From Phycisphaerales bacterium (GTDB lineage Bacteria > Planctomycetota > Phycisphaerae > Phycisphaerales > UBA1924), in contig JAFIFZ010000058.1 of the NCBI GenBank assembly GCA_020831775.1, positions 1 through 59,287 of the forward strand: a stretch of 59,287 nt of DNA, given 5' to 3'. Both the position numbers and the translations under genes were made by a program. The notes below the pieces were generated by a model, which was not told where the DNA came from, searched no databases, and was given only the letters and a program-made list of their open reading frames with translations. Below are positions 1 to 59,287 of the stretch, piece by piece; position 1 is the first letter of the stretch; each line of letters opens with the position of its first letter.

Positions 1-252
1 GCTCTCCCTGAGCCGACGCTCGATCATCGCTTCTGACCAGCGCGGCCCCGCACCGGATTTCTCAGCGGCAAGGAGCGACGAAACCCCCTCCGGCGACCGC
101 CCCCGCCAACGGTCGCCGAGCGAGGCGAACGGGATCTCCCCTTCGCGGCAGACCGCCCGAATCGCCCCCGCCCACAGCGGACCGGTCGTGCAGAGCGTGT
201 CGTCAAAGTCGAAGATGACGGCCCTCGGACGCGTTGAACTTGACGTGGTCAC
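1..252 (-). CDS. HAD-superfamily hydrolase, N-terminal part (runs off the left edge)
   Basis: The frame starts at a GTG (250-252) and is open to base 1, giving 84 residues without a stop. Near its N-terminus it carries AVIFDFDDTLCTTG, the HAD motif I (hhhhDxDxT), whose first Asp is the nucleophile in phosphatases of this superfamily. The following helical cap-like sequence (AIRAVCREGEIPFASLGDRW) is too short to assign a subfamily or substrate. The gene diverges from the GntR regulator at 439, with an operator-like palindrome between them, so it may belong to that regulon. PhnF-type neighbours sometimes include phosphonatase-like HAD proteins, but nothing here proves that. The identification as HAD is firm; the substrate is unknown. 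Confidence 0.75.
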   Translation of the reverse strand, partial: MTTSSSTRPRAVIFDFDDTLCTTGPLWAGAIRAVCREGEIPFASLGDRWRGRSPEGVSSLLAAEKSGAGPRWSEAMIERRLRES

Positions 253-306
253 GCAATCGGCCTCCGGCCCGGCCGGCAGCGTTGAGCCGGGAGGGCGATG
301 TAGGGC

Positions 307-324
307 ATGGTATATAGACACCAT
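307..324. promoter_or_regulatory. Putative GntR-family operator, copy 1
   Basis: The 18-base site has ATGGT/ACCAT arms and agrees with its own reverse complement at 14 of 18 positions. Its core GGTATATAGACACC (309-322) reads GT-N3-TA-N3-AC. It lies between the divergent HAD gene and the GntR regulator. A near copy (12 of 14 core bases) occurs at 1273-1286 ahead of the dockerin protein. HutC/PhnF-type GntR proteins are known to bind GT-TA-AC palindromes such as TGGTATAGACCA; the spacing here is wider. Binding by the adjacent regulator is inferred. Confidence 0.55.
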
Positions 325-438
325 GGCTAACGGGGGACGCTCGGGGCGATTCGGGACCGACTTTGCGCCTTCTTCGCGCCACCGCAACCCAGCCCTCGAA
401 TTCTGGGCTCCGGCGCGGGCACGCATACGATCGTCGCC

Positions 439-1185
439 TTGACCAGAAAACACCCAAAGCCTTCTGTAGAGACCAACGGCGAGCCCCTCTACGAGCAGAT
501 CGCCGCCGAACTCCGCCAGCGCATCCGCCGCGAGCATCAGCCCGGAGATCGGCTGCCCTCAGAGCAGGATCTCGCCGACAGCTTCGGGGTCCATCGCCTG
601 ACGCTCCGCAGGGCGATCGACGCTCTGGCGGCTGAGGGGATGATCGCCAAGCGAAAGGGCCAGCGAGCGGTCGTGCTCAACACGCGGGTCAACTACCGCC
701 TCAGCGCAGGCCAACGCTTCACCGAGACGGTCCGGTCCATCGGCCGAGCGCCCAAGAGCGAGCTCGTCGCCAAAGCGGTCGAAAACGCCCCTGAAAACGC
801 CGCGAAAGCCCTCGACTTACCCGTCGGCGCACGGGTTGTTCGAATCGATACACTCCGGTACATCGACGACCTGCCCGTGGTCCGCGTCCGCCACTGGATC
901 CCCGCAGAGCCGTTCGAACCGATCGTGCGCACCTACAAGGGCGGATCGCTGCACGGGCTGTTGGAGTCCGAGTTCGGCGTGCGTCTGAAGAGGATCAGCA
1001 GCGAGGTTTACGCAGAGCCCGCTACGCCGGAAGACATCGCGACACTCTTCCTGCCCCCTTCGATCCCGATCCTGCTCTGCCGCAACCTCAACGCGGATGA
1101 GTCGAGCGGGAGGCCGTGCGAGTACGCCGAGGCCCGTTGGAGGGGCGACGCCGTCCGCTTCGATGTCTCGATGCACGGGCGTTGA
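439..1185 (+). CDS. GntR-family transcriptional regulator with UTRA ligand domain (PhnF/HutC-like)
   Basis: A 248-residue DNA-binding repressor-type protein. Residues about 15-82 form the winged helix typical of GntR (PLYEQIAAELRQRI, PGDRLPSEQDLADSFGVHR, TLRRAIDALAAEGMI). Residues about 100-245 match the UTRA effector-binding domain of the HutC subfamily, seen in the chorismate-lyase-like fold pattern ARVVRIDTLRYIDDLPV and the C-terminal RWRGDAVRFDV. The overall look is closest to PhnF regulators of phosphonate use, but the effector cannot be read from sequence. The start is a TTG without a clear Shine-Dalgarno, overlapping (TTGA) the stop of a 39-codon frame beginning at 323. Operator-like sites flank the gene on both sides, suggesting autoregulation and control of the downstream secreted protein. 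Confidence 0.85.
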   Translation: MTRKHPKPSVETNGEPLYEQIAAELRQRIRREHQPGDRLPSEQDLADSFGVHRLTLRRAIDALAAEGMIAKRKGQRAVVLNTRVNYRLSAGQRFTETVRSIGRAPKSELVAKAVENAPENAAKALDLPVGARVVRIDTLRYIDDLPVVRVRHWIPAEPFEPIVRTYKGGSLHGLLESEFGVRLKRISSEVYAEPATPEDIATLFLPPSIPILLCRNLNADESSGRPCEYAEARWRGDAVRFDVSMHGR

Positions 1186-1272
1186 TCGGAACCTGAACGA
1201 GCAACCGACCGGCATCCGCCGCGATCTTCGCGCGACTGTTGCGCTGCGCTGACACTCCGAACGAAACTCCCG

Positions 1273-1286
1273 GGTATCTATACACC
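1273..1286. promoter_or_regulatory. Putative GntR-family operator, copy 2
   Basis: GGTATCTATACACC has the same GT-N3-TA-N3-AC layout as the site at 309-322 and matches it at 12 of 14 bases. It lies 81 bases upstream of the dockerin-protein start, a normal distance for an operator overlapping or just downstream of a promoter. That the GntR protein encoded at 439 binds here is an inference from the shared motif. Confidence 0.5.
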
Positions 1287-1367
1287 TGTCGAGATCGGTT
1301 CGGGGGCGTCCCGACCCCTCGACGCTCGTGGACCAGGCTCACAGCCAGCAGCCGAGGAGATCCGAGA

Positions 1368-3392
1368 ATGCAGCAGCAGATCCGCAAGACCGTCACGCTC
1401 GCCGTCGCGGCGGGCCTCGCAGCAGGCGTCGCGCACGCCGAGACACCGATCAACTTCTTCGAGTTCACCGAGTGGGTCTACCCTGAGGTCGGCGGGGCTT
1501 CTTTCCCGACCGCAGTCTGGGAGATCAGCCCCGACGGCAGAATCGCGTCGGAAATGGTGAATTGCTCGCCGTCGATCTTCTACGGCGGCCCCGACATCCA
1601 CAACACCCGCATCAGCGGACGACTCGTCGGCGGCGGCGACGACGATCTCTTCGGCATCGTTCTGGGCTACACCGCAAACGACAACCTCAACCCCGAGGCC
1701 GACTACCTCATCATCGACTGGAAGCGGATCACCCAGAGCTTCACCTGGCAGGATCCGCCCGCGAGCGCCGGCTCTTTTCACGATGTCACGCCCGGAACCG
1801 ACTCGTTCGCCGGGCTGCGCCTCATGCGTGTCCGCGGCACCCCGACAGCCGACGAGCTCTGGGGCGGTGTCGACCTGCCCGAGAACGATGTGCCCCCATT
1901 CGCCCCAGGCGGCGTGACCGAGATTGCGCGGGGCAAGAACATGGGCTTCATCGGCAACCCCGGCGACGGCCTCGACTTCGTGATCGACTACACGCCCACC
2001 AACATCAAGGTCTGGGTCAACGGCCAGCTCGAGTTCGATGTCAACGGCGACTTCCCCAACGGCAAGATGGGCCTCTGGGAGGTCGCGCAGGATCACCCCA
2101 GCGGGCCGAACCGCTACGAGTTCTTCTCCGTCGGGCCGATCCCCGCCGACGCACCGGACTATCCCTATGTCGCCGCCTCGGCCCGTGTCGATGTCGCTGT
2201 TAAGTCCGTTGACGGCAGCGACTCCGAAGAGGACTCCATCTGGACCGTCCTGAGCACCGGAACGGGCGCTGCTGAGATGGTCAATGTCTCCCCGCCCAAC
2301 CGCGCCGATGTCTCCTTCGCGATCGGCGGCCTCCCCGTGCATCGCGGCTTCGGCGTCATGCCCGTCAGCGTCCGGGGCAACCGCACCGGTGGTAATGTCG
2401 TTGTCGCCGAGACCGTCAACCTCGGCCAGTTCGGCGGCTACATCGTCGGTCACACTGGCGTCAATACCGCCCGCGCTCTCACCGGCGCCGAAGCAAACAT
2501 CGACATCTCCGTCGCCTTCTTCCCCTACCTCGGAGGCCCGTGGATCGCGGGGAACATCAACGCCGACGGATTCACAGAAGGCGTCACCCCCGGCACCACG
2601 CTCTTCAGCACCGTCGTTCCTACCCCCGATCCCAACGACGGCGACGGTCTGTACAACCTCTTTGTCGACGGCGCCAACAGCAACACCGGCGGCCTGCTCA
2701 TCACCACCGGCGGCAACAACGCCGACCGCATCGTCAGCTCAGTCGCGATGCCCGACGGCACATGGCGCGTCGGCGTCCGTCGCTCGGGTAACACGCAGTT
2801 CGGCGGGCCGCAGACATTCATTAGAAACCGCTGGAACTTCGTCTATCTGCCGATCAACACACCCGACCTGGTCGGCGCCCGTGTTACAGGGTTCGACGCC
2901 TCGGGCGCCGCCGAGACCGATCTTTCCGCCGGCAGCTACACGCTCACCAGAGAGTCTGAGGGGCTCTACCGCCTCAACATCCCCGGCGTCTCGCCCGACC
3001 AGGGCGTCATCCTGATGGAGGCGAATGCCCGCATCCAGCTCGACAACTTCCCCCCCTTCTTCGGCCCCGCCGATGCCCCGCTGAACCACTGGCTTAGCTA
3101 TGACGAGGACGGCAACGACTTCATCATCCAGCAGCTTGAGATGGCTGATGTCCTTGACCGAACCGACGGCCCCTTCACATTCGTCTTCGTGCCTCATGAA
3201 GGATTGGGCAGCGGCACCGGCCCGACCTGCCCGCCCGACCTCAACGGCGATGGTGTGGTCGACGCAGACGACTTCTTCCTCTTCCTCAGCCTGTTCGCCG
3301 CGGGCGACAGCCGCGCGGACTTCAACAACGACGGCGTGATCGACGCCGATGACTTCTTCGCATTCCTCAGCGCCTTCGCAGCGGGCTGCTGA
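1368..3392 (+). CDS. Secreted protein with C-terminal GC-type dockerin
   Basis: The ATG at 1368 is preceded by a GAGGAG ribosome site; upstream codons in the open frame lie in the operator region. The 674-residue product begins with a Sec signal peptide (TVTLAVAAGLAAGVAHA, cleavage before ETPINFFE). The body (about 25-610) is beta-rich with repeated blocks such as DVSFAIGGLPVHRGFGVMPV and may contain laminin-G/concanavalin-like folds; I do not recognise a catalytic family. The C-terminus holds two calcium-binding-like repeats (DLNGDGVVDADDFF and DFNNDGVIDADDFF) and ends in AAGC, the GC-type dockerin found in many Phycisphaerae exoproteins. Such dockerins are thought to attach exported proteins to the envelope or partners. 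Expression is probably controlled by the GntR protein upstream. Confidence 0.85.
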   Translation: MQQQIRKTVTLAVAAGLAAGVAHAETPINFFEFTEWVYPEVGGASFPTAVWEISPDGRIASEMVNCSPSIFYGGPDIHNTRISGRLVGGGDDDLFGIVLGYTANDNLNPEADYLIIDWKRITQSFTWQDPPASAGSFHDVTPGTDSFAGLRLMRVRGTPTADELWGGVDLPENDVPPFAPGGVTEIARGKNMGFIGNPGDGLDFVIDYTPTNIKVWVNGQLEFDVNGDFPNGKMGLWEVAQDHPSGPNRYEFFSVGPIPADAPDYPYVAASARVDVAVKSVDGSDSEEDSIWTVLSTGTGAAEMVNVSPPNRADVSFAIGGLPVHRGFGVMPVSVRGNRTGGNVVVAETVNLGQFGGYIVGHTGVNTARALTGAEANIDISVAFFPYLGGPWIAGNINADGFTEGVTPGTTLFSTVVPTPDPNDGDGLYNLFVDGANSNTGGLLITTGGNNADRIVSSVAMPDGTWRVGVRRSGNTQFGGPQTFIRNRWNFVYLPINTPDLVGARVTGFDASGAAETDLSAGSYTLTRESEGLYRLNIPGVSPDQGVILMEANARIQLDNFPPFFGPADAPLNHWLSYDEDGNDFIIQQLEMADVLDRTDGPFTFVFVPHEGLGSGTGPTCPPDLNGDGVVDADDFFLFLSLFAAGDSRADFNNDGVIDADDFFAFLSAFAAGC

Positions 3393-3418
3393 TCCACAGA
3401 TTCTTCTGTCCGAGGGCC

Positions 3419-3439
3419 CGCCCGGCCAACCGCCGGGCG
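3419..3439 (+). terminator. Possible terminator after the dockerin protein
   Basis: A perfect 8-bp GC-rich stem (CGCCCGGC/GCCGGGCG) with a 5-base loop lies 26 bases after the stop. The downstream sequence (GCGGCCTGTTTGT) is only weakly T-rich, so intrinsic termination is plausible but not certain. Confidence 0.4.
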
Positions 3440-3527
3440 CGGCCTGTTTGTCAGCGAGATGACCGCATCGGGGCGAACCCGGGCGGACGAACGCAACGGT
3501 CCCACCAGCCGAGCCCGGGAGCAGACC

Positions 3528-4412
3528 ATGAACGCAGGACGCCGAGCATTCACTCTTATCGAGTTGCTAATCGTTATCGCCATCATCGCCGTGCTAATCG
3601 GAATCCTGCTGCCCGCTCTGGGCGGGACCCGCGTCGCGGCCCGAGACCTCAAGTGCGTCAGCAATGTCAGGCAGATGATGATGGCGATGGATCTGTACTC
3701 GCAGCGAAACCGAAACGGATGGTTCACAGCCGTCGTCGACATCGGCGACGACGACCTGAGCTACCTCTGGCGCGAAGAGCTACTCCAGAACACTTCGATC
3801 GCACTGTGCCCGCACACGGTTAATCGTGTCGAGATCGGATGGGAGGAGATCTCTCGCTTTGTTCCCGGCCAGGGCTTCGTTACCGTGTCCCAAGCCGACT
3901 ACACCGATCTGACCAGAAACGCCCGCAATCGCCACGACGACGGCACAGGCCAAGCCGTTCCCAACGGACGCAGGGGCCACAGCTACGAGGTCTTCGCCGT
4001 CATGGGCTACGGCTCCCATGTCGACGGACGGACCTTCACCTCCAACCGTACGCCAAGCTTCGACCGCCCCGGCGGCGTCCTCATGACCCGCAACAACGTT
4101 CAAAACCCCTCTACAACCTACATCATCCTCGACGGCGACGACGACCCCAACAACGGCGACACCTGGAACAACTGGCCCGACGAAGCCACAAACAACCACG
4201 GCGCCCGAGGGCTTACACTCGGATTCCTCGACGGGCACGCCGAATTCGCCAACAAAGAGCGTTATGTCCGCGCGTCGCTCTACAGCTACCACCCGTGGTT
4301 TGGCCCAGGCAGCACCGGCTGGCAGCTCGCCCAGCAGGTCGTGCCGGAGGTCCGCAATGCCGGCGGCTGGTACGGACGCTGGTGGTTCGACTACAGCGGC
4401 CGCAGCAACTAA
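3528..4412 (+). CDS. Type II pseudopilin-like protein with prepilin N-terminal methylation/cleavage motif
   Basis: The start at 3528 places the prepilin leader correctly: MNAGRRAFTLIELLIVIAI has the short basic leader, the G/A-FTLIE cleavage and methylation site, and a 20-residue hydrophobic spine. The 294-residue protein has a periplasmic body with DGDDDPNNGD and a C-terminal LGFLDGHAEF block, the FxDGH-like element common in the numerous planctomycetal pseudopilin-like (DUF1559/H-X9-DG) proteins. Family members are cleaved by a prepilin peptidase and sit in the inner membrane or in a secretion pseudopilus. No other secretion genes are nearby. A strong terminator follows the gene. Confidence 0.85.
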   Translation: MNAGRRAFTLIELLIVIAIIAVLIGILLPALGGTRVAARDLKCVSNVRQMMMAMDLYSQRNRNGWFTAVVDIGDDDLSYLWREELLQNTSIALCPHTVNRVEIGWEEISRFVPGQGFVTVSQADYTDLTRNARNRHDDGTGQAVPNGRRGHSYEVFAVMGYGSHVDGRTFTSNRTPSFDRPGGVLMTRNNVQNPSTTYIILDGDDDPNNGDTWNNWPDEATNNHGARGLTLGFLDGHAEFANKERYVRASLYSYHPWFGPGSTGWQLAQQVVPEVRNAGGWYGRWWFDYSGRSN

Positions 4413-4476
4413 ACGCTCGCGACAGGTTCCGGAGCAGACACCCCACACCGCCGCGATACCCTCGCGGCGCCACAAT

Positions 4477-4516
4477 CAGGACGCCGCCGCAGAACAGTCG
4501 GCGGCGTCCTGCTTTT
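4477..4516 (+). terminator. Intrinsic terminator after the pseudopilin gene
   Basis: A perfect 13-bp inverted repeat (CAGGACGCCGCCG/CGGCGGCGTCCTG) with a 9-base loop is followed by CTTTTCC. This is a standard Rho-independent terminator for the plus-strand gene ending at 4412. Confidence 0.85.
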
Positions 4517-4770
4517 CCACTGAATACAGATGGACACCACCCTTTCTCAGCGGCGTGCGCCGCCGGCCAGAGCTGTCGGTGGTGGAATGGAGCGGGGGTG
4601 TCGTGACCGGGTCGTCGCCTTGCGACGATGCCCGGATCGATGGCCCATCTTGGGCCAGATCGCCAGCATCGGCATTCCCGGCCCGGGCGAGGAGAGTGTG
4701 TCGACGCCGTTACCGGTTCGGCTAGTGACCGGGGTTGCCCGCAGAAACGCTTGCAGCACCCGACGCGAGT

Positions 4771-4911
4771 CCGCTCGTGGCTGTCATCGTTGTTCTTGGT
4801 CGCTTTGCACCAACGCCAGCACCGCCCGCCGCAACGGCTCGGGCAGTCCGTCCCACGCGTCGATCACGCGGCGGAGGTCATCGGAATGTTGCACCGGTGT
4901 TGCACCACCCC
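4771..4911 (-). pseudogene. Tyrosine-integrase C-terminal tail, remnant 1
   Basis: On the minus strand the frame reads GATPVQHSDDLRR then VIDAWDGLPEPLRRAVLALV and stops soon after. The aspartate-tryptophan-x-x-LPEPxRxAxLALV ending closely resembles the C-terminal tail I know from planctomycetal phage-type integrases, which follows their catalytic domain. No catalytic domain is present upstream in this frame, so only a stub remains. It sits beside a second integrase-like tail and a tRNA fragment, indicating an old integration site. The assignment rests on recalled similarity and is moderate. Confidence 0.45.
4884..4895. repeat. Direct repeat flanking the tRNA fragment, left copy
   Basis: GAATGTTGCACC occurs here and at 5137-5148, 253 bases apart, bracketing the tRNA 3' fragment. 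Both copies fall at the same point of the two integrase-tail remnants (minus-strand GGTGCAACATTC), so the repeat may simply be a conserved part of two related integrase genes. Confidence 0.5.
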
Positions 4912-4951
4912 CAGAAATCGGCCCTCCCGGGCCGTCAGGGGGGGGTGTTCT

Positions 4952-4998
4952 GCGCTTTCGTAAAGCTCAGGTCGGGGGTTCGAGTCCCCCAGGTGGCT
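4952..4998 (+). tRNA. Orphan 3' fragment of a tRNA gene (anticodon arm to acceptor, CGT anticodon, Thr-like)
   Basis: The fragment folds as an anticodon stem (GCGCT/AGCTC, one mismatch) with loop TTCGTAA (anticodon CGT), a 5-base variable loop AGGTC, a perfect T arm (GGGGG-TTCGAGT-CCCCC) and a 3' acceptor strand AGGTGGC. The matching 5' acceptor strand (GCCACCT) and D arm are absent upstream, so the gene is not functional. A 3' tRNA half beside integrase remnants is the usual footprint of a tRNA-targeted integrative element. The amino-acid identity is inferred from the loop only. Confidence 0.6.
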
Positions 4999-5133
4999 TT
5001 GCCGCTCCGGCGTGCATCGGGACGCAACGGAGCGCTAAAACCCTTTGAATCAAGCGGTTTCTGACGATCGGTCTTTCGGGCCGGTCCTTCGCCGACGATG
5101 CGCAGTTCTGCACCGTCAGGCGCCGAAGTGTGC

Positions 5134-5406
5134 TCAGAATGTTGCACCACCGGGGCCCGGACGGGTGTCGTCGGTGCCGGTCGCCAGGGCCTCGGCGGCC
5201 TCGGCTGTGTGGGGGGCGGTGTCGGGGGCGGCTTCGCCCGGCAGGGCCTCCATCGCTGACGCGGCGTCCGCCAGCCGCACATGCGAATCGGTGCTCATCG
5301 TCCGACTCGTCGGTTCCGACCGCCCAGCCAGCGAAAAGCTCCCTAGAGCGGGTGTGACGATGAACTGCCAGATCTCTTGAACCCGCTTGATGGCGGCGAA
5401 GGACAA
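5134..5406 (-). pseudogene. Tyrosine-integrase C-terminal region, remnant 2
   Basis: The minus frame contains STDSHVRLADAASAMEALPG followed by a low-complexity linker and GPGGATF-stop. The pattern resembles the end of the tyrosine-recombinase catalytic domain (the strand and helix after the nucleophile region, usually YTHxxLxDxAxAxExLP) plus the linker of planctomycetal integrases. The N-terminal part is not integrase-like and the catalytic Arg-His-Arg-Tyr set is missing. An overlapping frame continues through the tRNA fragment (WGTRTPDLS), which is typical of integrase genes reading antisense into their attachment tRNA. It is treated as a decayed gene. Confidence 0.4.
5137..5148. repeat. Direct repeat flanking the tRNA fragment, right copy
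   Basis: Second copy of GAATGTTGCACC (first at 4884-4895). Together the two bracket the orphan tRNA fragment inside the integration scar. Confidence 0.5.
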
Positions 5407-5476
5407 CGCGGCACAGTAGAGCGATGCGCTGCGGTCTAATCAGTCCGAAACGCCGGCATCCATCCGGATTCGACCG

Positions 5477-7198
5477 TCACGGCGTGCTCGCGGTCCGTGG
5501 TGTGCGGATCGAGTTTGCGTCGATCGTCGCGAAGTTCACGGGATCGTCCTGAAGGCGGACCATCCGCCGGCCTGTGTGGACCTTGCCGTAGGCGTCGGTC
5601 GTCTCGACCTCGATCACATGCAGCCCCTCGGCCAGCCCGGATGTTTCGATCTCGATCGTCCAGTGGTGATCCGTGACAACCGGCTGGCTGAGCGCTCGCC
5701 GGCCCGGCGCTGCGTTCGCCCATTCCACGCTCTCGGCGCGGTGCTTGGCGTAGTTGTCGTCGATCTTGCTCGTCTGCGTCATGGTCTGCCACGAGCCATC
5801 GTTGCCGATGCGGAGGCGGGTCGTTGAGAGCGGGCCGCCGTCGAAGACATTGACGCTGACGCCGAGCGGCTCGCCGCGCCGGGCGACTTCACCGACATCG
5901 ATGTGCATTTGCTCGTCGGGCCGACCGCCGAGCTTGCGGTAGCCGACGGTGAATCTCGGACCGTCGAACTCGACGACGGTGTAGCCGCGGGGCACGCCGT
6001 CGCGCTGGGTGGAATAGGGGATGCCTCGCCGGTCGGGCTTGCCGGTGTACCAGCTGCCGCAGATCGCCCCGACATTGTGGTGCAGGTGGTGCTTGCCCTG
6101 GGCGTTGTTGTAGCCCCGGTCGGGCCCGGCGACATGGTGGTGATTGATGTGCGTGTGCCCCGAGGCGCTGAATGTGTGTGGGTGGTTCGAGAGGATCTCC
6201 AGCAGTTCCTTCGCCTGCGGCGTCGAGTGCACGGAGTGCTCACCCTGGAACGCGAAGAGCGGGATGTGCATCAGCACGGCGATGGCCTCGTCCGTCGGGA
6301 CATCCTTGACATACTGGCGGACGAGTTCGAGCTGCTCGGGCCGGATCCGGCCTTCGTAGTTGCCTCGCTGGGGCCAGCCGTCGCGACGCAAGCCATTGAA
6401 TCCCTTCCAGTAGACATTGTTCAAGACGATGAAGTGGGCCTTGGCGTGCTGGAAGATGTATGTCGAGGGCCCGAAGGTCCGCCGGAACGCCGCGTCGGCG
6501 TGGCCGTCGGTCGGGCTCATGAACTCGATGTCATGGTTGCCCACGATGTTGTACCAGCGGAACCCGCTCGTCGCGTTTGCGTCGTTGTAGAGGGCGTGCA
6601 GGTCGAGGTTGTCGCCCACCAGGTCGCCCATGCCCACGCCGAACGCCACGCCCTCCAAGTCCGCAAACGCGTCGGTGGCGTCGCGCGAGTAGAAGATCGC
6701 CTCCTCAACTGTGTACGGCTGCGGGTCGCCGAAGAGGACGCACCTGAACTGATCCGGCTCGTCGACCGCTTCGAGCTCGAAGTCGATCGACGCCGGCAGA
6801 TCGCCCGTGGGGGCGATGCCGGGGAAGATGAAGTCGTCATCGGGCGTGCCCGCCGGGACATGGTGGCGGAAGAACTGCGGCAGGTTCATCGCGTTGGCCG
6901 GCGGGCGATACCCGCGCGGCTTGACGACCCAAAGCGTCGTGTCGTCCGTCACCTCGATGCTGTAACGGCCCGCGTTGTCGGTTGTGGCGAAAGTCAGTCC
7001 GTTGGAGACCTTCACCCCCGCCAAGCCCGCTCGCCGGCCCGATGCGTCGGTCGCGTAGACGACGCCCTTGGCACGCCCGTCACGCGCGTGGCCACGGACG
7101 GGCGCGGTGAGCCCGAACATCGAGCCTGCGGCGGCGGTCGCTCCGACATACCCGAGGAATGAACGCCGGGACAACGGGGGAAGATTCGGCTGCGTCAC
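5477..7198 (-). CDS. Tat-exported calcineurin-like metallophosphoesterase
   Basis: The GTG at 7196-7198 has a GGAG eight bases upstream and gives a product starting MTQPNLPPLSRRSFLGYVG, a twin-arginine signal, so export is in the folded, probably metal-loaded state. The 573-residue protein has an N-terminal carboxypeptidase-regulatory-like beta domain (about 40-120), a central metallophosphoesterase domain with GDPQPYT, GMGDLVGDN, GNHD, MHIPLF and SGHTHINHHH supplying the two-metal ligands, and a C-terminal beta domain. This three-part build is the MetallophosN/Metallophos/MetallophosC family of Bacteroidetes and Planctomycetes, a hydrolase of phosphate esters of unknown natural substrate. 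All key metal-binding motifs look intact. It stands alone between the integration scar and the sensory operon. Confidence 0.9.
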   Translation of the reverse strand: MTQPNLPPLSRRSFLGYVGATAAAGSMFGLTAPVRGHARDGRAKGVVYATDASGRRAGLAGVKVSNGLTFATTDNAGRYSIEVTDDTTLWVVKPRGYRPPANAMNLPQFFRHHVPAGTPDDDFIFPGIAPTGDLPASIDFELEAVDEPDQFRCVLFGDPQPYTVEEAIFYSRDATDAFADLEGVAFGVGMGDLVGDNLDLHALYNDANATSGFRWYNIVGNHDIEFMSPTDGHADAAFRRTFGPSTYIFQHAKAHFIVLNNVYWKGFNGLRRDGWPQRGNYEGRIRPEQLELVRQYVKDVPTDEAIAVLMHIPLFAFQGEHSVHSTPQAKELLEILSNHPHTFSASGHTHINHHHVAGPDRGYNNAQGKHHLHHNVGAICGSWYTGKPDRRGIPYSTQRDGVPRGYTVVEFDGPRFTVGYRKLGGRPDEQMHIDVGEVARRGEPLGVSVNVFDGGPLSTTRLRIGNDGSWQTMTQTSKIDDNYAKHRAESVEWANAAPGRRALSQPVVTDHHWTIEIETSGLAEGLHVIEVETTDAYGKVHTGRRMVRLQDDPVNFATIDANSIRTPRTASTP

Positions 7199-7885
7199 GC
7201 GGATACTCCAGGCGAAGAACAAGTGTGCGTGCCAACGAGAGTGGCCGCCGACGCGATCTCCGCGTTGGCGTTCAGGATCCAGCGGTCATCGACAGAGCGA
7301 TTGACTCCAGGGCCGGGGTCGAGGGCAGGGTGTTCGGCAAGAGGGGAAAGCTACCAGGGTTGTCCGGCCCCGGCCACTGCATGTGATCTGCCTTGGTCAC
7401 CCTCTAAACCCTCCGCTTCGGTGCGGCAGGAGCCTGTTCTGTACCCGAGACTGCCGCGGCCCCGAGAGTGTCAGTGTGGCACCCGCTCTCGCCCTGATCA
7501 AGAACCACATCGGGCCAAGCAGGTTAAGTTTCGGTTCAGCATCGCGAAGCAGGTCGGGCTGCGTCTGCGCATCGCAGGGCTTCTGACCTTGCCCTTGGAG
7601 TCCTGATCCAGGCCGGGCGAGACCCTTCTGTGCAGCAGTACGCGAGAAGCTCACGATGAAGCTGAAGCATCATGGAACCGACGAGGTAAACGGGAAGCTG
7701 CGTGAGGCGGACCGACCACGGGCAGGCGCCCCGCTCCGGACCCTGCATGCACAGTGAAGATGTGCGCAATCCCGTCATCAGTGAGAAAACGCCGCTGCGA
7801 TTCCGCAACGACTCGGTCAGCAGTTCGAGGCAGGCGTAGATCGGAGTGGCGGGTGGTGATTCTGGGGCGGCCCAAGAGAAAAGGG
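7199..7885. other. Intergenic region without a supported gene
   Basis: No frame in this 690-base stretch has a convincing start, composition or family. On the minus strand a frame ending near 7536 reads AWIRTPRARSEALRC, resembling antisense translation through a tRNA T arm; around 7574-7616 an anticodon-like stem-loop (CAGGG-CTTCTGA-CCTTG) can be drawn but no normal T loop. It may be a very old scar, but I cannot support a tRNA call. Confidence 0.4.
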
Positions 7886-7920
7886 CCGGCCGCCCTCGTG
7901 TCGTGTCCAAGGGCGGCCGG
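7886..7920 (-). terminator. Intrinsic terminator for the chemoreceptor operon
   Basis: A perfect 11-bp inverted repeat (CCGGCCGCCCT/AGGGCGGCCGG) with a 13-base loop lies 38 bases past the chemoreceptor stop. On the minus strand it is followed by CCCTTTTCTCTT, giving a T-rich tail in the right direction. Confidence 0.75.
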
Positions 7921-7958
7921 TGGGAAGGGGAAAGCTTGAGCGTTGCTCGCCTAAGCGG

Positions 7959-9815
7959 TCACACGGTGAAGTCCGAGACGAGCGTCCTGAGGCGTTCGGC
8001 TTCGGCGGAGAGGGCCGAGGCGGCTTCGGCCGCCTGCCTCGCCGCGGTGCTCGCCTCCTGCGTGCCCGAGCTGATTGTTTCCATCGAGCAGGTCACCTCG
8101 CCGCTGGCTTCGGCCTGCTGCTGCGCGGCCGCGGAGATCGAACCAATGAGGCGTTCGACTTCCGCCGCGGAGGTGACGATCTCCTCCAGTGCGCTCCCAG
8201 CGCTTTCTGCGAGTTGGGATCCCTGGGTGACCTTTTCGTTGCACAACTGGATCCGCTCGACCGTGTGGCGGGTGCCTTCCTGAATGGCGGTGATGCTCCC
8301 GGCGACTTCGAGCGTCGCCTGCTGCGTTCGCTCTGCGAGCTTGCGGACCTCGTCGGCGACAACGGCGAAGCCTCTGCCGTACTGGCCGGCCCTGGCGGCC
8401 TCAATCGCCGCGTTGAGGGCGAGCAGATTTGTCTGATCGGCGATGGAGTTGATGACTTCGAGGACCTCGCCGATGCTCGAGGCTCTCGAGTTCAGATTCT
8501 CGATCTCGGTCGCCGTCGAGGTTACCTCCTGGCGGATCTGAGCCATCTCACCAACGGTTCTGCGGACGATCTCTCCTCCGCCCGCGGCCCGCTGTCCGGC
8601 CTGCTTGGAGCTGGACGCTGCCTCTGAGGTCTGGCTGGCGACCTCCGAAACGCTGGCGGACATCTCACCGATGGCCGCGGCGACCTGTGTGGCCGAGTGC
8701 TCCTGCGAGGTGAGCGTTCCGGCCATCTCTTCGGCGGAGGCCGCGATCTGCGTGCTCGAACTGGCGACCGCTTGCGAGGAGTTGACGACCTCGGACACCA
8801 CACCCTGCAACGAGCCGACGAGCTCGTCGAACGAGCTTGCGACCTGGCCGATCTCGTCGCGCTGCTGGAGGCCGACCCGCTTGGTGAGGTTCTTGGTGGT
8901 TGCGATGTCCTTGGCGACGCCGGCGAGGCGGGCGAGAGGACGGCCGATGGTGAGCCTGACGAGGAAGAGGAGCAGGCCGAGCGACGCCAGGACGATCGGG
9001 ACAACAATCATGAGCGCGTCAGTGGTGAAGCCCGCGACCTGTGCGTCCACGACCGAGAGCGGCATCTCGACCTCGAAGGCGCCGTGCATGTCGCCGATGT
9101 TCCAGCCCTCCATGCGGAAGCCGAGGATGTCGCGGTCCATCCGGTTGCCCGCCGCGTCTTTGCGCCCGTAGGTCGCCGGATCGCCGTGGCACATCATGCA
9201 GGAGGCGTCGAGCCGGATGGCGCGCATGTAGGTGTAGGTGTTGGTCTCCGGGTTGATGCGTCCGAGCGAGTCGGAGCCGCCGGCGTTGGCCTGGTCCCGA
9301 AGGTCGCGGAGCATCTCGGCGCGGAAGGACCCTCGCTGGGGTTCGTTCTCCGGGTTCCTGGCGTTGAACGCGGGGACACGGAAGGTCAGGTTCTCACGCT
9401 CGGCGGCCTCGCGTGCGGCGGTCCAGCCCGCGACCACGGGGATGGCGTTGTAGAACCGAGTATCGCGGTAGTGCCCGCCCTTCTCGATCGAGTCAACGAC
9501 CTCCGCGATCAGGGCTTCTGTATCGAATGTGCCCGCGTCGAGGAGCTTTGCCGTGTGGTTCTTTGCTTCATCGGCTACGGCAGTGAAGGCGGCCGCTTTC
9601 TCGGCCATCGCCACCTCCATGCCCGCCCGGTGCTCGGACACGAAGACGCTGTATGCGACCGCCATAACTACAACCATCATGACCGACACGGATGCGACTA
9701 TCTTCGTCGAGACCTTCATCCCGCTGACCACTCCGGTCGCAGCGGCGATCGGTCCGGATCTCTTGGTGAGTCCGGCCGTCGGCGATTGATGCTGTGCTGT
9801 GTCTGTCTTTGTCAC
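7959..9815 (-). CDS. Methyl-accepting chemotaxis protein with CxxCH (haem-type) periplasmic sensor
   Basis: Translation starts at a GTG whose GTGA overlaps the stop of the upstream 83-aa gene, indicating coupling. The 618-residue product has TM1 at about 36-58, a periplasmic domain (about 60-262) resembling DUF3365/Tll0287-like sensors with CMMCH at 206-210, TM2 at about 266-288, a HAMP domain, and a full-length signalling domain. The hairpin tip ([40 protein letters not shown]) is canonical for binding CheA/CheW. CxxCH is the covalent haem c attachment motif, so redox, oxygen or NO sensing is plausible. It lies last in an operon with a hybrid histidine kinase. No CheA or CheW gene is visible in the window. 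Confidence 0.92.
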
Positions 9816-10063
9816 GGGGTGTTTCCTTGATCCCGTCCGGCGTTGGCGCTTTCCGGGAAGAGTCCGGCGGCGGCCGGCAGCTCTGAGAGCTCCCGCCTGA
9901 ATGCGTCGAGCTGGTCTGCGTTCGAGGTCAACAGCATCGAAAAGCGCGACAGCGCCTTGGAGAGCCACAGCAACGCGGTCTGGTAGTCACCGACCTCGGC
10001 CGCCTCGGTCGCCCGCCGATACATCTCTGGATCGAGCCACCTCGGTGTTGGTTTGGTGCTCAT
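9812..10063 (-). CDS. Conserved-position small protein, 83 aa, unknown function
   Basis: The frame from the ATG at 10061-10063 encodes 83 mostly helical residues ([18 protein letters not shown] in the middle) with no signal peptide or metal motif. It begins 16 bases after the hybrid kinase stop and overlaps the chemoreceptor start by four bases (GTGA), so the three genes are almost surely co-translated. I do not recognise a family. Its position between a kinase and a receptor suggests an adaptor or regulatory subunit, but this is only inference from context. Confidence 0.7.
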
Positions 10064-10079
10064 GACTGCTCCATATCTG

Positions 10080-11813
10080 TCAGCCCGCGATGCGGCTCTG
10101 CTGCGAGCAGGCCCGGATCGTCGAGATGAGTTGGGTGGGATCGAACGGTTTGGTGATGTACCCGTCGCACCCGCACGCAAGACACTGCGCGCGGTCTTCG
10201 GGCATCGCGTGGGCGGTCGCGGCGATGATCGGTGTCCTGCAGCCGAGGCCGCGGAGGATTTCCGTCGCGGTGTAGCCGTCCATCTTGGGCATCTGCATGT
10301 CCATCAAGATCACTTCGAAGGGCGGCGGATCCATCAGCGGGCCGCCCAGGCGCCCGTCAACCGTGAAGCGGCGCACCGCGTCCTCGCCGTTGCCAACGGT
10401 CTCGACGCTCACGCCGACCTTCGTCAGGTAGTGCTTGAGCAGGCGGACATTGTCCGGACTGTCTTCGGCGATGAGGACGCTGAGTCCGCGGAGCGATCCC
10501 GGCGAAGAGCGTTCTGCGTCGACCGCGGCCGGCAGAGACAGGCCGGCTCGCGGATCCGGGGTGTTGAGCGGTATCGAGAGCGTGAAAGTGCTTCCGACAC
10601 CGGGATCGCTTTCGACGCAGATCCTCCCGCCCATCGCGTCTGCGAGGCACCTGGAGATGCCGAGGCCCAATCCCGTCCCGCCGAATCTGCGCGTTGTCGA
10701 GCTGTCCGCCTGGCAGAACGATTCGAAGAGCAGTGAGATGTGCTCCGGCTCGATCCCGATCCCGCTATCGCTGACCCTGACCGAGAGTTCACGCTGGCCT
10801 GGGCCGGCATCGGTCTCGACGGCGATGTCCACGCTCCCCTTCTCTGTGAACTTCACCGCATTTGATGCGAGATTTGTGATGATCTGGCGGATCCGGGTGG
10901 GATCGCCGGTGATCAGGTCGGGGACATCTGGCGCGACCCGACAACTGAGCAACACGCCGCAGGACTTGGCCCTTTCGGAGTAGAGAGACGCCACATCCTT
11001 CGCCATTGCGCGGATGTCCAACGGGATGTCCTCGAGTGTCATCCGGCCCGCCTCGAACTTGGCGAGATCCAGGATGTCGTTGAGCAGATGCAGCAGGTGC
11101 CGCCCCTGTCGGCGGATCAGGCCGAGGTACTCCCGGTTCGTCTCGCTCATCGCGGCGCTCTCCTCGGCGAGGAGGTCCGCGTAGCCCAGGATCGCCGTCA
11201 TCGGCGTCCTGATCTCGTGGCTCATGTTGGCGAGGAACTCGCTCTTGGCTCTCGCCGCGGCCTTGGCCGCCGCGGCCGCTTCGGCGAGTTGGTTGTTGCG
11301 CCGCTCCAGCTCCGCCTTGGAGGATTCGAGCGCCTCGACCAGCTTCGATTGCTGTTCGGCGGCCCATTCGAGTTCCTCTCTGTGCTGCAGCAAGCTGGCT
11401 TCGTGCGCCTTCTCCGTGCTGATGTCGAAGCGGATGGCGATGAAACGATGGACCTTCCCGTTGTCGTCGAAAGTGCAGCAGACAGCGGTGTCGACCCAGT
11501 ACTCGCTGCCGTCCTTGGCCCGGTTGCAGACCTGGCCCCGCCAGACTTCGCCCCCAACAACCGTGCGGTACATCTGCCTCCAGAAGTCCTTTCCGTGCCG
11601 ACCGGAACTGAGCAACCGGTGGTTCTGCCCGATCAGCTCCTCTCTGGAGTAGCCTGAAACGCGGACGAACTCGCTGTTTATGTGGATGATGTTGCCTCGC
11701 GCATCGGTGGCGGCAACGATCGCGGTCTTGTCGAGCGCGGTGTACAGCGCGCGAAGGTCGGCGTCCCCGAGCGGATTCGAGATCGGCGATGAATGTGTGT
11801 CGGTTGGCGGCAT
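10080..11813 (-). CDS. Hybrid sensor histidine kinase (PAS-HisKA-HATPase-REC)
   Basis: A 577-residue cytoplasmic protein without membrane segments. Residues about 20-135 form a PAS/PAC domain (NSEFVRVSGYSREELIGQNH, KDGSEYWVDTAV). A coiled coil (about 140-190) leads to the dimerisation helix MSHEIRTPM with phospho-accepting His199. The ATPase has the N box (NLASNAVKFT), G1 (DSGIGIEPE) and G2 (GGTGLGLGIS). The C-terminal receiver carries the phospho-acceptor Asp in LMDMQMPKMDGY and the KPF lysine. All catalytic residues are present. It heads the operon with the 83-aa gene and the chemoreceptor and diverges from the LuxR-type regulator at 12235, a likely partner in signalling. No separate output domain is attached. 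Confidence 0.92.
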   Translation of the reverse strand: MPPTDTHSSPISNPLGDADLRALYTALDKTAIVAATDARGNIIHINSEFVRVSGYSREELIGQNHRLLSSGRHGKDFWRQMYRTVVGGEVWRGQVCNRAKDGSEYWVDTAVCCTFDDNGKVHRFIAIRFDISTEKAHEASLLQHREELEWAAEQQSKLVEALESSKAELERRNNQLAEAAAAAKAAARAKSEFLANMSHEIRTPMTAILGYADLLAEESAAMSETNREYLGLIRRQGRHLLHLLNDILDLAKFEAGRMTLEDIPLDIRAMAKDVASLYSERAKSCGVLLSCRVAPDVPDLITGDPTRIRQIITNLASNAVKFTEKGSVDIAVETDAGPGQRELSVRVSDSGIGIEPEHISLLFESFCQADSSTTRRFGGTGLGLGISRCLADAMGGRICVESDPGVGSTFTLSIPLNTPDPRAGLSLPAAVDAERSSPGSLRGLSVLIAEDSPDNVRLLKHYLTKVGVSVETVGNGEDAVRRFTVDGRLGGPLMDPPPFEVILMDMQMPKMDGYTATEILRGLGCRTPIIAATAHAMPEDRAQCLACGCDGYITKPFDPTQLISTIRACSQQSRIAG

Positions 11814-12234
11814 GTGCTAGCCCCACACTCTGAAGGAGAGACCGGGCCCGAGACCGTCCAAGCCGGGCCGCGCCCGCCCGGACATTCCGTGCACAAGCAG
11901 CGATGGGAGCACGGCGCTCGGCGAGGAAGGCGGGGTGCCGTCGGCGGACGTGCGGGCGTGTGAACTGCTGGGCATAATCCGAAGGGTCGGACATCCGGGC
12001 GTTGAACTTTCCGTTTCGATTGTCGTGAGCTCATCGAACCCTGTGCATCTACGCGCGACGCAACGAACGGCAACACCCGCCGAATGCTCGGAAGCAGGGC
12101 CGAGACACGGAAAGCCAGTGCAAACACTGAGGGATACTTGATTTTGAGCGACTCAGTACGATCGTTACCTCTTCGCGCGTATAAACACCGATAGGCGATA
12201 GAGGCGTTTGACTTTGAGCCAAGGAGTGCTGTGT
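11814..12234. promoter_or_regulatory. Divergent intergenic region between kinase operon and LuxR-type gene
   Basis: This 421-base gap separates two divergent transcription units and must hold both promoters. It is less GC-rich near 12130-12215, where two TTTGAGC words occur (in GATTTTGAGCGACT and GACTTTGAGCCAAG). I can see no RNA gene, and no confident -35/-10 pair can be assigned by eye. Confidence 0.4.
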
Positions 12235-14166
12235 ATGGCGAGAGCAGGTCGATCGGGGGCATCAGGGGACGTCACCGTCCGACTGACCCCGTCCCAGCAC
12301 CGCGTGCTGGAGTTGATTGCGGAGGGACGGACGACCTCGGAGATCGCCGCCAAGCTCCACCGTTCGGTACGAACCGTGGAGACGCACCGCTACCACCTGG
12401 GGAAAAAGCTAGGGGCTCGGACGCAGGTCGAATTGGTTCTGAGGGCGCACGAACTCGGCCTCATTGAGAGCCAGGATTCGCTGCCAATCGCGTTAGGGAA
12501 GTCCGTTACAGCAAGCAGGCCCGCGCTCGCACCAGAGCGTGTGATCGGCGCTCTCACGGTGCTCGATACTGGTTTTCATGCGGGTTCTGGGAGGGCGTCG
12601 CTCTCGACGCTGCTGTCCCAGATGACGCTCGCGTTCGATGCGCAAGCGGCGTTTGTATGTCGACCGCGAGATCAGGAAACGGCCTCGACCTACATGGTCA
12701 CTTCGCAGCGCGAGGTGGGCGGGGAAGCATCGTGGCCGCTCGATCACTGCCCCGCCCCCCGGCTCGCGCCAGGTGAGGTCGGCCAGTTTCAGGTCGAGTC
12801 TCTCCACGAGAGTGTCCGCGCCGGGCTATCGAAAATTGCTCCGGGCGGTCCTCATTTGGTTGTGACGCTCCTGTATGAAAAGGAAAACCCCATAGGAACA
12901 CTGGGAATGGTGCGCGACCATCAACTTGATCGTGCGGCGATGGCCGAAGCCCTCTTCCGCGCGTGCGCCGCGAGGGCGTCTGCGGAGCTCGCGTACCAAC
13001 TCCAGGCCGATGAAAACTTCTGCCTCCAACGGATGCTCGAACTCCACGAGCGCATGCCCGGCCACGGGATCTTGAGGTGGGAGCGTTCCAGCGGACAGAT
13101 CAGACTCTCCGCGACGGCGGCGGCGATGCTCGGTCTGCCCCCGGGCATGGGCACGCTGAGCGAGGCGAGCCTCCTGCGGATGGCGACCGCAAACGGAGAC
13201 CTGCATCGAACGGACTATGTTCACGCCCGCATGCGGTCGGGGCAGGACTTTGCCGTCGAGCTCGCCCCCGGCCGCCCCGGCCTTGACAACCAGCGGCTCG
13301 CCCTCCACGCCTTTCAGTGCTGCGCCAAGAAGTCGGTCTGTGGCGACTACCTCGGCACACTGATCAACCCCGACGCCGAGGCGGAGGGACCCGCTTCGAC
13401 GAGAGCCATGGCCCACGCGACCGTCTCCCTCTGTGCTGATCCGGCGGTGGTCGTCAACCTGCGGGGGGCGATCATCGCCGCGAACGCGCCATGGCGTGAG
13501 CTGGTCGCCGAGTTCGGCGTGGGGCCACAGAGCAACTACATCGCCGTCGGGCGCCAGATGCTTGAGGAAGGCGCGTTCGGCGCTCTGATCAGGGAGATCG
13601 AAGCGCTTGGCACGCGAGCCCATGACGGCCCGCGAAGCATTGATGCAGTCCCCACCAAGGACGGCACGGCGCGGTTTCGGATCGAGGTGATTCCCGGCGG
13701 CGCCAGCCGGACCGCCATCCTCCGCCACATCCGCATCGACGCGGGCGCAAGCGGCGAGCACATCCAGAAAGACATCGCAGACGACGAGTGGCCCGCCGAT
13801 TCCTTCCGATGGGTGTTCGATCGATCCTCTGACCTCATGTGCCTGTGCCGCCTCGACGGCGTGCTCCTCCGAGCGAACGGGACGATGCGTTGCGTCCTGG
13901 GCCGCGAACAGTCGGAACTCGAGGGCCGACCCTTCATCGGGCTGTTTGCCGAAGACGAGGTCGCTCGCGTGCAGGACCTCGTTGCCCGCCTGGCTTGCGG
14001 CGAGAGGCTCGACAGAGTGAGCGTCCGCATGAAGCACTCCTGCGGCGACGAGAGAGTGATCGAGTGGTCGTGCACGCCTCCCCTCCCGGGAGCCGACACC
14101 TTCATCCCCATCGGTCGGGATGTCACCGCGAGGCACGAAGCCGTCCGCTCGCTGCTGAGCGGCTGA
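12235..14166 (+). CDS. Regulator with N-terminal LuxR-type HTH followed by GAF/PAS sensory domains
   Basis: The ATG at 12235 follows AAGGAG with 8-base spacing; an upstream in-frame TTG (12208) is less likely. Of 643 residues, about 15-80 form a LuxR/GerE helix-turn-helix (LTPSQHRVLELIAEGRTTSE, KLHRSVRTVETHRYHLGKKL). Then come a GAF-like segment (about 100-265), a weak PAS region (about 270-370), a second PAS-like region (about 385-490) and a clear C-terminal PAS/PAC (FDRSSDLMCLCRLDGVLLRA ending PIGRDVTARHEAV). LuxR HTHs are usually C-terminal, so the domain order is reversed. There is no receiver domain. It diverges from the hybrid kinase, suggesting a shared signalling circuit. Confidence 0.8.
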   Translation: MARAGRSGASGDVTVRLTPSQHRVLELIAEGRTTSEIAAKLHRSVRTVETHRYHLGKKLGARTQVELVLRAHELGLIESQDSLPIALGKSVTASRPALAPERVIGALTVLDTGFHAGSGRASLSTLLSQMTLAFDAQAAFVCRPRDQETASTYMVTSQREVGGEASWPLDHCPAPRLAPGEVGQFQVESLHESVRAGLSKIAPGGPHLVVTLLYEKENPIGTLGMVRDHQLDRAAMAEALFRACAARASAELAYQLQADENFCLQRMLELHERMPGHGILRWERSSGQIRLSATAAAMLGLPPGMGTLSEASLLRMATANGDLHRTDYVHARMRSGQDFAVELAPGRPGLDNQRLALHAFQCCAKKSVCGDYLGTLINPDAEAEGPASTRAMAHATVSLCADPAVVVNLRGAIIAANAPWRELVAEFGVGPQSNYIAVGRQMLEEGAFGALIREIEALGTRAHDGPRSIDAVPTKDGTARFRIEVIPGGASRTAILRHIRIDAGASGEHIQKDIADDEWPADSFRWVFDRSSDLMCLCRLDGVLLRANGTMRCVLGREQSELEGRPFIGLFAEDEVARVQDLVARLACGERLDRVSVRMKHSCGDERVIEWSCTPPLPGADTFIPIGRDVTARHEAVRSLLSG

Positions 14167-14298
14167 ACTGTTCACAAAGTCGCGATCGCCAGTCCCCGAT
14201 GCGTCCAAAGAGGACGCGATGCCCGACCAATCAACGCGTGGGCGCTGCCGGGGCGCTCTCCTGGCTGTCCCTCGGCGCCTGCCTGATGAAGCTCACTC

Positions 14299-15717
14299 TC
14301 AGCCGCGGGTCAGCGGCATTGTCAGGCAGTGCGGTCCGCCGTGCCCGGCCCAGAGTTCGCGGGCGCCGAAGGTCCGTACTCGCACGCCATCTCGTTCGAG
14401 AGCTGCCCTGGTCAGGGGCGATCCGTCGAAGGCGATCACCTCGCCAGGCGCTGTCGCGACGACATTGGACGCCTGGCGTCGCAGCTCTCCCAGGGTCTCG
14501 CGCAGGAAGAACGCGAAGCCCTCGGCGCTGTCCGCCGGCGCCTGCCCGCCGACATGCGTCACCCTGTACCCCTTGGAGCGGACATAGTCGACGAGCTTCA
14601 TCTCTTCGGTGTCTTCCTTCTCGCCCGTGCCGGCGCGATACACGCTCACCTTGCCGAACTCTTTGAGGAACTCGATGCCCGCCGCAGCGTCGTCGGGATC
14701 GATCGCCAGGTCCGCCCTTGCGCCCTCGATGTACCTTGTCAGCGGGTCTTTGCCGGCGTGCTCGGCCTCCAGCAGCCAGGGGATCGCCAACGCGTGCTCG
14801 TGGTCGACATGCGTAAAGAAGGTGTCCAGGTGCAGGAAGAGCACACGGAGGTCCGCCACCGCGGCGCTGCCCATCGCGCCCGGCCTGCGCGACAGGAAGT
14901 CCGTCTTGTGCACCTGCACCGCCACGACATCCATCCCGAGCCGCCTGGCGAGGATCGGCGCGGCTCGCGGGTCGGTCCGCTGGCCCGTCCCCAGCAGCAG
15001 CGTGTTCTCGTCGACCACCTGCGCGTCGCCACCCTCGATGATCAGCCCCTCGTTCACCCCGTCGAAGACGACCGGAAAGTCCTCAAGCATCGGCGAGTGC
15101 GACAGCGCAAACCGCAGCGTCATGTTCTCCCGAAGCCGCCTCGGAGAAAACGCGTTGCAGACGACCAGCCCCTTGGGCGTCATGAACGCCGCGTCGCGCG
15201 TCCAGATCGTCGAGCCGCTGCCGCTGAAGATGTTGCGGTAGGTCCCGTCCTCCCAACGCCTGAACTGGCGTTCTGGGTCGCGCCCCAAGAGCGTCTCGGC
15301 GGTGACGGTTTCGGGCTCGCCCGAGAGCCGGGGGTGCGCCGCGCTCAGCCACGCCCGCCAGCTCCCCTGCCGCCTGGCCTCTTCGATCGCGCCGCGCAGG
15401 GCGTCGATGAGTTCCATCGGCTGCGCCCCGCTCTGGCGGAGCAGGTTCAATAGCTCGGCGTGCTGTTTCACCGCGGCATCGACATCACGCCCGAGGCCGG
15501 GGATCAGCGAGTCACCGGCGCGGTCGATTGTGTAATCGTTGGGCGTCGGGCTGTGCACCAGCACCTTCCCGAGCTTGCCGATGTCGTCTTTGACGAACGG
15601 CCGCCCGCGACCCGAAGCCGCAACGGACGAGGCGCCGGACGCGAGGCCCGCAAAGGGGAACGCGGCGGACAACGCTGCTCCGGCGCTCAGCTTCAGCACG
15701 CTCCTTCGATCCAGCAT
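14299..15717 (-). CDS. Arginine deiminase-family protein with Tat-type signal peptide
   Basis: The ATG at 15717 gives 472 residues beginning MLDRRSVLKLSAGAALSAAF, a twin-arginine-like leader followed by an AxA-type region. The body matches arginine deiminase: the N-terminal KVLVHSPTPND, the substrate/catalytic EGGDAQVV, HLDTFFTHVD with the catalytic His, and the C-terminal HCLTMPLTRG carrying the nucleophilic Cys. ADI hydrolyses L-arginine to citrulline and ammonia and is normally cytoplasmic, so a predicted export signal is odd. No arcB, arcC or arcD gene is nearby, so this is not a standard arginine fermentation operon. It lies 164 bases after the TolC-like gene. A related guanidino-modifying activity is possible. 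Confidence 0.82.
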   Translation of the reverse strand: MLDRRSVLKLSAGAALSAAFPFAGLASGASSVAASGRGRPFVKDDIGKLGKVLVHSPTPNDYTIDRAGDSLIPGLGRDVDAAVKQHAELLNLLRQSGAQPMELIDALRGAIEEARRQGSWRAWLSAAHPRLSGEPETVTAETLLGRDPERQFRRWEDGTYRNIFSGSGSTIWTRDAAFMTPKGLVVCNAFSPRRLRENMTLRFALSHSPMLEDFPVVFDGVNEGLIIEGGDAQVVDENTLLLGTGQRTDPRAAPILARRLGMDVVAVQVHKTDFLSRRPGAMGSAAVADLRVLFLHLDTFFTHVDHEHALAIPWLLEAEHAGKDPLTRYIEGARADLAIDPDDAAAGIEFLKEFGKVSVYRAGTGEKEDTEEMKLVDYVRSKGYRVTHVGGQAPADSAEGFAFFLRETLGELRRQASNVVATAPGEVIAFDGSPLTRAALERDGVRVRTFGARELWAGHGGPHCLTMPLTRG

Positions 15718-15881
15718 GGGCGGGGCCTTTCGGTTCTGGGTCTGCCGCGGCGGTTCTTCCGCGCGAACGCAGTGTACAGAAATCCCCCGCGCCTCCCCAC
15801 GCCCCCTGAAAGGAATGGATGCGCCAGCCAGTGCTCGCCGCATGCTGCATTCGGTCCGAGTCTGTTCCGGATCGATCGGGG

Positions 15882-17642
15882 TCAACGCCGGTTCGAATCG
15901 CGTCCATTGTCTTCCAGCCGGGGGTCTCTGGGCTCGAAGCGGATGCGGGCGGCGCCGAGGAGGGTGCCGGTCGCCTCGGCGAGGTCGATCTGGGCGATCT
16001 GGTAGTCGGTCAGAGCGCGGATCTCGATGAGCTGGGCCTCGGCCAGGCGGGTCGCCGCGTCGAGCACATCCGTCGATGTGCGCACGCCGGCGTCGAACTG
16101 GTTCTGCTCGCCTCGCAGGGTGCGCTCGGCGGCGATGATCGACTGCCTCGCCGCGAGGATCCGCTGCCAGTTGGATTCGAGGTTGTCGATCGCGTTGAGC
16201 ACCTCCTGCTCGACGACCTGTCTCCGCGAGTCGCGGCTGGAGAGCCGCTGCATCCGCGTGAGCATCGCCTGGGCGACCCGGGCCTCGGCCGCGTTGTTGC
16301 CGATGGGCATCTCGAAACGCAGACCGATGGTCCACTCGTCAAAGTCCGCGTCCGCGGCGTTGCGGAACGCCCGGCCCGCCGAGCCCGCCAGACCCCTGAG
16401 GGCGTAGGCGGCGTCGACATCGACGCTGGGGAGGAGCTGGTTGCGGGCGAAGTCGATGTTGGTCGCGTCCTGCGCAAGGCGGAGCTCGAATTCGAGCAGC
16501 TCCATACGGTTGGCGATCGCCGCGTCGATCAGGGTGCCCGGGCTGAGGGCGTAGTACACCGGATCGGGCTCTGTCGCGGTGAGCAGGACGGTCTGCGAGC
16601 CGAGCGAGAGACCGGGCGCGTTCACGATGCGCTTCAGCTCGCGCTGCTCAAGGAGCACGCTGTTCTGAGCGCGGATGATCTGTTCGAGCCGCTCGGCGAC
16701 GCCGGCCTCGGCGCGGATGATCTCAAGCTCCGGCGCCACCTCGGCCCGGACGCGGCGCTCGGCTCGTTGGAGCTGCTCCATTGCCAGCTCGTACTGCCGC
16801 TGGGCGACTTCGAGCGCCTGCCTCGCGGCGTACAGCCTCCAGTACGCCCGCTCAACCCCCGAGAGCTGTCGGATCACCGCAAGCTTCGTCCGCACATCGA
16901 CCGCCTGCCCCTCCAGCGACTGGATCCGGATCGCTGCGGTGTTCGTCCATCGCCCGGCGTTGCGGAGCAGGGGCACCGAGAGCGAGACGCGCGGATCGGC
17001 GGTGTACGAGGGGTCCAGCGTCGCAAAGCGGTTGTCGGTGCTGGTGCGCGTGAATGGGATGGAGACGGTCGCGCTCCCGCCGGTGCGCAGCGGGATGCGG
17101 ACGCCGGCCTCGGCCGAATCGCGGACGACCGAGCTGCCCTCCAGCTCCGTCGCGGTCGGCTGCTCGGTGTCGACGCGCCGGGCGTTGGCGAAGATCGCCC
17201 ACTCGAAGGCGGCTTCCTCTTCCCGCAGGCGTTCGCCCGCGATCACCGGATCGGCCAGCGCGACCCGGAGGTCGAGGTTGCGCTCCAGCGCGATCGCCCG
17301 CGCCTCCTCGATGGTCAGCTCGTAGGTCTCAAGCCCCGCGAACGGCTCGGGCGGTGCGTCCGGACGCGGGCGATCGGCCATCGCGCCGACCACCTCAGAG
17401 TACCGCTTCGGCGTCGAGCCCGGCTGCGCCGCGTTGTCGAGGCTCATCGCGTCGATCGCGCGAAGGCGCTCGGTCGCGATCCGCAGCCCGCGCTCGCTCT
17501 CGGTCGTGCTGAACGGGGAAGCGCAGCCGGCGACCGAAACCAGAGCCGTGACGAGGGTGCATCGCAACGCTGTCGTGGAAGCCCGGCTCGTGCGCCGGAG
17601 CTCTCGTGCTGCGTTGGGGGGCATCGGGGGGAGGGGTGGCAT
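15882..17642 (-). CDS. TolC-family outer membrane efflux lipoprotein
   Basis: From the ATG at 17640-17642 the protein has 586 residues with a lipobox (LVSVAGC) after a basic leader, so it is a lipid-anchored outer membrane factor. Two repeated OEP segments are visible: long alpha-helical stretches (QALEVAQRQYELAMEQLQRA and EVLNAIDNLESNWQRILAAR) with beta strands between them (AEAGVRIPLRTGGSATVSI, DEWTIGLRFEMPIGNNAAEA). The length is above the usual 450-500 because of an N-terminal extension. It is the last gene of the adaptor-ATPase-permease set, 19 bases after the permease stop, and should provide the outer membrane exit duct of the same pump. Confidence 0.88.
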   Translation of the reverse strand: MPPLPPMPPNAARELRRTSRASTTALRCTLVTALVSVAGCASPFSTTESERGLRIATERLRAIDAMSLDNAAQPGSTPKRYSEVVGAMADRPRPDAPPEPFAGLETYELTIEEARAIALERNLDLRVALADPVIAGERLREEEAAFEWAIFANARRVDTEQPTATELEGSSVVRDSAEAGVRIPLRTGGSATVSIPFTRTSTDNRFATLDPSYTADPRVSLSVPLLRNAGRWTNTAAIRIQSLEGQAVDVRTKLAVIRQLSGVERAYWRLYAARQALEVAQRQYELAMEQLQRAERRVRAEVAPELEIIRAEAGVAERLEQIIRAQNSVLLEQRELKRIVNAPGLSLGSQTVLLTATEPDPVYYALSPGTLIDAAIANRMELLEFELRLAQDATNIDFARNQLLPSVDVDAAYALRGLAGSAGRAFRNAADADFDEWTIGLRFEMPIGNNAAEARVAQAMLTRMQRLSSRDSRRQVVEQEVLNAIDNLESNWQRILAARQSIIAAERTLRGEQNQFDAGVRTSTDVLDAATRLAEAQLIEIRALTDYQIAQIDLAEATGTLLGAARIRFEPRDPRLEDNGRDSNRR

Positions 17643-17661
17643 GGGGAGCGTTCTCTGCGCG

Positions 17662-18897
17662 TTATTCGTGGCGGAGGGCGACGATCGGGTCGAGGCGTGC
17701 GGCTTTGATCGCCGGGTACATCCCGAAGACGACGCCGACACCGGCGGAGAAGCCGAAGGCCAGGGCGATCGCCCAGACCGGGATCTCCGCCCGCTCGAAG
17801 GGGAAGTTGGGAATGGACCGCAGGGCCAGGGTTGTGGACTGCCCGAGGATCAGGCCGACAAGCCCGCCCATGACGCAGAGCAGCACCGCCTCGATGAGGA
17901 ACTGCGTCATGATCACCAGCGGGTTGGCGCCCAGCGCCTTGCGCAGCCCGATCTCCCGCGTCCGCTCCGAGACCGAGACAAGCATGATGTTCATGATCCC
18001 GACCCCGCCCACCAGCAGCGAGATGCCAACCAGCACGCCCGCCGCTGCGGTCAGCCCCGCGCCGACCGCCCGGAGCTGATCCAGCGCGCTTTCAAGGATG
18101 AACATCCCGAAAGTGTCCTCGTCCTCTGGGCCGAGCTGCCGGTGCTTTCGGAGGATGTATCGGATCTCTTCTCGGGCCTCCTCGGCGACACCCGCGGCCC
18201 GGAGCTGCACGATCGCGGCGGACCAGGGCATGGCGACCATCGAGCGGATGGTGCCGTAGGGGATGTAGACCTCGACGCGTGAGTCGCCCCCGCCGAACAT
18301 CGCCGGAAGGCTCTGGGTCTCGACGACGCCGACAACGAGGAACCGCCGGTTGTTGACGAGGATGTACTCGCCCACGCCCCCGGAGGCGAGCCGCAGCTCG
18401 TCGACGGCAAAGTCGTTGACGATGGCGATCTGGAGCCGGTTCTCCGAGTCGTTTGTGTTGAATGGACGCCCGGCGATGATCGAACGGTTCTCGATCTCAA
18501 GGTAGTCGGGGTCGATGCCCTGGACGCTGACGCCGTCGAACTTGCGGTCCGCGTGCATCACGGTGGCCCGGAGGCTGGCGCTGAGGGCGATCGAGTCGAT
18601 CGTGGTCGCGTTGTCGCGGAGGGCCTGGGCGTCGTCGGGGAGGATGCGGACATCCTGCCACGAGATCGTGCCCCGCATCGATTCGGGCACGGTCCCCCAG
18701 AGGTGCAAACGGCGCGCGCCGAGCGACTCGAACTCCGAGAGCACCCATGTGTTCAGCGAAGAGACCGCCGCGATCACCGTCGTGATCGCCCAGACGCCGA
18801 TCACGATGCCGAGCGTCGTGAGCAGCGCTCGGGCCTTGTTGTTGAACATCTGCGCCAAGGCGAAGAGCACGGTCTGGACGAGGAATCGCGCGGGCAT
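17662..18897 (-). CDS. MacB-like ABC transporter permease
   Basis: The start ATG overlaps the ATPase stop (TGATG). The 411-residue protein has one N-terminal membrane segment (ALLTTLGIVIGVWAITTVIA), a large periplasmic MacB_PCD domain (about 45-280) and three C-terminal segments forming the FtsX domain (LLVGGVGIMNIMLVSVSERT, REIGLRKALGA, and a final PIVALRHE). This layout belongs to the MacB/LolE type VII ABC proteins that push substrates from the periplasm through TolC rather than across the inner membrane. The partner ATPase, adaptor and TolC genes adjoin it. The cargo is unknown; it may be a macrolide-like toxin, lipoprotein or signal peptide. Confidence 0.92.
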   Translation of the reverse strand: MPARFLVQTVLFALAQMFNNKARALLTTLGIVIGVWAITTVIAAVSSLNTWVLSEFESLGARRLHLWGTVPESMRGTISWQDVRILPDDAQALRDNATTIDSIALSASLRATVMHADRKFDGVSVQGIDPDYLEIENRSIIAGRPFNTNDSENRLQIAIVNDFAVDELRLASGGVGEYILVNNRRFLVVGVVETQSLPAMFGGGDSRVEVYIPYGTIRSMVAMPWSAAIVQLRAAGVAEEAREEIRYILRKHRQLGPEDEDTFGMFILESALDQLRAVGAGLTAAAGVLVGISLLVGGVGIMNIMLVSVSERTREIGLRKALGANPLVIMTQFLIEAVLLCVMGGLVGLILGQSTTLALRSIPNFPFERAEIPVWAIALAFGFSAGVGVVFGMYPAIKAARLDPIVALRHE

Positions 18898-19706
18898 CAC
18901 GGCGACACCCACCCGGGCGCCTCGCCGCCCGATCCCTCGCCGTTCCCGCCCGGATCGCGGGGCCCGTAGACCCGCTGGTGGGCGATCGTGGCGGCCTGCT
19001 CCAGCCACGCGGTGTGCACCGGGTCGCGCTGGGTCGGGCAGTCAGAAACGATCAGCCCGTCGCGGAGGCGGACGATCCGTTCGGCCCAGCCGGCGATGTC
19101 TTCCTCGTGGGTGACGATAACGATCGTCTGGCCCTCCTCGTGCAGGGCCTTGAAGAGCTGGAGGATCTCCTCTGAAGTCGTCGAGTCGAGGTTGCCCGTC
19201 GGCTCGTCGGCGAGAAGGAGCGAAGGCTGATTGACCAGAGCCCTGGCGATCGCGACACGCTGGCGCTGCCCGCCAGAGAGCTGGCTGGGGCGGTGGCCGG
19301 TGCGGTTGCCCAGCCCGACACGCTCCAGCGCCCGCCTGGCCCGGCGGCGAGAGCCCCACCAGTTGCGCTTGGAGTACAGCAGCGGGAGCTGGACATTCGC
19401 CAGCGCCGTCGAGCGGCTCAGCAGCTCGAACGACTGGAAGACGAACCCGAGCTTCTCGTTGCGGAAGCGGGCGAGCTCGAACGAGCCCATGTTCTGCACG
19501 CCCCGCCCGTCGATCTCGTACCGGCCGCCGGTCGGCTTGTCGAGCGCGCCCATAATGTTCATCAGGGTCGACTTGCCCGAGCCGGAGGCGCCCATCACCG
19601 CGACGAACTCGTTGGGCTCGATCGTCAGCGAGACACCGGCGAGGGCGTGGACCTCCTCGCCCCCCAGGCGGTAGGTCTTGCGGATGTCGCGGAGGACGAG
19701 GCTCAT
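18897..19706 (-). CDS. ABC transporter ATP-binding protein (MacB/LolD-type)
   Basis: A 269-residue ATPase with Walker A (GASGSGKSTLMN), Q loop, signature (LSGGQRQRVAIARAL), Walker B (LLLADEPTGNLDS) and H loop (IVIVTHEEDIAGWAERIVRL), all intact. It overlaps the adaptor stop by four bases (ATGA) and the permease start by one base, so the three are translationally coupled. It energises the MacB-like permease. A C-terminal tail of about 40 residues beyond the usual 225-residue LolD core is present and of unknown role. Confidence 0.94.
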   Translation of the reverse strand: MSLVLRDIRKTYRLGGEEVHALAGVSLTIEPNEFVAVMGASGSGKSTLMNIMGALDKPTGGRYEIDGRGVQNMGSFELARFRNEKLGFVFQSFELLSRSTALANVQLPLLYSKRNWWGSRRRARRALERVGLGNRTGHRPSQLSGGQRQRVAIARALVNQPSLLLADEPTGNLDSTTSEEILQLFKALHEEGQTIVIVTHEEDIAGWAERIVRLRDGLIVSDCPTQRDPVHTAWLEQAATIAHQRVYGPRDPGGNGEGSGGEAPGWVSP

Positions 19707-21100
19707 CCCTCCGGGGCCTCGGCGGTTTCGGCGGCGCGGGCCGGGGCGGACTCGACCACGGCGGCGCCCTCGCCCTCCAGGCGGACCGTGTCGTTGTGCT
19801 TGAGGGTCCGAAGCACGCGGAAGGGACCGGAGACGACGCGGTCGCCCTCCTCCAGCCCGGCGAGGATCGCCGTCTCACGCAGCGACGACGCCGAGGTCTT
19901 CACGCCCCGCGCAACCGCCTTGCCATCGTTGTAGACGAAGACGACCGAGGCGTAGGTGCGGTCGCGGTCGATGTTGGGGTCGTTCTCGCGGATCGCCTGA
20001 GGAAGCTCCTCGACCCGCTTGTCCTGCACCGACTGAGAAGGCACGACCAGCGCATCTTCGAGCGCCTCGACCTCGATGTCGACATTGGCGGTCAGCCCCG
20101 CGAACATGCGTTCGTCCTCGGTGTCGAAGACGATCTCGGCGTCGAAGACGCGGGTGCCGTCGGCCCCGGCGATGCCCTCTCGCGCCACGCGGATGAGCTC
20201 GCCGGTAAAGACGCGGTCGGCGAAGCCGTTGATGTAGACCCGGACGGTCATGCCCTCGCGGACCCGCGCGACATCGACCTCGTTCAGCGCCGCGATCACG
20301 CGCATGTCGCTCAGGTCGGCGATCGTCATGATCGTCGACCCGACATTGGAGATCGTGCCGAGGGCGACCTCGCCCTCCTTCATGTTCACCCGGGTGATCG
20401 TGCCGTCGATCGGGGAGCGGATCACGGTGTAGCCGAGACTCTCGTTGGCTCTGGAGAGGTCCGCCTCGGCGATGCGGATGCCGGCGCGGGCCGACTCGAC
20501 ATTGGCGCGCGTCCGTTCCAGCGAGGCGATCTGGGCGGCAAGGTTTGCCCGCTGACGGTCGAACTCGGCGCGGACCGTGTCCAGCTCCGACTTGGCGATG
20601 TCGCCCGAGGCGAAGAGCGTGCTGAGGCGTTCAAAGTCCGCCGCCGCCTTGTCCATCGAGGCCCGCGTGCCCTCGATCGAGGCCTCCTCGGCTTTGAGCG
20701 AGGCCTGGACCGCGGCGAGGTTCGCCCTGTCAGCCGCGAGCCGAGCCTCCGCGGCATCGACCTGGGCGCGGATCTCCTTGTCGTCCAGCGTGACGACGAT
20801 CTGCCCCGCTTCGACAGGCTCGCCGTCGAGCCTGGGGATGCTCGCGATCTGCGCCGAGACACGAGAGGAGATGTTCACCGAGGTGGAAGCTTTGACGGTG
20901 CCGGGCGCCGAGACCACCCGCACGACCCGGTCCCGGCGGACGGGGGTGACGGCGACAAGCTCGCCCCGCGCCACTTCGGCCCTGGCCTCCATGACTGACT
21001 GGACCTTGGGATATAGAAACGCCGCGCCCCCGCCCACGACGAGCGCGAGCACGACGCCGACACCGACGGTCCACCGCAGGATGCGAAGCAGTCTGCTCAA
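19703..21100 (-). CDS. Periplasmic adaptor of efflux pump (MacA/HlyD family)
   Basis: Starts at a TTG with a strong AGGAG seven bases upstream. The 465-residue membrane-fusion protein has an N-terminal anchor (about 8-31), a split biotinyl-lipoyl domain (APGTVKASTSVNISSRVSAQ and VIRSPIDGTITRVNMKEGEV), a long alpha-hairpin between them (about 110-215, for example ASIEGTRASMDKAAADFERL), and beta-barrel and membrane-proximal domains at the C-terminus. It would link the MacB-like permease to the TolC-like duct. It is the first gene of the four-gene efflux operon and diverges from thiD. Confidence 0.92.
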   Translation of the reverse strand: MSRLLRILRWTVGVGVVLALVVGGGAAFLYPKVQSVMEARAEVARGELVAVTPVRRDRVVRVVSAPGTVKASTSVNISSRVSAQIASIPRLDGEPVEAGQIVVTLDDKEIRAQVDAAEARLAADRANLAAVQASLKAEEASIEGTRASMDKAAADFERLSTLFASGDIAKSELDTVRAEFDRQRANLAAQIASLERTRANVESARAGIRIAEADLSRANESLGYTVIRSPIDGTITRVNMKEGEVALGTISNVGSTIMTIADLSDMRVIAALNEVDVARVREGMTVRVYINGFADRVFTGELIRVAREGIAGADGTRVFDAEIVFDTEDERMFAGLTANVDIEVEALEDALVVPSQSVQDKRVEELPQAIRENDPNIDRDRTYASVVFVYNDGKAVARGVKTSASSLRETAILAGLEEGDRVVSGPFRVLRTLKHNDTVRLEGEGAAVVESAPARAAETAEAPEG

Positions 21101-21312
21101 TCCGATTCTCCTCTGGCCGCCGGTGGCTCAGGACCGCCTCGCTGGTGTACCGGGTTCGCAGCCTGCCCGGTGCGATGGATTCGGAATCCGCCCGCACCGA
21201 TTGCAGACGGTAGCCCGCAGAACGCGGCCCACACGCCCTTTCTCCCCCGCCACTATCGTTCGGGCATCCTCCGACCGACCATCGAGCCCCCCAGCGAAGC
21301 GACAGACCACCG

Positions 21313-22125
21313 ATGATCTACAACATCCTCTCCATCGCCGGCTCAGACCCTTCCGGCGGCGCTGGCATCCAGGCGGACATCAAGGCCTGCTCCGCCTGCG
21401 GCGCCTACGCCATGGCCGCCATCACCGCCCTGACAGCACAGAACACCCGGGGCGTCACCGGCGTCCACCATGTCCCGCCCGAGTTCGTCCGCCGGCAGAT
21501 CGACGCGGTCTTCGACGACATCCGCGTCGACGCCGTCAAGGTCGGCATGGTCGCGACCGCCGAGATCGCGGCCGCCATCGCCGACGCCCTGCTCGCCCAC
21601 CGACCGGCGTTCGTCGTCGTCGATCCCGTGATGGTCGCCAAGAGCGGCGACCGCCTGCTCGACACCGAGGCCGAAGACGCGGTCCGCACACGCCTCGTCC
21701 CACTCGCCGATGTGCTCACGCCAAACCTGCTCGAAGCGGCGGTGCTCCTGGGCAAAGAGCGTCCGGAGACGCCAGAAGCCCAGCAGGACGCCGCGATCGC
21801 CCTGCGCTCCTTGGGCGCAAGAGCCGTCCTGCTCAAGGGCGGCTTCCAGCACGCCGAGCGGGCCGGCTCAGCCAGCGACGACCTCCTCGCCGACGAATCG
21901 GGGCTCCGCTGGTTCAACGCGACGCGGATCCAGACCGACCGCGTCCACGGCAGCGGCTGCACCCTCTCGGCGGCGATCGCCGCCCTCCGGCCGAGCCATC
22001 CGGACCTCCCGTCGACCATCGCCGCCGCCAAGGCGTTCGTCCACGGCGCGATCGAGCGGGCGCCCGCCCTTGCCGTGGGCGGGGGCCGCCCCCCGACCCA
22101 CCACTTCCACCGCCTGTGGAACTGA
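21313..22125 (+). CDS. thiD: Hydroxymethylpyrimidine/phosphomethylpyrimidine kinase
   Basis: A 270-residue ribokinase-fold enzyme that phosphorylates HMP and HMP-P in thiamin synthesis. Diagnostic blocks are the N-terminal IAGSDPSGGAGIQADIKACS, VDAVKVGMV, VVDPVMVAKSGDRLL, LTPNLLEA, and the anion-hole/catalytic GSGCTLSAAIAA near residue 216. Length is normal for ThiD. It stands alone; no TPP riboswitch signature (the CTGAGA and ACCTGA boxes) is visible upstream, and no other thi genes are in the window. Confidence 0.95.
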   Translation: MIYNILSIAGSDPSGGAGIQADIKACSACGAYAMAAITALTAQNTRGVTGVHHVPPEFVRRQIDAVFDDIRVDAVKVGMVATAEIAAAIADALLAHRPAFVVVDPVMVAKSGDRLLDTEAEDAVRTRLVPLADVLTPNLLEAAVLLGKERPETPEAQQDAAIALRSLGARAVLLKGGFQHAERAGSASDDLLADESGLRWFNATRIQTDRVHGSGCTLSAAIAALRPSHPDLPSTIAAAKAFVHGAIERAPALAVGGGRPPTHHFHRLWN

Positions 22126-22480
22126 TCGATCGGATCGCCCACTCACCGAACCCACACACCATCCAAAAACAATGGTTATAGGACCGGAGCGGCCCCGTGT
22201 TTCCGCTTTCTCCGCCCAAGGTCCTATATCCACACAGTCTCCAAATACCCTCTAAACAAATCTAAATCATCCGGTTTGGTCCGCCCACACAACCCGTTCA
22301 GAACGCCGTGTTTTTCCATACTCCGGCGTTATTCGCCTCGACACCCGCCGATTGGGACTTGAAGAAGACGCGACGATCCGGCAAACTGCGAGTAAAGGTT
22401 CTCCCGGGTCGCGGCTCCACCGTGGGTTTCGCCGCGCTCGGTCCCTTCATGCTTCAGATGAAGTGCGAGGAGTTCAGATC
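22126..22480. promoter_or_regulatory. Upstream region of the beta-helix protein, with an inverted repeat
   Basis: This gap is clearly less GC-rich than its surroundings (22165-22330). It contains the inverted repeat GGTTATAGGACC (22174-22185) and GGTCCTATATCC (22220-22231), agreeing at 11 of 12 positions with a 34-base spacer. It may be an operator pair or a mRNA stem ahead of the secreted protein. No gene is supported here. Confidence 0.45.
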
Positions 22481-25312
22481 ATGATCAGCAAGTGTGTTTC
22501 TCGATTCGCAGACCGCCGGATCTCCGCGTCGCTCGTCGTCGCTCTATTCGCAGGGCACGCCGCCGCGGCGACCATCAATGTCCCCGCCGACCAGCCGACC
22601 ATCCAGGACGCGGTCAATGTCGCCGTCACCGGCGACGAGATCGTCGTTGCCGACGGCACCTACTCCGGCTTCGGCTTCACCAATGTCGACCTGCAGGGCA
22701 AGGACCTCATCATCCGCTCGGCCAACGGCCCGGCCAACACCACCCTCGACGGCGGGTTCCTCAGCCGCGCATTCGTCATCAACTCCGGACAGACCAGCGC
22801 CACGGTCATCGAAGGCTTCACCTTCCAGAACCACGGCGACTTCTTCACCGTCGACAGCGGCGGCGCCATCCTCATCCAGGACTCATCGCCCATCATCCGC
22901 AACTCCGTCTTCAGCGGCGGCGGCGCTCTCGACGGCGGGGCCATCGCTGCGATCGGCACCGGCACCGTGCTGATCGAGAACTGCGAGTTCGGCAACCCCG
23001 ACTTCGTCGACTCCGGCGGCGCCATCTTCGTCAACGGCCCGACCGTCAATGTCGTCGGCTGCGAGTTCCGCGACATCGACCTCTTCAATGTCACCGGCGG
23101 TGACGGCGCGGCCATCTACACCTCCGGCGGCGAGCTGAACATCGTCGACAGCCACTTCGAGGGCGGCCTCGCCAGGCGAGGCGGCGCCATGTGGATCGGC
23201 GCCACCGATGTCACCATCACCGACAGCACCTTCCACAACAATCAGGCCGCAGACCAGGCCGGCGCCATCTGGGTCAACAACGCCTTCCTCAACCTCGTCG
23301 AGAACACCGAGTTCGTCGGCAATGAGGCCGTCGACTTCGACGGCGGCGGGATCTCCAACGGCGGAGCGCTCCGCTTCCTCGGAACCACCTCGGTCGGCAA
23401 CTTCGTCGACTGCCTCTTCGAGGACAACAGGTCGACCTCCGAGCCCGGCCTGAGCTCCGGCCAGGCCCGCGGCGCCGCCGTGCTCGCTTTCAGCCCCACC
23501 CTGTCGTTCACCGATTGCGTCTTCCGCAACAACATCAGCAACGGCTCAAACGACGGCGACTCCATCCACGGCGCAATCACTGTCCAAGGCTCCGCCGAGG
23601 TCACCGTCACCGGCTGCCTCTTCGAGGGCAATGTCGCCCGCAGCCTCTTCGACCCCAACAACAGCGCCTGGGGCGCAGCCATCAGCTGCTTCGCCCAGAA
23701 CTCGACTGTGACCATCGATGACTCGCAGTTCATCAACAACGACGGCCAACAGGGAGCTGTCTACCTGCAGGGCACCGCCGGCGGCAACCGCCCCGTCCAC
23801 GCCGTGACCAACTCGCTCTTCGAGGGCAACACGACCAACTTCGGCGCACTCCGTATCGTCACAAACACCGAATCAACCGTCATCAACTGCGTCTTCCGCG
23901 ACAACACCTCGACGAGCGCCCGCGCCGCGCTGGCCATCCAGAACCAGGACACGATCAGCGTCGTCGAGGACTGCCTCTTCGAGAACAATTCCACCGACGG
24001 AAACGGCGGAGCCGTAGGCATCTTCAATCCGCTCGAAGTGACCTTCCGCAACTGCGTCTTCGACGACAACTTCAGCGGAGGAGGCAGCGGCGGCGCGGTC
24101 CGCGTCGACAACAACGACTCAGTCCCCCACTCCACCACCCTCGTCTTCGAAGGCTGCGAGTTCCGAAACAACGAAGCCAACTTCGGCGCCGGAATCTCGA
24201 TGCCCATCTTCGCAGGCTCGAACAATGTCAATCTCACCGTCCGAGACTCACTCTTCGAGAACAACACGGGCAACTGGGGCGCCGGCATCCACACCCAGGG
24301 CTTCGTTACCGACGGCGTCTCGCCTTCGGTGATCCCGGTCGTCACTGTCGAGAATTCCACCTTCCGCAACAACAACACCTCCTCCGGCGGATCCGGTATC
24401 CGCTTCAACAACACCGCGGAGATCTCCGTGACCGGCTCGCTCTTCGAGAACAACACCACCAACGGCTCCGGCGCCGGCATCTGGGCACAGGGCGTCTCCG
24501 GCGACGGCATCCGCGACACCATCATCCGCAACAACAACGCCGTCCTTAACGGCGGCGGTGTCTTCCACACCGAGATCGCCGATGTCTCCTCCACACTCAA
24601 CATCACCAACTCGCTGATCGCCGGCAACGCCACCGAGATCGGCGGCGGCCTCTACGCCGAGGGCGACACGACCACCAACCTCCTCAATGTCACCGTCGCG
24701 GAGAACTCCGCCGAGCTTCTCGCCAACAGCATCAACGCCGACACCGGCGCAGAGGTCCGCCTCGACAACTCCATCGTCTGGAGCGCCTCGGGCGTCGCCA
24801 GCGAACAGATCGCCGTCGGCTTCGACGCCAACATCACCGCCAACTGGTCGAACATCCAGGGCGGTGAGTCCGGCGTCACCGGCGCCGGCACGACCGACTG
24901 GCTCGCCGGTAACATCGACGCCGACCCCGTCTTCGCCGATGTCTCGGGCGACGACTACACCCTCGCCGCAGGTTCAGCCTCCGTCGACGCGGGCGACAGC
25001 TCGCTCGTCAGCGGCATCGACTTCGACCTCGCCGGCAACCCCCGCGTCATCGACGCGGTGAACTACACCGCCACCGGCCCGAGCACGCCGGCCGTAGACC
25101 ACGGCGCCTACGAGGCCCCCGCCGACCTGCCCGGCACAGGCCCGACCTGCCCGCCCGACCTCAACGGCGACGGCGTCGTTGACGCAGACGACTTCTTCCT
25201 TTTCCTCCAGCTCTTCGCCGACGGCGACCCCCGCGCCGACTTCAACAACGACGGCGTGATCGACGCAGACGACTTCTTCGCCTTCCTCGCCGCCTTCGCC
25301 GCCGGCTGCTGA
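22481..25312 (+). CDS. Secreted parallel beta-helix protein with C-terminal GC-type dockerin
   Basis: The ATG at 22481 has GAGGAG nine bases upstream. The 943-residue protein has a Sec signal (SLVVALFAGHAAAA), then PADQPTIQDAVNVAVTGDEI, the conserved opening of planctomycetal right-handed beta-helix proteins. About 35 coils follow, many carrying an FxNN or FENNxxxxGGA core (for example DCLFENNSTDGNGGAVGIF), the polymorphic outer membrane/parallel beta-helix repeat signature. It ends with two EF-hand-like dockerin repeats and AAGC, nearly identical to the tail of the protein at 1368. Such folds often bind or cleave polysaccharide, but no pectate-lyase catalytic residues are evident. A strong terminator follows. 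Confidence 0.88.
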   Translation: MISKCVSRFADRRISASLVVALFAGHAAAATINVPADQPTIQDAVNVAVTGDEIVVADGTYSGFGFTNVDLQGKDLIIRSANGPANTTLDGGFLSRAFVINSGQTSATVIEGFTFQNHGDFFTVDSGGAILIQDSSPIIRNSVFSGGGALDGGAIAAIGTGTVLIENCEFGNPDFVDSGGAIFVNGPTVNVVGCEFRDIDLFNVTGGDGAAIYTSGGELNIVDSHFEGGLARRGGAMWIGATDVTITDSTFHNNQAADQAGAIWVNNAFLNLVENTEFVGNEAVDFDGGGISNGGALRFLGTTSVGNFVDCLFEDNRSTSEPGLSSGQARGAAVLAFSPTLSFTDCVFRNNISNGSNDGDSIHGAITVQGSAEVTVTGCLFEGNVARSLFDPNNSAWGAAISCFAQNSTVTIDDSQFINNDGQQGAVYLQGTAGGNRPVHAVTNSLFEGNTTNFGALRIVTNTESTVINCVFRDNTSTSARAALAIQNQDTISVVEDCLFENNSTDGNGGAVGIFNPLEVTFRNCVFDDNFSGGGSGGAVRVDNNDSVPHSTTLVFEGCEFRNNEANFGAGISMPIFAGSNNVNLTVRDSLFENNTGNWGAGIHTQGFVTDGVSPSVIPVVTVENSTFRNNNTSSGGSGIRFNNTAEISVTGSLFENNTTNGSGAGIWAQGVSGDGIRDTIIRNNNAVLNGGGVFHTEIADVSSTLNITNSLIAGNATEIGGGLYAEGDTTTNLLNVTVAENSAELLANSINADTGAEVRLDNSIVWSASGVASEQIAVGFDANITANWSNIQGGESGVTGAGTTDWLAGNIDADPVFADVSGDDYTLAAGSASVDAGDSSLVSGIDFDLAGNPRVIDAVNYTATGPSTPAVDHGAYEAPADLPGTGPTCPPDLNGDGVVDADDFFLFLQLFADGDPRADFNNDGVIDADDFFAFLAAFAAGC

Positions 25313-25342
25313 TCGCTCAACGAACACTTCTGAGAAGCACAC

Positions 25343-25376
25343 CGCCCCCGCCGGGATCGCCCGGCGGGGGCGTTTT
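25343..25376 (+). terminator. Intrinsic terminator after the beta-helix protein
   Basis: A perfect 13-bp stem (CGCCCCCGCCGGG/CCCGGCGGGGGCG) with tetraloop ATCG is followed directly by TTTT. It is a very strong Rho-independent terminator for the plus-strand gene ending at 25312. Confidence 0.92.
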
Positions 25377-25422
25377 CATGCTCCACAACCGCGTGTGTGC
25401 CAGGGCGCAGCAGATCGAGCGT

Positions 25423-27810
<2,388 letters not shown>

Positions 27811-28061
27811 CGGCGGAGCGTAGCCACCGACACGCAGGCCCAAGACGGTGATGGACAGGCCCCGTCGGGTCGATACCAGACGAATCGACCGATGAACCGG
27901 AGGTCGCCCGCAGGCGTATGGACAGAAGCTGTTATGGTCTTTGTGCGGCGTTCTGCACGCATTGACTGCCCCCCCGGCCTTCTCTAGCGTTGACGCCCGC
28001 CGGCGGCGGGCTTCGGTTCGGTGATTGGCGTGCAACGATCGCCCCAGAGAATTCGAGCAGG

Positions 28062-29468
28062 ATGAGCCAGGACCCCAAAGACACCGATCCGAACAAGACC
28101 GCCCCCGTGGGCGATCTGGACGACCCGCTGTCGCTGAACAAGCCGGCCAGGCTGTCGCGTCCGCCCGAGCCGGGCCCCAAGACCGTCGAGGAGGTCGAGC
28201 AGCGTCTCCAGGAAGCCGCCAAGGGCGAGACCAACCTCGACACGCTCATCGGGCGCCTCGTCATCGAGAGCGGCCTGGCGACCGAGGACGAGGTCGAGCA
28301 CTGCCTCGGTCAGGTCGGAGGGCGCGTCGCCCCCGAGGAGATCGCCCAGCGCTCCCTCGCGCAGGTGCTCGTCGACAACGACTTTGTCACCAAACGCCAG
28401 ATCGCCCGCCTCCGCCAGATCCTCGAGGCCGAGCGTTCTGGCCAGAAGATCCCCGGCTACCGCCTCTTGGGCAAGCTGGGCGCTGGCGCCATGGCGACGG
28501 TCTTCAAGGGGCGACAGCTCAGCCTCGACCGGCTGGTCGCCATCAAGATCCTGCCCAAGAAGTTCAGCGCCAACGCGCAGTTCATCGAGCGTTTCTACGC
28601 CGAGGGCAGAGCCGCCGCGCAGCTCAACCATCCCAACATCGTGCAGGCTTACGATGTCGGAAAGGCCGCCGATTACCACTACTTCGTCATGGAGTATGTC
28701 GAGGGGCGGACGGTCTACGACGACATCATCAAGCACAAGCGCTTCAGCGAGCAGGAGGCGGTCCGCGTCGCCATCCAGGTCGCCGAAGCGCTCCTGCACG
28801 CCCACGAAAAGGGCCTCATCCACCGGGATGTCAAGCCAAAGAACATCATGATCAGCCGGGAAGAGGTCGTAAAGCTCGCCGACCTCGGTCTGGCCAGGGC
28901 GATCTCCGACAAGGAAGCGGCCGAGGCCGAGGCGGGCAAGGCCTTCGGCACCCCCTACTACATCAGCCCCGAGCAGATCCGGGGCCACAAGGAGATCGGG
29001 CCCCCCGCCGACATCTACTCCCTCGGCGCCACCCTCTACCACATGCTCACGGGCAATGTCCCCTTCGACGGCAAGAACCCGTCGAGTGTCATGCACAAGC
29101 ACCTCAAGTCCGAGCTTGTGCCCCCCGACCATGTCAACCCCAAGCTCTCCGCCGGGATCAGCGAGGTCATCGAAATGATGATGGCCAAGAACCCCGCGGA
29201 TCGCTACCAGAACTGCCGCGACCTCCTGATCGACCTCCGGGCCGTCCGCGACGGGGAGCACCCGCCGCTCGCCCACAAGGAGACGCTCGACGCGGGCATG
29301 GTCGCCAGCCTGGCCGAGGCGGAGGCCGGGGCCCAGGTCGAGATCGCCGAGGACCGCTCCGCCCACGAGGGCGTCCCCTGGCACCAGGACTGGCGGACGA
29401 TCCTCCTCCTGGTCCTCCTGGGCATCTGCCTCATCCTGATCATCTATCTGAGCGTCACCCGGAACTGA
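28062..29468 (+). CDS. Hanks-type Ser/Thr protein kinase with C-terminal membrane anchor
   Basis: The ATG at 28062 gives 468 residues. An N-terminal region of about 130 residues has a helical part resembling the regulatory segment of planctomycetal kinases (LDTLIGRLVIESGLATEDEV). The kinase domain (about 133-395) shows LGAGAMATVFKG, VAIKI with Lys162, HRDVKPKNIM catalytic loop, DLG in place of DFG, GTPYYISPEQ activation segment and PPADIYSLGATLYHML. A single transmembrane segment (LLLVLLGICLILIIYL) near the C-terminus anchors it with the kinase in the cytoplasm and almost no extracellular domain. The substrate is unknown; infC lies next downstream on the same strand. Confidence 0.92.
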   Translation: MSQDPKDTDPNKTAPVGDLDDPLSLNKPARLSRPPEPGPKTVEEVEQRLQEAAKGETNLDTLIGRLVIESGLATEDEVEHCLGQVGGRVAPEEIAQRSLAQVLVDNDFVTKRQIARLRQILEAERSGQKIPGYRLLGKLGAGAMATVFKGRQLSLDRLVAIKILPKKFSANAQFIERFYAEGRAAAQLNHPNIVQAYDVGKAADYHYFVMEYVEGRTVYDDIIKHKRFSEQEAVRVAIQVAEALLHAHEKGLIHRDVKPKNIMISREEVVKLADLGLARAISDKEAAEAEAGKAFGTPYYISPEQIRGHKEIGPPADIYSLGATLYHMLTGNVPFDGKNPSSVMHKHLKSELVPPDHVNPKLSAGISEVIEMMMAKNPADRYQNCRDLLIDLRAVRDGEHPPLAHKETLDAGMVASLAEAEAGAQVEIAEDRSAHEGVPWHQDWRTILLLVLLGICLILIIYLSVTRN

Positions 29469-29787
29469 CCGTGATCCGCTCCAGGGTTGCCCGGGAGCGG
29501 CCGGGGGATTAGGCTTGCTAGACCCCGCCGATGTCGGGCGGGTGTATGGCGTCCACCGGAGAGCAGGCGTTGCACCAGAATCTCAGACCAGCTTGGATCG
29601 TCCCGAGCCCGGTCTATCGGTGTGCGCTCCGACGCCGCTGCATCGGCAGAGCGTGACCCGGCCCCAACGAACCATCCCGAGATTCCGGCAGACCGGGCGC
29701 ACAGCCGCCCCGGCCGCCATCCACGCTTTCCCCGCACGGACGGTCCGGCGGGGTATCCAAGCGACGACCCAGTAAGGAGCTCACAAG
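29469..29787. other. Leader/intergenic region before infC
   Basis: A 319-base gap between the kinase and infC. I see no gene in it; frames crossing it have no start signals. It contains the infC ribosome site at its end and may hold an infC promoter and 5' leader. No riboswitch or terminator is recognisable. Confidence 0.4.
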
Positions 29788-29790
29788 ATC
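29774..29790 (+). promoter_or_regulatory. infC ribosome binding site and non-canonical AUC start codon
   Basis: AAGGAG (29774-29779) is followed after 8 bases by ATC (29788-29790), which opens the IF-3 reading frame. The in-frame TAA at 29773-29775 excludes a start further upstream, and no ATG, GTG or TTG occurs in frame before 29848, which would remove the conserved N-terminal RIN region. Bacterial infC commonly uses AUU, AUC or AUA starts because IF-3 discriminates against them, giving autoregulation. Confidence 0.75.
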
Positions 29791-30537
29791 GCACGCAGAA
29801 GGTTCTTCCGCGATGCCGGCCCGATCCGGCGCACCCGGATCAATCACATGATCCGGATCTCACCGATCCGCGTGATCGGCCCGGACAATCAGCAAATCGG
29901 CATCCTCGACACCGCAGACGCACAGCGCATGGCCACCGAGCAGGGCCTCGACCTCGTCGAGATCCAGCCCGATGTCAGGCCCCCGATCTGCAAAATCATG
30001 GACTACGGCAAGTACCGGTACGAGCTCTCCCAGAAGGAGCGCAAGAACCGGGCCGCCACCAAGCAGCCCGAGCTCAAGGAAATCCGCCTCGGCCGGTCGG
30101 TCAAGATCGATCCTCACGATGTGGGGATCCGAATCGACCAGGCGCGGCGCTTCCTCCTCGACGGCCACAAGGTCCAGATCACCCAGCGATTCAGAGGCCG
30201 CGAAATGCAGCACCGCGACCTCGGCCTCGAAAACCTCCGCGAGTTTGTCGACGCCCTCGCCGACATCGCCAAGGTCGAGGTCGACCCGCGCTGGGTCCAG
30301 CGTCAGGCAAGCCTCATCCTCGCGCCCGACCGCACCAAGATCGAAGGCGTCAAGCGCAAGGAAGCCGCCGAAGAAAAGGCCAAAGAAGAGGCCGAGCAGG
30401 CCGAGAAGGAACGCCTGCAGGCGATCGCCGAAGAAAAGCGCGAGGCCTCTGACAAGCGCGACAAGAAAAAGGGCCCCGCCGACGAGCGCCAGGTCAACCC
30501 CGTCGACGCAGAGCTCGACGAACTCCTCGGCGGCTGA
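29788..30537 (+). CDS. infC: Translation initiation factor IF-3
   Basis: A 249-residue protein when read from the AUC start. The N-terminal domain includes RRTRINHMIRISPIRVIG and GLDLVEIQPDVRPPICKIMD (the IF-3 signature covers VRPPICKIMDYGKYRYE). The C-terminal domain has KEIRLGRSVKIDPHDVGIRI and GHKVQITQRFRGREMQHRDL. A lysine/glutamate-rich tail of about 60 residues (from about 190) follows and is longer than in the roughly 180-residue E. coli protein; such tails are common in planctomycetes. IF-3 binds the 30S subunit and enforces start-codon fidelity. The usual rpmI and rplT partners do not follow; the next gene is convergent. Confidence 0.93.
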   Translation: MARRRFFRDAGPIRRTRINHMIRISPIRVIGPDNQQIGILDTADAQRMATEQGLDLVEIQPDVRPPICKIMDYGKYRYELSQKERKNRAATKQPELKEIRLGRSVKIDPHDVGIRIDQARRFLLDGHKVQITQRFRGREMQHRDLGLENLREFVDALADIAKVEVDPRWVQRQASLILAPDRTKIEGVKRKEAAEEKAKEEAEQAEKERLQAIAEEKREASDKRDKKKGPADERQVNPVDAELDELLGG

Positions 30538-30543
30538 CCCGCC

Positions 30544-31644
30544 TCACCCCGCCCCGCCGGGACGACGATCTCCCCCAGCCAGCACGCCCAGCCACGGCTC
30601 CAGCCCGTGGGCTGGCTCTGTGCGCGGATCGAGAAAATCAGGCACGATCCTCGCAAACAGCGCGTGACGCCTCGCGTCGGCGATGCCGCCGTCGTAGTGC
30701 CCGTACCGCGTCACAAACCGCCACTTCGCCCCAGGGTCGGTGTCCAGCGCGTTGTACACCGCAGCAGCGCTCGGGGCGGGCACCACATCGTCCAAGAGCG
30801 CCAGCTTCGCCAGCACCGGCAGCCGCACCCGACGCGCGTGCACCACTGTGTCCGCCAGCCGGATGTTCGCCAGCGTCTCCTCGTAGTGCCGCCCCGCGCG
30901 GACCAGCAGCCGCGAAACCTCCAGGCCGATCCCCCCGGACACCGGCCGATCGACGCGCCAAACCCAGTCCCCCATGCTCGGCAGCGCGATCACCAACCGC
31001 TCCGGACGGACAAACCTCGCCCCCACATGCGTCGCAGTCACCGCCAGCCCGCCCCCGAAGCTCTCCCCGTGCAGGTACAGCGGCAACCCCTCCCCCTGCT
31101 CGTCCAGCCACACCCGCATCACCCGCATCGCGTTGACCAGGTCCGCCACCGCCCCGACATACGACCACCCCATCAGCTCGCCGAAGCCCGCCTCACCGAT
31201 CGGCAGCCCCTGCGCGATCCACCCCTCCTCGGTCTCGAACCACGCCCCAGTGTCCCGCATCGACCCCGGAAACCCGCGCACACGGATCTCCAGCACCGCC
31301 ACGCCCCGCTCGACCACCGACGCCCACGCCCCGTCCGCCCGCTCAAGGAAATTACCGCCCCCGTACCCGTGGCTCGTCACCAGCCCCGCGCGCACCGGCG
31401 TCCCCTCGGGCGGCAGCACCAGCCTGCACCCGATCCGCACGCCCAAACTCTCGAACAAAAACTCCGCCGCCGAATCAGACGGATCCGCCCCGTACGACCC
31501 CACCCGCACCAGCTCGGGCGCTTCAGCAGCCACCCGCTCCTGCCAATGACGCCAGAACGCCGAGTGCTGCACCGAAGGCGTCACCGTCCCGACATGCGAC
31601 AGCGTGCCCAGATGCGAAAAGCCGTAATCCTCCGGCTCGACCAT
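30544..31644 (-). CDS. Alpha/beta hydrolase, acetyl-xylan-esterase-like
   Basis: The ATG at 31642-31644 is preferred to the TTG two codons upstream. The 366-residue cytoplasmic-looking protein has an alpha/beta-hydrolase core: an oxyanion-loop GLVTSHGYGGGNFLER, a nucleophile elbow LHGESFGGGLA, an acid near LALLDDVVPAPSA and a histidine in TRYGHYDGG. The N-terminal layout (PSVQHSAFWRHWQER) and the elbow resemble the AXE1/cephalosporin C deacetylase family, acting on small acetyl esters. No signal peptide is present. It converges on infC with only 6 bases between stops. Confidence 0.8.
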   Translation of the reverse strand: MVEPEDYGFSHLGTLSHVGTVTPSVQHSAFWRHWQERVAAEAPELVRVGSYGADPSDSAAEFLFESLGVRIGCRLVLPPEGTPVRAGLVTSHGYGGGNFLERADGAWASVVERGVAVLEIRVRGFPGSMRDTGAWFETEEGWIAQGLPIGEAGFGELMGWSYVGAVADLVNAMRVMRVWLDEQGEGLPLYLHGESFGGGLAVTATHVGARFVRPERLVIALPSMGDWVWRVDRPVSGGIGLEVSRLLVRAGRHYEETLANIRLADTVVHARRVRLPVLAKLALLDDVVPAPSAAAVYNALDTDPGAKWRFVTRYGHYDGGIADARRHALFARIVPDFLDPRTEPAHGLEPWLGVLAGGDRRPGGAG

Positions 31645-31710
31645 GGCCAAGCATACGGGCCCCGCTCCACGGATCCGGGCGACCGGATCCCGGCAAGGTA
31701 CGCCCGCCCC

Positions 31711-33150
31711 TCAGAACGACGCCTCCTCCTCGACCGCCTCACGCTGCACCTGCCCGAGCCGATCGACGCCGAACACCTCGATCCGCCGGCGCTCGCCGTC
31801 GAACCAGCTCGCCTCGACGCGCCACCCACCGCCCCGCTCGGTCAGCCGCTCGGCAAGCAGTGCCGCCCCCTCGCCCGCGCCCGGCGTCATCGCCTCGACC
31901 TCGGCCCGCACCAGCACCTCCGCCTGACGCTCGGTCACCGGGCCCGTCCACAGCTCCGGATCGTCGCTGGCCACCCGCGCGAGCCACACCTGGCTCGTCC
32001 CCCGCTCCCCCTCCCACTCGCGCTGACTCGTCCACATGAAGTATCGTCCGTCGGGGCTGAACACCGGCAGCCCGTCAAACCCCGACGAGAAGGTCACCCG
32101 TCCGATCGGCCGCTCGCTCTCGGACATCGCAAACCCGTCCTCGGCGTCCAGCCCGATCGCAAAAACCTCGTAGTTCTGGTGCCCCACATTCGAACCCGCG
32201 TACACCAGAAACCGCCCCGACGGATGGAAGTACGGCGCCCAGTTCACATGCGTGTTGTCGGTGATCCGGCGCTCGGCGCTGATCCCCGTGATCCCGCCGT
32301 CCTCATCGAACGCCAGCACCGCCACAAACAGCTGCAAACGGCTGTCCCCCTCCCGGTCCGACCGGTAGCAGATGTACTTCCCGCACGCAGAGAAAAACGG
32401 CCCCCCGTCGTACCCGCGCTCCCCCACCACCAGCACATGCTCGTCGCGCTCGGTGTCGTAGATCCAAAGATCCGCCTCGGGCCTGCCCGTCCGGCGCTCT
32501 TCATCGATCTGCGCGTACAGCACAAACCGCCCGCACGGGCTCCACGACCCCTCGGCGGTGTACCCGTCACGCTCGAACATCGCCACGGCGCGCCCCCCAC
32601 CCACCGCACCGTCCGGCGCCTCGCCGGTCACCAGCGGGTCGGGCATCGTCACGATCGTCATCTCGCTCGGAAACGCCCACTGGTACCGCCCGCCCTCGCG
32701 CTGGTACCCCGGCACCCGCCGCTCGTCGGGCGGGCCGAAGGTCGTGGCGAACAGCACCTTCGGCTCGGTCGGATGAAACCACCCGCAGGTGTTCGACGAG
32801 CCGAGCTCGCTCAGCCGCACCGCCTCCCCGATCCCCGTCACCCTCCCCGAAGCATCACGCACCAGCTCGGCGACATACATCTGATAGTGCGTCTCCTGCT
32901 CCTCGCCCTCACCAGCCACCGGCGTCGCCTGGAAGATGATCCGCGCCCCATCTGGCGAGAAATACGCCTCGCCCGCGCGATGAAAGTCCGAAGGCGAAGT
33001 CAGCCGCACATGCTCGACCAGCAGCTCCGACTCCAGCCCCGAAGGCGTCGCCCCCGCCGCCATCCCCCCGCAAAGCCCAACACATAGCCCAGCGACCCCG
33101 CACGCAGACAAAGCTCGCAACACAGACATCGAACGGATCGAGATCGTCAT
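31711..33150 (-). CDS. Exported TolB-like beta-propeller protein (PD40 repeats)
   Basis: A 479-residue protein with a signal peptide (SACGVAGLCVGLCGGMAAGA). The rest is built from PD40/WD40-like strands recognisable as FSPDGARIIFQA, WSPCGRFVLYAQI, FSACGKYICYRSDREG, FHPSGRFLVYAG and FSPDGRYFMWTSQRE, giving a six- or seven-blade propeller. It lacks the TolB N-terminal domain, so it is a general TolB-fold periplasmic or surface protein. The function is unknown. It diverges from the RluA-family gene, whose start is 26 bases away. Confidence 0.85.
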   Translation of the reverse strand: MTISIRSMSVLRALSACGVAGLCVGLCGGMAAGATPSGLESELLVEHVRLTSPSDFHRAGEAYFSPDGARIIFQATPVAGEGEEQETHYQMYVAELVRDASGRVTGIGEAVRLSELGSSNTCGWFHPTEPKVLFATTFGPPDERRVPGYQREGGRYQWAFPSEMTIVTMPDPLVTGEAPDGAVGGGRAVAMFERDGYTAEGSWSPCGRFVLYAQIDEERRTGRPEADLWIYDTERDEHVLVVGERGYDGGPFFSACGKYICYRSDREGDSRLQLFVAVLAFDEDGGITGISAERRITDNTHVNWAPYFHPSGRFLVYAGSNVGHQNYEVFAIGLDAEDGFAMSESERPIGRVTFSSGFDGLPVFSPDGRYFMWTSQREWEGERGTSQVWLARVASDDPELWTGPVTERQAEVLVRAEVEAMTPGAGEGAALLAERLTERGGGWRVEASWFDGERRRIEVFGVDRLGQVQREAVEEEASF

Positions 33151-33175
33151 CGGGGAATGCTCCGGGAGGGTTCAG

Positions 33176-33967
33176 ATGGATTGCCGCGGGGCGCCGCGCC
33201 CGATTGATCGGCCCGCACACGCCTCCAACAGTGTTGGCGTGCCGACCGCCCCCGACCAGAACACACCCCGCCAAACCGCGCCCCGCGGCGTCCCCCCCGG
33301 CCACCCGCCCGGCCCGCAACCCACCCTACAGCCAGGCAACCTCCCCATCGTCTACCAGTCCGCCCGCTTCGTCGTCATCGACAAGCCCTCGGGCCTCCTC
33401 TCCGTCCCCGGCCGCTCGGCCGACAAGTCCGACTGCGTCCGCGCCCGCGTCCAGGCGATGTTCCCCGACGCCACCGGCCCGATGACCGTCCACCGCCTCG
33501 ACCTGGAAACCTCGGGCCTGATCGTCCTCGCCCTGGACCCCGAGGCCCAGCGGGCCCTCTCGATCCAGTTCGAAAAACGCCGCGTCCAAAAACATTACCG
33601 GGCGATCCTCGGCGCCGACCTCCCAAACGACGAGGGCGTCGTCCGCCTGCCCATCGCCCGCGACTGGCCCAACCGCCCCCGCCAAAAAGTCTGCTTCGAA
33701 ACCGGCCGCCCCGCCGAGACGCGCTACCGCGTCCTCACCCGCTTCGGCGACCGCACCCGCGTCGAGTTCACCCCCGTCACCGGCCGCTCCCACCAACTCC
33801 GCATCCACGCCGCACACCAGCAGGGCCTCAACGCCCCGATCCTCGGCGACGCCCTCTACGGCAACCCCTCAACCGCCCCCCGCCTCCTCCTCCACGCCAC
33901 CTACCTCCGCCTCCGCGACCCCGACACCGACACACCCATCGAGATCGAGAGCGAAGCGCCCTTCTGA
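33176..33967 (+). CDS. RluA-family RNA pseudouridine synthase
   Basis: GGGAGGG five bases before the ATG at 33176 supports this start, giving 263 residues with a proline-rich N-terminal extension of about 50. The catalytic block is TVHRLDLETSGLIVLALD, whose Asp is the universal nucleophile of the family. Also present are VIDKPSGLLSVPG, KHYRAILG and the C-terminal GRSHQLRIHAAH and PILGDALYG. There is no S4 domain. It isomerises uridine in rRNA or tRNA; the small size is like RluA or TruC, but the target site cannot be told. Confidence 0.92.
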   Translation: MDCRGAPRPIDRPAHASNSVGVPTAPDQNTPRQTAPRGVPPGHPPGPQPTLQPGNLPIVYQSARFVVIDKPSGLLSVPGRSADKSDCVRARVQAMFPDATGPMTVHRLDLETSGLIVLALDPEAQRALSIQFEKRRVQKHYRAILGADLPNDEGVVRLPIARDWPNRPRQKVCFETGRPAETRYRVLTRFGDRTRVEFTPVTGRSHQLRIHAAHQQGLNAPILGDALYGNPSTAPRLLLHATYLRLRDPDTDTPIEIESEAPF

Positions 33968-34129
33968 ACTTCGGCGCAACAAAGAACCACACACACTGCG
34001 GATCTGTGGCACTGGCGGCTTGTCCGCCAGTGTCTCTCACCACCGATCTCAACACCCCCGTTGCACACCCGAATATCACCCGTTAGCCTGCCACGGACAT
34101 ATCACCCTGCACAAGCCGCAACATGGATC

Positions 34130-34151
34130 CATCACAAGGAGGTGACGGATG
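34130..34151 (+). promoter_or_regulatory. Near-perfect Shine-Dalgarno before SUMF1-like gene 1
   Basis: CACAAGGAGGTGACGG precedes the ATG at 34149, with AAGGAGGTGA matching the 16S anti-SD fully. The equivalent site of the tandem copy (35219-35240) reads CACAAGAAAGTAACGG, differing at three bases inside the SD, so translation of the second copy should be weaker. Confidence 0.65.
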
Positions 34152-35171
34152 TTGAGACAAATTCTGCTCGCCGCGACCGTCTCGCTGCCGCTCGCGCTCG
34201 CCAACGCCCAGCCCGCCCCGGACTACGACTTCCAGTGGGCGACCATCGGTGATACCAACAACCCCGCGTTCGACGGCGGCGGCTACGGCTTCTTTGCAGG
34301 CCGTGGCGTGGTCAACTACGAGTACCGCATCAGCAAACTCCAGATCACCTCCGGCCAGTGGCTGGAGTTCGCCAACACCTTCTCCATGCGCGAAGGCGGG
34401 CGGTTGTTCACCATGCCCTACCAATGGGGCGCGTATCTCGACCCGCACTACAACGGTCCCGGCGAACGCTGGGTCCCGAAAAACCTGCCGAACTGGGACA
34501 TGCTGCCCGTCGCGGGCGTCTCGTGGCGCGAGGCCGCCATGTACGCCAACTGGCTCCACAACGACAAGTCGTCGGAACAGTGGGCCATCGAGAACGGCGC
34601 TTACGACACAAGCACATTCTCGACAGACCCCAACACGCTGGTCTTCACCGACCAGCTCACGCGCAACCCCGACGCGAAGTTCTGGATCCCAAGCCTCGAC
34701 GAATGGCTGAAGGCGGCGCACTACGATCCGCATCGCCACGGCCAGGGCGAGGGTGGATGGTGGCTGTACCCCAACAGCACCGATGAACCGCTGACGCCCG
34801 GCCCGCCCGGCATCGGTCAGACCACCGCCGATTGGATCGATCCGGACATCCAGGCAGGCGAGTGGCTCATCCCGCTCGGGGCTTACCCAGACGAGGCCTC
34901 GCCGTGGGGACTGCTAGACATCAGCGGGGGCGCCAGCGAGTGGTCCGAGGAGCATTTGGAACACCGCTCACGATTCTTTAACGGATCCAACGCTGGCACG
35001 ACATCCCTCATGCGTGACCATGCGGGCTACCCCGCAACAAGTTTTCCTCATACCAGGTGGCACCACGGACTCAGGATCGCCTCTGTCGTTCCTGCCCCTT
35101 CGACGAGTGTGTTGCTCGTCGTTGCGTTGGCGCCTGTTGTTCTCAGACGAAGAAGGTTCCATCATGACTGA
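34149..35171 (+). CDS. Secreted SUMF1/formylglycine-generating-enzyme-fold protein with PEP-CTERM-like anchor, copy 1
   Basis: A 340-residue protein with a signal peptide (LLAATVSLPLALANA), then a SUMF1/FGE-sulfatase-type domain: DFQWATIGDTNNPAFDG, YRISKLQITSGQWLEFANTF, MLPVAGVSWREAAMYANWLH, FWIPSLDEWLKAAHYD, SPWGLLDISGGASEWSEE and GLRIASV. The C-terminus (VPAPSTSVLLVVALAPVVLR, then RRR) is a PEP-CTERM-like sorting tail cleaved by an exosortase-type system in planctomycetes. The catalytic cysteine pair of true formylglycine-generating enzymes is not seen, so the fold is probably used for binding. The adjacent gene is a tandem paralogue. Confidence 0.85.
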   Translation: MLRQILLAATVSLPLALANAQPAPDYDFQWATIGDTNNPAFDGGGYGFFAGRGVVNYEYRISKLQITSGQWLEFANTFSMREGGRLFTMPYQWGAYLDPHYNGPGERWVPKNLPNWDMLPVAGVSWREAAMYANWLHNDKSSEQWAIENGAYDTSTFSTDPNTLVFTDQLTRNPDAKFWIPSLDEWLKAAHYDPHRHGQGEGGWWLYPNSTDEPLTPGPPGIGQTTADWIDPDIQAGEWLIPLGAYPDEASPWGLLDISGGASEWSEEHLEHRSRFFNGSNAGTTSLMRDHAGYPATSFPHTRWHHGLRIASVVPAPSTSVLLVVALAPVVLRRRRFHHD

Positions 35172-35237
35172 ACGCAGACGCTGGCGTGCTCCGTTCAGCC
35201 ATGGGCGTTGTATCGACTCATCACAAGAAAGTAACGG

Positions 35238-36266
35238 ATGCTGAGAAAAACGCTGCTCGCCGCAACCGTCTCGCTGCCGCTCGCGGCCGCCAACGCCCAA
35301 CCCGCCCCGGACTACGACTTCCAGTGGGCGACCATCGGCGACCCCGGCAACCCCGCCTACGACGGCGGGTTCCACGGGATGACCACCGGTCGCGGCAGCG
35401 TCGATTACTCCTACCGCATCAGCAAGCTCGAAGTCACCACCGGCCAGTGGATGGAATTCGTCAACACCTTCTCGCAGCGTGACGGGCATGGCTTCTTCTC
35501 ACTCCCAACATTTTGGGGCGCAGCAATCGATCCCTCCTATTCCGGCCCGGGCATCCGCTGGGCGCCGCGCGATGTGCCGAACTGGGACATGCTGCCCGTC
35601 GCGGGCATCTCGTGGCAAGAGGCGGCCAAATACGCCAACTGGCTCCACAACGGCAAATCCTCCGACCCCGCCGCAATCGAAACCGGCGCGTACGACACCG
35701 GCACATGGGGCATCGACCCCGCCACCGGCTACCGCACCGACGGCGGGCGGCTCCCCGGAGCGAAGTTCTGGATCCCAAACCTCGATGAGTGGCAGAAGGC
35801 CGTGCATTACGACCCCGACCGCTACGGCCCCGGCGAGGGCGGCTGGTGGCTCCACCCCAACAGCACCGACGACCCGCTGACGCCCGGGCGTCCGGGCGTG
35901 GGCGAGACAATGGCGGGGATTCAGGAACCGCAGTTCGGCGAATGGGATGTCCCTCTGGGCTCGTACCCGGATGTAACGACGCCATGGGGTCTTCTCGACG
36001 CCAGTGGCGGGGCAGATGAGTGGCTGGAGGAATGGACCCACGACATCGCGCCGCGCCACCGCTGGCGCATCGGGACTCACGCAGGTCAGGCATCTTGGGA
36101 AATCAGTGACAGAGCGGATGTGATTCCCAGCGCGGCAAGCCCCAGCGGCTCGGTCGCTACAACCGGACTTCGGATCGCTTCGGTCGTCCCCGCCCCGGGA
36201 ACGATCGCGGCCTTCCCAATGCTGCTCATCGCGACGCGTCGCAGGCGAACTTCACCGCCCCAATAG
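35238..36266 (+). CDS. Secreted SUMF1-fold protein with PEP-CTERM-like anchor, tandem copy 2
   Basis: A 342-residue paralogue of the preceding gene, 66 bases downstream. Signal peptide, QPAPDYDFQWATIGD block, WDMLPVAGISWQEAAKYANW and GGWWLHPNSTDDPLTPGRPG are almost the same in both; the middle (residues 45-75 and 250-310) has diverged. It ends VPAPGTIAAFPMLLIATRRR, the same kind of anchor. Sequence from 20 bases before both starts is also conserved, showing duplication of gene plus translation signal. It overlaps the convergent rsmG 3' end by 15 bases. Role unknown, likely cell-surface. Confidence 0.85.
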   Translation: MLRKTLLAATVSLPLAAANAQPAPDYDFQWATIGDPGNPAYDGGFHGMTTGRGSVDYSYRISKLEVTTGQWMEFVNTFSQRDGHGFFSLPTFWGAAIDPSYSGPGIRWAPRDVPNWDMLPVAGISWQEAAKYANWLHNGKSSDPAAIETGAYDTGTWGIDPATGYRTDGGRLPGAKFWIPNLDEWQKAVHYDPDRYGPGEGGWWLHPNSTDDPLTPGRPGVGETMAGIQEPQFGEWDVPLGSYPDVTTPWGLLDASGGADEWLEEWTHDIAPRHRWRIGTHAGQASWEISDRADVIPSAASPSGSVATTGLRIASVVPAPGTIAAFPMLLIATRRRRTSPPQ

Positions 36267-37067
36267 CGGCCTCGACTTCGGCTCACCGTCCCGCCTCGGA
36301 TAGATCTTCGGCGTTAGCGCTCCCTTGCGCAGCACCACCAGCCGCCCCGTCGGCGTCGGGATCGTCATCTCGTGCACCGCCCGCAGCTCGCGCAGCGCGT
36401 GCTGCGCCTCGGCGAGTTCCTCGTCCGCCTTCTCGCCCTTGATCAGCACGATCACACCGCCCTTGGCGCACAGCGGGACCGTCAGCTCGGCAAGCGTCGG
36501 CGTCCGCCCCACCGCCCTGGCCAGCACGCCCTGGTACCGCTCGCGGTGCCCCGTGTCGCTGCGGTCCTGCCCCGCCGCCTCCGCACGCGCCTGCACCACA
36601 CGCACATTCAGCAGCCCCAGCCGCTCCGCCGCGGCGTGCATAAACGCGCACTTCTTCGCCGTCGCCTCCAGCATCGTAAATCGCAGGTGCGGGCAGACGA
36701 TCGCCAGCGGCAGCCCCGGGAACCCCGCCCCGCTCCCCACATCGATCACATCCGACCCCTCGGGCAGCTCGCTCAAGACCGCCAGCGGCGTCAGGCTGTC
36801 GAACGCGTGCTTGTCCCACATCCCCTCGTCGTCGGTGATCGCCGTCAGATTCAGGTGCCGGTTGCCCTCGATCACCATCGCAAGGAGCAGGCCCAACGCC
36901 TCGACCTCCGCCGCCTCAAGCGCAATCCCGAACCCCGCGCACAGCGCGTCGAACGAGGGCGCCGGCGCCAACGCCTTGATCTCATCGAACGCGAATCGGA
37001 TCGAATCGCCGTGGCGTCCGCCCGACGGACCGGACCCACCACCCTGCGACGCTCGCTCAGTTGTCAT
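36252..37067 (-). CDS. rsmG: 16S rRNA (guanine-N7)-methyltransferase RsmG (GidB)
   Basis: The ATG at 37065-37067 overlaps the rodA stop by 11 bases. The 271-residue protein has a helical N-terminal part, the RsmG block NRHLNLTAITD, the SAM-binding motif I VIDVGSGAGFPGLPLAI, motif II TMLEATAKKCAFMHAAAERL, and VLARAVGRTPTLAELTVPL followed by LIKGEKADEEL. It methylates G527 (E. coli numbering) in the 530 loop of 16S rRNA. It is longer than the E. coli enzyme (207) because of an N-terminal extension of about 40 residues. It closes the mrdA-rodA-rsmG group. Confidence 0.93.
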   Translation of the reverse strand: MTTERASQGGGSGPSGGRHGDSIRFAFDEIKALAPAPSFDALCAGFGIALEAAEVEALGLLLAMVIEGNRHLNLTAITDDEGMWDKHAFDSLTPLAVLSELPEGSDVIDVGSGAGFPGLPLAIVCPHLRFTMLEATAKKCAFMHAAAERLGLLNVRVVQARAEAAGQDRSDTGHRERYQGVLARAVGRTPTLAELTVPLCAKGGVIVLIKGEKADEELAEAQHALRELRAVHEMTIPTPTGRLVVLRKGALTPKIYPRRDGEPKSRPLLGR

Positions 37068-38301
37068 CGTCTTCCTCGAATCGGAAAGATTCTCGCATCG
37101 TGTCCTCGGCGCGGTGCAGGCCCACCGACAGCACAAGACCCGTCATCAACCAAGAAGAAAGCATGCTCGAACCCCCGTAGCTGATAAACGGCAGGTTGAT
37201 CCCCGTGATCGGCAAGAGCCCGATGTTCATCCCCAGGTTCACCAGCGCAGCACCGACCATGAACGCCGTCAGCCCGATCGGGATCAGCCGCCCCAGCCCG
37301 GACTTGCAGCCCACGCTCGTCAGCAGCGCCCCGGCCACCCAGACGCCGTAGAGCACCACGACCCCGACACCCCCCAGCACGCCGAACCGATTGACGATCA
37401 CCGCGAAGATCATGTCGTTGTGCGCCTCGGGCAGGCGTGAGTAGCGCACCATCGCGCGTGAGCGGGCGTCACCGACCCCCGCCATCCCCCCCGCCCCCGC
37501 GAGCGTCTGGGCCGTAAACGACTGGAAGTTGATGTCGTGCGCCGTCGTCCGGTCGCCCCGGATCTGCTGCACCAGCCCGTCGATCCGCACCTTCTGGTGG
37601 GGCTTGAGCATCGGGTACGACGCCGGCGCAGCCATCGCGGCGCACACGACAACCAGCCCGAGGTGACGCAGCTTCGCCCCCGCCGCCATCAGCATCGCAA
37701 ACAGCGCCGGGATAAACAGCAGCCCGGTGCCGAGGTCCGGCTGCACCGTGATCAGCCCGACAGGCACCGCCGTCAGGATCCCGACGCGCAGCAGCCCCTT
37801 GGGCGTCCGGTGGTCGTCGCGGTGGCGCAGGTAGTACGCGATCAGCACCACATACACCGCCTTGACGATCTCCGAAGGCTGAAAGTCCGCAACACCCAGG
37901 TTGATCCACGACCTCGCCCCGCGCTGGCGCGACACGATCGAGTCCGGCATCACCGGCAGCAGAATCAAGATCAACAGCCCGACCATCAGCACCATCAGCG
38001 GACCGCTGAGCATCCCCATAAACCGATAGTGCGGGAGCGCAACAACCAGCGCCGCAACAATCCCCACGCAGATGAACACAGCCTGCCGCACCGCCAGCGG
38101 GTGCATCCCCCCAAAGCCCTCCCACGACGAAGCTCGCGTCAGATCGACGATGTACACGCCCAGCACGCACATCAGCAGCGAAGAGATCACGCACAGCCAC
38201 GCCGGCGTCGCAAAACGCAGATGGCCCAGCATGGGCCTCTCGGAGCGCCCGCCCCGCACCACGCCCAGCATCCGTTGCCAGAGCGGCTCAGCCAGACGCA
38301 C
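37057..38301 (-). CDS. rodA: RodA-type SEDS peptidoglycan polymerase
   Basis: A 414-residue polytopic membrane protein with about ten hydrophobic segments. SEDS hallmarks include ARSWINLGVADFQPSEIVKA, ITVQPDLGTGLLFIPA (catalytic-region Asp), DARSRAMVRYSRLPEAHNDM and INLPFISYGGSSMLSSWLMT. It polymerises lipid II in cell elongation together with PBP2, whose gene lies directly upstream and overlaps by 14 bases, so RodA is preferred over FtsW. Its presence supports a peptidoglycan wall in this organism. Confidence 0.92.
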   Translation of the reverse strand: MRLAEPLWQRMLGVVRGGRSERPMLGHLRFATPAWLCVISSLLMCVLGVYIVDLTRASSWEGFGGMHPLAVRQAVFICVGIVAALVVALPHYRFMGMLSGPLMVLMVGLLILILLPVMPDSIVSRQRGARSWINLGVADFQPSEIVKAVYVVLIAYYLRHRDDHRTPKGLLRVGILTAVPVGLITVQPDLGTGLLFIPALFAMLMAAGAKLRHLGLVVVCAAMAAPASYPMLKPHQKVRIDGLVQQIRGDRTTAHDINFQSFTAQTLAGAGGMAGVGDARSRAMVRYSRLPEAHNDMIFAVIVNRFGVLGGVGVVVLYGVWVAGALLTSVGCKSGLGRLIPIGLTAFMVGAALVNLGMNIGLLPITGINLPFISYGGSSMLSSWLMTGLVLSVGLHRAEDTMRESFRFEEDDDN

Positions 38302-40645
38302 GGAGGTACCCCTCCTCGATCAACGCGTGGATGATCTGGTTCGTCACCGGGCCCGAGACCCTGCCACCGCTGCCCGCGTGCTCCATCAGCACGCTGATCG
38401 CGTACCGGGGACGCTCGTCACCCGCGTCGCCCACCAGCACGACGAACCACGAGTGACTCCCGTCGCGCACGACGACCCGCTCGCCCGTCTCCTCGTCGGT
38501 CACCGTCTGCACCGGCGCCTGGGCCGTGCCCGTCTTGCCCCACACGCGAACGCCCGGCGCGTTGAACACCGGCTCCGTCCGGCGAATCGTCCCGTCGGCG
38601 CTGATGAACACGAGCTGGTGCCCCGTCCCCCGCGCCTGCCCCACCGCCATCTCCAAGCCCCGCATCGTCTCCTCGACCACGACCGGGTCGAGCCCGAGGT
38701 CGCCGACCTGTCGCGAGCCCTCCCCGAGCACCAGCGTCGGGCGCAGCCGCCGCCCGCCCCGCGCGATCGCGGCCATCGCCTCGGCCGCGTGCAGGGGCGT
38801 CCACGCGACCGGCCCCTGCCCGATGCCCATCAAAATCGCATCGCCCGGCGTCGTCGCCTCCGACCGCCCCATCGGCCCCAGCGCCCCCGAATACTCCGCG
38901 CCGACCCCCAGGTCCCAGGTCTCGCCCATGCCGAAGCGCCGGTAAACATCCAGGATCCCCGCCGGCCCCAGCCGCTTACCAAGTTCGTAGAAAAAGATGT
39001 TGCACGAGACCATCAGCGCCTCGGCGGCGTCGGGCGGGCCGCCGAGCTGGTCGTCGTGTGTCGAAAGATACTGGCGGTAGATCCAGCAGCGCAGGCGGTC
39101 GGACCGTCCTTCCAAAAAATGCCCCGTGCACGAGATCCGCTCGCCCGGCGTGTACACGCCCCGCGCCGAGGCGCCGCACAAAATCATCGCCTTGACGATC
39201 GAGCCCGGCGGGTACGCCCCACCGATCGCCCGGTTCATCCACGGGTAATCCACCTCGTCGCGGAAGACCGCGTCGGGCTCTTCCCGCATCTTCTCGCGCG
39301 TGAACGAGGGCGTCGAGACCATCGCGAGGATCTCGCCCGTCTCGATCTCCATCACCACCGCCGCCCCGTTGATCGGCGTGCCCAACGGCATCGTCTCCCG
39401 CGCCGGCCCGTGCCACCCCTGCACCTCCGCCAGCCCGAGCCCCGGATCCATCGCGGCCATCACCCGAGCCTGCAACGCGACATCGATCGTGAGCACAACA
39501 TCCGCGCCCGGCGAAGGCTCGATCGCCTCGACCCGACCCGTATCCAGCCGCCGCTGCGCATACCCCCGCAACCCCCTCAACCGGTGTTCCTGCGTCCGCT
39601 CTAACCCCGCCGCCCCAACCGACTCCCCCTCCCGATACGCCCCCCGATCCGCCCCGGTCGGCGTCAACAACTCCCCATTTTCAGGGTGTTCCTCAAGGAA
39701 CACCCGCCGCGCCGCCTGGTCCTCAGCAAACACCCGCGGCCGCATCCAGCCCAGCAGGTGGGTGCAGACCCCGCGGACGGTCATGGTCGCCCGGCCCTCG
39801 CCCCGCAGGGGGCCGGGGAGGGTCCGCAGGTCGATGTCGACGGGCATGACCTCGTGGGGGTAGGTGCGGTCGCCGGCGTCTCGCACGGACAGGCCTGGGA
39901 CGGTCGGGACCTCGTCGGGCGGGCCCTCTGGGCCGGCGGGCTCTAAGCGGGTGGTCCGCTCGGCCAGGCGGATCAGCTCGAAGGCGACGCCGTCGGAGAC
40001 TCTGGGGACGACGGGGTGGCCGATCGCCTGCTCCCGGATCGGCTGCTCGGCGCGGGCTCGGATCCTGCGGCGTTGGTCGTCGGTGATCGGACGGCCCTGC
40101 TCCTCCAGCTCGGCCAGATCCCTGGCCTCGCGGACTTCGACGAGGCGGGCGTGCATGGCGCTGACGCGGGCGACGGTCCGCTCGGCCCTGTCGTGGATCT
40201 CTTCTTCGGTGGCGCCGGTGAGGGCGGCGATCTGGGCCCAGGAGGCGCGTGCGTGCTCGGCGTAGACGCGCTGGAAGCGGGCCAGGACCGTCGCCTTGCG
40301 TTCTGCGGGCAGGGGGCCCCATTCGGCGGCGTAGAGGCGTTTGGCGTAGCGCTCGGCCCTGTCCTTGGCCCAGTCGCCGCTGAGGACGGGGAACTCGATC
40401 TCGACGCTGTAGCCGGGGACGGCGGTTGCCAGGACGCGGCCCCGGCGGTCGAGGATCTGCCCCCGGACGGTGGGCGACCATGACTCTCGGACGAGCCAGG
40501 CCTCGGCGTCGGCGGTGTGGCGTTCGTTTTCCAGGAGGGCCAGGCGCGCGGTCTGGAGCAGCATCACCCCGAACGCGCCGGCGCAGAGGACGCTCAGCAG
40601 GACGAGCCGCCGGTGGAACAGCTTGGGGAGCATGCGCCCGAGCAT
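38288..40645 (-). CDS. mrdA: Penicillin-binding protein 2 (elongasome transpeptidase)
   Basis: From the ATG at 40643-40645 the protein has 785 residues. A membrane anchor (about 10-28) is followed by a dimerisation domain (GQILDRRGRVLATAVPGYSV) and the transpeptidase domain with SxxK in PPGSIVKAM, SxN in MVSCNIFFYELG and KTGT in VWGKTGTAQAP, all intact. It cross-links peptidoglycan with RodA during elongation. E. coli PBP2 has about 630 residues; the excess lies mainly in an Arg/Glu-rich insertion in the N-terminal half (roughly 110-330). The preceding gene is folE2, about 100 bases away. Confidence 0.93.
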   Translation of the reverse strand: MLGRMLPKLFHRRLVLLSVLCAGAFGVMLLQTARLALLENERHTADAEAWLVRESWSPTVRGQILDRRGRVLATAVPGYSVEIEFPVLSGDWAKDRAERYAKRLYAAEWGPLPAERKATVLARFQRVYAEHARASWAQIAALTGATEEEIHDRAERTVARVSAMHARLVEVREARDLAELEEQGRPITDDQRRRIRARAEQPIREQAIGHPVVPRVSDGVAFELIRLAERTTRLEPAGPEGPPDEVPTVPGLSVRDAGDRTYPHEVMPVDIDLRTLPGPLRGEGRATMTVRGVCTHLLGWMRPRVFAEDQAARRVFLEEHPENGELLTPTGADRGAYREGESVGAAGLERTQEHRLRGLRGYAQRRLDTGRVEAIEPSPGADVVLTIDVALQARVMAAMDPGLGLAEVQGWHGPARETMPLGTPINGAAVVMEIETGEILAMVSTPSFTREKMREEPDAVFRDEVDYPWMNRAIGGAYPPGSIVKAMILCGASARGVYTPGERISCTGHFLEGRSDRLRCWIYRQYLSTHDDQLGGPPDAAEALMVSCNIFFYELGKRLGPAGILDVYRRFGMGETWDLGVGAEYSGALGPMGRSEATTPGDAILMGIGQGPVAWTPLHAAEAMAAIARGGRRLRPTLVLGEGSRQVGDLGLDPVVVEETMRGLEMAVGQARGTGHQLVFISADGTIRRTEPVFNAPGVRVWGKTGTAQAPVQTVTDEETGERVVVRDGSHSWFVVLVGDAGDERPRYAISVLMEHAGSGGRVSGPVTNQIIHALIEEGYLRASG

Positions 40646-40747
40646 GTCGCCGCCTTCGCGATCAGAGGAAGATGGGCCTGCCCCGGGATGGGGTAGGCGG
40701 CATCGTCGCATCGTACGGCTTGGGCGGGGTCGGCGTTAGCGGAAAAG

Positions 40748-41578
40748 TCAGTCTGCGCCCTCGGCGGCACGCTTGTCGCGCGTGAGCATGGCGTAGGCGT
40801 TGTGGCTGTGGATCGACTCGAAGTTTTCCGAGTTGATCTCGAACCAGGTGATGCGGTCCTCGTTGTCGAGTGCGACGGCCAGGTCGCGGACGATGTCCTC
40901 GACGAACTTGGGGTTCTCGAAGGCCCGCTCGGTGACCCACTTCTCGTCGGGGCGCTTCAGGACACTGAAGACCTGGGTCGAGGCGGCCTGTTCGAGCAGG
41001 GCGGCGAGTTCCTCGATCCAGAGGTTGCCCTCGAAGCGGACGCGGGCCTCGATGCGGCATCGCTGGTTGTGGGCGCCGTACTCGGAGATCTCCTTCGAGC
41101 ATGGGCAGAGGCTGGTGGCCCATGCCGCGACGCGGAGGATCATGTCGTCGGCGCCGTTGCTGGTGCACTCGAAGCCGACCTCGAAGTCCATCAGGCCGAG
41201 CTTGCCCGAGACTGGGGCGGGCTTGTTGATGAAGTAGATGAAGTCGGCCTCGAAGTGGGCCTCTTCGGCTTCGAGCTTGCGGCAGATGGCTCGGGTGATC
41301 TCGGGGATGCGCTCGGGCGTGAGGGGCTCGGAGTGGTCGTTGAGGATCTCCAGGAAGCGGGACATGTGCGTCCCCTTCTGGTAGTGCGGGAGCGCGACAT
41401 ACATGTTGATTTTGGCGACGGTGGTCTGCTCGCCGCCTTCGGGGGTGCGCAGACGCATCGGGTAGGTGACATCTTTGACGCCGACCTTGTCGATCGCGAC
41501 GCGCCGGTCGTCTTCGGTGGCCTGGACATCGGGCATGACGGCCTTGGCCGCCTTGCTGTTGGGCTTGGTCTCGCTCAA
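40748..41578 (-). CDS. folE2: GTP cyclohydrolase FolE2 (type IB)
   Basis: A 276-residue enzyme of the COG1469 family that converts GTP to dihydroneopterin triphosphate for folate or queuosine-type pathways. Markers are PDVQATEDDRRVAIDKVGVK, TSLCPCSKEISEYGAHNQR with the metal-binding Cys, and IHSHNAYAML near the end. The frame opens at a TTG with GGAG ten bases upstream; the ATG at 41536 (MPDVQ) would give a start more like other family members and cannot be excluded. FolE2 can work with metals other than zinc and is often zinc-regulated, but no Zur-like site was recognised. Confidence 0.92.
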   Translation of the reverse strand: MSETKPNSKAAKAVMPDVQATEDDRRVAIDKVGVKDVTYPMRLRTPEGGEQTTVAKINMYVALPHYQKGTHMSRFLEILNDHSEPLTPERIPEITRAICRKLEAEEAHFEADFIYFINKPAPVSGKLGLMDFEVGFECTSNGADDMILRVAAWATSLCPCSKEISEYGAHNQRCRIEARVRFEGNLWIEELAALLEQAASTQVFSVLKRPDEKWVTERAFENPKFVEDIVRDLAVALDNEDRITWFEINSENFESIHSHNAYAMLTRDKRAAEGAD

Positions 41579-41681
41579 AATAGTTCAACTCCGGGGCGTA
41601 GCGTGCGGGGGTCGGCCTGCGGCACAACGCGTGGGCCGGTTGCGGCTTCGACGCGTCAACCCCCTCGGATTCGGGAGAATA

Positions 41682-42590
41682 TTAGGTGGCTTTGGCTCGC
41701 CGTTCTTCCGGGATCGCGCCCTGGCGGTCCATCATCGAGTGGACCCACGCCATCCCGATCGGCACGCCGAGGAAGGCGCCGGCGAACCAGTCGACGGGCG
41801 TCAGGCGTGCTGCGGCGAAAAGCGTGCTCGCGTCGGCGGCGGCGAGCAGCTCGGGGCCGTGCGAGACCGACGCGATGACGGGAGCCGCGACAGCGGCGAT
41901 CAGGAAGCCGAAGAAGTAGCTGAGGGGCGGGATTTCGTCCCTGATCATCGCGCCCGCGAGCCTTCCGGCGGCTGCGCCGAAGATGCCCGCGAGGATGGCG
42001 GCCATGACCGTCTGCCCCTTCATCGCGTTGACGGCGATGGTCCAGCCGACGACGAGGGCGATGACCGCGGTGACGATCGTCGCGAGGAGCGCCGGGGGCG
42101 AGACGAGCTTCAAGAGCGGGAACCGCCCGCCTTCGTAGAGGTATTGCTCGCGTTCGTGCTGGTTTCTGGGGAGCGCCAGGGCGACGATGACGCCTGCGGT
42201 CAGGATCGCCAGCAGTCCGAAGACGGCGCCCTCGATCGCGAGGGTGGTCATGGGCGCCGGAGAGTCGCTGGCGCGGAGCAGGTGGTCGACGCGTCCTGAC
42301 CGCCACGCGGCCCACGCGAGCACGAACCCGGCCGAGCTCAGGCCGGTGCGGGGGCCGAAGAGCCTGGCCCCGGTGACGCCGGCGACGAGCGCCAGTGCGG
42401 CGCATCCGAGGGCCGCGAGGATTCCGGCGGGGATCGATCCGGTAACGAGGAAGGTCGCGTCTGCGCCGCCGTCGGCGCGGGTGAGCGAGGCGGTGAGCAC
42501 GCCGGCTGCGGGCCCGATGATGAGGATCGCGATCGCGAGCCACGACCATCGGGCGATGTTGCTGAAGTGTGTGGGTTGGGGGTCTGCCAT
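41682..42590 (-). CDS. Multi-pass membrane protein of unknown function
   Basis: A 302-residue protein with about seven hydrophobic segments, including WLAIAILIIGPAAGVLTASL, IPAGILAALGCAALALVAGV, FGLLAILTAGVIVALAL and FFGFLIAAVAAPVIASV. A soluble loop EREQYLYEGGRFPLLKLV lies between halves. I do not recognise a family, and no catalytic motif is evident. It follows the M48 protease gene by 47 bases on the same strand, so it may be co-expressed with lemA and the protease. Confidence 0.7.
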   Translation of the reverse strand: MADPQPTHFSNIARWSWLAIAILIIGPAAGVLTASLTRADGGADATFLVTGSIPAGILAALGCAALALVAGVTGARLFGPRTGLSSAGFVLAWAAWRSGRVDHLLRASDSPAPMTTLAIEGAVFGLLAILTAGVIVALALPRNQHEREQYLYEGGRFPLLKLVSPPALLATIVTAVIALVVGWTIAVNAMKGQTVMAAILAGIFGAAAGRLAGAMIRDEIPPLSYFFGFLIAAVAAPVIASVSHGPELLAAADASTLFAAARLTPVDWFAGAFLGVPIGMAWVHSMMDRQGAIPEERRAKAT

Positions 42591-42637
42591 GCGGCTGCGT
42601 CCGTTGCGATCGGCGTGCGGGGGCTCCGCACGGGCAG

Positions 42638-43990
42638 TCAGCGTAGGAGCGCCAGCAGGCGTGCGATGCGGTCGTCGATGGGCGGGTGGGAGCTGAAGGC
42701 GGAGCTCTTGCGCTGGCCGGAGCTGCGCATTTTCTTGAGCGGGTTGACGATGTACATGTGGGCGGTGCCCCGGTTGGCGGTCTCTTTCTGCGGGGCCCTG
42801 TCGCAGGCGAGGGTGGAGAGGGCCGAGGCGAGTCCCTGGGGGTTTCTGGTGAGCTCGACGGCGCCGGCGTCGGCGAGGTACTCGCGCTGGCGGCTGTAGG
42901 CCATCTGGAGCAGGCGGGCGATGATCGGGGAGAGGATGGCGAGGATGATGGCGATGACAAAGATGACGGCGATGGCTGCGCCGCCCCCGCGTCCGCCGCC
43001 GCCACCGCCGCCACCGGGGGTCGAGACGCGTGCGCCGCCGCGGTGGCCGGCCCCGCTGTAGAACATGGCGCGGAGGAAGCCGTCGGAGACGATGACGATG
43101 AGGCCGACCATCGTGGCCATGAGCATGCTGAAACGGATGTCGTAGTGGCGGATGTGTGCGAGCTCGTGGGCCATGACGCCCTGGAGTTCGTCGCGCGTGA
43201 GCTTTGCGCGCAGGCCGCGAGTGATGGCGACGACGCCGTGCTCGGGGTCGCGTCCTGTCGCGAAGGCGTTGAGCGAGTCGTCGTCGATGATGTAGATCTT
43301 GGGCATGGGAAGCCCGCCTGCGATGGCCATCTCTTCGCAGACATTGAAGAGGACGGGGTCGTCGTCCTTGGAGATGCGCCGGGCGTGCGTCATGCGGAGG
43401 ATGGCGTTGGCGCCGCCGTAGAAACTCCAGACCGATGCCCCGCCCCCGACGAGGAGTCCGACGAGCCCGCCGATGAGCATCGCGGGGAGGATGGGCGCGA
43501 TCGATCCGAAGACATCGAAGCTCGATCCGCCGGTCGCGGTGTCGAACTTGGGGTCTGCGGGCCTGTGGGTCGTGCCGGTCATGTAGCTGTGCGCGTAGTC
43601 GCCGGCGTGGCCGAAGACGACGCTGACGATGACGCCGATGGAAGCGCCGAAGACGGCGGCGAGCAGGATCATCAGCACGATGAGGATCGCGCTGTCACGC
43701 TTGCTCTTGCGGATGAGGTCGTTGTAGGTGATGGTGCCCGGGTAGGCCTTGATGCGCTCGCGGACGCGCTGGTCGAAGGCGGAGTCGCTCTCGCCTGGGC
43801 CGGGCTTGCGGGCGGGCCTCTGGGCGGGGCGGGGCTTCTGGGGCTTTTCGCCAGCGCCCTGGGATCCGGGCATGCCGGGGATGCCCGGGATGGGCAGGGG
43901 CTTTCCCTCGCCGGGCACGGGGATCGGGCCTTGCTCGCCCTTGGGCCCTCGGATCGGGCCGAGGGGATCGTTGGAGCCGGTGTTGCTCAC
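42638..43990 (-). CDS. M48-family membrane metalloprotease (HtpX-like)
   Basis: A 450-residue protein. A proline-rich cytoplasmic N-terminus (about 1-70) precedes two membrane segments (SAILIVLMILLAAVFGASIG, ILPAMLIGGLVGLLVGGGAS). The zinc-binding motif HELAHIRH appears in QGVMAHELAHIRHYD, with the third ligand in REYLADAGAVELT. A glycine-rich stretch and further membrane segments (IAVIFVIAIILAILSPIIAR) surround it. HtpX proteases degrade damaged membrane proteins. A lemA gene lies 51 bases upstream, the conserved lemA-htpX pairing. Confidence 0.92.
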   Translation of the reverse strand: MSNTGSNDPLGPIRGPKGEQGPIPVPGEGKPLPIPGIPGMPGSQGAGEKPQKPRPAQRPARKPGPGESDSAFDQRVRERIKAYPGTITYNDLIRKSKRDSAILIVLMILLAAVFGASIGVIVSVVFGHAGDYAHSYMTGTTHRPADPKFDTATGGSSFDVFGSIAPILPAMLIGGLVGLLVGGGASVWSFYGGANAILRMTHARRISKDDDPVLFNVCEEMAIAGGLPMPKIYIIDDDSLNAFATGRDPEHGVVAITRGLRAKLTRDELQGVMAHELAHIRHYDIRFSMLMATMVGLIVIVSDGFLRAMFYSGAGHRGGARVSTPGGGGGGGGRGGGAAIAVIFVIAIILAILSPIIARLLQMAYSRQREYLADAGAVELTRNPQGLASALSTLACDRAPQKETANRGTAHMYIVNPLKKMRSSGQRKSSAFSSHPPIDDRIARLLALLR

Positions 43991-44041
43991 GGCCTTGTAG
44001 CCTTCCGCGAGTGCGCGTTGTTTCGGGCGGGGTGCACCCGT

Positions 44042-44623
44042 TTAGCTGAAGGAGACCTTCGGGGCCTCGCGCTGGGCGGTCTCTTCGAGCGTGAAGTACT
44101 CGCGCTGTCCGAAGTTGAACATGCCGGCGATAATCGACGCGGGGAAGACCATGCGCGACTGCTCGTACCGCCCGACCGAGTCGTTGAAGTGCTGGCGGGC
44201 GAAGCCGATGCGGTTCTCCGTCGAGGCGAGCTCTTCCTGCAGGCGGGCGAAGTTGTCGTTGGCCTTCAGGTCGGGGTACTGCTCGGAGACGGCAAAGAGG
44301 CGGCTGAGTGCGCCGGTGAGCTGGTTTTCGGCGTTGGCCTTCTCAGCGGCGTGCATCGCGTCGCTGGTGACATTGATCGCCTGCTGGCGGGCCTGGATGA
44401 CCGCTTCGAGCGTCTCTCGCTCGTGGGTCGCGTAGCCCTTGACGGTCTCGACCAGGTTCGGGATGAGGTCGTAGCGTCGCTTGAGCTGGACATCGATCTG
44501 CGACCATGCGTTGTCGCAGTCGACCCGCTTGCCGATCAATCGGTTGTAGGTCATGACCGCCCAGAGGACGATCACAACGACAAGCACGAGCACGATGATT
44601 GCGATGACGGTGCCGGTCGGCAT
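44042..44623 (-). CDS. lemA: LemA-family membrane protein
   Basis: The ATG at 44621-44623 has GGGGAGGG upstream. The 193-residue protein has an N-terminal membrane segment (VIAIIVLVLVVVIVLWAVM) followed by the LemA signature YNRLIGKRVDCDNAWSQIDV and QLKRRYDLIPNLVETVKGYA, and a long helical bundle ending near FPASIIAGMFNF. Its molecular role is not settled; LemA genes commonly sit beside HtpX-type proteases, as here. Confidence 0.93.
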   Translation of the reverse strand: MPTGTVIAIIVLVLVVVIVLWAVMTYNRLIGKRVDCDNAWSQIDVQLKRRYDLIPNLVETVKGYATHERETLEAVIQARQQAINVTSDAMHAAEKANAENQLTGALSRLFAVSEQYPDLKANDNFARLQEELASTENRIGFARQHFNDSVGRYEQSRMVFPASIIAGMFNFGQREYFTLEETAQREAPKVSFS

Positions 44624-44827
44624 GACGGCCCTCCCCTTGCTGCTGACCCCGCTGCCGGCGGGGGGTTGCTCTGTCGTCCGCCGTGCGGCGGATCCGGTCC
44701 TGACGGGCGCTTGTTCCGCGTCGGGCCGGCCGGATTTCGACCCCACGGGCCGGGGCCGGCGGGAGCATCATACCAGCATGGGGAGAATCACGGTTCCTGA
44801 GCGTCCGCCGGTCGTTACCATCGCGTC

Positions 44828-46039
44828 ATGACCGAGACCGACAGACCCGACAGCCGCCGAACCGAACCGACCGCGATCCTCCGGCCCGCGCCGGTGACCT
44901 TGGCGGACCTGACGAGCGACCTGCTCTGGCCGAGGCTGCTGCGTGCGGGGAAACTGGCGTTCAAGGCCGACCGCCTCGCGATCGCCCTGCTGACGGTGCT
45001 GCTGATCGGGGTGATCGGGAGCCTGAACACGCTCTTCGGCGGCCGGTCGTTCATCGGCGGGGTGCTCCTGATTAAGTTCGAGGCGATCGGGGAGTTGCTG
45101 CTTGCGCTGGCGATGCTGGATGTCTCTCGCGCGGGCGACGCGGTGCTTGGGCTGGGCGTTGGCGTGCCGCGCCAGATCGCGTCGGAGTTCCCCGTGAGCG
45201 TGTGGCTTTTGGGGGTGCCGATCGTGGTGGTGTGGGCGATCGGGCTTGGGGCGATCTGCCGCTCGGCGGCGTGCGAGTTCAGCGCTGGGGTCTTCCGCCC
45301 CTGGCCTGAGACGCTGGCGTTTTCGATCCGGCGCGGAGTGATGATGGTTTCGGCGCTGGTGCTGCCTCCGGTGCTTGCGGCGCTGTCGCTGCTGGTCGCG
45401 TGGGCTGTTGGCCTGCTGACCAACCTGCCGGTGATCGAGTATCTGGGGGCGGCGGTGTACCCGATTTCGCTGCTGTTTGTGTTTGCGGCGGTGCTGACCT
45501 TGCTCCTGTATGTGTTCGGCGGGCACATGCTCGTGCCGTCGGTGGCGTGCGAGGGGACGGACGGGATCGATGCGCTGCAGCGCGGGGGGCACTATGTGCT
45601 GCACCGGCCGCTGCGGCTGGCGCTGTACCTGGGCGTGCTCGGGCTGGTCGGGGCGGTGCTCTTGGGGATCGTGTTCTGGCTGGCGTGGGCGGTGCCGGCG
45701 CTGGCGGATGCGCTGCGTCCGGACCCTGCCGGAGCGAGACTGTTCGACGACAGCGCCTTGCTGCGCGGGCCGGAGGCGATCATCGCGTTCTGGTCGAAGA
45801 TCCCCGGCGTGCTGGCGGCGGCGGTCGCGGTGAGCTATTACGCGTGCGCCTCGACTTTGCTCTACCTGGCGATGCGCCAGCAGTGCGACGGGCAGCACTA
45901 CTCGGAGATCTGGTTCGAGGGCGTCAGCGACACGGTGCTGGCCGAGGCGGAGCGCAGCGGCGAACGCCTCAGCGGTCGTCAGCAGGACGGGGACGAGCAA
46001 GATGAGCGGGAACGGGAAGAAGATCGTCGCTCGTCATGA
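44828..46039 (+). CDS. Polytopic membrane protein of unknown function
   Basis: A 403-residue protein with about six hydrophobic segments (LAIALLTVLLIGVIGSL, VWLLGVPIVVVWAIGLGAI, MMVSALVLPPVLAALSLLVA, LYLGVLGLVGAVLLGIVFWL). It shows the layout of large integral membrane proteins repeatedly annotated as hypothetical in planctomycetes. The Asp/Glu/Arg-rich C-terminus (GDEQDEREREEDRRSS) overlaps the convergent truB gene by 71 bases, so either the overlap is real or a shorter protein is made; codon composition in the overlap fits both frames. No enzyme family is recognised. Confidence 0.72.
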   Translation: MTETDRPDSRRTEPTAILRPAPVTLADLTSDLLWPRLLRAGKLAFKADRLAIALLTVLLIGVIGSLNTLFGGRSFIGGVLLIKFEAIGELLLALAMLDVSRAGDAVLGLGVGVPRQIASEFPVSVWLLGVPIVVVWAIGLGAICRSAACEFSAGVFRPWPETLAFSIRRGVMMVSALVLPPVLAALSLLVAWAVGLLTNLPVIEYLGAAVYPISLLFVFAAVLTLLLYVFGGHMLVPSVACEGTDGIDALQRGGHYVLHRPLRLALYLGVLGLVGAVLLGIVFWLAWAVPALADALRPDPAGARLFDDSALLRGPEAIIAFWSKIPGVLAAAVAVSYYACASTLLYLAMRQQCDGQHYSEIWFEGVSDTVLAEAERSGERLSGRQQDGDEQDEREREEDRRSS

Positions 46040-46736
46040 CGCGGGGCAGGTCGTCGAGCTGAACGGCCATCGAGTCGTCGAACGCGCCGACACGGGTGCG
46101 CCGTAACGAGACGAGCACGCCCCCGCCGGTGAGCTCGCGCCCCATGTCGCGGGCGAGGCTGCGGATGTAGACGCCTTTGCCGCTGACGACGCGGAGCGTG
46201 AGCACGGGCCATTCCAGCGAGACGATGTCGATGGCGTCGATGCGGACGGGGCGGGGCTCGGGCTCGATGGTCTCTCCCCGGCGGGCCCGGGCGTAGGAGC
46301 GTTCGCCCCCTATTTTGACGGCAGAGTGGGCGGGCGGTCGCTGCTGGATCGTGCCGATGAAGCGGGCGCAGACTGCATTGATGGTGTCGGTGTTTGGGGG
46401 CGATGCGCCGGGAACGGGGACCGGCTCGCTTTCGAGGTCGTCTGTGGGCGAGGTGGCGGAGAGGTCGATGCCGGCGAGGTATTCCTTCTGGCCATCCATG
46501 ATGGCGTTGCAGAGGGGTGTGGCCTTGCCGACGAGGACGACGAGGACGCCGGTGGCGAGGGGGTCGAGGGTGCCGCCGTGGCCGACTTTGACGCGCTTTG
46601 GGGCGCCTCCTCGGCGGAGGCGTGCGCGGACGCTGGAGCAGACGGTCATCGAGGTCATGGCGTAGGGCTTGTCGATGACGAGGATGCCGCTGAGGGGGGG
46701 GTGGTCTTGCTGGGGGTGTTGGGGGTGTTCGGTCAC
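45969..46736 (-). CDS. truB: tRNA pseudouridine-55 synthase TruB
   Basis: A 255-residue protein starting at a GTG 15 bases after the preceding gene. Motifs are GILVIDKPYAMTSMTV, KVGHGGTLDPLATGVLVVLV with the catalytic Asp, KEYLAGIDLSATSPTDD, RPPAHSAVKIGGERSYARAR and GVYIRSLARDMGREL. It makes pseudouridine 55 in the T loop of tRNAs. The C-terminal PUA-like tail is short. Its 3' end overlaps the convergent membrane-protein gene. Confidence 0.94.
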   Translation of the reverse strand: MTEHPQHPQQDHPPLSGILVIDKPYAMTSMTVCSSVRARLRRGGAPKRVKVGHGGTLDPLATGVLVVLVGKATPLCNAIMDGQKEYLAGIDLSATSPTDDLESEPVPVPGASPPNTDTINAVCARFIGTIQQRPPAHSAVKIGGERSYARARRGETIEPEPRPVRIDAIDIVSLEWPVLTLRVVSGKGVYIRSLARDMGRELTGGGVLVSLRRTRVGAFDDSMAVQLDDLPRVMTSDDLLPVPAHLARPRPADDR

Positions 46737-46751
46737 TGGGGTGCTTTGTTT

Positions 46752-48563
46752 TCAGCGGGGCTGGGCGATGATGAGTTTGACTGACTTGCCGTTGGAGTAG
46801 TTGAAGCCTTTGAGGCGGTCGAGCTCGGTGAGGCGTGGCTCGTGTTCTTTGAAGAGTTGTTCGGTGAGGAGGACGAGGCCGTCGGGGTTGGTGTCGAGCC
46901 AGGCGGTGAGGGCCTGGTCGGAGAGGCGTTCGATGCGGCCTTGGGTGTTGAAGACGAGGCTGTCTTCGCGGAAGCCTGCCGCGGCGAGGGGGCGGTTTTT
47001 GCCGGCGTCGATCGCGAGCATGGCGGAGGCGGCGCGGTCGCTGATCCAGACGAATGACGAGCCGGGGATGACCACGCCGGCGAGGGCGATCATCGCGAGA
47101 GCGCCCGCGGCGATCGAACGGCGCTGGGCGCGCATGAAGCGGTCGTTTGCCATGGCCTTGGCGGTCAGAACGAGGGCGGCGGCGCAGAGCGCGACGAGGG
47201 CGATGCCCGCGATGGCGGTTGGCAAGTTGGTGATGCCTCCGGCGATGATGAGCAGGATGAGCGGGGCGAAGACGCCGATGACGGCACCGATCACCAGCCA
47301 CGCGTTGAGCCCGAAGCGGATGGCGCCCTTGCGGAGGTCGCCCATCGCGCCCGAGGCCGCGGCGAAGACGGCGCGGGCGGAGATCAACGCCAGCGCGGGG
47401 TACAGCGGCATGGTGTAGTGCGGGAGCTTGGTCGCGACGAGTTCGAAGACGATCCAGGCGGGGAGCGTCCAGGCGATGAGGAAGAGCTCGGCTTCACGCC
47501 CGGACCACGGGCCGATGATGTGCCTGAAGAAGCGGCGGAGGCGCCCGGGAGTCGAGAGGTCGGGGTTGAGCTCGGGACGGCGGTCGATGAAGGCTCGTTT
47601 CCATGCGCGCACAAACGCGAGGCCGGTGAGCATCGAGCCGGGCCAGAAGAGGACGGGCATGAGGATGAGGTGGTAGCCGGGCGGGCCCCAGTGGCCTTCT
47701 TTGGGTGCGCCCGATCGTCCGAGGACTTCGTCGTAGACGATCGAGGCGTAGTTTGACGCCCCCACTTCGCGCATCACCAGGAGCACCCATGGCAGGACCA
47801 TGAGGGCGACGATCGCGACGCCGATAAGGGGGCGTGTTGCGCCGATCCAGCGCCATCTGCCGCGGACGATGCAGAGCATCAGGGCGCAGAGGACGACGAG
47901 CATCGGGGTGATCGGGCCCTTGGTCAGGACGCCTGCGCCGATCGCCAGCCAGAGGGCGATGCTGAAGTGCAGCGGGACTTTGCGCCCGCTTGAGACGCGC
48001 ATCCAGATCGCCGCCAGCGCCCACATGGCGCCGAGCGTGCAGGTGAGCAGGAGTTGGTCGGAGCGACCTTGCCTCGCCTCCCACGCGATGACGGGGGCGA
48101 TCGCGAGCATCGTTGCGGCGAGCGCTCCGATGCCGTTGGCGTGTCTGCCCGGGAAGAGCAGCACGCCGATCCGCCAGACTATCAGCACCGAGAGCGTCGC
48201 GAAGAGCGCCGAGGGGAGGCGGTACATCCACGCGGCGTCGCGCTCGGTGTTCGCGCCGGTGAAGATCGCGGCGCTGGCTGCCTGGGCCCAGTAGATCGCG
48301 GGGGGTTTGTTGAGTCTTGGGTCGTCCTGCACGCGCGGGATGACCCAGCCCTCGACGCTCTGCGATTCGAGCATCTGGCGGCTGGCCTGGATGAACCGGG
48401 CCTCGTCGCGGTCGACGACCGGCATCACGAACAGGCCGGGCAGGTACACTGCCACGCACAGCAGCACCAGCGCCGGGCCGACCAGGGCCGGGCTGAGCAC
48501 GGTGCGGCGGCGGCCTGAGCCGCGCTCACCCTGATTTTGCCGACCGAACGCAGGAAGACGCAT
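46752..48563 (-). CDS. GT39/ArnT-like membrane glycosyltransferase
   Basis: A 603-residue polytopic protein with about 12 hydrophobic segments. The first loop carries VVDRDEARFIQASRQMLES and DDPRLNKPPAIYWAQA, matching the DE-A-ry and K-PP-YW motifs of the dolichyl-phosphate-mannose/ArnT transferases. These enzymes use polyprenyl-phosphate sugars to glycosylate lipid A, proteins or other envelope targets. Acceptor and donor are unknown. Its ATG overlaps the ATG of the divergent PAP2 gene (shared CATG at 48561-48564), and no ribosome site precedes it, so an internal start is possible. truB lies 15 bases downstream. Confidence 0.85.
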   Translation of the reverse strand: MRLPAFGRQNQGERGSGRRRTVLSPALVGPALVLLCVAVYLPGLFVMPVVDRDEARFIQASRQMLESQSVEGWVIPRVQDDPRLNKPPAIYWAQAASAAIFTGANTERDAAWMYRLPSALFATLSVLIVWRIGVLLFPGRHANGIGALAATMLAIAPVIAWEARQGRSDQLLLTCTLGAMWALAAIWMRVSSGRKVPLHFSIALWLAIGAGVLTKGPITPMLVVLCALMLCIVRGRWRWIGATRPLIGVAIVALMVLPWVLLVMREVGASNYASIVYDEVLGRSGAPKEGHWGPPGYHLILMPVLFWPGSMLTGLAFVRAWKRAFIDRRPELNPDLSTPGRLRRFFRHIIGPWSGREAELFLIAWTLPAWIVFELVATKLPHYTMPLYPALALISARAVFAAASGAMGDLRKGAIRFGLNAWLVIGAVIGVFAPLILLIIAGGITNLPTAIAGIALVALCAAALVLTAKAMANDRFMRAQRRSIAAGALAMIALAGVVIPGSSFVWISDRAASAMLAIDAGKNRPLAAAGFREDSLVFNTQGRIERLSDQALTAWLDTNPDGLVLLTEQLFKEHEPRLTELDRLKGFNYSNGKSVKLIIAQPR

Positions 48564-49296
48564 GGACGCCGACTATACCCCGGAGGAGACCGACCACCCC
48601 GACCTTGCCCCGGAGGGCTCGCCCCCCAAGATCGGTTGGAAGGGGATGCTGGTGGTGCTGGGCGTCGCGGGGCTGCTGATCCCGATGGACGCGATGATCG
48701 CCCACGGCGCCCGCTGGGCTCGCAGCGGCCTCGGCGGCGACATCCGGCGCGAGCTCGAAATGCTCCAGCAGTACGGGGCGATCGGCTCCTTGGTGATCAT
48801 CGCGGCGGTCGTGTGGCTGGCGGACCCGGAGCGGCGGGCGAGGCTGGCGGACCTGGCCGCGGTCGCCGCGATCAACGGGCTGACGCTGCTCTTCCTGAAG
48901 ATGGCGATCGGTCGCCCTCGCCCAAGGTTTCTGCCCGACGACCCCGGGGCGGCGACGACCTTCCTGACCCCCTTTGGGACCTATCCGCTGGGCGACCCGC
49001 CGGTCGAGCGTCACGCGTGGGAGGTTTGGGGTGGGATCAGCAGCCATCTGTGGTCGATGCCCTCGAACCACACGGCCGCGGCCGCGGCCCTTAGCGTCTG
49101 GCTGATGACGGTCTACCCGAGGCTGCGACCGCTGGCGTGGACGATGATCGGTGTGGTGGCGTTCTGCCGCGTGATTCTGGGGGCGCACTACGCGAGCGAT
49201 GTGGTGGTCGGGGCGGGGGTCGGGGTGCTTGTGGCCTCGTGGGTGATGCACCGGGGGATCGGGGCGGGTGTGCTGGAGCGGTTCAGCAAGGGCTGA
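48562..49296 (+). CDS. PAP2-family membrane phosphatase
   Basis: A 244-residue protein with several membrane segments. The three phosphatase motifs are present: KMAIGRPRPRF (K-x6-RP), MPSNHTAAAAALS (PSGH-like with Asn in place of Gly) and CRVILGAHYASDVVVGA (SR-x5-H-x3-D). Such enzymes dephosphorylate undecaprenyl pyrophosphate, phosphatidate or lipid A. Pairing with the divergent polyprenyl-phosphate-sugar transferase fits a role in lipid-carrier recycling, which is inference. AGGAAG precedes the start. Confidence 0.88.
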   Translation: MDADYTPEETDHPDLAPEGSPPKIGWKGMLVVLGVAGLLIPMDAMIAHGARWARSGLGGDIRRELEMLQQYGAIGSLVIIAAVVWLADPERRARLADLAAVAAINGLTLLFLKMAIGRPRPRFLPDDPGAATTFLTPFGTYPLGDPPVERHAWEVWGGISSHLWSMPSNHTAAAAALSVWLMTVYPRLRPLAWTMIGVVAFCRVILGAHYASDVVVGAGVGVLVASWVMHRGIGAGVLERFSKG

Positions 49297-49326
49297 GGGC
49301 CCCGCTGGGCTCGACTGGACTGAACT

Positions 49327-49343
49327 GGGGCCCGCTGGGCCCC
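49327..49343 (+). terminator. Possible hairpin after the PAP2 gene
   Basis: GGGGCCC-GCT-GGGCCCC forms a perfect 7-bp stem with a 3-base loop between PAP2 and the tRNA gene. Similar GGCCCCGCTGGGC words lie just upstream (49298-49310). There is no T run, so termination is uncertain. Confidence 0.3.
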
Positions 49344-49412
49344 GCTGTGGGCCGAGGGGCGAACCCCCGCGACGCCCCCGCGGAGGCGGCCTAAAGTCGG
49401 CCGACAGATCCG

Positions 49413-49499
49413 GGAGACGTGGCCGAGCGGTTTAAGGCGCACGACTGGAAATCGTGTTGAGACGCAAGTCTCTCGGGGGTTCGAATCCCCCCGTCTCCG
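49413..49499 (+). tRNA. tRNA-Ser (GGA anticodon)
   Basis: The 87-base sequence has acceptor strands GGAGACG/CGTCTCC, a D arm (GGCCGAGCGGTTTAAGGC), anticodon stem CACGA/TCGTG with loop CTGGAAA (anticodon GGA), a long class-II variable arm (TTGAGACGCAAGTCTCTC) and T arm GGGGG-TTCGAAT-CCCCC. The discriminator base is G as expected for serine. CCA is not encoded. It reads UCC/UCU codons. It borders an accessory region, as serine tRNA genes often do. Confidence 0.97.
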
Positions 49500-49765
49500 T
49501 TAGCACTCCGCGGCATTCGTTCGCGATGCTCGCGTTTCGCTGAGGGTTGGGCGGTCTTCGGCGATCGCAGGCCCATCGAGCCGGCCATGAGGCCGCAGAG
49601 AACTTTCCGTATCAAGCAGTCGAAGTGTTCGTGATCTGGCCGAGGGTTTGCCCCGTCAGGCCCGAGAGCGCCAGCTCCTCCACGGCCGGGGCGGGCGTGG
49701 GCGTATCGATTTGGCTTCGATGATTTGGGAAGAGGCCTCGGGCAGGTACGCCGCATGCGATCGGG
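49500..49765. other. Gap after tRNA-Ser without a supported gene
   Basis: A 266-base stretch between the tRNA and the first accessory gene. Minus-strand frames here read antisense through the tRNA (GDGGIRTPERLAS), a known artefact and also the tail of integrases that overlap their target tRNA. No catalytic integrase sequence is present, so only a possible attachment-site remnant can be suggested. Confidence 0.35.
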
Positions 49766-50389
49766 TCATTTGGGCAGACCGCCGTCGATGGGTTCGTCGA
49801 TGACAGCCATAGGGTAGTGCAGCACATCGCTGAACTCGTTTTTGTCTATGAGGTGAACAAGCTCGGGGGTCAGGATGAGGCCACAATGGACATTAAGCTG
49901 GTAAACCCTCTGGCTGCGGATGGAATCGCTTGTGAAATACTCATGAGGCTTTTTGGACCCTTTGAACCGCAAAGAGATCTTGCCGCAGCCAGGACAGACC
50001 TTGTACCGGCATCCCGCTGAAGACCGGCGTATCGGGCACAGATCGACTGGGGTGTAGAGCGTAACATAGTTGGCGCAGAGGTCGCCGCTTCGGAGATAGC
50101 AGGCGCCCCGGATCGATCCTTCGAGATAGGGGGAAAGAATGTCAAACAAGCTTCTCTTCATGATGAGCGCGAGGTGGCAGGCGAGGAATGTCGCCGACGG
50201 CTCTTTGCGCAGTTCGATATCGATCGGATCGCCGTAGAATCTGGGGCGGACCGACCCGCACCCGTCGTGGCATTCCATCCTCGCCTGCACAATCATATCT
50301 TTCCACAGCGGGCTGATGTAATCGGTGTTAGGCTCTTCCCAGTCGAGATAGATTACATGATTGATCTTGGTCATGGCGATTGATCTCAT
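49766..50389 (-). CDS. Hypothetical CxxC-containing protein, 207 aa
   Basis: The protein starts at 50389 (or at the ATG at 50374, MTKINHVIYLDWEE). It has no signal peptide or membrane segment. A single CxxC element (YKVCPGCGKISLRF) lies near residue 137, and the C-terminus has LTPELVHLIDKNEFSDVL. Codon use is less GC-biased than in surrounding genes, a sign of recent acquisition. I do not recognise a family. Size, solubility and position next to another orphan protein and an RHS-like relic would suit an immunity-type protein, which is speculative. Confidence 0.6.
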   Translation of the reverse strand: MRSIAMTKINHVIYLDWEEPNTDYISPLWKDMIVQARMECHDGCGSVRPRFYGDPIDIELRKEPSATFLACHLALIMKRSLFDILSPYLEGSIRGACYLRSGDLCANYVTLYTPVDLCPIRRSSAGCRYKVCPGCGKISLRFKGSKKPHEYFTSDSIRSQRVYQLNVHCGLILTPELVHLIDKNEFSDVLHYPMAVIDEPIDGGLPK

Positions 50390-50442
50390 GCGAGCATCTC
50401 AATTCGACGCAATTGGGTACAATCAGCAAACACGGGAGAAGG

Positions 50443-51339
50443 CTAGCAGTCGATTACAACATTGGTTCGAAACGACAAGCAATCGGCGACATCCGCAAGC
50501 TCACTGAGCACCGCGCCTGCAATGGTGATACAGGTGGATCTTGACTTGACGCCTTGCGTAGCATTGAGCTCGACGGTCACATACAGGTCTGGCGCGATGC
50601 CGTTGTGTCCACACGATACATTCTGTCTCAGTATTTCGATCGCAGACTTTATTTCATTCTCGGCTTCGGCTCCGGTGTGGTCATGGACGGGCGTTCTGTC
50701 TATACACAGTGAGTACGCTCGCTGAACACGGTTGTGGCAGGGACTGCGATTGTCTTGAGGTGAATATTTAAGAAGGTGATTCCGACTGTACTTGAGCGCC
50801 GCAGAATCAGACTGCAGATAAGTCGAAACGGAAAAAACCGGGTTGCCGCCAATTGGACGGCTGTGCTTGACAGGATTTGAGAGTTGAGACTTCTTTGTCG
50901 CATAGCATGGATAGGCCTCTGTGGCCATCGGCTCATACGAATCCGGGTTGAGAAAGAAGAGAGTAATATCGTCAAACATGTTTGAGAACTGCTTTGCCTC
51001 TTTCGCACCGAGGGTGGCGCACAATGTTCGGCGAGGATCAAAGTAAAAATAAATCGCAAGACTTGGCGTGGCGCCACCGAGCGCACATTTCAACCGATCA
51101 ATGCGGGCGGCATCCAGTTTGGGGGCAACGGCATGCGCGATAACATCAAGCTTGGTGTTGCCGGCTATCGGCCTTGGCCCGTCGGTCCAGTCCCATGAAC
51201 ACATTGGAGAGTGACTGTATAGGGAGCGTGTGTACCGAGTTTTTGTAGGCGAGAACCCGATTGTCTCAGAGATTTCCTTCTCCGGTCTATGAGATCTAAT
51301 GTTTACAAAATACTCCCACCTTTCAGTCACTTGCTCCAT
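50443..51339 (-). CDS. Hypothetical protein, possibly DUF4279-like, 298 aa
   Basis: A 298-residue soluble protein. The N-terminus (EYFVNIRSHRPEKEISETIG then FSPTKTRYTRS) and the end (DLYVTVELNATQGVKSRSTC, ISGAVL-like strand and a closing beta strand) resemble the arrangement of DUF4279 proteins, whose domain starts with a beta strand, a helix and a G-x-x-P-T turn. That resemblance is weak and from memory. The base composition is distinctly lower in GC than the chromosome, suggesting horizontal transfer. It precedes the 207-aa gene on the same strand. Confidence 0.55.
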   Translation of the reverse strand: MEQVTERWEYFVNIRSHRPEKEISETIGFSPTKTRYTRSLYSHSPMCSWDWTDGPRPIAGNTKLDVIAHAVAPKLDAARIDRLKCALGGATPSLAIYFYFDPRRTLCATLGAKEAKQFSNMFDDITLFFLNPDSYEPMATEAYPCYATKKSQLSNPVKHSRPIGGNPVFSVSTYLQSDSAALKYSRNHLLKYSPQDNRSPCHNRVQRAYSLCIDRTPVHDHTGAEAENEIKSAIEILRQNVSCGHNGIAPDLYVTVELNATQGVKSRSTCITIAGAVLSELADVADCLSFRTNVVIDC

Positions 51340-51430
51340 GGGCTTTCCTTGATGCTACTGGTCTCGCTTCATTTGGAGGACATCACGCTTCTGACCAAGT
51401 GGCTTCGGGGCCGCTTGCGGCCACACAGGG

Positions 51431-52597
51431 CTACTGCGCAAGCTTCAGCCGCTTTCTGCTTTCGATCACCTCATCCCCGCGCAGCTGCAATACATGCAGA
51501 TCGCGACCCGACAGTATCGCATATCGATCGTTTCCGTCGCTGTCGACACACGCCATTATATTGTAGGTGATGTTGTTCCTGAAGGAGAATGCGTCAAGCA
51601 CCGTCCCCGAGCGCGAGTAGACGACGATGTCGTTGCCATTGTTCGTCGCAATGACAAACGAGTCGCGGCCCGCAACAAGTCTGTCGACAACACCATCGTC
51701 CGGGATCGAAAGCGGAACGAATGCCTCATCTTCCTCGAATGCGTAGCCGTACCTGGTTTCCCAAAGAGCTCGCCCGTCAACAAACGCCAGTAACTTGGGC
51801 CTCTCCGAGACATCCACCGAGCGGCGACTATCCCACGCGATCTCCTGCGAACGAACACCGCCCTGCAGCGCATCGAGAGGTAACACATATTCAAAGATGT
51901 GCTTCACATGGTCTTGGAAATCCTGCTCGCTTTGGTACGCGACCCAAACCCGCCCGTTTCTGTCGATGTCGATGCGTCCAGCTGGAAGCGTGCCATGGCC
52001 AACGCGCTCGATCTCCCCGGAGTCGCGGATGCCGAACAGCTCGAAGTCATGCGCCCGATCAAAGATCTGGGACTCTGACTGATATACGGCCGAACGAGCG
52101 ATCGCATAGCCCGTGTATCCCTGTTGATTCGGCCAGACGCTGATGCTGCTGCACACATAGAGCAGACCCGCGAGATCGTCGTCGAAGTCGACTTCGACGC
52201 CCGTGGTTGGAGCCCACTCCGGACTGTCGGCGCCGGTGGGTTCCCAAAGCTGCACGGCTTTCGAGTCGCCGGCAAGAACCTTGCTCGCGCTCATCGCCGC
52301 GGGAGGCATACGCATATTGTCCGGCAAACCGGGCGCATGCGAGACTGTCGCGTCCGAAACAGATAAGAGCCACCGCATCCCCATGTCGGACGGATGGGTT
52401 GACATCACAACAAACACGCAAGCGTTGCCCTTTGCGGTTCTCGCCTCGGTCACAAGAAGTTCTTGGGGCGGCCGCTCTTGTCCGCACCCAGACAACACCA
52501 TCGCCACAATGACGCCGCAAGCCGCGATGAAGTTTCTCGAAGTTGCGGTTGTCCACACAGTGCAATCAAACTGCATGCAATACCCCTGTTGCTGCAA
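51431..52597 (-). CDS. Hypothetical lipoprotein, beta-propeller-like
   Basis: A 388-residue protein with a lipobox (VIVAMVLSGCGQ); MQFDCTVWTT (52576) is an alternative start. The body has repeated strand patterns with DIDRNGRVWVAYQ, LLAFVDGRALWETRYGYAF, DSFVIATNNGNDIVVYSRSG and CVDSDGNDRYAILSGRDLHV, suggesting an NHL/propeller-type fold. It would sit on the inner face of the outer membrane or outside. No enzymatic signature is seen. It shares the accessory strip between tRNA-Ser and hpd. Confidence 0.65.
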   Translation of the reverse strand: MQQQGYCMQFDCTVWTTATSRNFIAACGVIVAMVLSGCGQERPPQELLVTEARTAKGNACVFVVMSTHPSDMGMRWLLSVSDATVSHAPGLPDNMRMPPAAMSASKVLAGDSKAVQLWEPTGADSPEWAPTTGVEVDFDDDLAGLLYVCSSISVWPNQQGYTGYAIARSAVYQSESQIFDRAHDFELFGIRDSGEIERVGHGTLPAGRIDIDRNGRVWVAYQSEQDFQDHVKHIFEYVLPLDALQGGVRSQEIAWDSRRSVDVSERPKLLAFVDGRALWETRYGYAFEEDEAFVPLSIPDDGVVDRLVAGRDSFVIATNNGNDIVVYSRSGTVLDAFSFRNNITYNIMACVDSDGNDRYAILSGRDLHVLQLRGDEVIESRKRLKLAQ

Positions 52598-52674
52598 GTC
52601 TTTCCATCAGTACCTGCGGCAGCATGCTGCGAACTCCCGCTCGCCGGCCCGCCCGACGAACGACTCCGTGCCGC

Positions 52675-52974
52675 TCAGCAGCGCAGGCACACCCATCGCC
52701 CGCCGCCCGATCTGTCGGGGTCTGGGTGGATGACGCTGTCAATGTACGAGTAGCCGCCGTAGCCCGCAAGCCCGGCGTTGTGATGCACGAAGACCTCCTT
52801 CGGGTCCTCGTCTGCAGCACGGAAGACGGCGACGACCCTCCAGCGGTCATCATAACAGAACAAGAACACCGGGTCGTTCTCATCGACCACGCCGTCGGGG
52901 TCGCCATGGGGATGACGGAGGCTAGCGACGCCGCGGTCCGCAAACGCGGCATCGCCGCGCCGCTCAAGAACCCC
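52675..52974 (-). pseudogene. RHS-repeat-like protein fragment (relic)
   Basis: The frame directly after the DUF3185 stop codon reads through GDPDGVVDENDPVFLFCYDD, RWRVVAVFRAADEDPKEVFV and HHNAGLAGYGGYSYIDSVIH before breaking off. The order YDxRWRxVAxF, then PKExFVxHxAG, then GGxSYIDSV resembles the repeat unit of large planctomycetal RHS/YD proteins. There is no start signal (only an internal GTG at 52890) and the homology stops after about 100 codons, so it is a truncated remnant. RHS proteins carry C-terminal toxins, which makes the orphan genes downstream interesting. The call is from recalled similarity. Confidence 0.5.
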
Positions 52975-53190
52975 TCAGCCGCGGAGCCTGGGCCTGATGG
53001 CCACGAGGCCGATCCCGACGACGGACAGGATCGCGCCCAGAACAATGAACCACATGGTTCTGTCGGTGAGATTGCCCGTGAAGAACTTGCTCATGCGATC
53101 CCCGAACGAGTCGGCCGCGTTGATGCCGATCACGAGAAGCGCGATGCCGACGACGATCATGACCAGCCCTGCGATGGCTTGAGCCTTCAT
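52975..53190 (-). CDS. DUF3185-type small membrane protein
   Basis: A 71-residue protein with GGAGGG before its ATG. Two membrane segments (IAGLVMIVVGIALLVIGINA and WFIVLGAILSVVGIGLVAI) flank a loop DSFGDRMSKFFTGNLTDRTM, the pattern of DUF3185. The family is widespread in Proteobacteria and Planctomycetes and has no assigned function; members are often near stress-related small genes. It follows the DUF3309-like gene by 24 bases in the same direction. Confidence 0.8.
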   Translation of the reverse strand: MKAQAIAGLVMIVVGIALLVIGINAADSFGDRMSKFFTGNLTDRTMWFIVLGAILSVVGIGLVAIRPRLRG

Positions 53191-53214
53191 TGAATCCCTC
53201 CGATGTGTTCGGGA

Positions 53215-53379
53215 TCAGAACCCGCGGGGCAGATGGCCCAGGAGCAGCAGAATGATGATGATCAGGAGCACGACTCCGAGGATCCCGCTCGGGAAGTAGC
53301 CCCACTTGCGGCTGTGGCCCCAGGTCGGCAGTGCTCCGACCAAGAGAAGGAGAATCACAATTAGAACGAGCCAACCCAT
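53215..53379 (-). CDS. DUF3309-type small membrane protein, 54 aa
   Basis: The ATG at 53377-53379 with AAAGG upstream opens a 54-residue frame: MGWLVLIVILLLLVGALPTW, then GHSRKWGYFPSG, then a second hydrophobic stretch GVVLLIIIILLLLG. The LPxWxxSxxWGYxPSGxxG centre is diagnostic of DUF3309. It forms a two-gene unit with the DUF3185-type gene 24 bases downstream, and both encode tiny inner membrane proteins of unknown, possibly stress-linked, role. Confidence 0.82.
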   Translation of the reverse strand: MGWLVLIVILLLLVGALPTWGHSRKWGYFPSGILGVVLLIIIILLLLGHLPRGF

Positions 53380-53929
53380 TGGTACCCTTTCGGTGTCGGT
53401 GCGGAGTCCGCGACCGGCCTAGAGAACAGATCGCTGCGCCGGGCGTGCCGGCCGTCGTCATGAGGGCGGCCGTGTTTTTGCTTCATGGCTGCAGACTTTC
53501 CGTTCGGATCAGTCGTCCGTCTGCCCCGCGGCGTTCGGGCGTTTGCGTTCGCGTCGTTGCGCCCGCCACGGCTCTGATGTGACCCTGTGACTGCGACGGA
53601 TCCCGTGACCATTAGATCATCGGGCGTCGTGCCGCAAGAGCAATCAGGCGATCACCTTAGACCGTGCGTCTCATGCCACCGAGTTTGCGTTTCTGCACGA
53701 GGAACTGCCGCTCGCAAGACCTGCTTTGCGATGGACGAAGCTTCGTTCGGATCCTCGCCGTGATCGTGGAAGGCGGTGACCGCGCGCCGGCGGCCGCCAG
53801 AACAAAACCAGAACGGCTGGCCGTCTTTGTCGACCGCCTTTGGGCTCGCCCGGCGGAGGCGGGGCCGCGTAGTGTGCGTGTGGACTGAATGGGGCGGCGG
53901 TTTTCTCTTCAGAAAGGTGGAGGTGAGGC
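53380..53929. other. Intergenic region with a coding-like fragment but no supported gene
   Basis: 550 bases upstream of the lipoprotein gene. On the minus strand a frame ending at 53652 has a coding-like end (AVTAFHDHGEDPNEASSIAK, QVLRAAVPRAETQTRW) without a start signal of its own and no family I can name. The rest shows no RNA gene or repeat. Confidence 0.4.
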
Positions 53930-54586
53930 ATGGTGCGGGCAAGGCGGAATCGGGTGCGGTCTTTGGGGTTGCGGGCGGGGGCGGCGTGCGGGCTCGGCGC
54001 CGCGGCCCTGCTGCTGGCGTCTGGCTGCGGCGAGGACGAGGCGCAGGTGCACGAGGTTCCGGAGGGGGTTGAGACAATCGCCGAGGCGGACCGGCCCCAG
54101 ACCGAGCAACGCGAGACGCGCGAGCCGACGACGGGGGCGCCGCCGGAGGGGGCCGGCGCGGCGGCGACGGAGCAGCCCTGGAGCGTGCCGGACTCGTGGA
54201 GCGAGTCGGCGGATGTGCCGTCGATGCGGCTGGCGACCTTGGTGATCGAGGACGAGAGCGGGCCTGTTGAGGTTGCGATCTCGCGCTTTGCGGGCGATGT
54301 TGGCGGGATGCTCGCGAATGTGAACCGCTGGCGCGGGCAGGTCGGGCTTGCGCCGGTGACCGAGGCGGAGCTCGACGGGCTGATTGAGCCGTTCCAGACG
54401 CCGGGCTTTGACGGCGCGCTGTTGCACATCGAGGGCGAGCGTCAGCACATGCTGGTGGGGAGCCTGTATGAGACGGGCGCGGACCGGACATGGTTTGTGC
54501 GCGTGCTCGCCGAGCCGGAGGTCGCGGCGCGCGTGAAGGACGAGGTTTTCGCGTTTTCGCGTTCGTTTTCGGCTGACGGCGGGTGA
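53930..54586 (+). CDS. Hypothetical lipoprotein
   Basis: AGGTGGAGGTGAGGC immediately precedes the ATG. The 218-residue protein has a basic leader and lipobox (ALLLASGCGEDE), an acidic linker rich in Glu and Pro (about 35-90), and a compact C-terminal domain with VPSMRLATLVIEDESGPVEV and GGMLANVNRWRGQVGLAPVT. This domain recurs in planctomycetal lipoproteins without a known function; the alternation of strands and helices gives no enzyme motif. It is transcribed alone, convergent with the paralogous pair downstream. Confidence 0.75.
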   Translation: MVRARRNRVRSLGLRAGAACGLGAAALLLASGCGEDEAQVHEVPEGVETIAEADRPQTEQRETREPTTGAPPEGAGAAATEQPWSVPDSWSESADVPSMRLATLVIEDESGPVEVAISRFAGDVGGMLANVNRWRGQVGLAPVTEAELDGLIEPFQTPGFDGALLHIEGERQHMLVGSLYETGADRTWFVRVLAEPEVAARVKDEVFAFSRSFSADGG

Positions 54587-54668
54587 TGCGATCGTGCTGG
54601 TGCGGGCTGGAGCGTCGACAGTCTTTGTACACGCCGGATCGATTGTTGCCGAAGCAACATCGCCGGCT

Positions 54669-55424
54669 CTACCACGCATCTCCCGTTCGGGCGTCTCTGG
54701 CGTACTGGGCGAGCCAGCGGGGCGGCTCGGACTCTTTGAGGAACCGATCGATCGCGGCCTGGAGCCTCGCGATCCTCGGCTTCGGCCGACGGAGCACGCA
54801 GATCGCATTCCCGAGCTTGTACAACGCACTGATCCGGCACGCGCTTGTTTGGCAGCGTGTCAGGATCTCTTCAAACACCCACACGCCCCGTTCGAAGGCG
54901 TCGTCCGGACCTTCGAGCGGAAGCACGGCGTAGCACGAGCAATCGTTCTCCCAGAGCCCGTAGATCTCTCGGTCGAATGCGGGGAACTGCTCGAGCGCTT
55001 CTGAGATCTTGCCCTTGCCGAAGCCGGCATCCTTCGGACCCTTGCCGCAGACCCGATCGAGCAAGTCTGTGTAGAGCGTGACGATGCTCCGGATGCATCG
55101 GTCCCGCGCCGCCTCCTGCACCCGCTCATCCAGCACGCGGTAGAAGCAGTACGACTGGATGCCGAAGAGGAAGCTGATCCCCGCGGCGATCTGGGCGTCG
55201 GAGAATCGCTCTGCGATCATGCCCGGCGATTCGAACAGCTTGGTCATGTGCTTGGTGAGCAGGGCAGGATCGATCGTTAGCACGAACTCAAACCGGCGCG
55301 ATTGCCTCGGCTGATCTTCGATGCTGCCAGCGAAGTCTTCGGCACCGCGCGTGAAACAGTACTTGAACCAGGCGTGGAACGCCGGCCTGCTGTACTGCTC
55401 AAAATAGACGGGCTCCTCGAACAC
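54669..55424 (-). CDS. Unknown protein of the CFTRG family, paralogue A
   Basis: A 251-residue soluble, mainly helical protein starting at a GTG. It shares with the neighbour at 55458 the blocks FHAWFKYCFTRGAEDF, KLFESPGMIAERFSDAQIAA and RCIRSIVTLYTDLLDRVCGK, each at matching positions, so the two are clear paralogues. Conserved Cys residues in CFTRG and RCQTSACRIS are notable. I do not recognise the family. A third, truncated copy lies at 56931. Repeated tandem copies in an accessory region are typical of immunity or lineage-specific families. Confidence 0.7.
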   Translation of the reverse strand: MFEEPVYFEQYSRPAFHAWFKYCFTRGAEDFAGSIEDQPRQSRRFEFVLTIDPALLTKHMTKLFESPGMIAERFSDAQIAAGISFLFGIQSYCFYRVLDERVQEAARDRCIRSIVTLYTDLLDRVCGKGPKDAGFGKGKISEALEQFPAFDREIYGLWENDCSCYAVLPLEGPDDAFERGVWVFEEILTRCQTSACRISALYKLGNAICVLRRPKPRIARLQAAIDRFLKESEPPRWLAQYARDARTGDAW

Positions 55425-55457
55425 GCCGCCATCATAACGCGGGACCGGCGGGCTGGC

Positions 55458-56150
55458 CTAACGCATCCGCAGCGTTTCCTCTGCCGCGGCGCGGGCTTCT
55501 TGCGGGACGCCGTCGCGCCGGAGCATGGCTTTCACCAGCCCATGCAGCCTCCGTCGTCGGCCGCTCGTCCGTGGGTTTGCCAGCAAGCCTTCGAGGGCGC
55601 CCTCGACGCCGCTGAGCAGGCAGGCGCCGCTGCGGCAGCGCTCCAGCACGCCACCGATCACGAACAGCCCGGCCTCGAACTCCGCGTCCGTCGCGTCCTG
55701 CGGCATCGCGATCGCGTCGTAGCCGCTGTCCCAGATGTCGATCACGGCCTGCTCGATAGAGTCGGGCGTCCGCTCGCTCTCGCCTTCGGCCTCGCGCCGG
55801 AGGCAGACGGGGTCGAACAGGTCGGTGAAGACCGTCAGCGACGCGCGGACGCAGCGGTCGATGAGCTCGGGCGGCGCCTCGGCCTTCATGCCGATGAAGT
55901 ACTGCGAAGGCGTGCCGAAGATGTAGCGCACGCCGTCAGCGAGCTGGGCGTTGGTGAAGCGGGCGGCGAGGACGGCCGGGGACTCGAAGAGCCTGAGGAT
56001 GTGTCCGCCGATCGCGGGCGAGTAGCCCTCGAAACGGGCGAAGCGCTCGTCGGCGGCGTCGGGGCTCTGGCCATGGAAGTCGGCGAAGCCGCGGGTGAAG
56101 CAGTATTCGAGCCAGGCTTCGAAGGTGGGTGTTTCTTTGCGGGTGGTCAT
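55458..56150 (-). CDS. Unknown protein of the CFTRG family, paralogue B
   Basis: A 230-residue protein starting with ATG. Shared blocks with paralogue A are FEAWLEYCFTRGFADF, RLFESPAVLAARFTNAQLAD and RCVRASLTVFTDLFDPVC; RCRSGACLLSGVEGALEGLL corresponds to RCQTSACRISALYKLGNAIC of A. The C-terminal 40 residues have diverged. It ends 34 bases before paralogue A on the same strand, probably one operon. Function unknown. Confidence 0.72.
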   Translation of the reverse strand: MTTRKETPTFEAWLEYCFTRGFADFHGQSPDAADERFARFEGYSPAIGGHILRLFESPAVLAARFTNAQLADGVRYIFGTPSQYFIGMKAEAPPELIDRCVRASLTVFTDLFDPVCLRREAEGESERTPDSIEQAVIDIWDSGYDAIAMPQDATDAEFEAGLFVIGGVLERCRSGACLLSGVEGALEGLLANPRTSGRRRRLHGLVKAMLRRDGVPQEARAAAEETLRMR

Positions 56151-56177
56151 GCAAGGCGTTTCCCGACCGGGGCCGAT

Positions 56178-56510
56178 CTACGCGAGGGTGAGTGGCCTGC
56201 CCTGATAGGTTACCCCGAACCCGGAGATGGGTTCGAGCTCCGGCTGCGTAAGAAGATCGCTCAGGACCGAAGCGACTCGGTCATCCGAGAACGACTTGTG
56301 GTACCGGACCTCGATGCGGCCGGGCGAGAGCATCGCCGCGAGCGCGTCACCCTGGTAGTTGTCGCGGTAGCGGATGCCCGGCGCAGACTGGTCGCGGTGC
56401 TCCTTTCTGACGGAGAAGAGGATCGCGCCGGAGCCGTTGAAGACCATCTTCGCCGAGAAGTGGTCTTGTGTGACGAGTTCGAGGATGTTGTCGAGGTCGA
56501 AGATGCGCAT
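56178..56510 (-). CDS. Hypothetical protein downstream of orphan antitoxin, 110 aa
   Basis: The ATG at 56508-56510 is preferred to a TTG at 56528. The product (MRIFDLDNILELVTQDHFSA to FGVTYQGRPLTLA) has alternating strands and helices, no signal and no motif I can name. It begins 24 bases after the antitoxin stop, so it is probably co-transcribed and may be a third element of that module. Confidence 0.6.
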   Translation of the reverse strand: MRIFDLDNILELVTQDHFSAKMVFNGSGAILFSVRKEHRDQSAPGIRYRDNYQGDALAAMLSPGRIEVRYHKSFSDDRVASVLSDLLTQPELEPISGFGVTYQGRPLTLA

Positions 56511-56534
56511 ATGTGTGACGCGCAGCAAACGGGG

Positions 56535-56867
56535 TCATCCAGCCGCGAGCCCGGAGATCCGGTCGATCTCGATCTTTCTGCCATCGGGGAACTCGGCGGT
56601 CAGATGGAGTTCGCCGCCGAGCGCGTGCACATACTTGCGGAGCGTGCTGATGTACATGTCGGCCTGGTTCTCGATCTTCGACACGCTCCCCTGGGCGACA
56701 TCGAGCGAGCCTGCCAGCTCCGCCTGCGTCATGCCGATGGCCTTGCGGATCTCCGCGAGCGGCATCGCGGCCAGCGTCTCGCGGACGCGTGCGTCGACGC
56801 GGGCCTGAGCCTGCGGGCTCATCGAGCCCTTCAGCGTGCTCCACTTTTGGGTCTTGGGCTTAGCCAT
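56535..56867 (-). CDS. XRE-family antitoxin-type transcriptional regulator (HigA-like)
   Basis: A 110-residue protein with GAGGAG seven bases before its ATG. The start (KGSMSPQAQARVDARVRETL then AAMPLAEIRKAIG) and helix-turn-helix MTQAELAGSLDVAQGSVSKI followed by ENQADMYISTLRKYVHALGG and ELHLTAEFPDGRKIEI are the hallmarks of the antitoxin that pairs with RelE/HigB toxins ending GDKSGG..FYERMIPLAD. The ATG overlaps the 3' end of exactly such a toxin reading frame, but the toxin is reduced to its last 39 codons. The antitoxin is therefore an orphan here; autoregulatory DNA binding may remain. Confidence 0.88.
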   Translation of the reverse strand: MAKPKTQKWSTLKGSMSPQAQARVDARVRETLAAMPLAEIRKAIGMTQAELAGSLDVAQGSVSKIENQADMYISTLRKYVHALGGELHLTAEFPDGRKIEIDRISGLAAG

Positions 56868-56979
56868 TGTCGTTCTCCTCGCGAGCGAGCTCGTCGAGAT
56901 GCTCCTGGTACAACCGATCGGCCAGCGGGATCATCCGTTCGTAGAACCTGTTGCCCCCTGACTTGTCCCCGCGTCGGCA
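56860..56979 (-). pseudogene. RelE/HigB toxin, C-terminal 39 codons only
   Basis: The frame runs from just after an in-frame TAA to the TAA at 56860-56862. It reads CRRGDKSGGNRFYERMIPLA then DRLYQEHLDELAREENDNG. GDKxGxxxFYxxMIPxADxLYxEHL is the C-terminal signature of the RelE-type toxin whose antitoxin follows by overlap. The catalytic N-terminal two thirds are gone and replaced at about 56980-57000 by the broken third copy of the CFTRG family. A deletion joining two genes is the simplest reading. Confidence 0.75.
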
Positions 56980-57080
56980 TTAAGATTGGGGCTGGGGCAT
57001 AGGAAGCCATCGAGGCAGCGGGTGAAGCAGTCATGGAACCACTCGCCTAACGAGGGCCGCCATGGAGATCTACTTATCAC
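56931..57080 (-). pseudogene. Third CFTRG-family copy, truncated N-terminal fragment
   Basis: From a GTG at 57078-57080 the frame reads ISRSPWRPSLGEWFHDCFTR then CLDGFL, matching AWFKYCFTRGAEDF and AWLEYCFTRGFADF of the two intact paralogues. The homology ends near 57000 and the frame then runs through a short non-homologous joint and the toxin remnant in another frame, stopping after 49 codons. It is a gene remnant produced by the same deletion that removed the toxin. Confidence 0.65.
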
Positions 57081-57136
57081 AATGAAGGAATTTCCATACT
57101 GGTTTTATATCGCACAGACACCGCCAAGCCGCCCAC

Positions 57137-57937
57137 CTATACTTTCTCGGCTTCATGATAGAGCCGCCAGTGTTCGCCGGCCATACTTGCATGGGAATCT
57201 ACATCATCCGGCCCGAACGATCGCCTCCAACAGTAAACACTTTCGTGCAAACCCTGCAAGAAATCACGGAATCCAAGAGCTCTTTCAGTCCAGAGGCCAC
57301 CACTTTTTATAGCCGCATCCTTGCCAACGGGTACCATGTGAGTCACTTCATGTAGCGGCTCAAAGTGTTCACGGTAATAAAGCTCGATCGGATTATCCCC
57401 ATTCTCAATTCCCCACGTATTGTAGAATAGAGTTGGATCGTAACCTCCATCACGATCGTGCTTCGCGAGTTCACGGATCACGGTCATCATGTTCGGTGAC
57501 TTTCCCGGACAGGCATCAAGCTTGTAATCGTCAATAAACCTGTCAAACTCAGGGCGACACGATCCCTCTACTGGGGACGAAGAAATTGCGGCAAAACGTT
57601 TTGCCAAACGATCTCGGGACTTCTTCGCCTCTATTACGATCGCATAATCTCTTTCAGGCTTCTGTACAGACCAGAGCACCCGAAGCGAACTCTCCAACAG
57701 CGGCCGCACCGAAAAAGCGAGTGGATAGTACTTGCCCTCACTGGCAACTTGAATCGCTTCAGCCATCGCCGTGCGATAAACCTGATAGCAAATCCCTCGC
57801 AAGGCTGCCACGGTAACCGGATAATGCTTTGACGCGAACCAAGGCTCGCGCTCTGGCACCGTCTCGGGGAGTTCGCCAAACCCGGTACACACCGCATCCA
57901 ATTTCTGCTGAAAGATCCTTTGGTCTTCGGAGTTCAT
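57137..57937 (-). CDS. Hypothetical protein abutting hpd, 266 aa
   Basis: The ATG at 57935-57937 follows the hpd stop codon (TAG) without a base between, so re-initiation is likely. The 266-residue soluble helical protein contains SVRPLLESSLRVLWSVQKPE and AKKSRDRLAKRFAAI, reminiscent of the helical HEPN-like DUF5677 or AbiV types, but I cannot place it firmly. Its base composition is much lower in GC than hpd, so it was probably acquired and lodged behind hpd. The C-terminal part (LHEVTHMVPVGKDAAIKSGG) is unassigned. Confidence 0.68.
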   Translation of the reverse strand: MNSEDQRIFQQKLDAVCTGFGELPETVPEREPWFASKHYPVTVAALRGICYQVYRTAMAEAIQVASEGKYYPLAFSVRPLLESSLRVLWSVQKPERDYAIVIEAKKSRDRLAKRFAAISSSPVEGSCRPEFDRFIDDYKLDACPGKSPNMMTVIRELAKHDRDGGYDPTLFYNTWGIENGDNPIELYYREHFEPLHEVTHMVPVGKDAAIKSGGLWTERALGFRDFLQGLHESVYCWRRSFGPDDVDSHASMAGEHWRLYHEAEKV

Positions 57938-59119
57938 CTACAGGTTCCCGCGGCGGTCCTGTTCCTTCTCCAGCGCCTCGAAGAGGGCCTTGAAGTTGCC
58001 CTTGCCGAAGCTCTGGCTGCCGCGGCGGCAGATGATCTCGAAGAAGAGGGTCGGGCGGTCCTGCAGGGGCTTGGTGAAGAGCTGGAGGAGGTAGCCCTCG
58101 TCGTCGGCGTCGACGAGGACGCCGAGGTCGCGGATCTTCTCGTGGTCTTCCTTGACCTCCCAGCCCAAGGCGCTGACGCGGTCCCACACCTCGTCGTAGT
58201 AGGTGTCGGGGATCTGCAGGAAGTCGACGCCGCGCCCGCGGAGCTCGGCGACCGAGTGCAGTTCGTCGTCGGTTCTGAGGGCGAGGTGCTGCACGCCGGG
58301 GGTCATGTCGTGCCACTCGAGGTATTCGAGGATCTGGCTCTTCTTCTTGCCCTGGGCGGGCTCGTTGATGGGCATCTTGATGAGGTTGTTGCCCGAGGCC
58401 ATCACCTTGCTCATGAGGGCGGAGTGCTCGGTCGAGATGTCCTGGTCGTCGAAGTGCTTGAACATCTTGAACTCGAGGACATCCTCGTACCACTTCACCC
58501 AGTGGTTCATCTTGCCCTCTTCGACATTGCCGACGCAGTGGTCGACATACTTCAAGCCGCAGGGGTGCTTGGCGTTGTAGTCGTTGAGGGCGAAGGGGCC
58601 GAAGGAACGGAACTTCGGTGCGAACGCCTCGCCCTTCTTCAGGCGTTCCAGCGCGTAAGCGCCCTTGCGGCTGACGAACGAGTGGACGGCTCGCCCATAC
58701 GCCTTGATGCCGGCCATGGTGACGCTGCCGCTCTCGTCGGCGTAGGTCACCGGCTCGTACGCGGCCTCGCCACCGTTGGAGACGGCCCGCTCGAAGGCGG
58801 CCTCGGCGTCGAAGACGGTCATGGCGATGTCCTTGACGCCGTCGCCGAAACGCCGGACTTCCTCCTGCGCCGGGTGGTCGGCCGAGAGGCCGGTGGTCAG
58901 CAGCAGGCGGATGTTGCCCTGGGTGAGCAGGTACGAGGCCTCGTCGCGGCTGCCGGTGGTCAGGTCGGCGACCTGGTCGACCTTGAAGCCGAAGGTGTGG
59001 GCGTAGAAGTAGGCGGCCTGCTTGGCGTTGCCGACATAGAACCGGACATGGTCCACATCGATCAGGCTCAGCGGATCGGTCGCGGTCTCGCGGCTGGTGC
59101 TGGTCGAGGCGGTGGTCAT
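57938..59119 (-). CDS. hpd: 4-Hydroxyphenylpyruvate dioxygenase
   Basis: The ATG at 59117-59119 has GGAGAG eight bases upstream; a TTG two codons earlier is less likely. The 393-residue enzyme has two vicinal-oxygen-chelate domains. The Fe(II) ligands fall in GLKYVDHCVGNVEEG, TPGVQHLALRTDD and TLFFEIICRRGSQSFGKGNF. Residues NLIKMPINEPAQGKKKSQIL and the C-terminal gate helix FGKGNFKALFEALEKEQ are typical. It converts 4-hydroxyphenylpyruvate to homogentisate in tyrosine catabolism. No hmgA or fah gene is visible to the edge of the window. Confidence 0.96.
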   Translation of the reverse strand: MTTASTSTSRETATDPLSLIDVDHVRFYVGNAKQAAYFYAHTFGFKVDQVADLTTGSRDEASYLLTQGNIRLLLTTGLSADHPAQEEVRRFGDGVKDIAMTVFDAEAAFERAVSNGGEAAYEPVTYADESGSVTMAGIKAYGRAVHSFVSRKGAYALERLKKGEAFAPKFRSFGPFALNDYNAKHPCGLKYVDHCVGNVEEGKMNHWVKWYEDVLEFKMFKHFDDQDISTEHSALMSKVMASGNNLIKMPINEPAQGKKKSQILEYLEWHDMTPGVQHLALRTDDELHSVAELRGRGVDFLQIPDTYYDEVWDRVSALGWEVKEDHEKIRDLGVLVDADDEGYLLQLFTKPLQDRPTLFFEIICRRGSQSFGKGNFKALFEALEKEQDRRGNL

Positions 59120-59287
59120 GGTCAACTCTCCGTCGTCTTGGGCGGTGAAATGCGGGGTTGCAAACCCCGCGGGAGCCCAGGTCCCTTGCGTAGGAAATTG
59201 TAGGGGGAGGAGGGGGAGAAGTGGGGCGCGGGGTGTGGGGGGTGGGGCGCTGGGGGGCGCGGGGGGGGGGGGGGGGGGGGGGGGGGG
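59120..59287. other. hpd upstream region ending in a guanine homopolymer
   Basis: After the hpd start the plus strand becomes progressively G-rich (GGGGGAGGAGGGGGAGAAG, 59203-59221) and the last 29 bases (59259-59287) are all G. Poly-G tails are a known two-colour sequencing artefact at read and contig ends; a real G-quadruplex-like tract cannot be excluded. No gene is present. Confidence 0.6.

Follow-up and report, generated by a model that had tools for sequence, protein, structure and literature searches.

What remains beyond the tRNA-Ser gene of the window, the whole 59,287-nucleotide stretch of Phycisphaerales bacterium DNA that was analysed, and do the genes found there share an origin with the fragment of RHS sequence beside them? 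The tRNA-Ser(GGA) gene lies at 49413-49499 on the plus strand (ARAGORN; Rfam RF00005, 61 bits). Beyond it, the minus strand carries three intact low-GC genes, designated A (49766-50389), B (50443-51339) and C (51431-52576), and then an adjoining open frame (52675-52974, also minus), which is closed by a stop and holds an RHS scrap, R2. The sequence-only reading had taken this strip for the decayed 3' end of an RHS/polymorphic-toxin locus followed by immunity genes. The homology of the scrap to RHS genes supports this view, and the strip probably represents the 3' remnant of an RHS polymorphic-toxin locus that has lost its core and toxin tip and has kept putative immunity genes.

The RHS profile matches the open frame over 65 residues (E 1.5e-30), which confirms the RHS-like relic proposed for 52675-52974, with the correction that the RHS-derived part spans 52698-52905 only; for the remainder of the frame no RHS DNA alignment was obtained. 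These 208 bp form a gap-free alignment with the beginning of an RHS 3' cassette of 518 aa in congener G001, with 180 of 208 positions identical (87%). Of 60 other related genomes, 31 contain a match to the 99-aa frame of R2 at E <= 0.1, and the best match (83% identity, E 9.6e-35) lies inside an open 573-aa frame of a congener. R2 retains about 65 RHS residues and then meets a stop, and neither the TIGR03696 core nor the variable toxin tip is found in it. Judged from these alignments, R2 is a 5'-truncated orphan RHS cassette. Next to it on the minus strand are genes for two small membrane proteins, DUF3185 (52975-53190; Pfam PF11381, E 3.1e-18) and DUF3309 (53215-53379; Pfam PF11752, E 2.2e-19), and a second, older scrap, R1 (53694-53850), in the same orientation as R2. 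In R1, 123 of 163 aligned positions are identical to the G001 cassette (75%, 6 gaps); its decay has gone so far that the RHS protein profile misses it, and it is also found in congener G002. R1, R2 and the G001 cassette share one start point, at the RHS residues GDPDGVVD. A gene for a 218-aa predicted lipoprotein (53930-54586, plus strand) borders on RHS pieces in each of the three congeners, and its identity in G001 and G002 is 93-96%. From this gene through DUF3309 and DUF3185 into R2, G002 runs collinear with the window (91% DNA identity, 1717/1883), and in G001 the longer RHS cassette, complete with an RHS core (TIGR03696, 53.4 bits, above cut-off), stands beside the same lipoprotein gene. 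The RHS cassettes of both G001 and G002 break off at contig ends.

Cores are common among the relatives of this species. An RHS core is present in 32 of 40 other relatives, and the taxonomic family holds 49 RHS-core matches in 25 genomes, about two per genome. The assembly of the present genome (95% complete) yields no RHS-core match, and a core in an unassembled gap is possible because the assembly consists of 84 contigs and because G002 gives no core either, although RHS sequence is present in it. We propose that orphan RHS cassettes starting at GDPDGVVD would once have stood at this strip, every one of them carrying a toxin tip together with its immunity gene. A deletion would then have taken the part from just past the common start through the core and the tip, leaving the scrap of about 65 residues, and the downstream genes A, B and C would have stayed intact. 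Retained after the loss of their toxins, they would shield the cell from RHS toxins of neighbouring kin. A, B, C and the scrap may or may not share a cassette of origin.

The evidence for an immunity function is strongest for gene A. It encodes a protein of 207 aa, which had been described as a CxxC protein; two cysteine pairs are present, the second of which is CxxC as stated, and the first is CxxxC. Among 19 aligned members of the A family (A1/A5), C40, C44 and C132 are invariant and C135 is at least 90% conserved. At least 18 further members occur, spread over 15 or more of the 162 other genomes of the taxonomic family, both counts being lower bounds since the best 18 candidates at most were scored per genome. 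In a phylum-wide draw, among the best 7 candidates scored per genome, A was found only in this genome. Four weak matches, in G042, G071, G098 and G161, were set aside, as they are not matched by the A profile. Seventeen A-family loci were collected, three of which end at contig ends, leaving 14 that are informative. An RHS-type gene lies just 5' of the A-family gene in nine of these 14, and the proposal that A is a candidate immunity protein is therefore well supported. The spacing is 2 bp in G183 and 6 bp in G612; the RHS gene is adjacent to or overlaps the A-family gene in G608, G616, G646, G034-C55 and G031; a SUKH gene stands between the two in G186, and in G622 they are about 0.86 kb apart. 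At a tenth locus (G034-C179), the A-family gene lies beside Imm11.

The RHS calls at these loci differ in strength. Curated RHS models score above cut-off in G646, G034-C55, G031 and G622, reach 32.4 bits against a cut-off of 32.5 in G608, remain below it in G183, G186 and G612, and give no match in G616. For G183, G612 and G616, where the calls are weaker, homology was detected to the RHS frames of G034 and G646, which the models do support (best E 1.5e-33, 3.8e-23 and 3.8e-53, respectively), and in all three the match to the G646 frame extends into the tip. By eye, eight of the nine tips next to A-family genes are xHH/HNH nuclease-like. Pfam supports this for the G186 tip (WHH) and finds no nuclease in the seven others; the ninth, in G622, does not resemble xHH. 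In G186, the partner of the toxin may be the SUKH gene instead of A-family genes. Gene A is best read as a putative orphan immunity gene against xHH/HNH RHS nucleases. With its two cysteine pairs, the immunity protein most likely binds metal, and it would bind and block an HNH/EndoVII-type (xHH) nuclease tip.

An alternative explanation sees in A, B and C accessory genes without a common history that gathered at a variable spot next to tRNA-Ser, and takes the RHS scrap beside them to be independent. The sequence after the tRNA does vary among relatives, with a recombinase-like gene (recognised by eye) in G004, and for neither B nor C is there a homologue linked to RHS. Moreover, four A-family loci, in G607, in congener G001 and twice in G215, are adjoined neither by RHS nor by a recognised immunity gene. 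When the five A-family loci without RHS were searched by tblastn with eight RHS frames, four gave no match at E <= 1e-4, and in the fifth (L131, in G607) the match was confined to residues 120-573 of the long G646 frame, a part remote from the RHS repeats, and lay about 6 kb from the A-family gene. This explanation is nevertheless unlikely, given that the A family is linked with RHS genes at nine of 14 informative loci, that neither a repeat of the tRNA end nor an integrase was recognised, and that G015 carries an RHS locus at this site. The left flank (45969-49296), consisting of truB (minus), a gene for a 603-aa membrane glycosyltransferase-like protein (minus) and a PAP2-type gene (plus), keeps its order up to tRNA-Ser(GGA) in G004, G006 and G022, and in the 3 kb examined of G010 the last two flank genes and the tRNA are seen. 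The 3' end of the tRNA occurs once in the whole window, with up to 3 mismatches allowed, and no integrase was recognised by eye among the ORFs of at least 60 aa at 46000-56500. The hypothesis of a tRNA-integrated island was consequently rejected, and tRNA-Ser marks an edge of conserved synteny, not a demonstrated integration site. The glycosyltransferase-PAP2-tRNA-Ser site of G015, which was examined because RHS is present there, has an RHS locus after it, on the same strand; its tRNA is tRNA-Ser(CGA), and other ORFs separate the tRNA from the RHS genes. At the three sites chosen through the PAP2 gene (G004, G006 and G022) no RHS was found.

It is also conceivable, though improbable, that A, B and C have functions other than immunity, C for instance being an envelope lipoprotein and A a zinc-ribbon nucleic-acid protein. 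The A-family profile gives weak matches to solved structures, mostly to bL32 (best E 0.19) and one to a GATA-type factor, and C belongs to no known family in Pfam. Against this stand the patchy, RHS-adjacent distribution of the A family and the rarity of B, for which one weak match was obtained among 100 other relatives. No relevant model of Pfam or NCBIfam matches the A family. PF09535 (Gmx_para_CXXCG) was considered for A and rejected at E <= 1; it matches none of A and its 18 relatives at E <= 0.1 and nothing in the genome itself. In hhalign comparisons of A with the PF09535 member L066, the value was 10% with 6 rows and 39% with 19 rows, and 6 of 2000 shuffles scored as high in the shuffle control. 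AlphaFold models were poor (pLDDT 50 and 36) and unfit for a fold search, and the PADLOC, solved-structure and plasmid searches returned nothing useful.

Gene B encodes a soluble protein of 298 aa without a detectable family, and its position suggests that it is a third immunity candidate. Its earlier description as DUF4279-like (PF14106) did not hold: Pfam and hhalign both spoke against the assignment, as did a model built from five sequences and controlled by shuffling and leave-one-out. Whole B scored 0.6 bits in this model (47 of 2000 shuffles as high) and its N-terminal half 1.9 bits (16 of 2000), compared with 26-50 bits for left-out DUF4279 members; the C-terminal half was scoreless, so the printed p-value is void. 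No relatives of B were found in 200 other genomes of the order, in 72,556 plasmids or in a genome_contigs pattern scan. The halves of B align at 21%, a value obtained with no control, and B is therefore not called a repeat protein.

Gene C, the first gene after the RHS scrap, encodes a predicted lipoprotein of about 381 aa from an ATG start; translation may instead begin at a TTG at 52597. The lipoprotein assignment stems from a lipobox, LSGC, read by eye, and the NCBIfam lipoprotein model gives E 0.017, which is below its cut-off. The protein is possibly a beta-propeller. Weak matches occur among 200 other genomes of the order in G128 (E 0.001, two stops) and G043 (E 0.004). Hand-picked secreted genes follow some RHS frames in relatives, and C fits this pattern of a secreted next gene, which by analogy is suggestive of an immunity role; C would then probably guard the envelope against another tip. 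Its best blastp match in a set of four such RHS-adjacent secreted proteins has E 0.003 (G005), and tblastn found no C homologue in RHS loci at E <= 1.

Least probable of all is that the scrap serves as a recombination target for a new toxin tip from an RHS gene, with A-B-C as live polyimmunity cargo: the start shared with the G001 cassette and the placement of RHS pieces at rearranged borders in three congeners would fit it, but the assembly offers no RHS core as a partner, R2 soon ends in a stop, and R1 has decayed beyond recognition by the profile.

Read as a decayed locus with retained immunity genes, the strip is of a kind already known, namely orphan RHS cassettes and immunity arrays left by lost toxins. 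RHS orphan cassettes with toxin/immunity pairs (for example PMC3150448 and PMC3967940) are likewise 5'-truncated 3' pieces with a common start, more than one per site and small genes downstream; the present strip differs in lacking core and tip, in an assembly without a detected RHS core. In the Vibrio cholerae T6SS, part of PMC5361080 reports orphan immunity arrays of displaced effectors, where immunity-type genes also outlast a lost or replaced toxin gene, whereas here the cassettes are RHS, the host is a Phycisphaerales bacterium and the immunity genes are candidates. A section of PMC8163844 places an AHH-nuclease toxin before a gene matching Imm43, PF09535 and DUF1629; like the PF09535/Imm43/Imm11 group, the A family has two cysteine pairs, of which the first is CxxxC in A, and it is set apart by the profile comparisons given above. 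DUF4279 appears as an RHS immunity domain in part of PMC13304343, and B resembles it in a short matching motif near the N terminus, although its scores fall far below those of true members. Literature searches found nothing linking double-CXXCG with immunity, or Phycisphaer-, Rhs and toxin, and only PMC3482391 joined immunity protein, CXXC, HNH and polymorphic toxin. Judged from Pfam, NCBIfam and these searches, the A family appears to be undescribed. It thus offers candidate immunity proteins that the scanned curated models do not name, together with a partner toxin class, and test pairs made of an RHS tip and the adjacent A-family gene. Tentatively, the A family may constitute an undescribed metal-binding immunity superfamily for xHH/HNH RHS tips in this Phycisphaerales family, in a species that would have lost all its RHS toxins and kept a minimal polyimmunity island. 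If so, the species would be disarmed yet still protected. A genome with RHS scraps, intact downstream genes and no detected core also bears on the question whether cells retain orphan immunity genes as a defence against kin.

Base composition agrees with the expectation of lower-GC genes on one strand past tRNA-Ser, which the ORF calls also confirmed. The GC content is 0.546 in A, 0.512 in B and 0.580 in C (the span of C being measured one codon late), compared with a mean of 0.673 (sd 0.026, minimum 0.626) in 30 mechanically picked ORFs of at least 200 aa left of 49,300. The same pattern is seen downstream of RHS frames in relatives: of 42 frames, 33 have a higher GC content in the RHS body than in the 900 bp behind it (Wilcoxon p 6e-6).

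The low-GC strip of genes beyond tRNA-Ser is best read as a decayed orphan RHS cassette with candidate immunity genes persisting downstream of it. In this scheme the orphan cassette would have decayed, and the immunity genes lying downstream of it would have been retained. Genes A (49766-50389, 207 aa), B (50443-51339, 298 aa) and C (51431-52576, about 381 aa, a predicted lipoprotein) are all encoded on the minus strand, with 53 bp between A and B, 91 bp between B and C, and 98 bp between the start of C and the stop of the relic (open frame 52675-52974, minus strand). Their GC content is 0.546, 0.512 and 0.580, respectively, compared with 0.673 (sd 0.026, n=30) in the long ORFs to the left, which agrees with the lower GC that the sequence-only reading had ascribed to A and B. 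None of the three gave a Pfam or NCBIfam match above cut-off.

The host genome (3.55 Mb, 84 contigs, 95% complete), of which the window is one whole contig, has Phycisphaerales MAGs as its close relatives. The order truB, 603-aa membrane glycosyltransferase-like gene, PAP2-type gene and tRNA-Ser(GGA) is kept in three of them (G004, G006 and G022); from a fourth, G010, 3 kb covering the last two flank genes (glycosyltransferase-like and PAP2-type) and the tRNA were fetched. The sequence beyond tRNA-Ser differs in each of the four, and therefore conserved synteny ends at this tRNA. RHS sequence was absent from the stretches fetched beside it in all four, and no repeat of its 3' end was found within the window. 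ARAGORN also predicts tRNA-Thr and tRNA-Gly at 4930-4999 and 44648-44734 (plus strand), which Rfam does not report at its gathering score and which are possibly false.

The proposed RHS-like nature of the relic was borne out. Searched against 60 other related genomes, its frame finds matches in 31 (E <= 0.1), and 52698-52905 aligns without gaps, at 87% DNA identity, to a 518-aa RHS cassette of the congener G001, the RHS-associated core of which scores above the curated cut-off. The 218-aa lipoprotein gene (53930-54586, plus strand) adjoins both this cassette and the scraps in the window. Five long RHS frames from relatives have the relic's conserved GLxGxGGxSYID piece 409-474 residues ahead of their C-terminal end. 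Collinearity with the window extends in the second congener, G002, from the lipoprotein gene across DUF3309 (53215-53379) and DUF3185 (52975-53190) and on into the RHS sequence, at 91% identity over 1,883 aligned positions, and the contig stops shortly afterwards. A more decayed RHS scrap in the same orientation, R1 (53694-53850), is present in the window and in G002 and has the same starting base as the relic in alignments to the G001 cassette, so that the DUF3309-DUF3185 pair is flanked by two direct RHS repeats. In G001 this pair lies on contig C56, not on that of the 518-aa cassette, together with what looks by eye like an RHS scrap, between a 93% relative of the window gene p230 and a paralogue 47% like p251. 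Recombination between RHS pieces is a likely cause of this rearranged setting. The window genes p251 and p230 are tandem paralogues (54669-55424 and 55458-56150, minus strand) without a Pfam match above cut-off. Further right, 57001-58000 has a GC content of 0.524 and no convincing ORF, and precedes a 4-hydroxyphenylpyruvate-dioxygenase-like gene (by eye).

A profile of the A family, built from a six-row alignment, was searched in 162 other genomes of the taxonomic family and revealed at least 18 further members in at least 15 of them. When left out in turn, the first six members scored 66-111 bits and no scored shuffle (298-397 of 500) was as high, a slightly lenient test since the alignment had been built from all six. 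When 19 members are aligned, no variation is seen at C40, C44 or C132, and C135 is conserved at 90% or more; gene A has CxxxC as its first cysteine pair, where many of the others have CxxC. The 18 members occupy 17 loci, three of which (G148, G017, G006) are cut within about 0.5 kb upstream and uninformative. An RHS-type gene lies just upstream in 9 of the 14 informative loci. Above cut-off are RHS repeats in G646 (57.5 bits) and G034-C55 (82.3 bits), and an RHS core in G031 (37.6 bits, with PT-HINT) and G622 (32.8 bits, with an RHS repeat); the core in G608 scored 32.4 bits against a cut-off of 32.5. In G183 and G612 the RHS model scores are sub-threshold and in G616 the upstream gene has no model hit, yet all three genes are homologous to the G034 or G646 RHS frames (best E 1.5e-33, 3.8e-23 and 3.8e-53, respectively), and their tips look interrelated because the match to G646 extends into the toxin tip. 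Of the intact loci, G186 (L042, 8166-11934) is the closest parallel to the window: an RHS gene with a sub-threshold core and a WHH/colicin-DNase tip above cut-off is followed in turn by a SUKH gene, two A-family genes, another ORF bearing paired cysteines (hhalign 43%, not a clear member) and tRNA-Ala. By eye, an xHH or HNH-like motif is present in 8 of the 9 tips, the G186 tip alone being named by Pfam. In the other five informative loci (G034-C179, G607, G001 and two in G215) neither the profile nor a tblastn search using eight RHS frames detected RHS; in G034-C179 the A-family gene stands beside Imm11. None of the scanned models names the A family, which is the useful addition and offers a testable partner class.

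Gene C looks like a member of the class of secreted or lipoprotein-like genes that come next after RHS in some relatives. GC drops from the RHS body to the 900 bp downstream of the frame in 33 of 42 RHS frames (p 6e-6; 40 from relatives and two from host contig C84, L008 and one of L063 being the same place), most loci having been fetched for holding RHS and five frames with <600 bp of room left out. Often, no more than 30 bp separate the frame from the following ORF on the same strand. Secreted or lipoprotein-like examples, picked by eye, occur in G008 (359 aa), G036 (384 aa), G015 (426 aa), G026 (250 aa) and G005 (408 aa, PQQ/beta-propeller match, E 8e-7); C has no detectable homology to these five. 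The G005 ORF stands behind an RHS frame (L055, contig C69, 1960-5754) whose tip has a match to phospholipase A2 models that falls just short of the cut-off (E 4e-8).

For gene B, no relative was found in 200 other genomes of the order, in 72,556 plasmids or by a pattern scan of genome contigs, and the sole match among 100 other relatives was weak (E 0.005). Its proposed DUF4279-like label failed: a short DUF4279-like motif is present in the first half, yet this half scores 1.9 bits versus 26-50 for true members. DUF4279 aside, the sequence-only interpretation was right in substance.

The locus is ordinary for polymorphic-toxin biology. Gmx_para_CXXCG is linked to myxobacterial SitI proteins. 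A search of the SitA paper's main text (PMC5562445) did not turn up the term CXXCG. For a Bodo saltans endosymbiont, PMC8163844 reports an AHH-nuclease toxin and, after it, a gene with matches to Imm43, Gmx_para_CXXCG and DUF1629, an arrangement that agrees with a paired-cysteine protein facing an xHH nuclease. Zhang et al. use the term polyimmunity loci for immunity genes in tandem, which may guard against non-kin toxins (PMC3482391), and in Vibrio cholerae arrays of old immunity genes are reported to remain after effector replacement (PMC5361080). A predicted DUF4279 immunity gene is described beside an Rhs-Ntox33 toxin in Salmonella (PMC13304343).

The RHS core had no match in the host assembly and matched in 32 of 40 other relatives, a result for which assembly gaps are a caveat, because G002 (79% complete) also lacks a core match yet has RHS sequence at a contig end. 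Two RHS fragments lie at the end of host contig C84 (L058, 50000-64416; positions 11499-14417 of L058), interspersed with or followed by an ankyrin-repeat gene and an ORF for a membrane protein. Host contig C7 was rejected as a further remnant, its match being weak (E 0.014) and its ORFs not RHS-like by eye. In the related genome G031 (L054, C5:62000-80000), two inverted RHS frames enclose a transposase-like gene (by eye).
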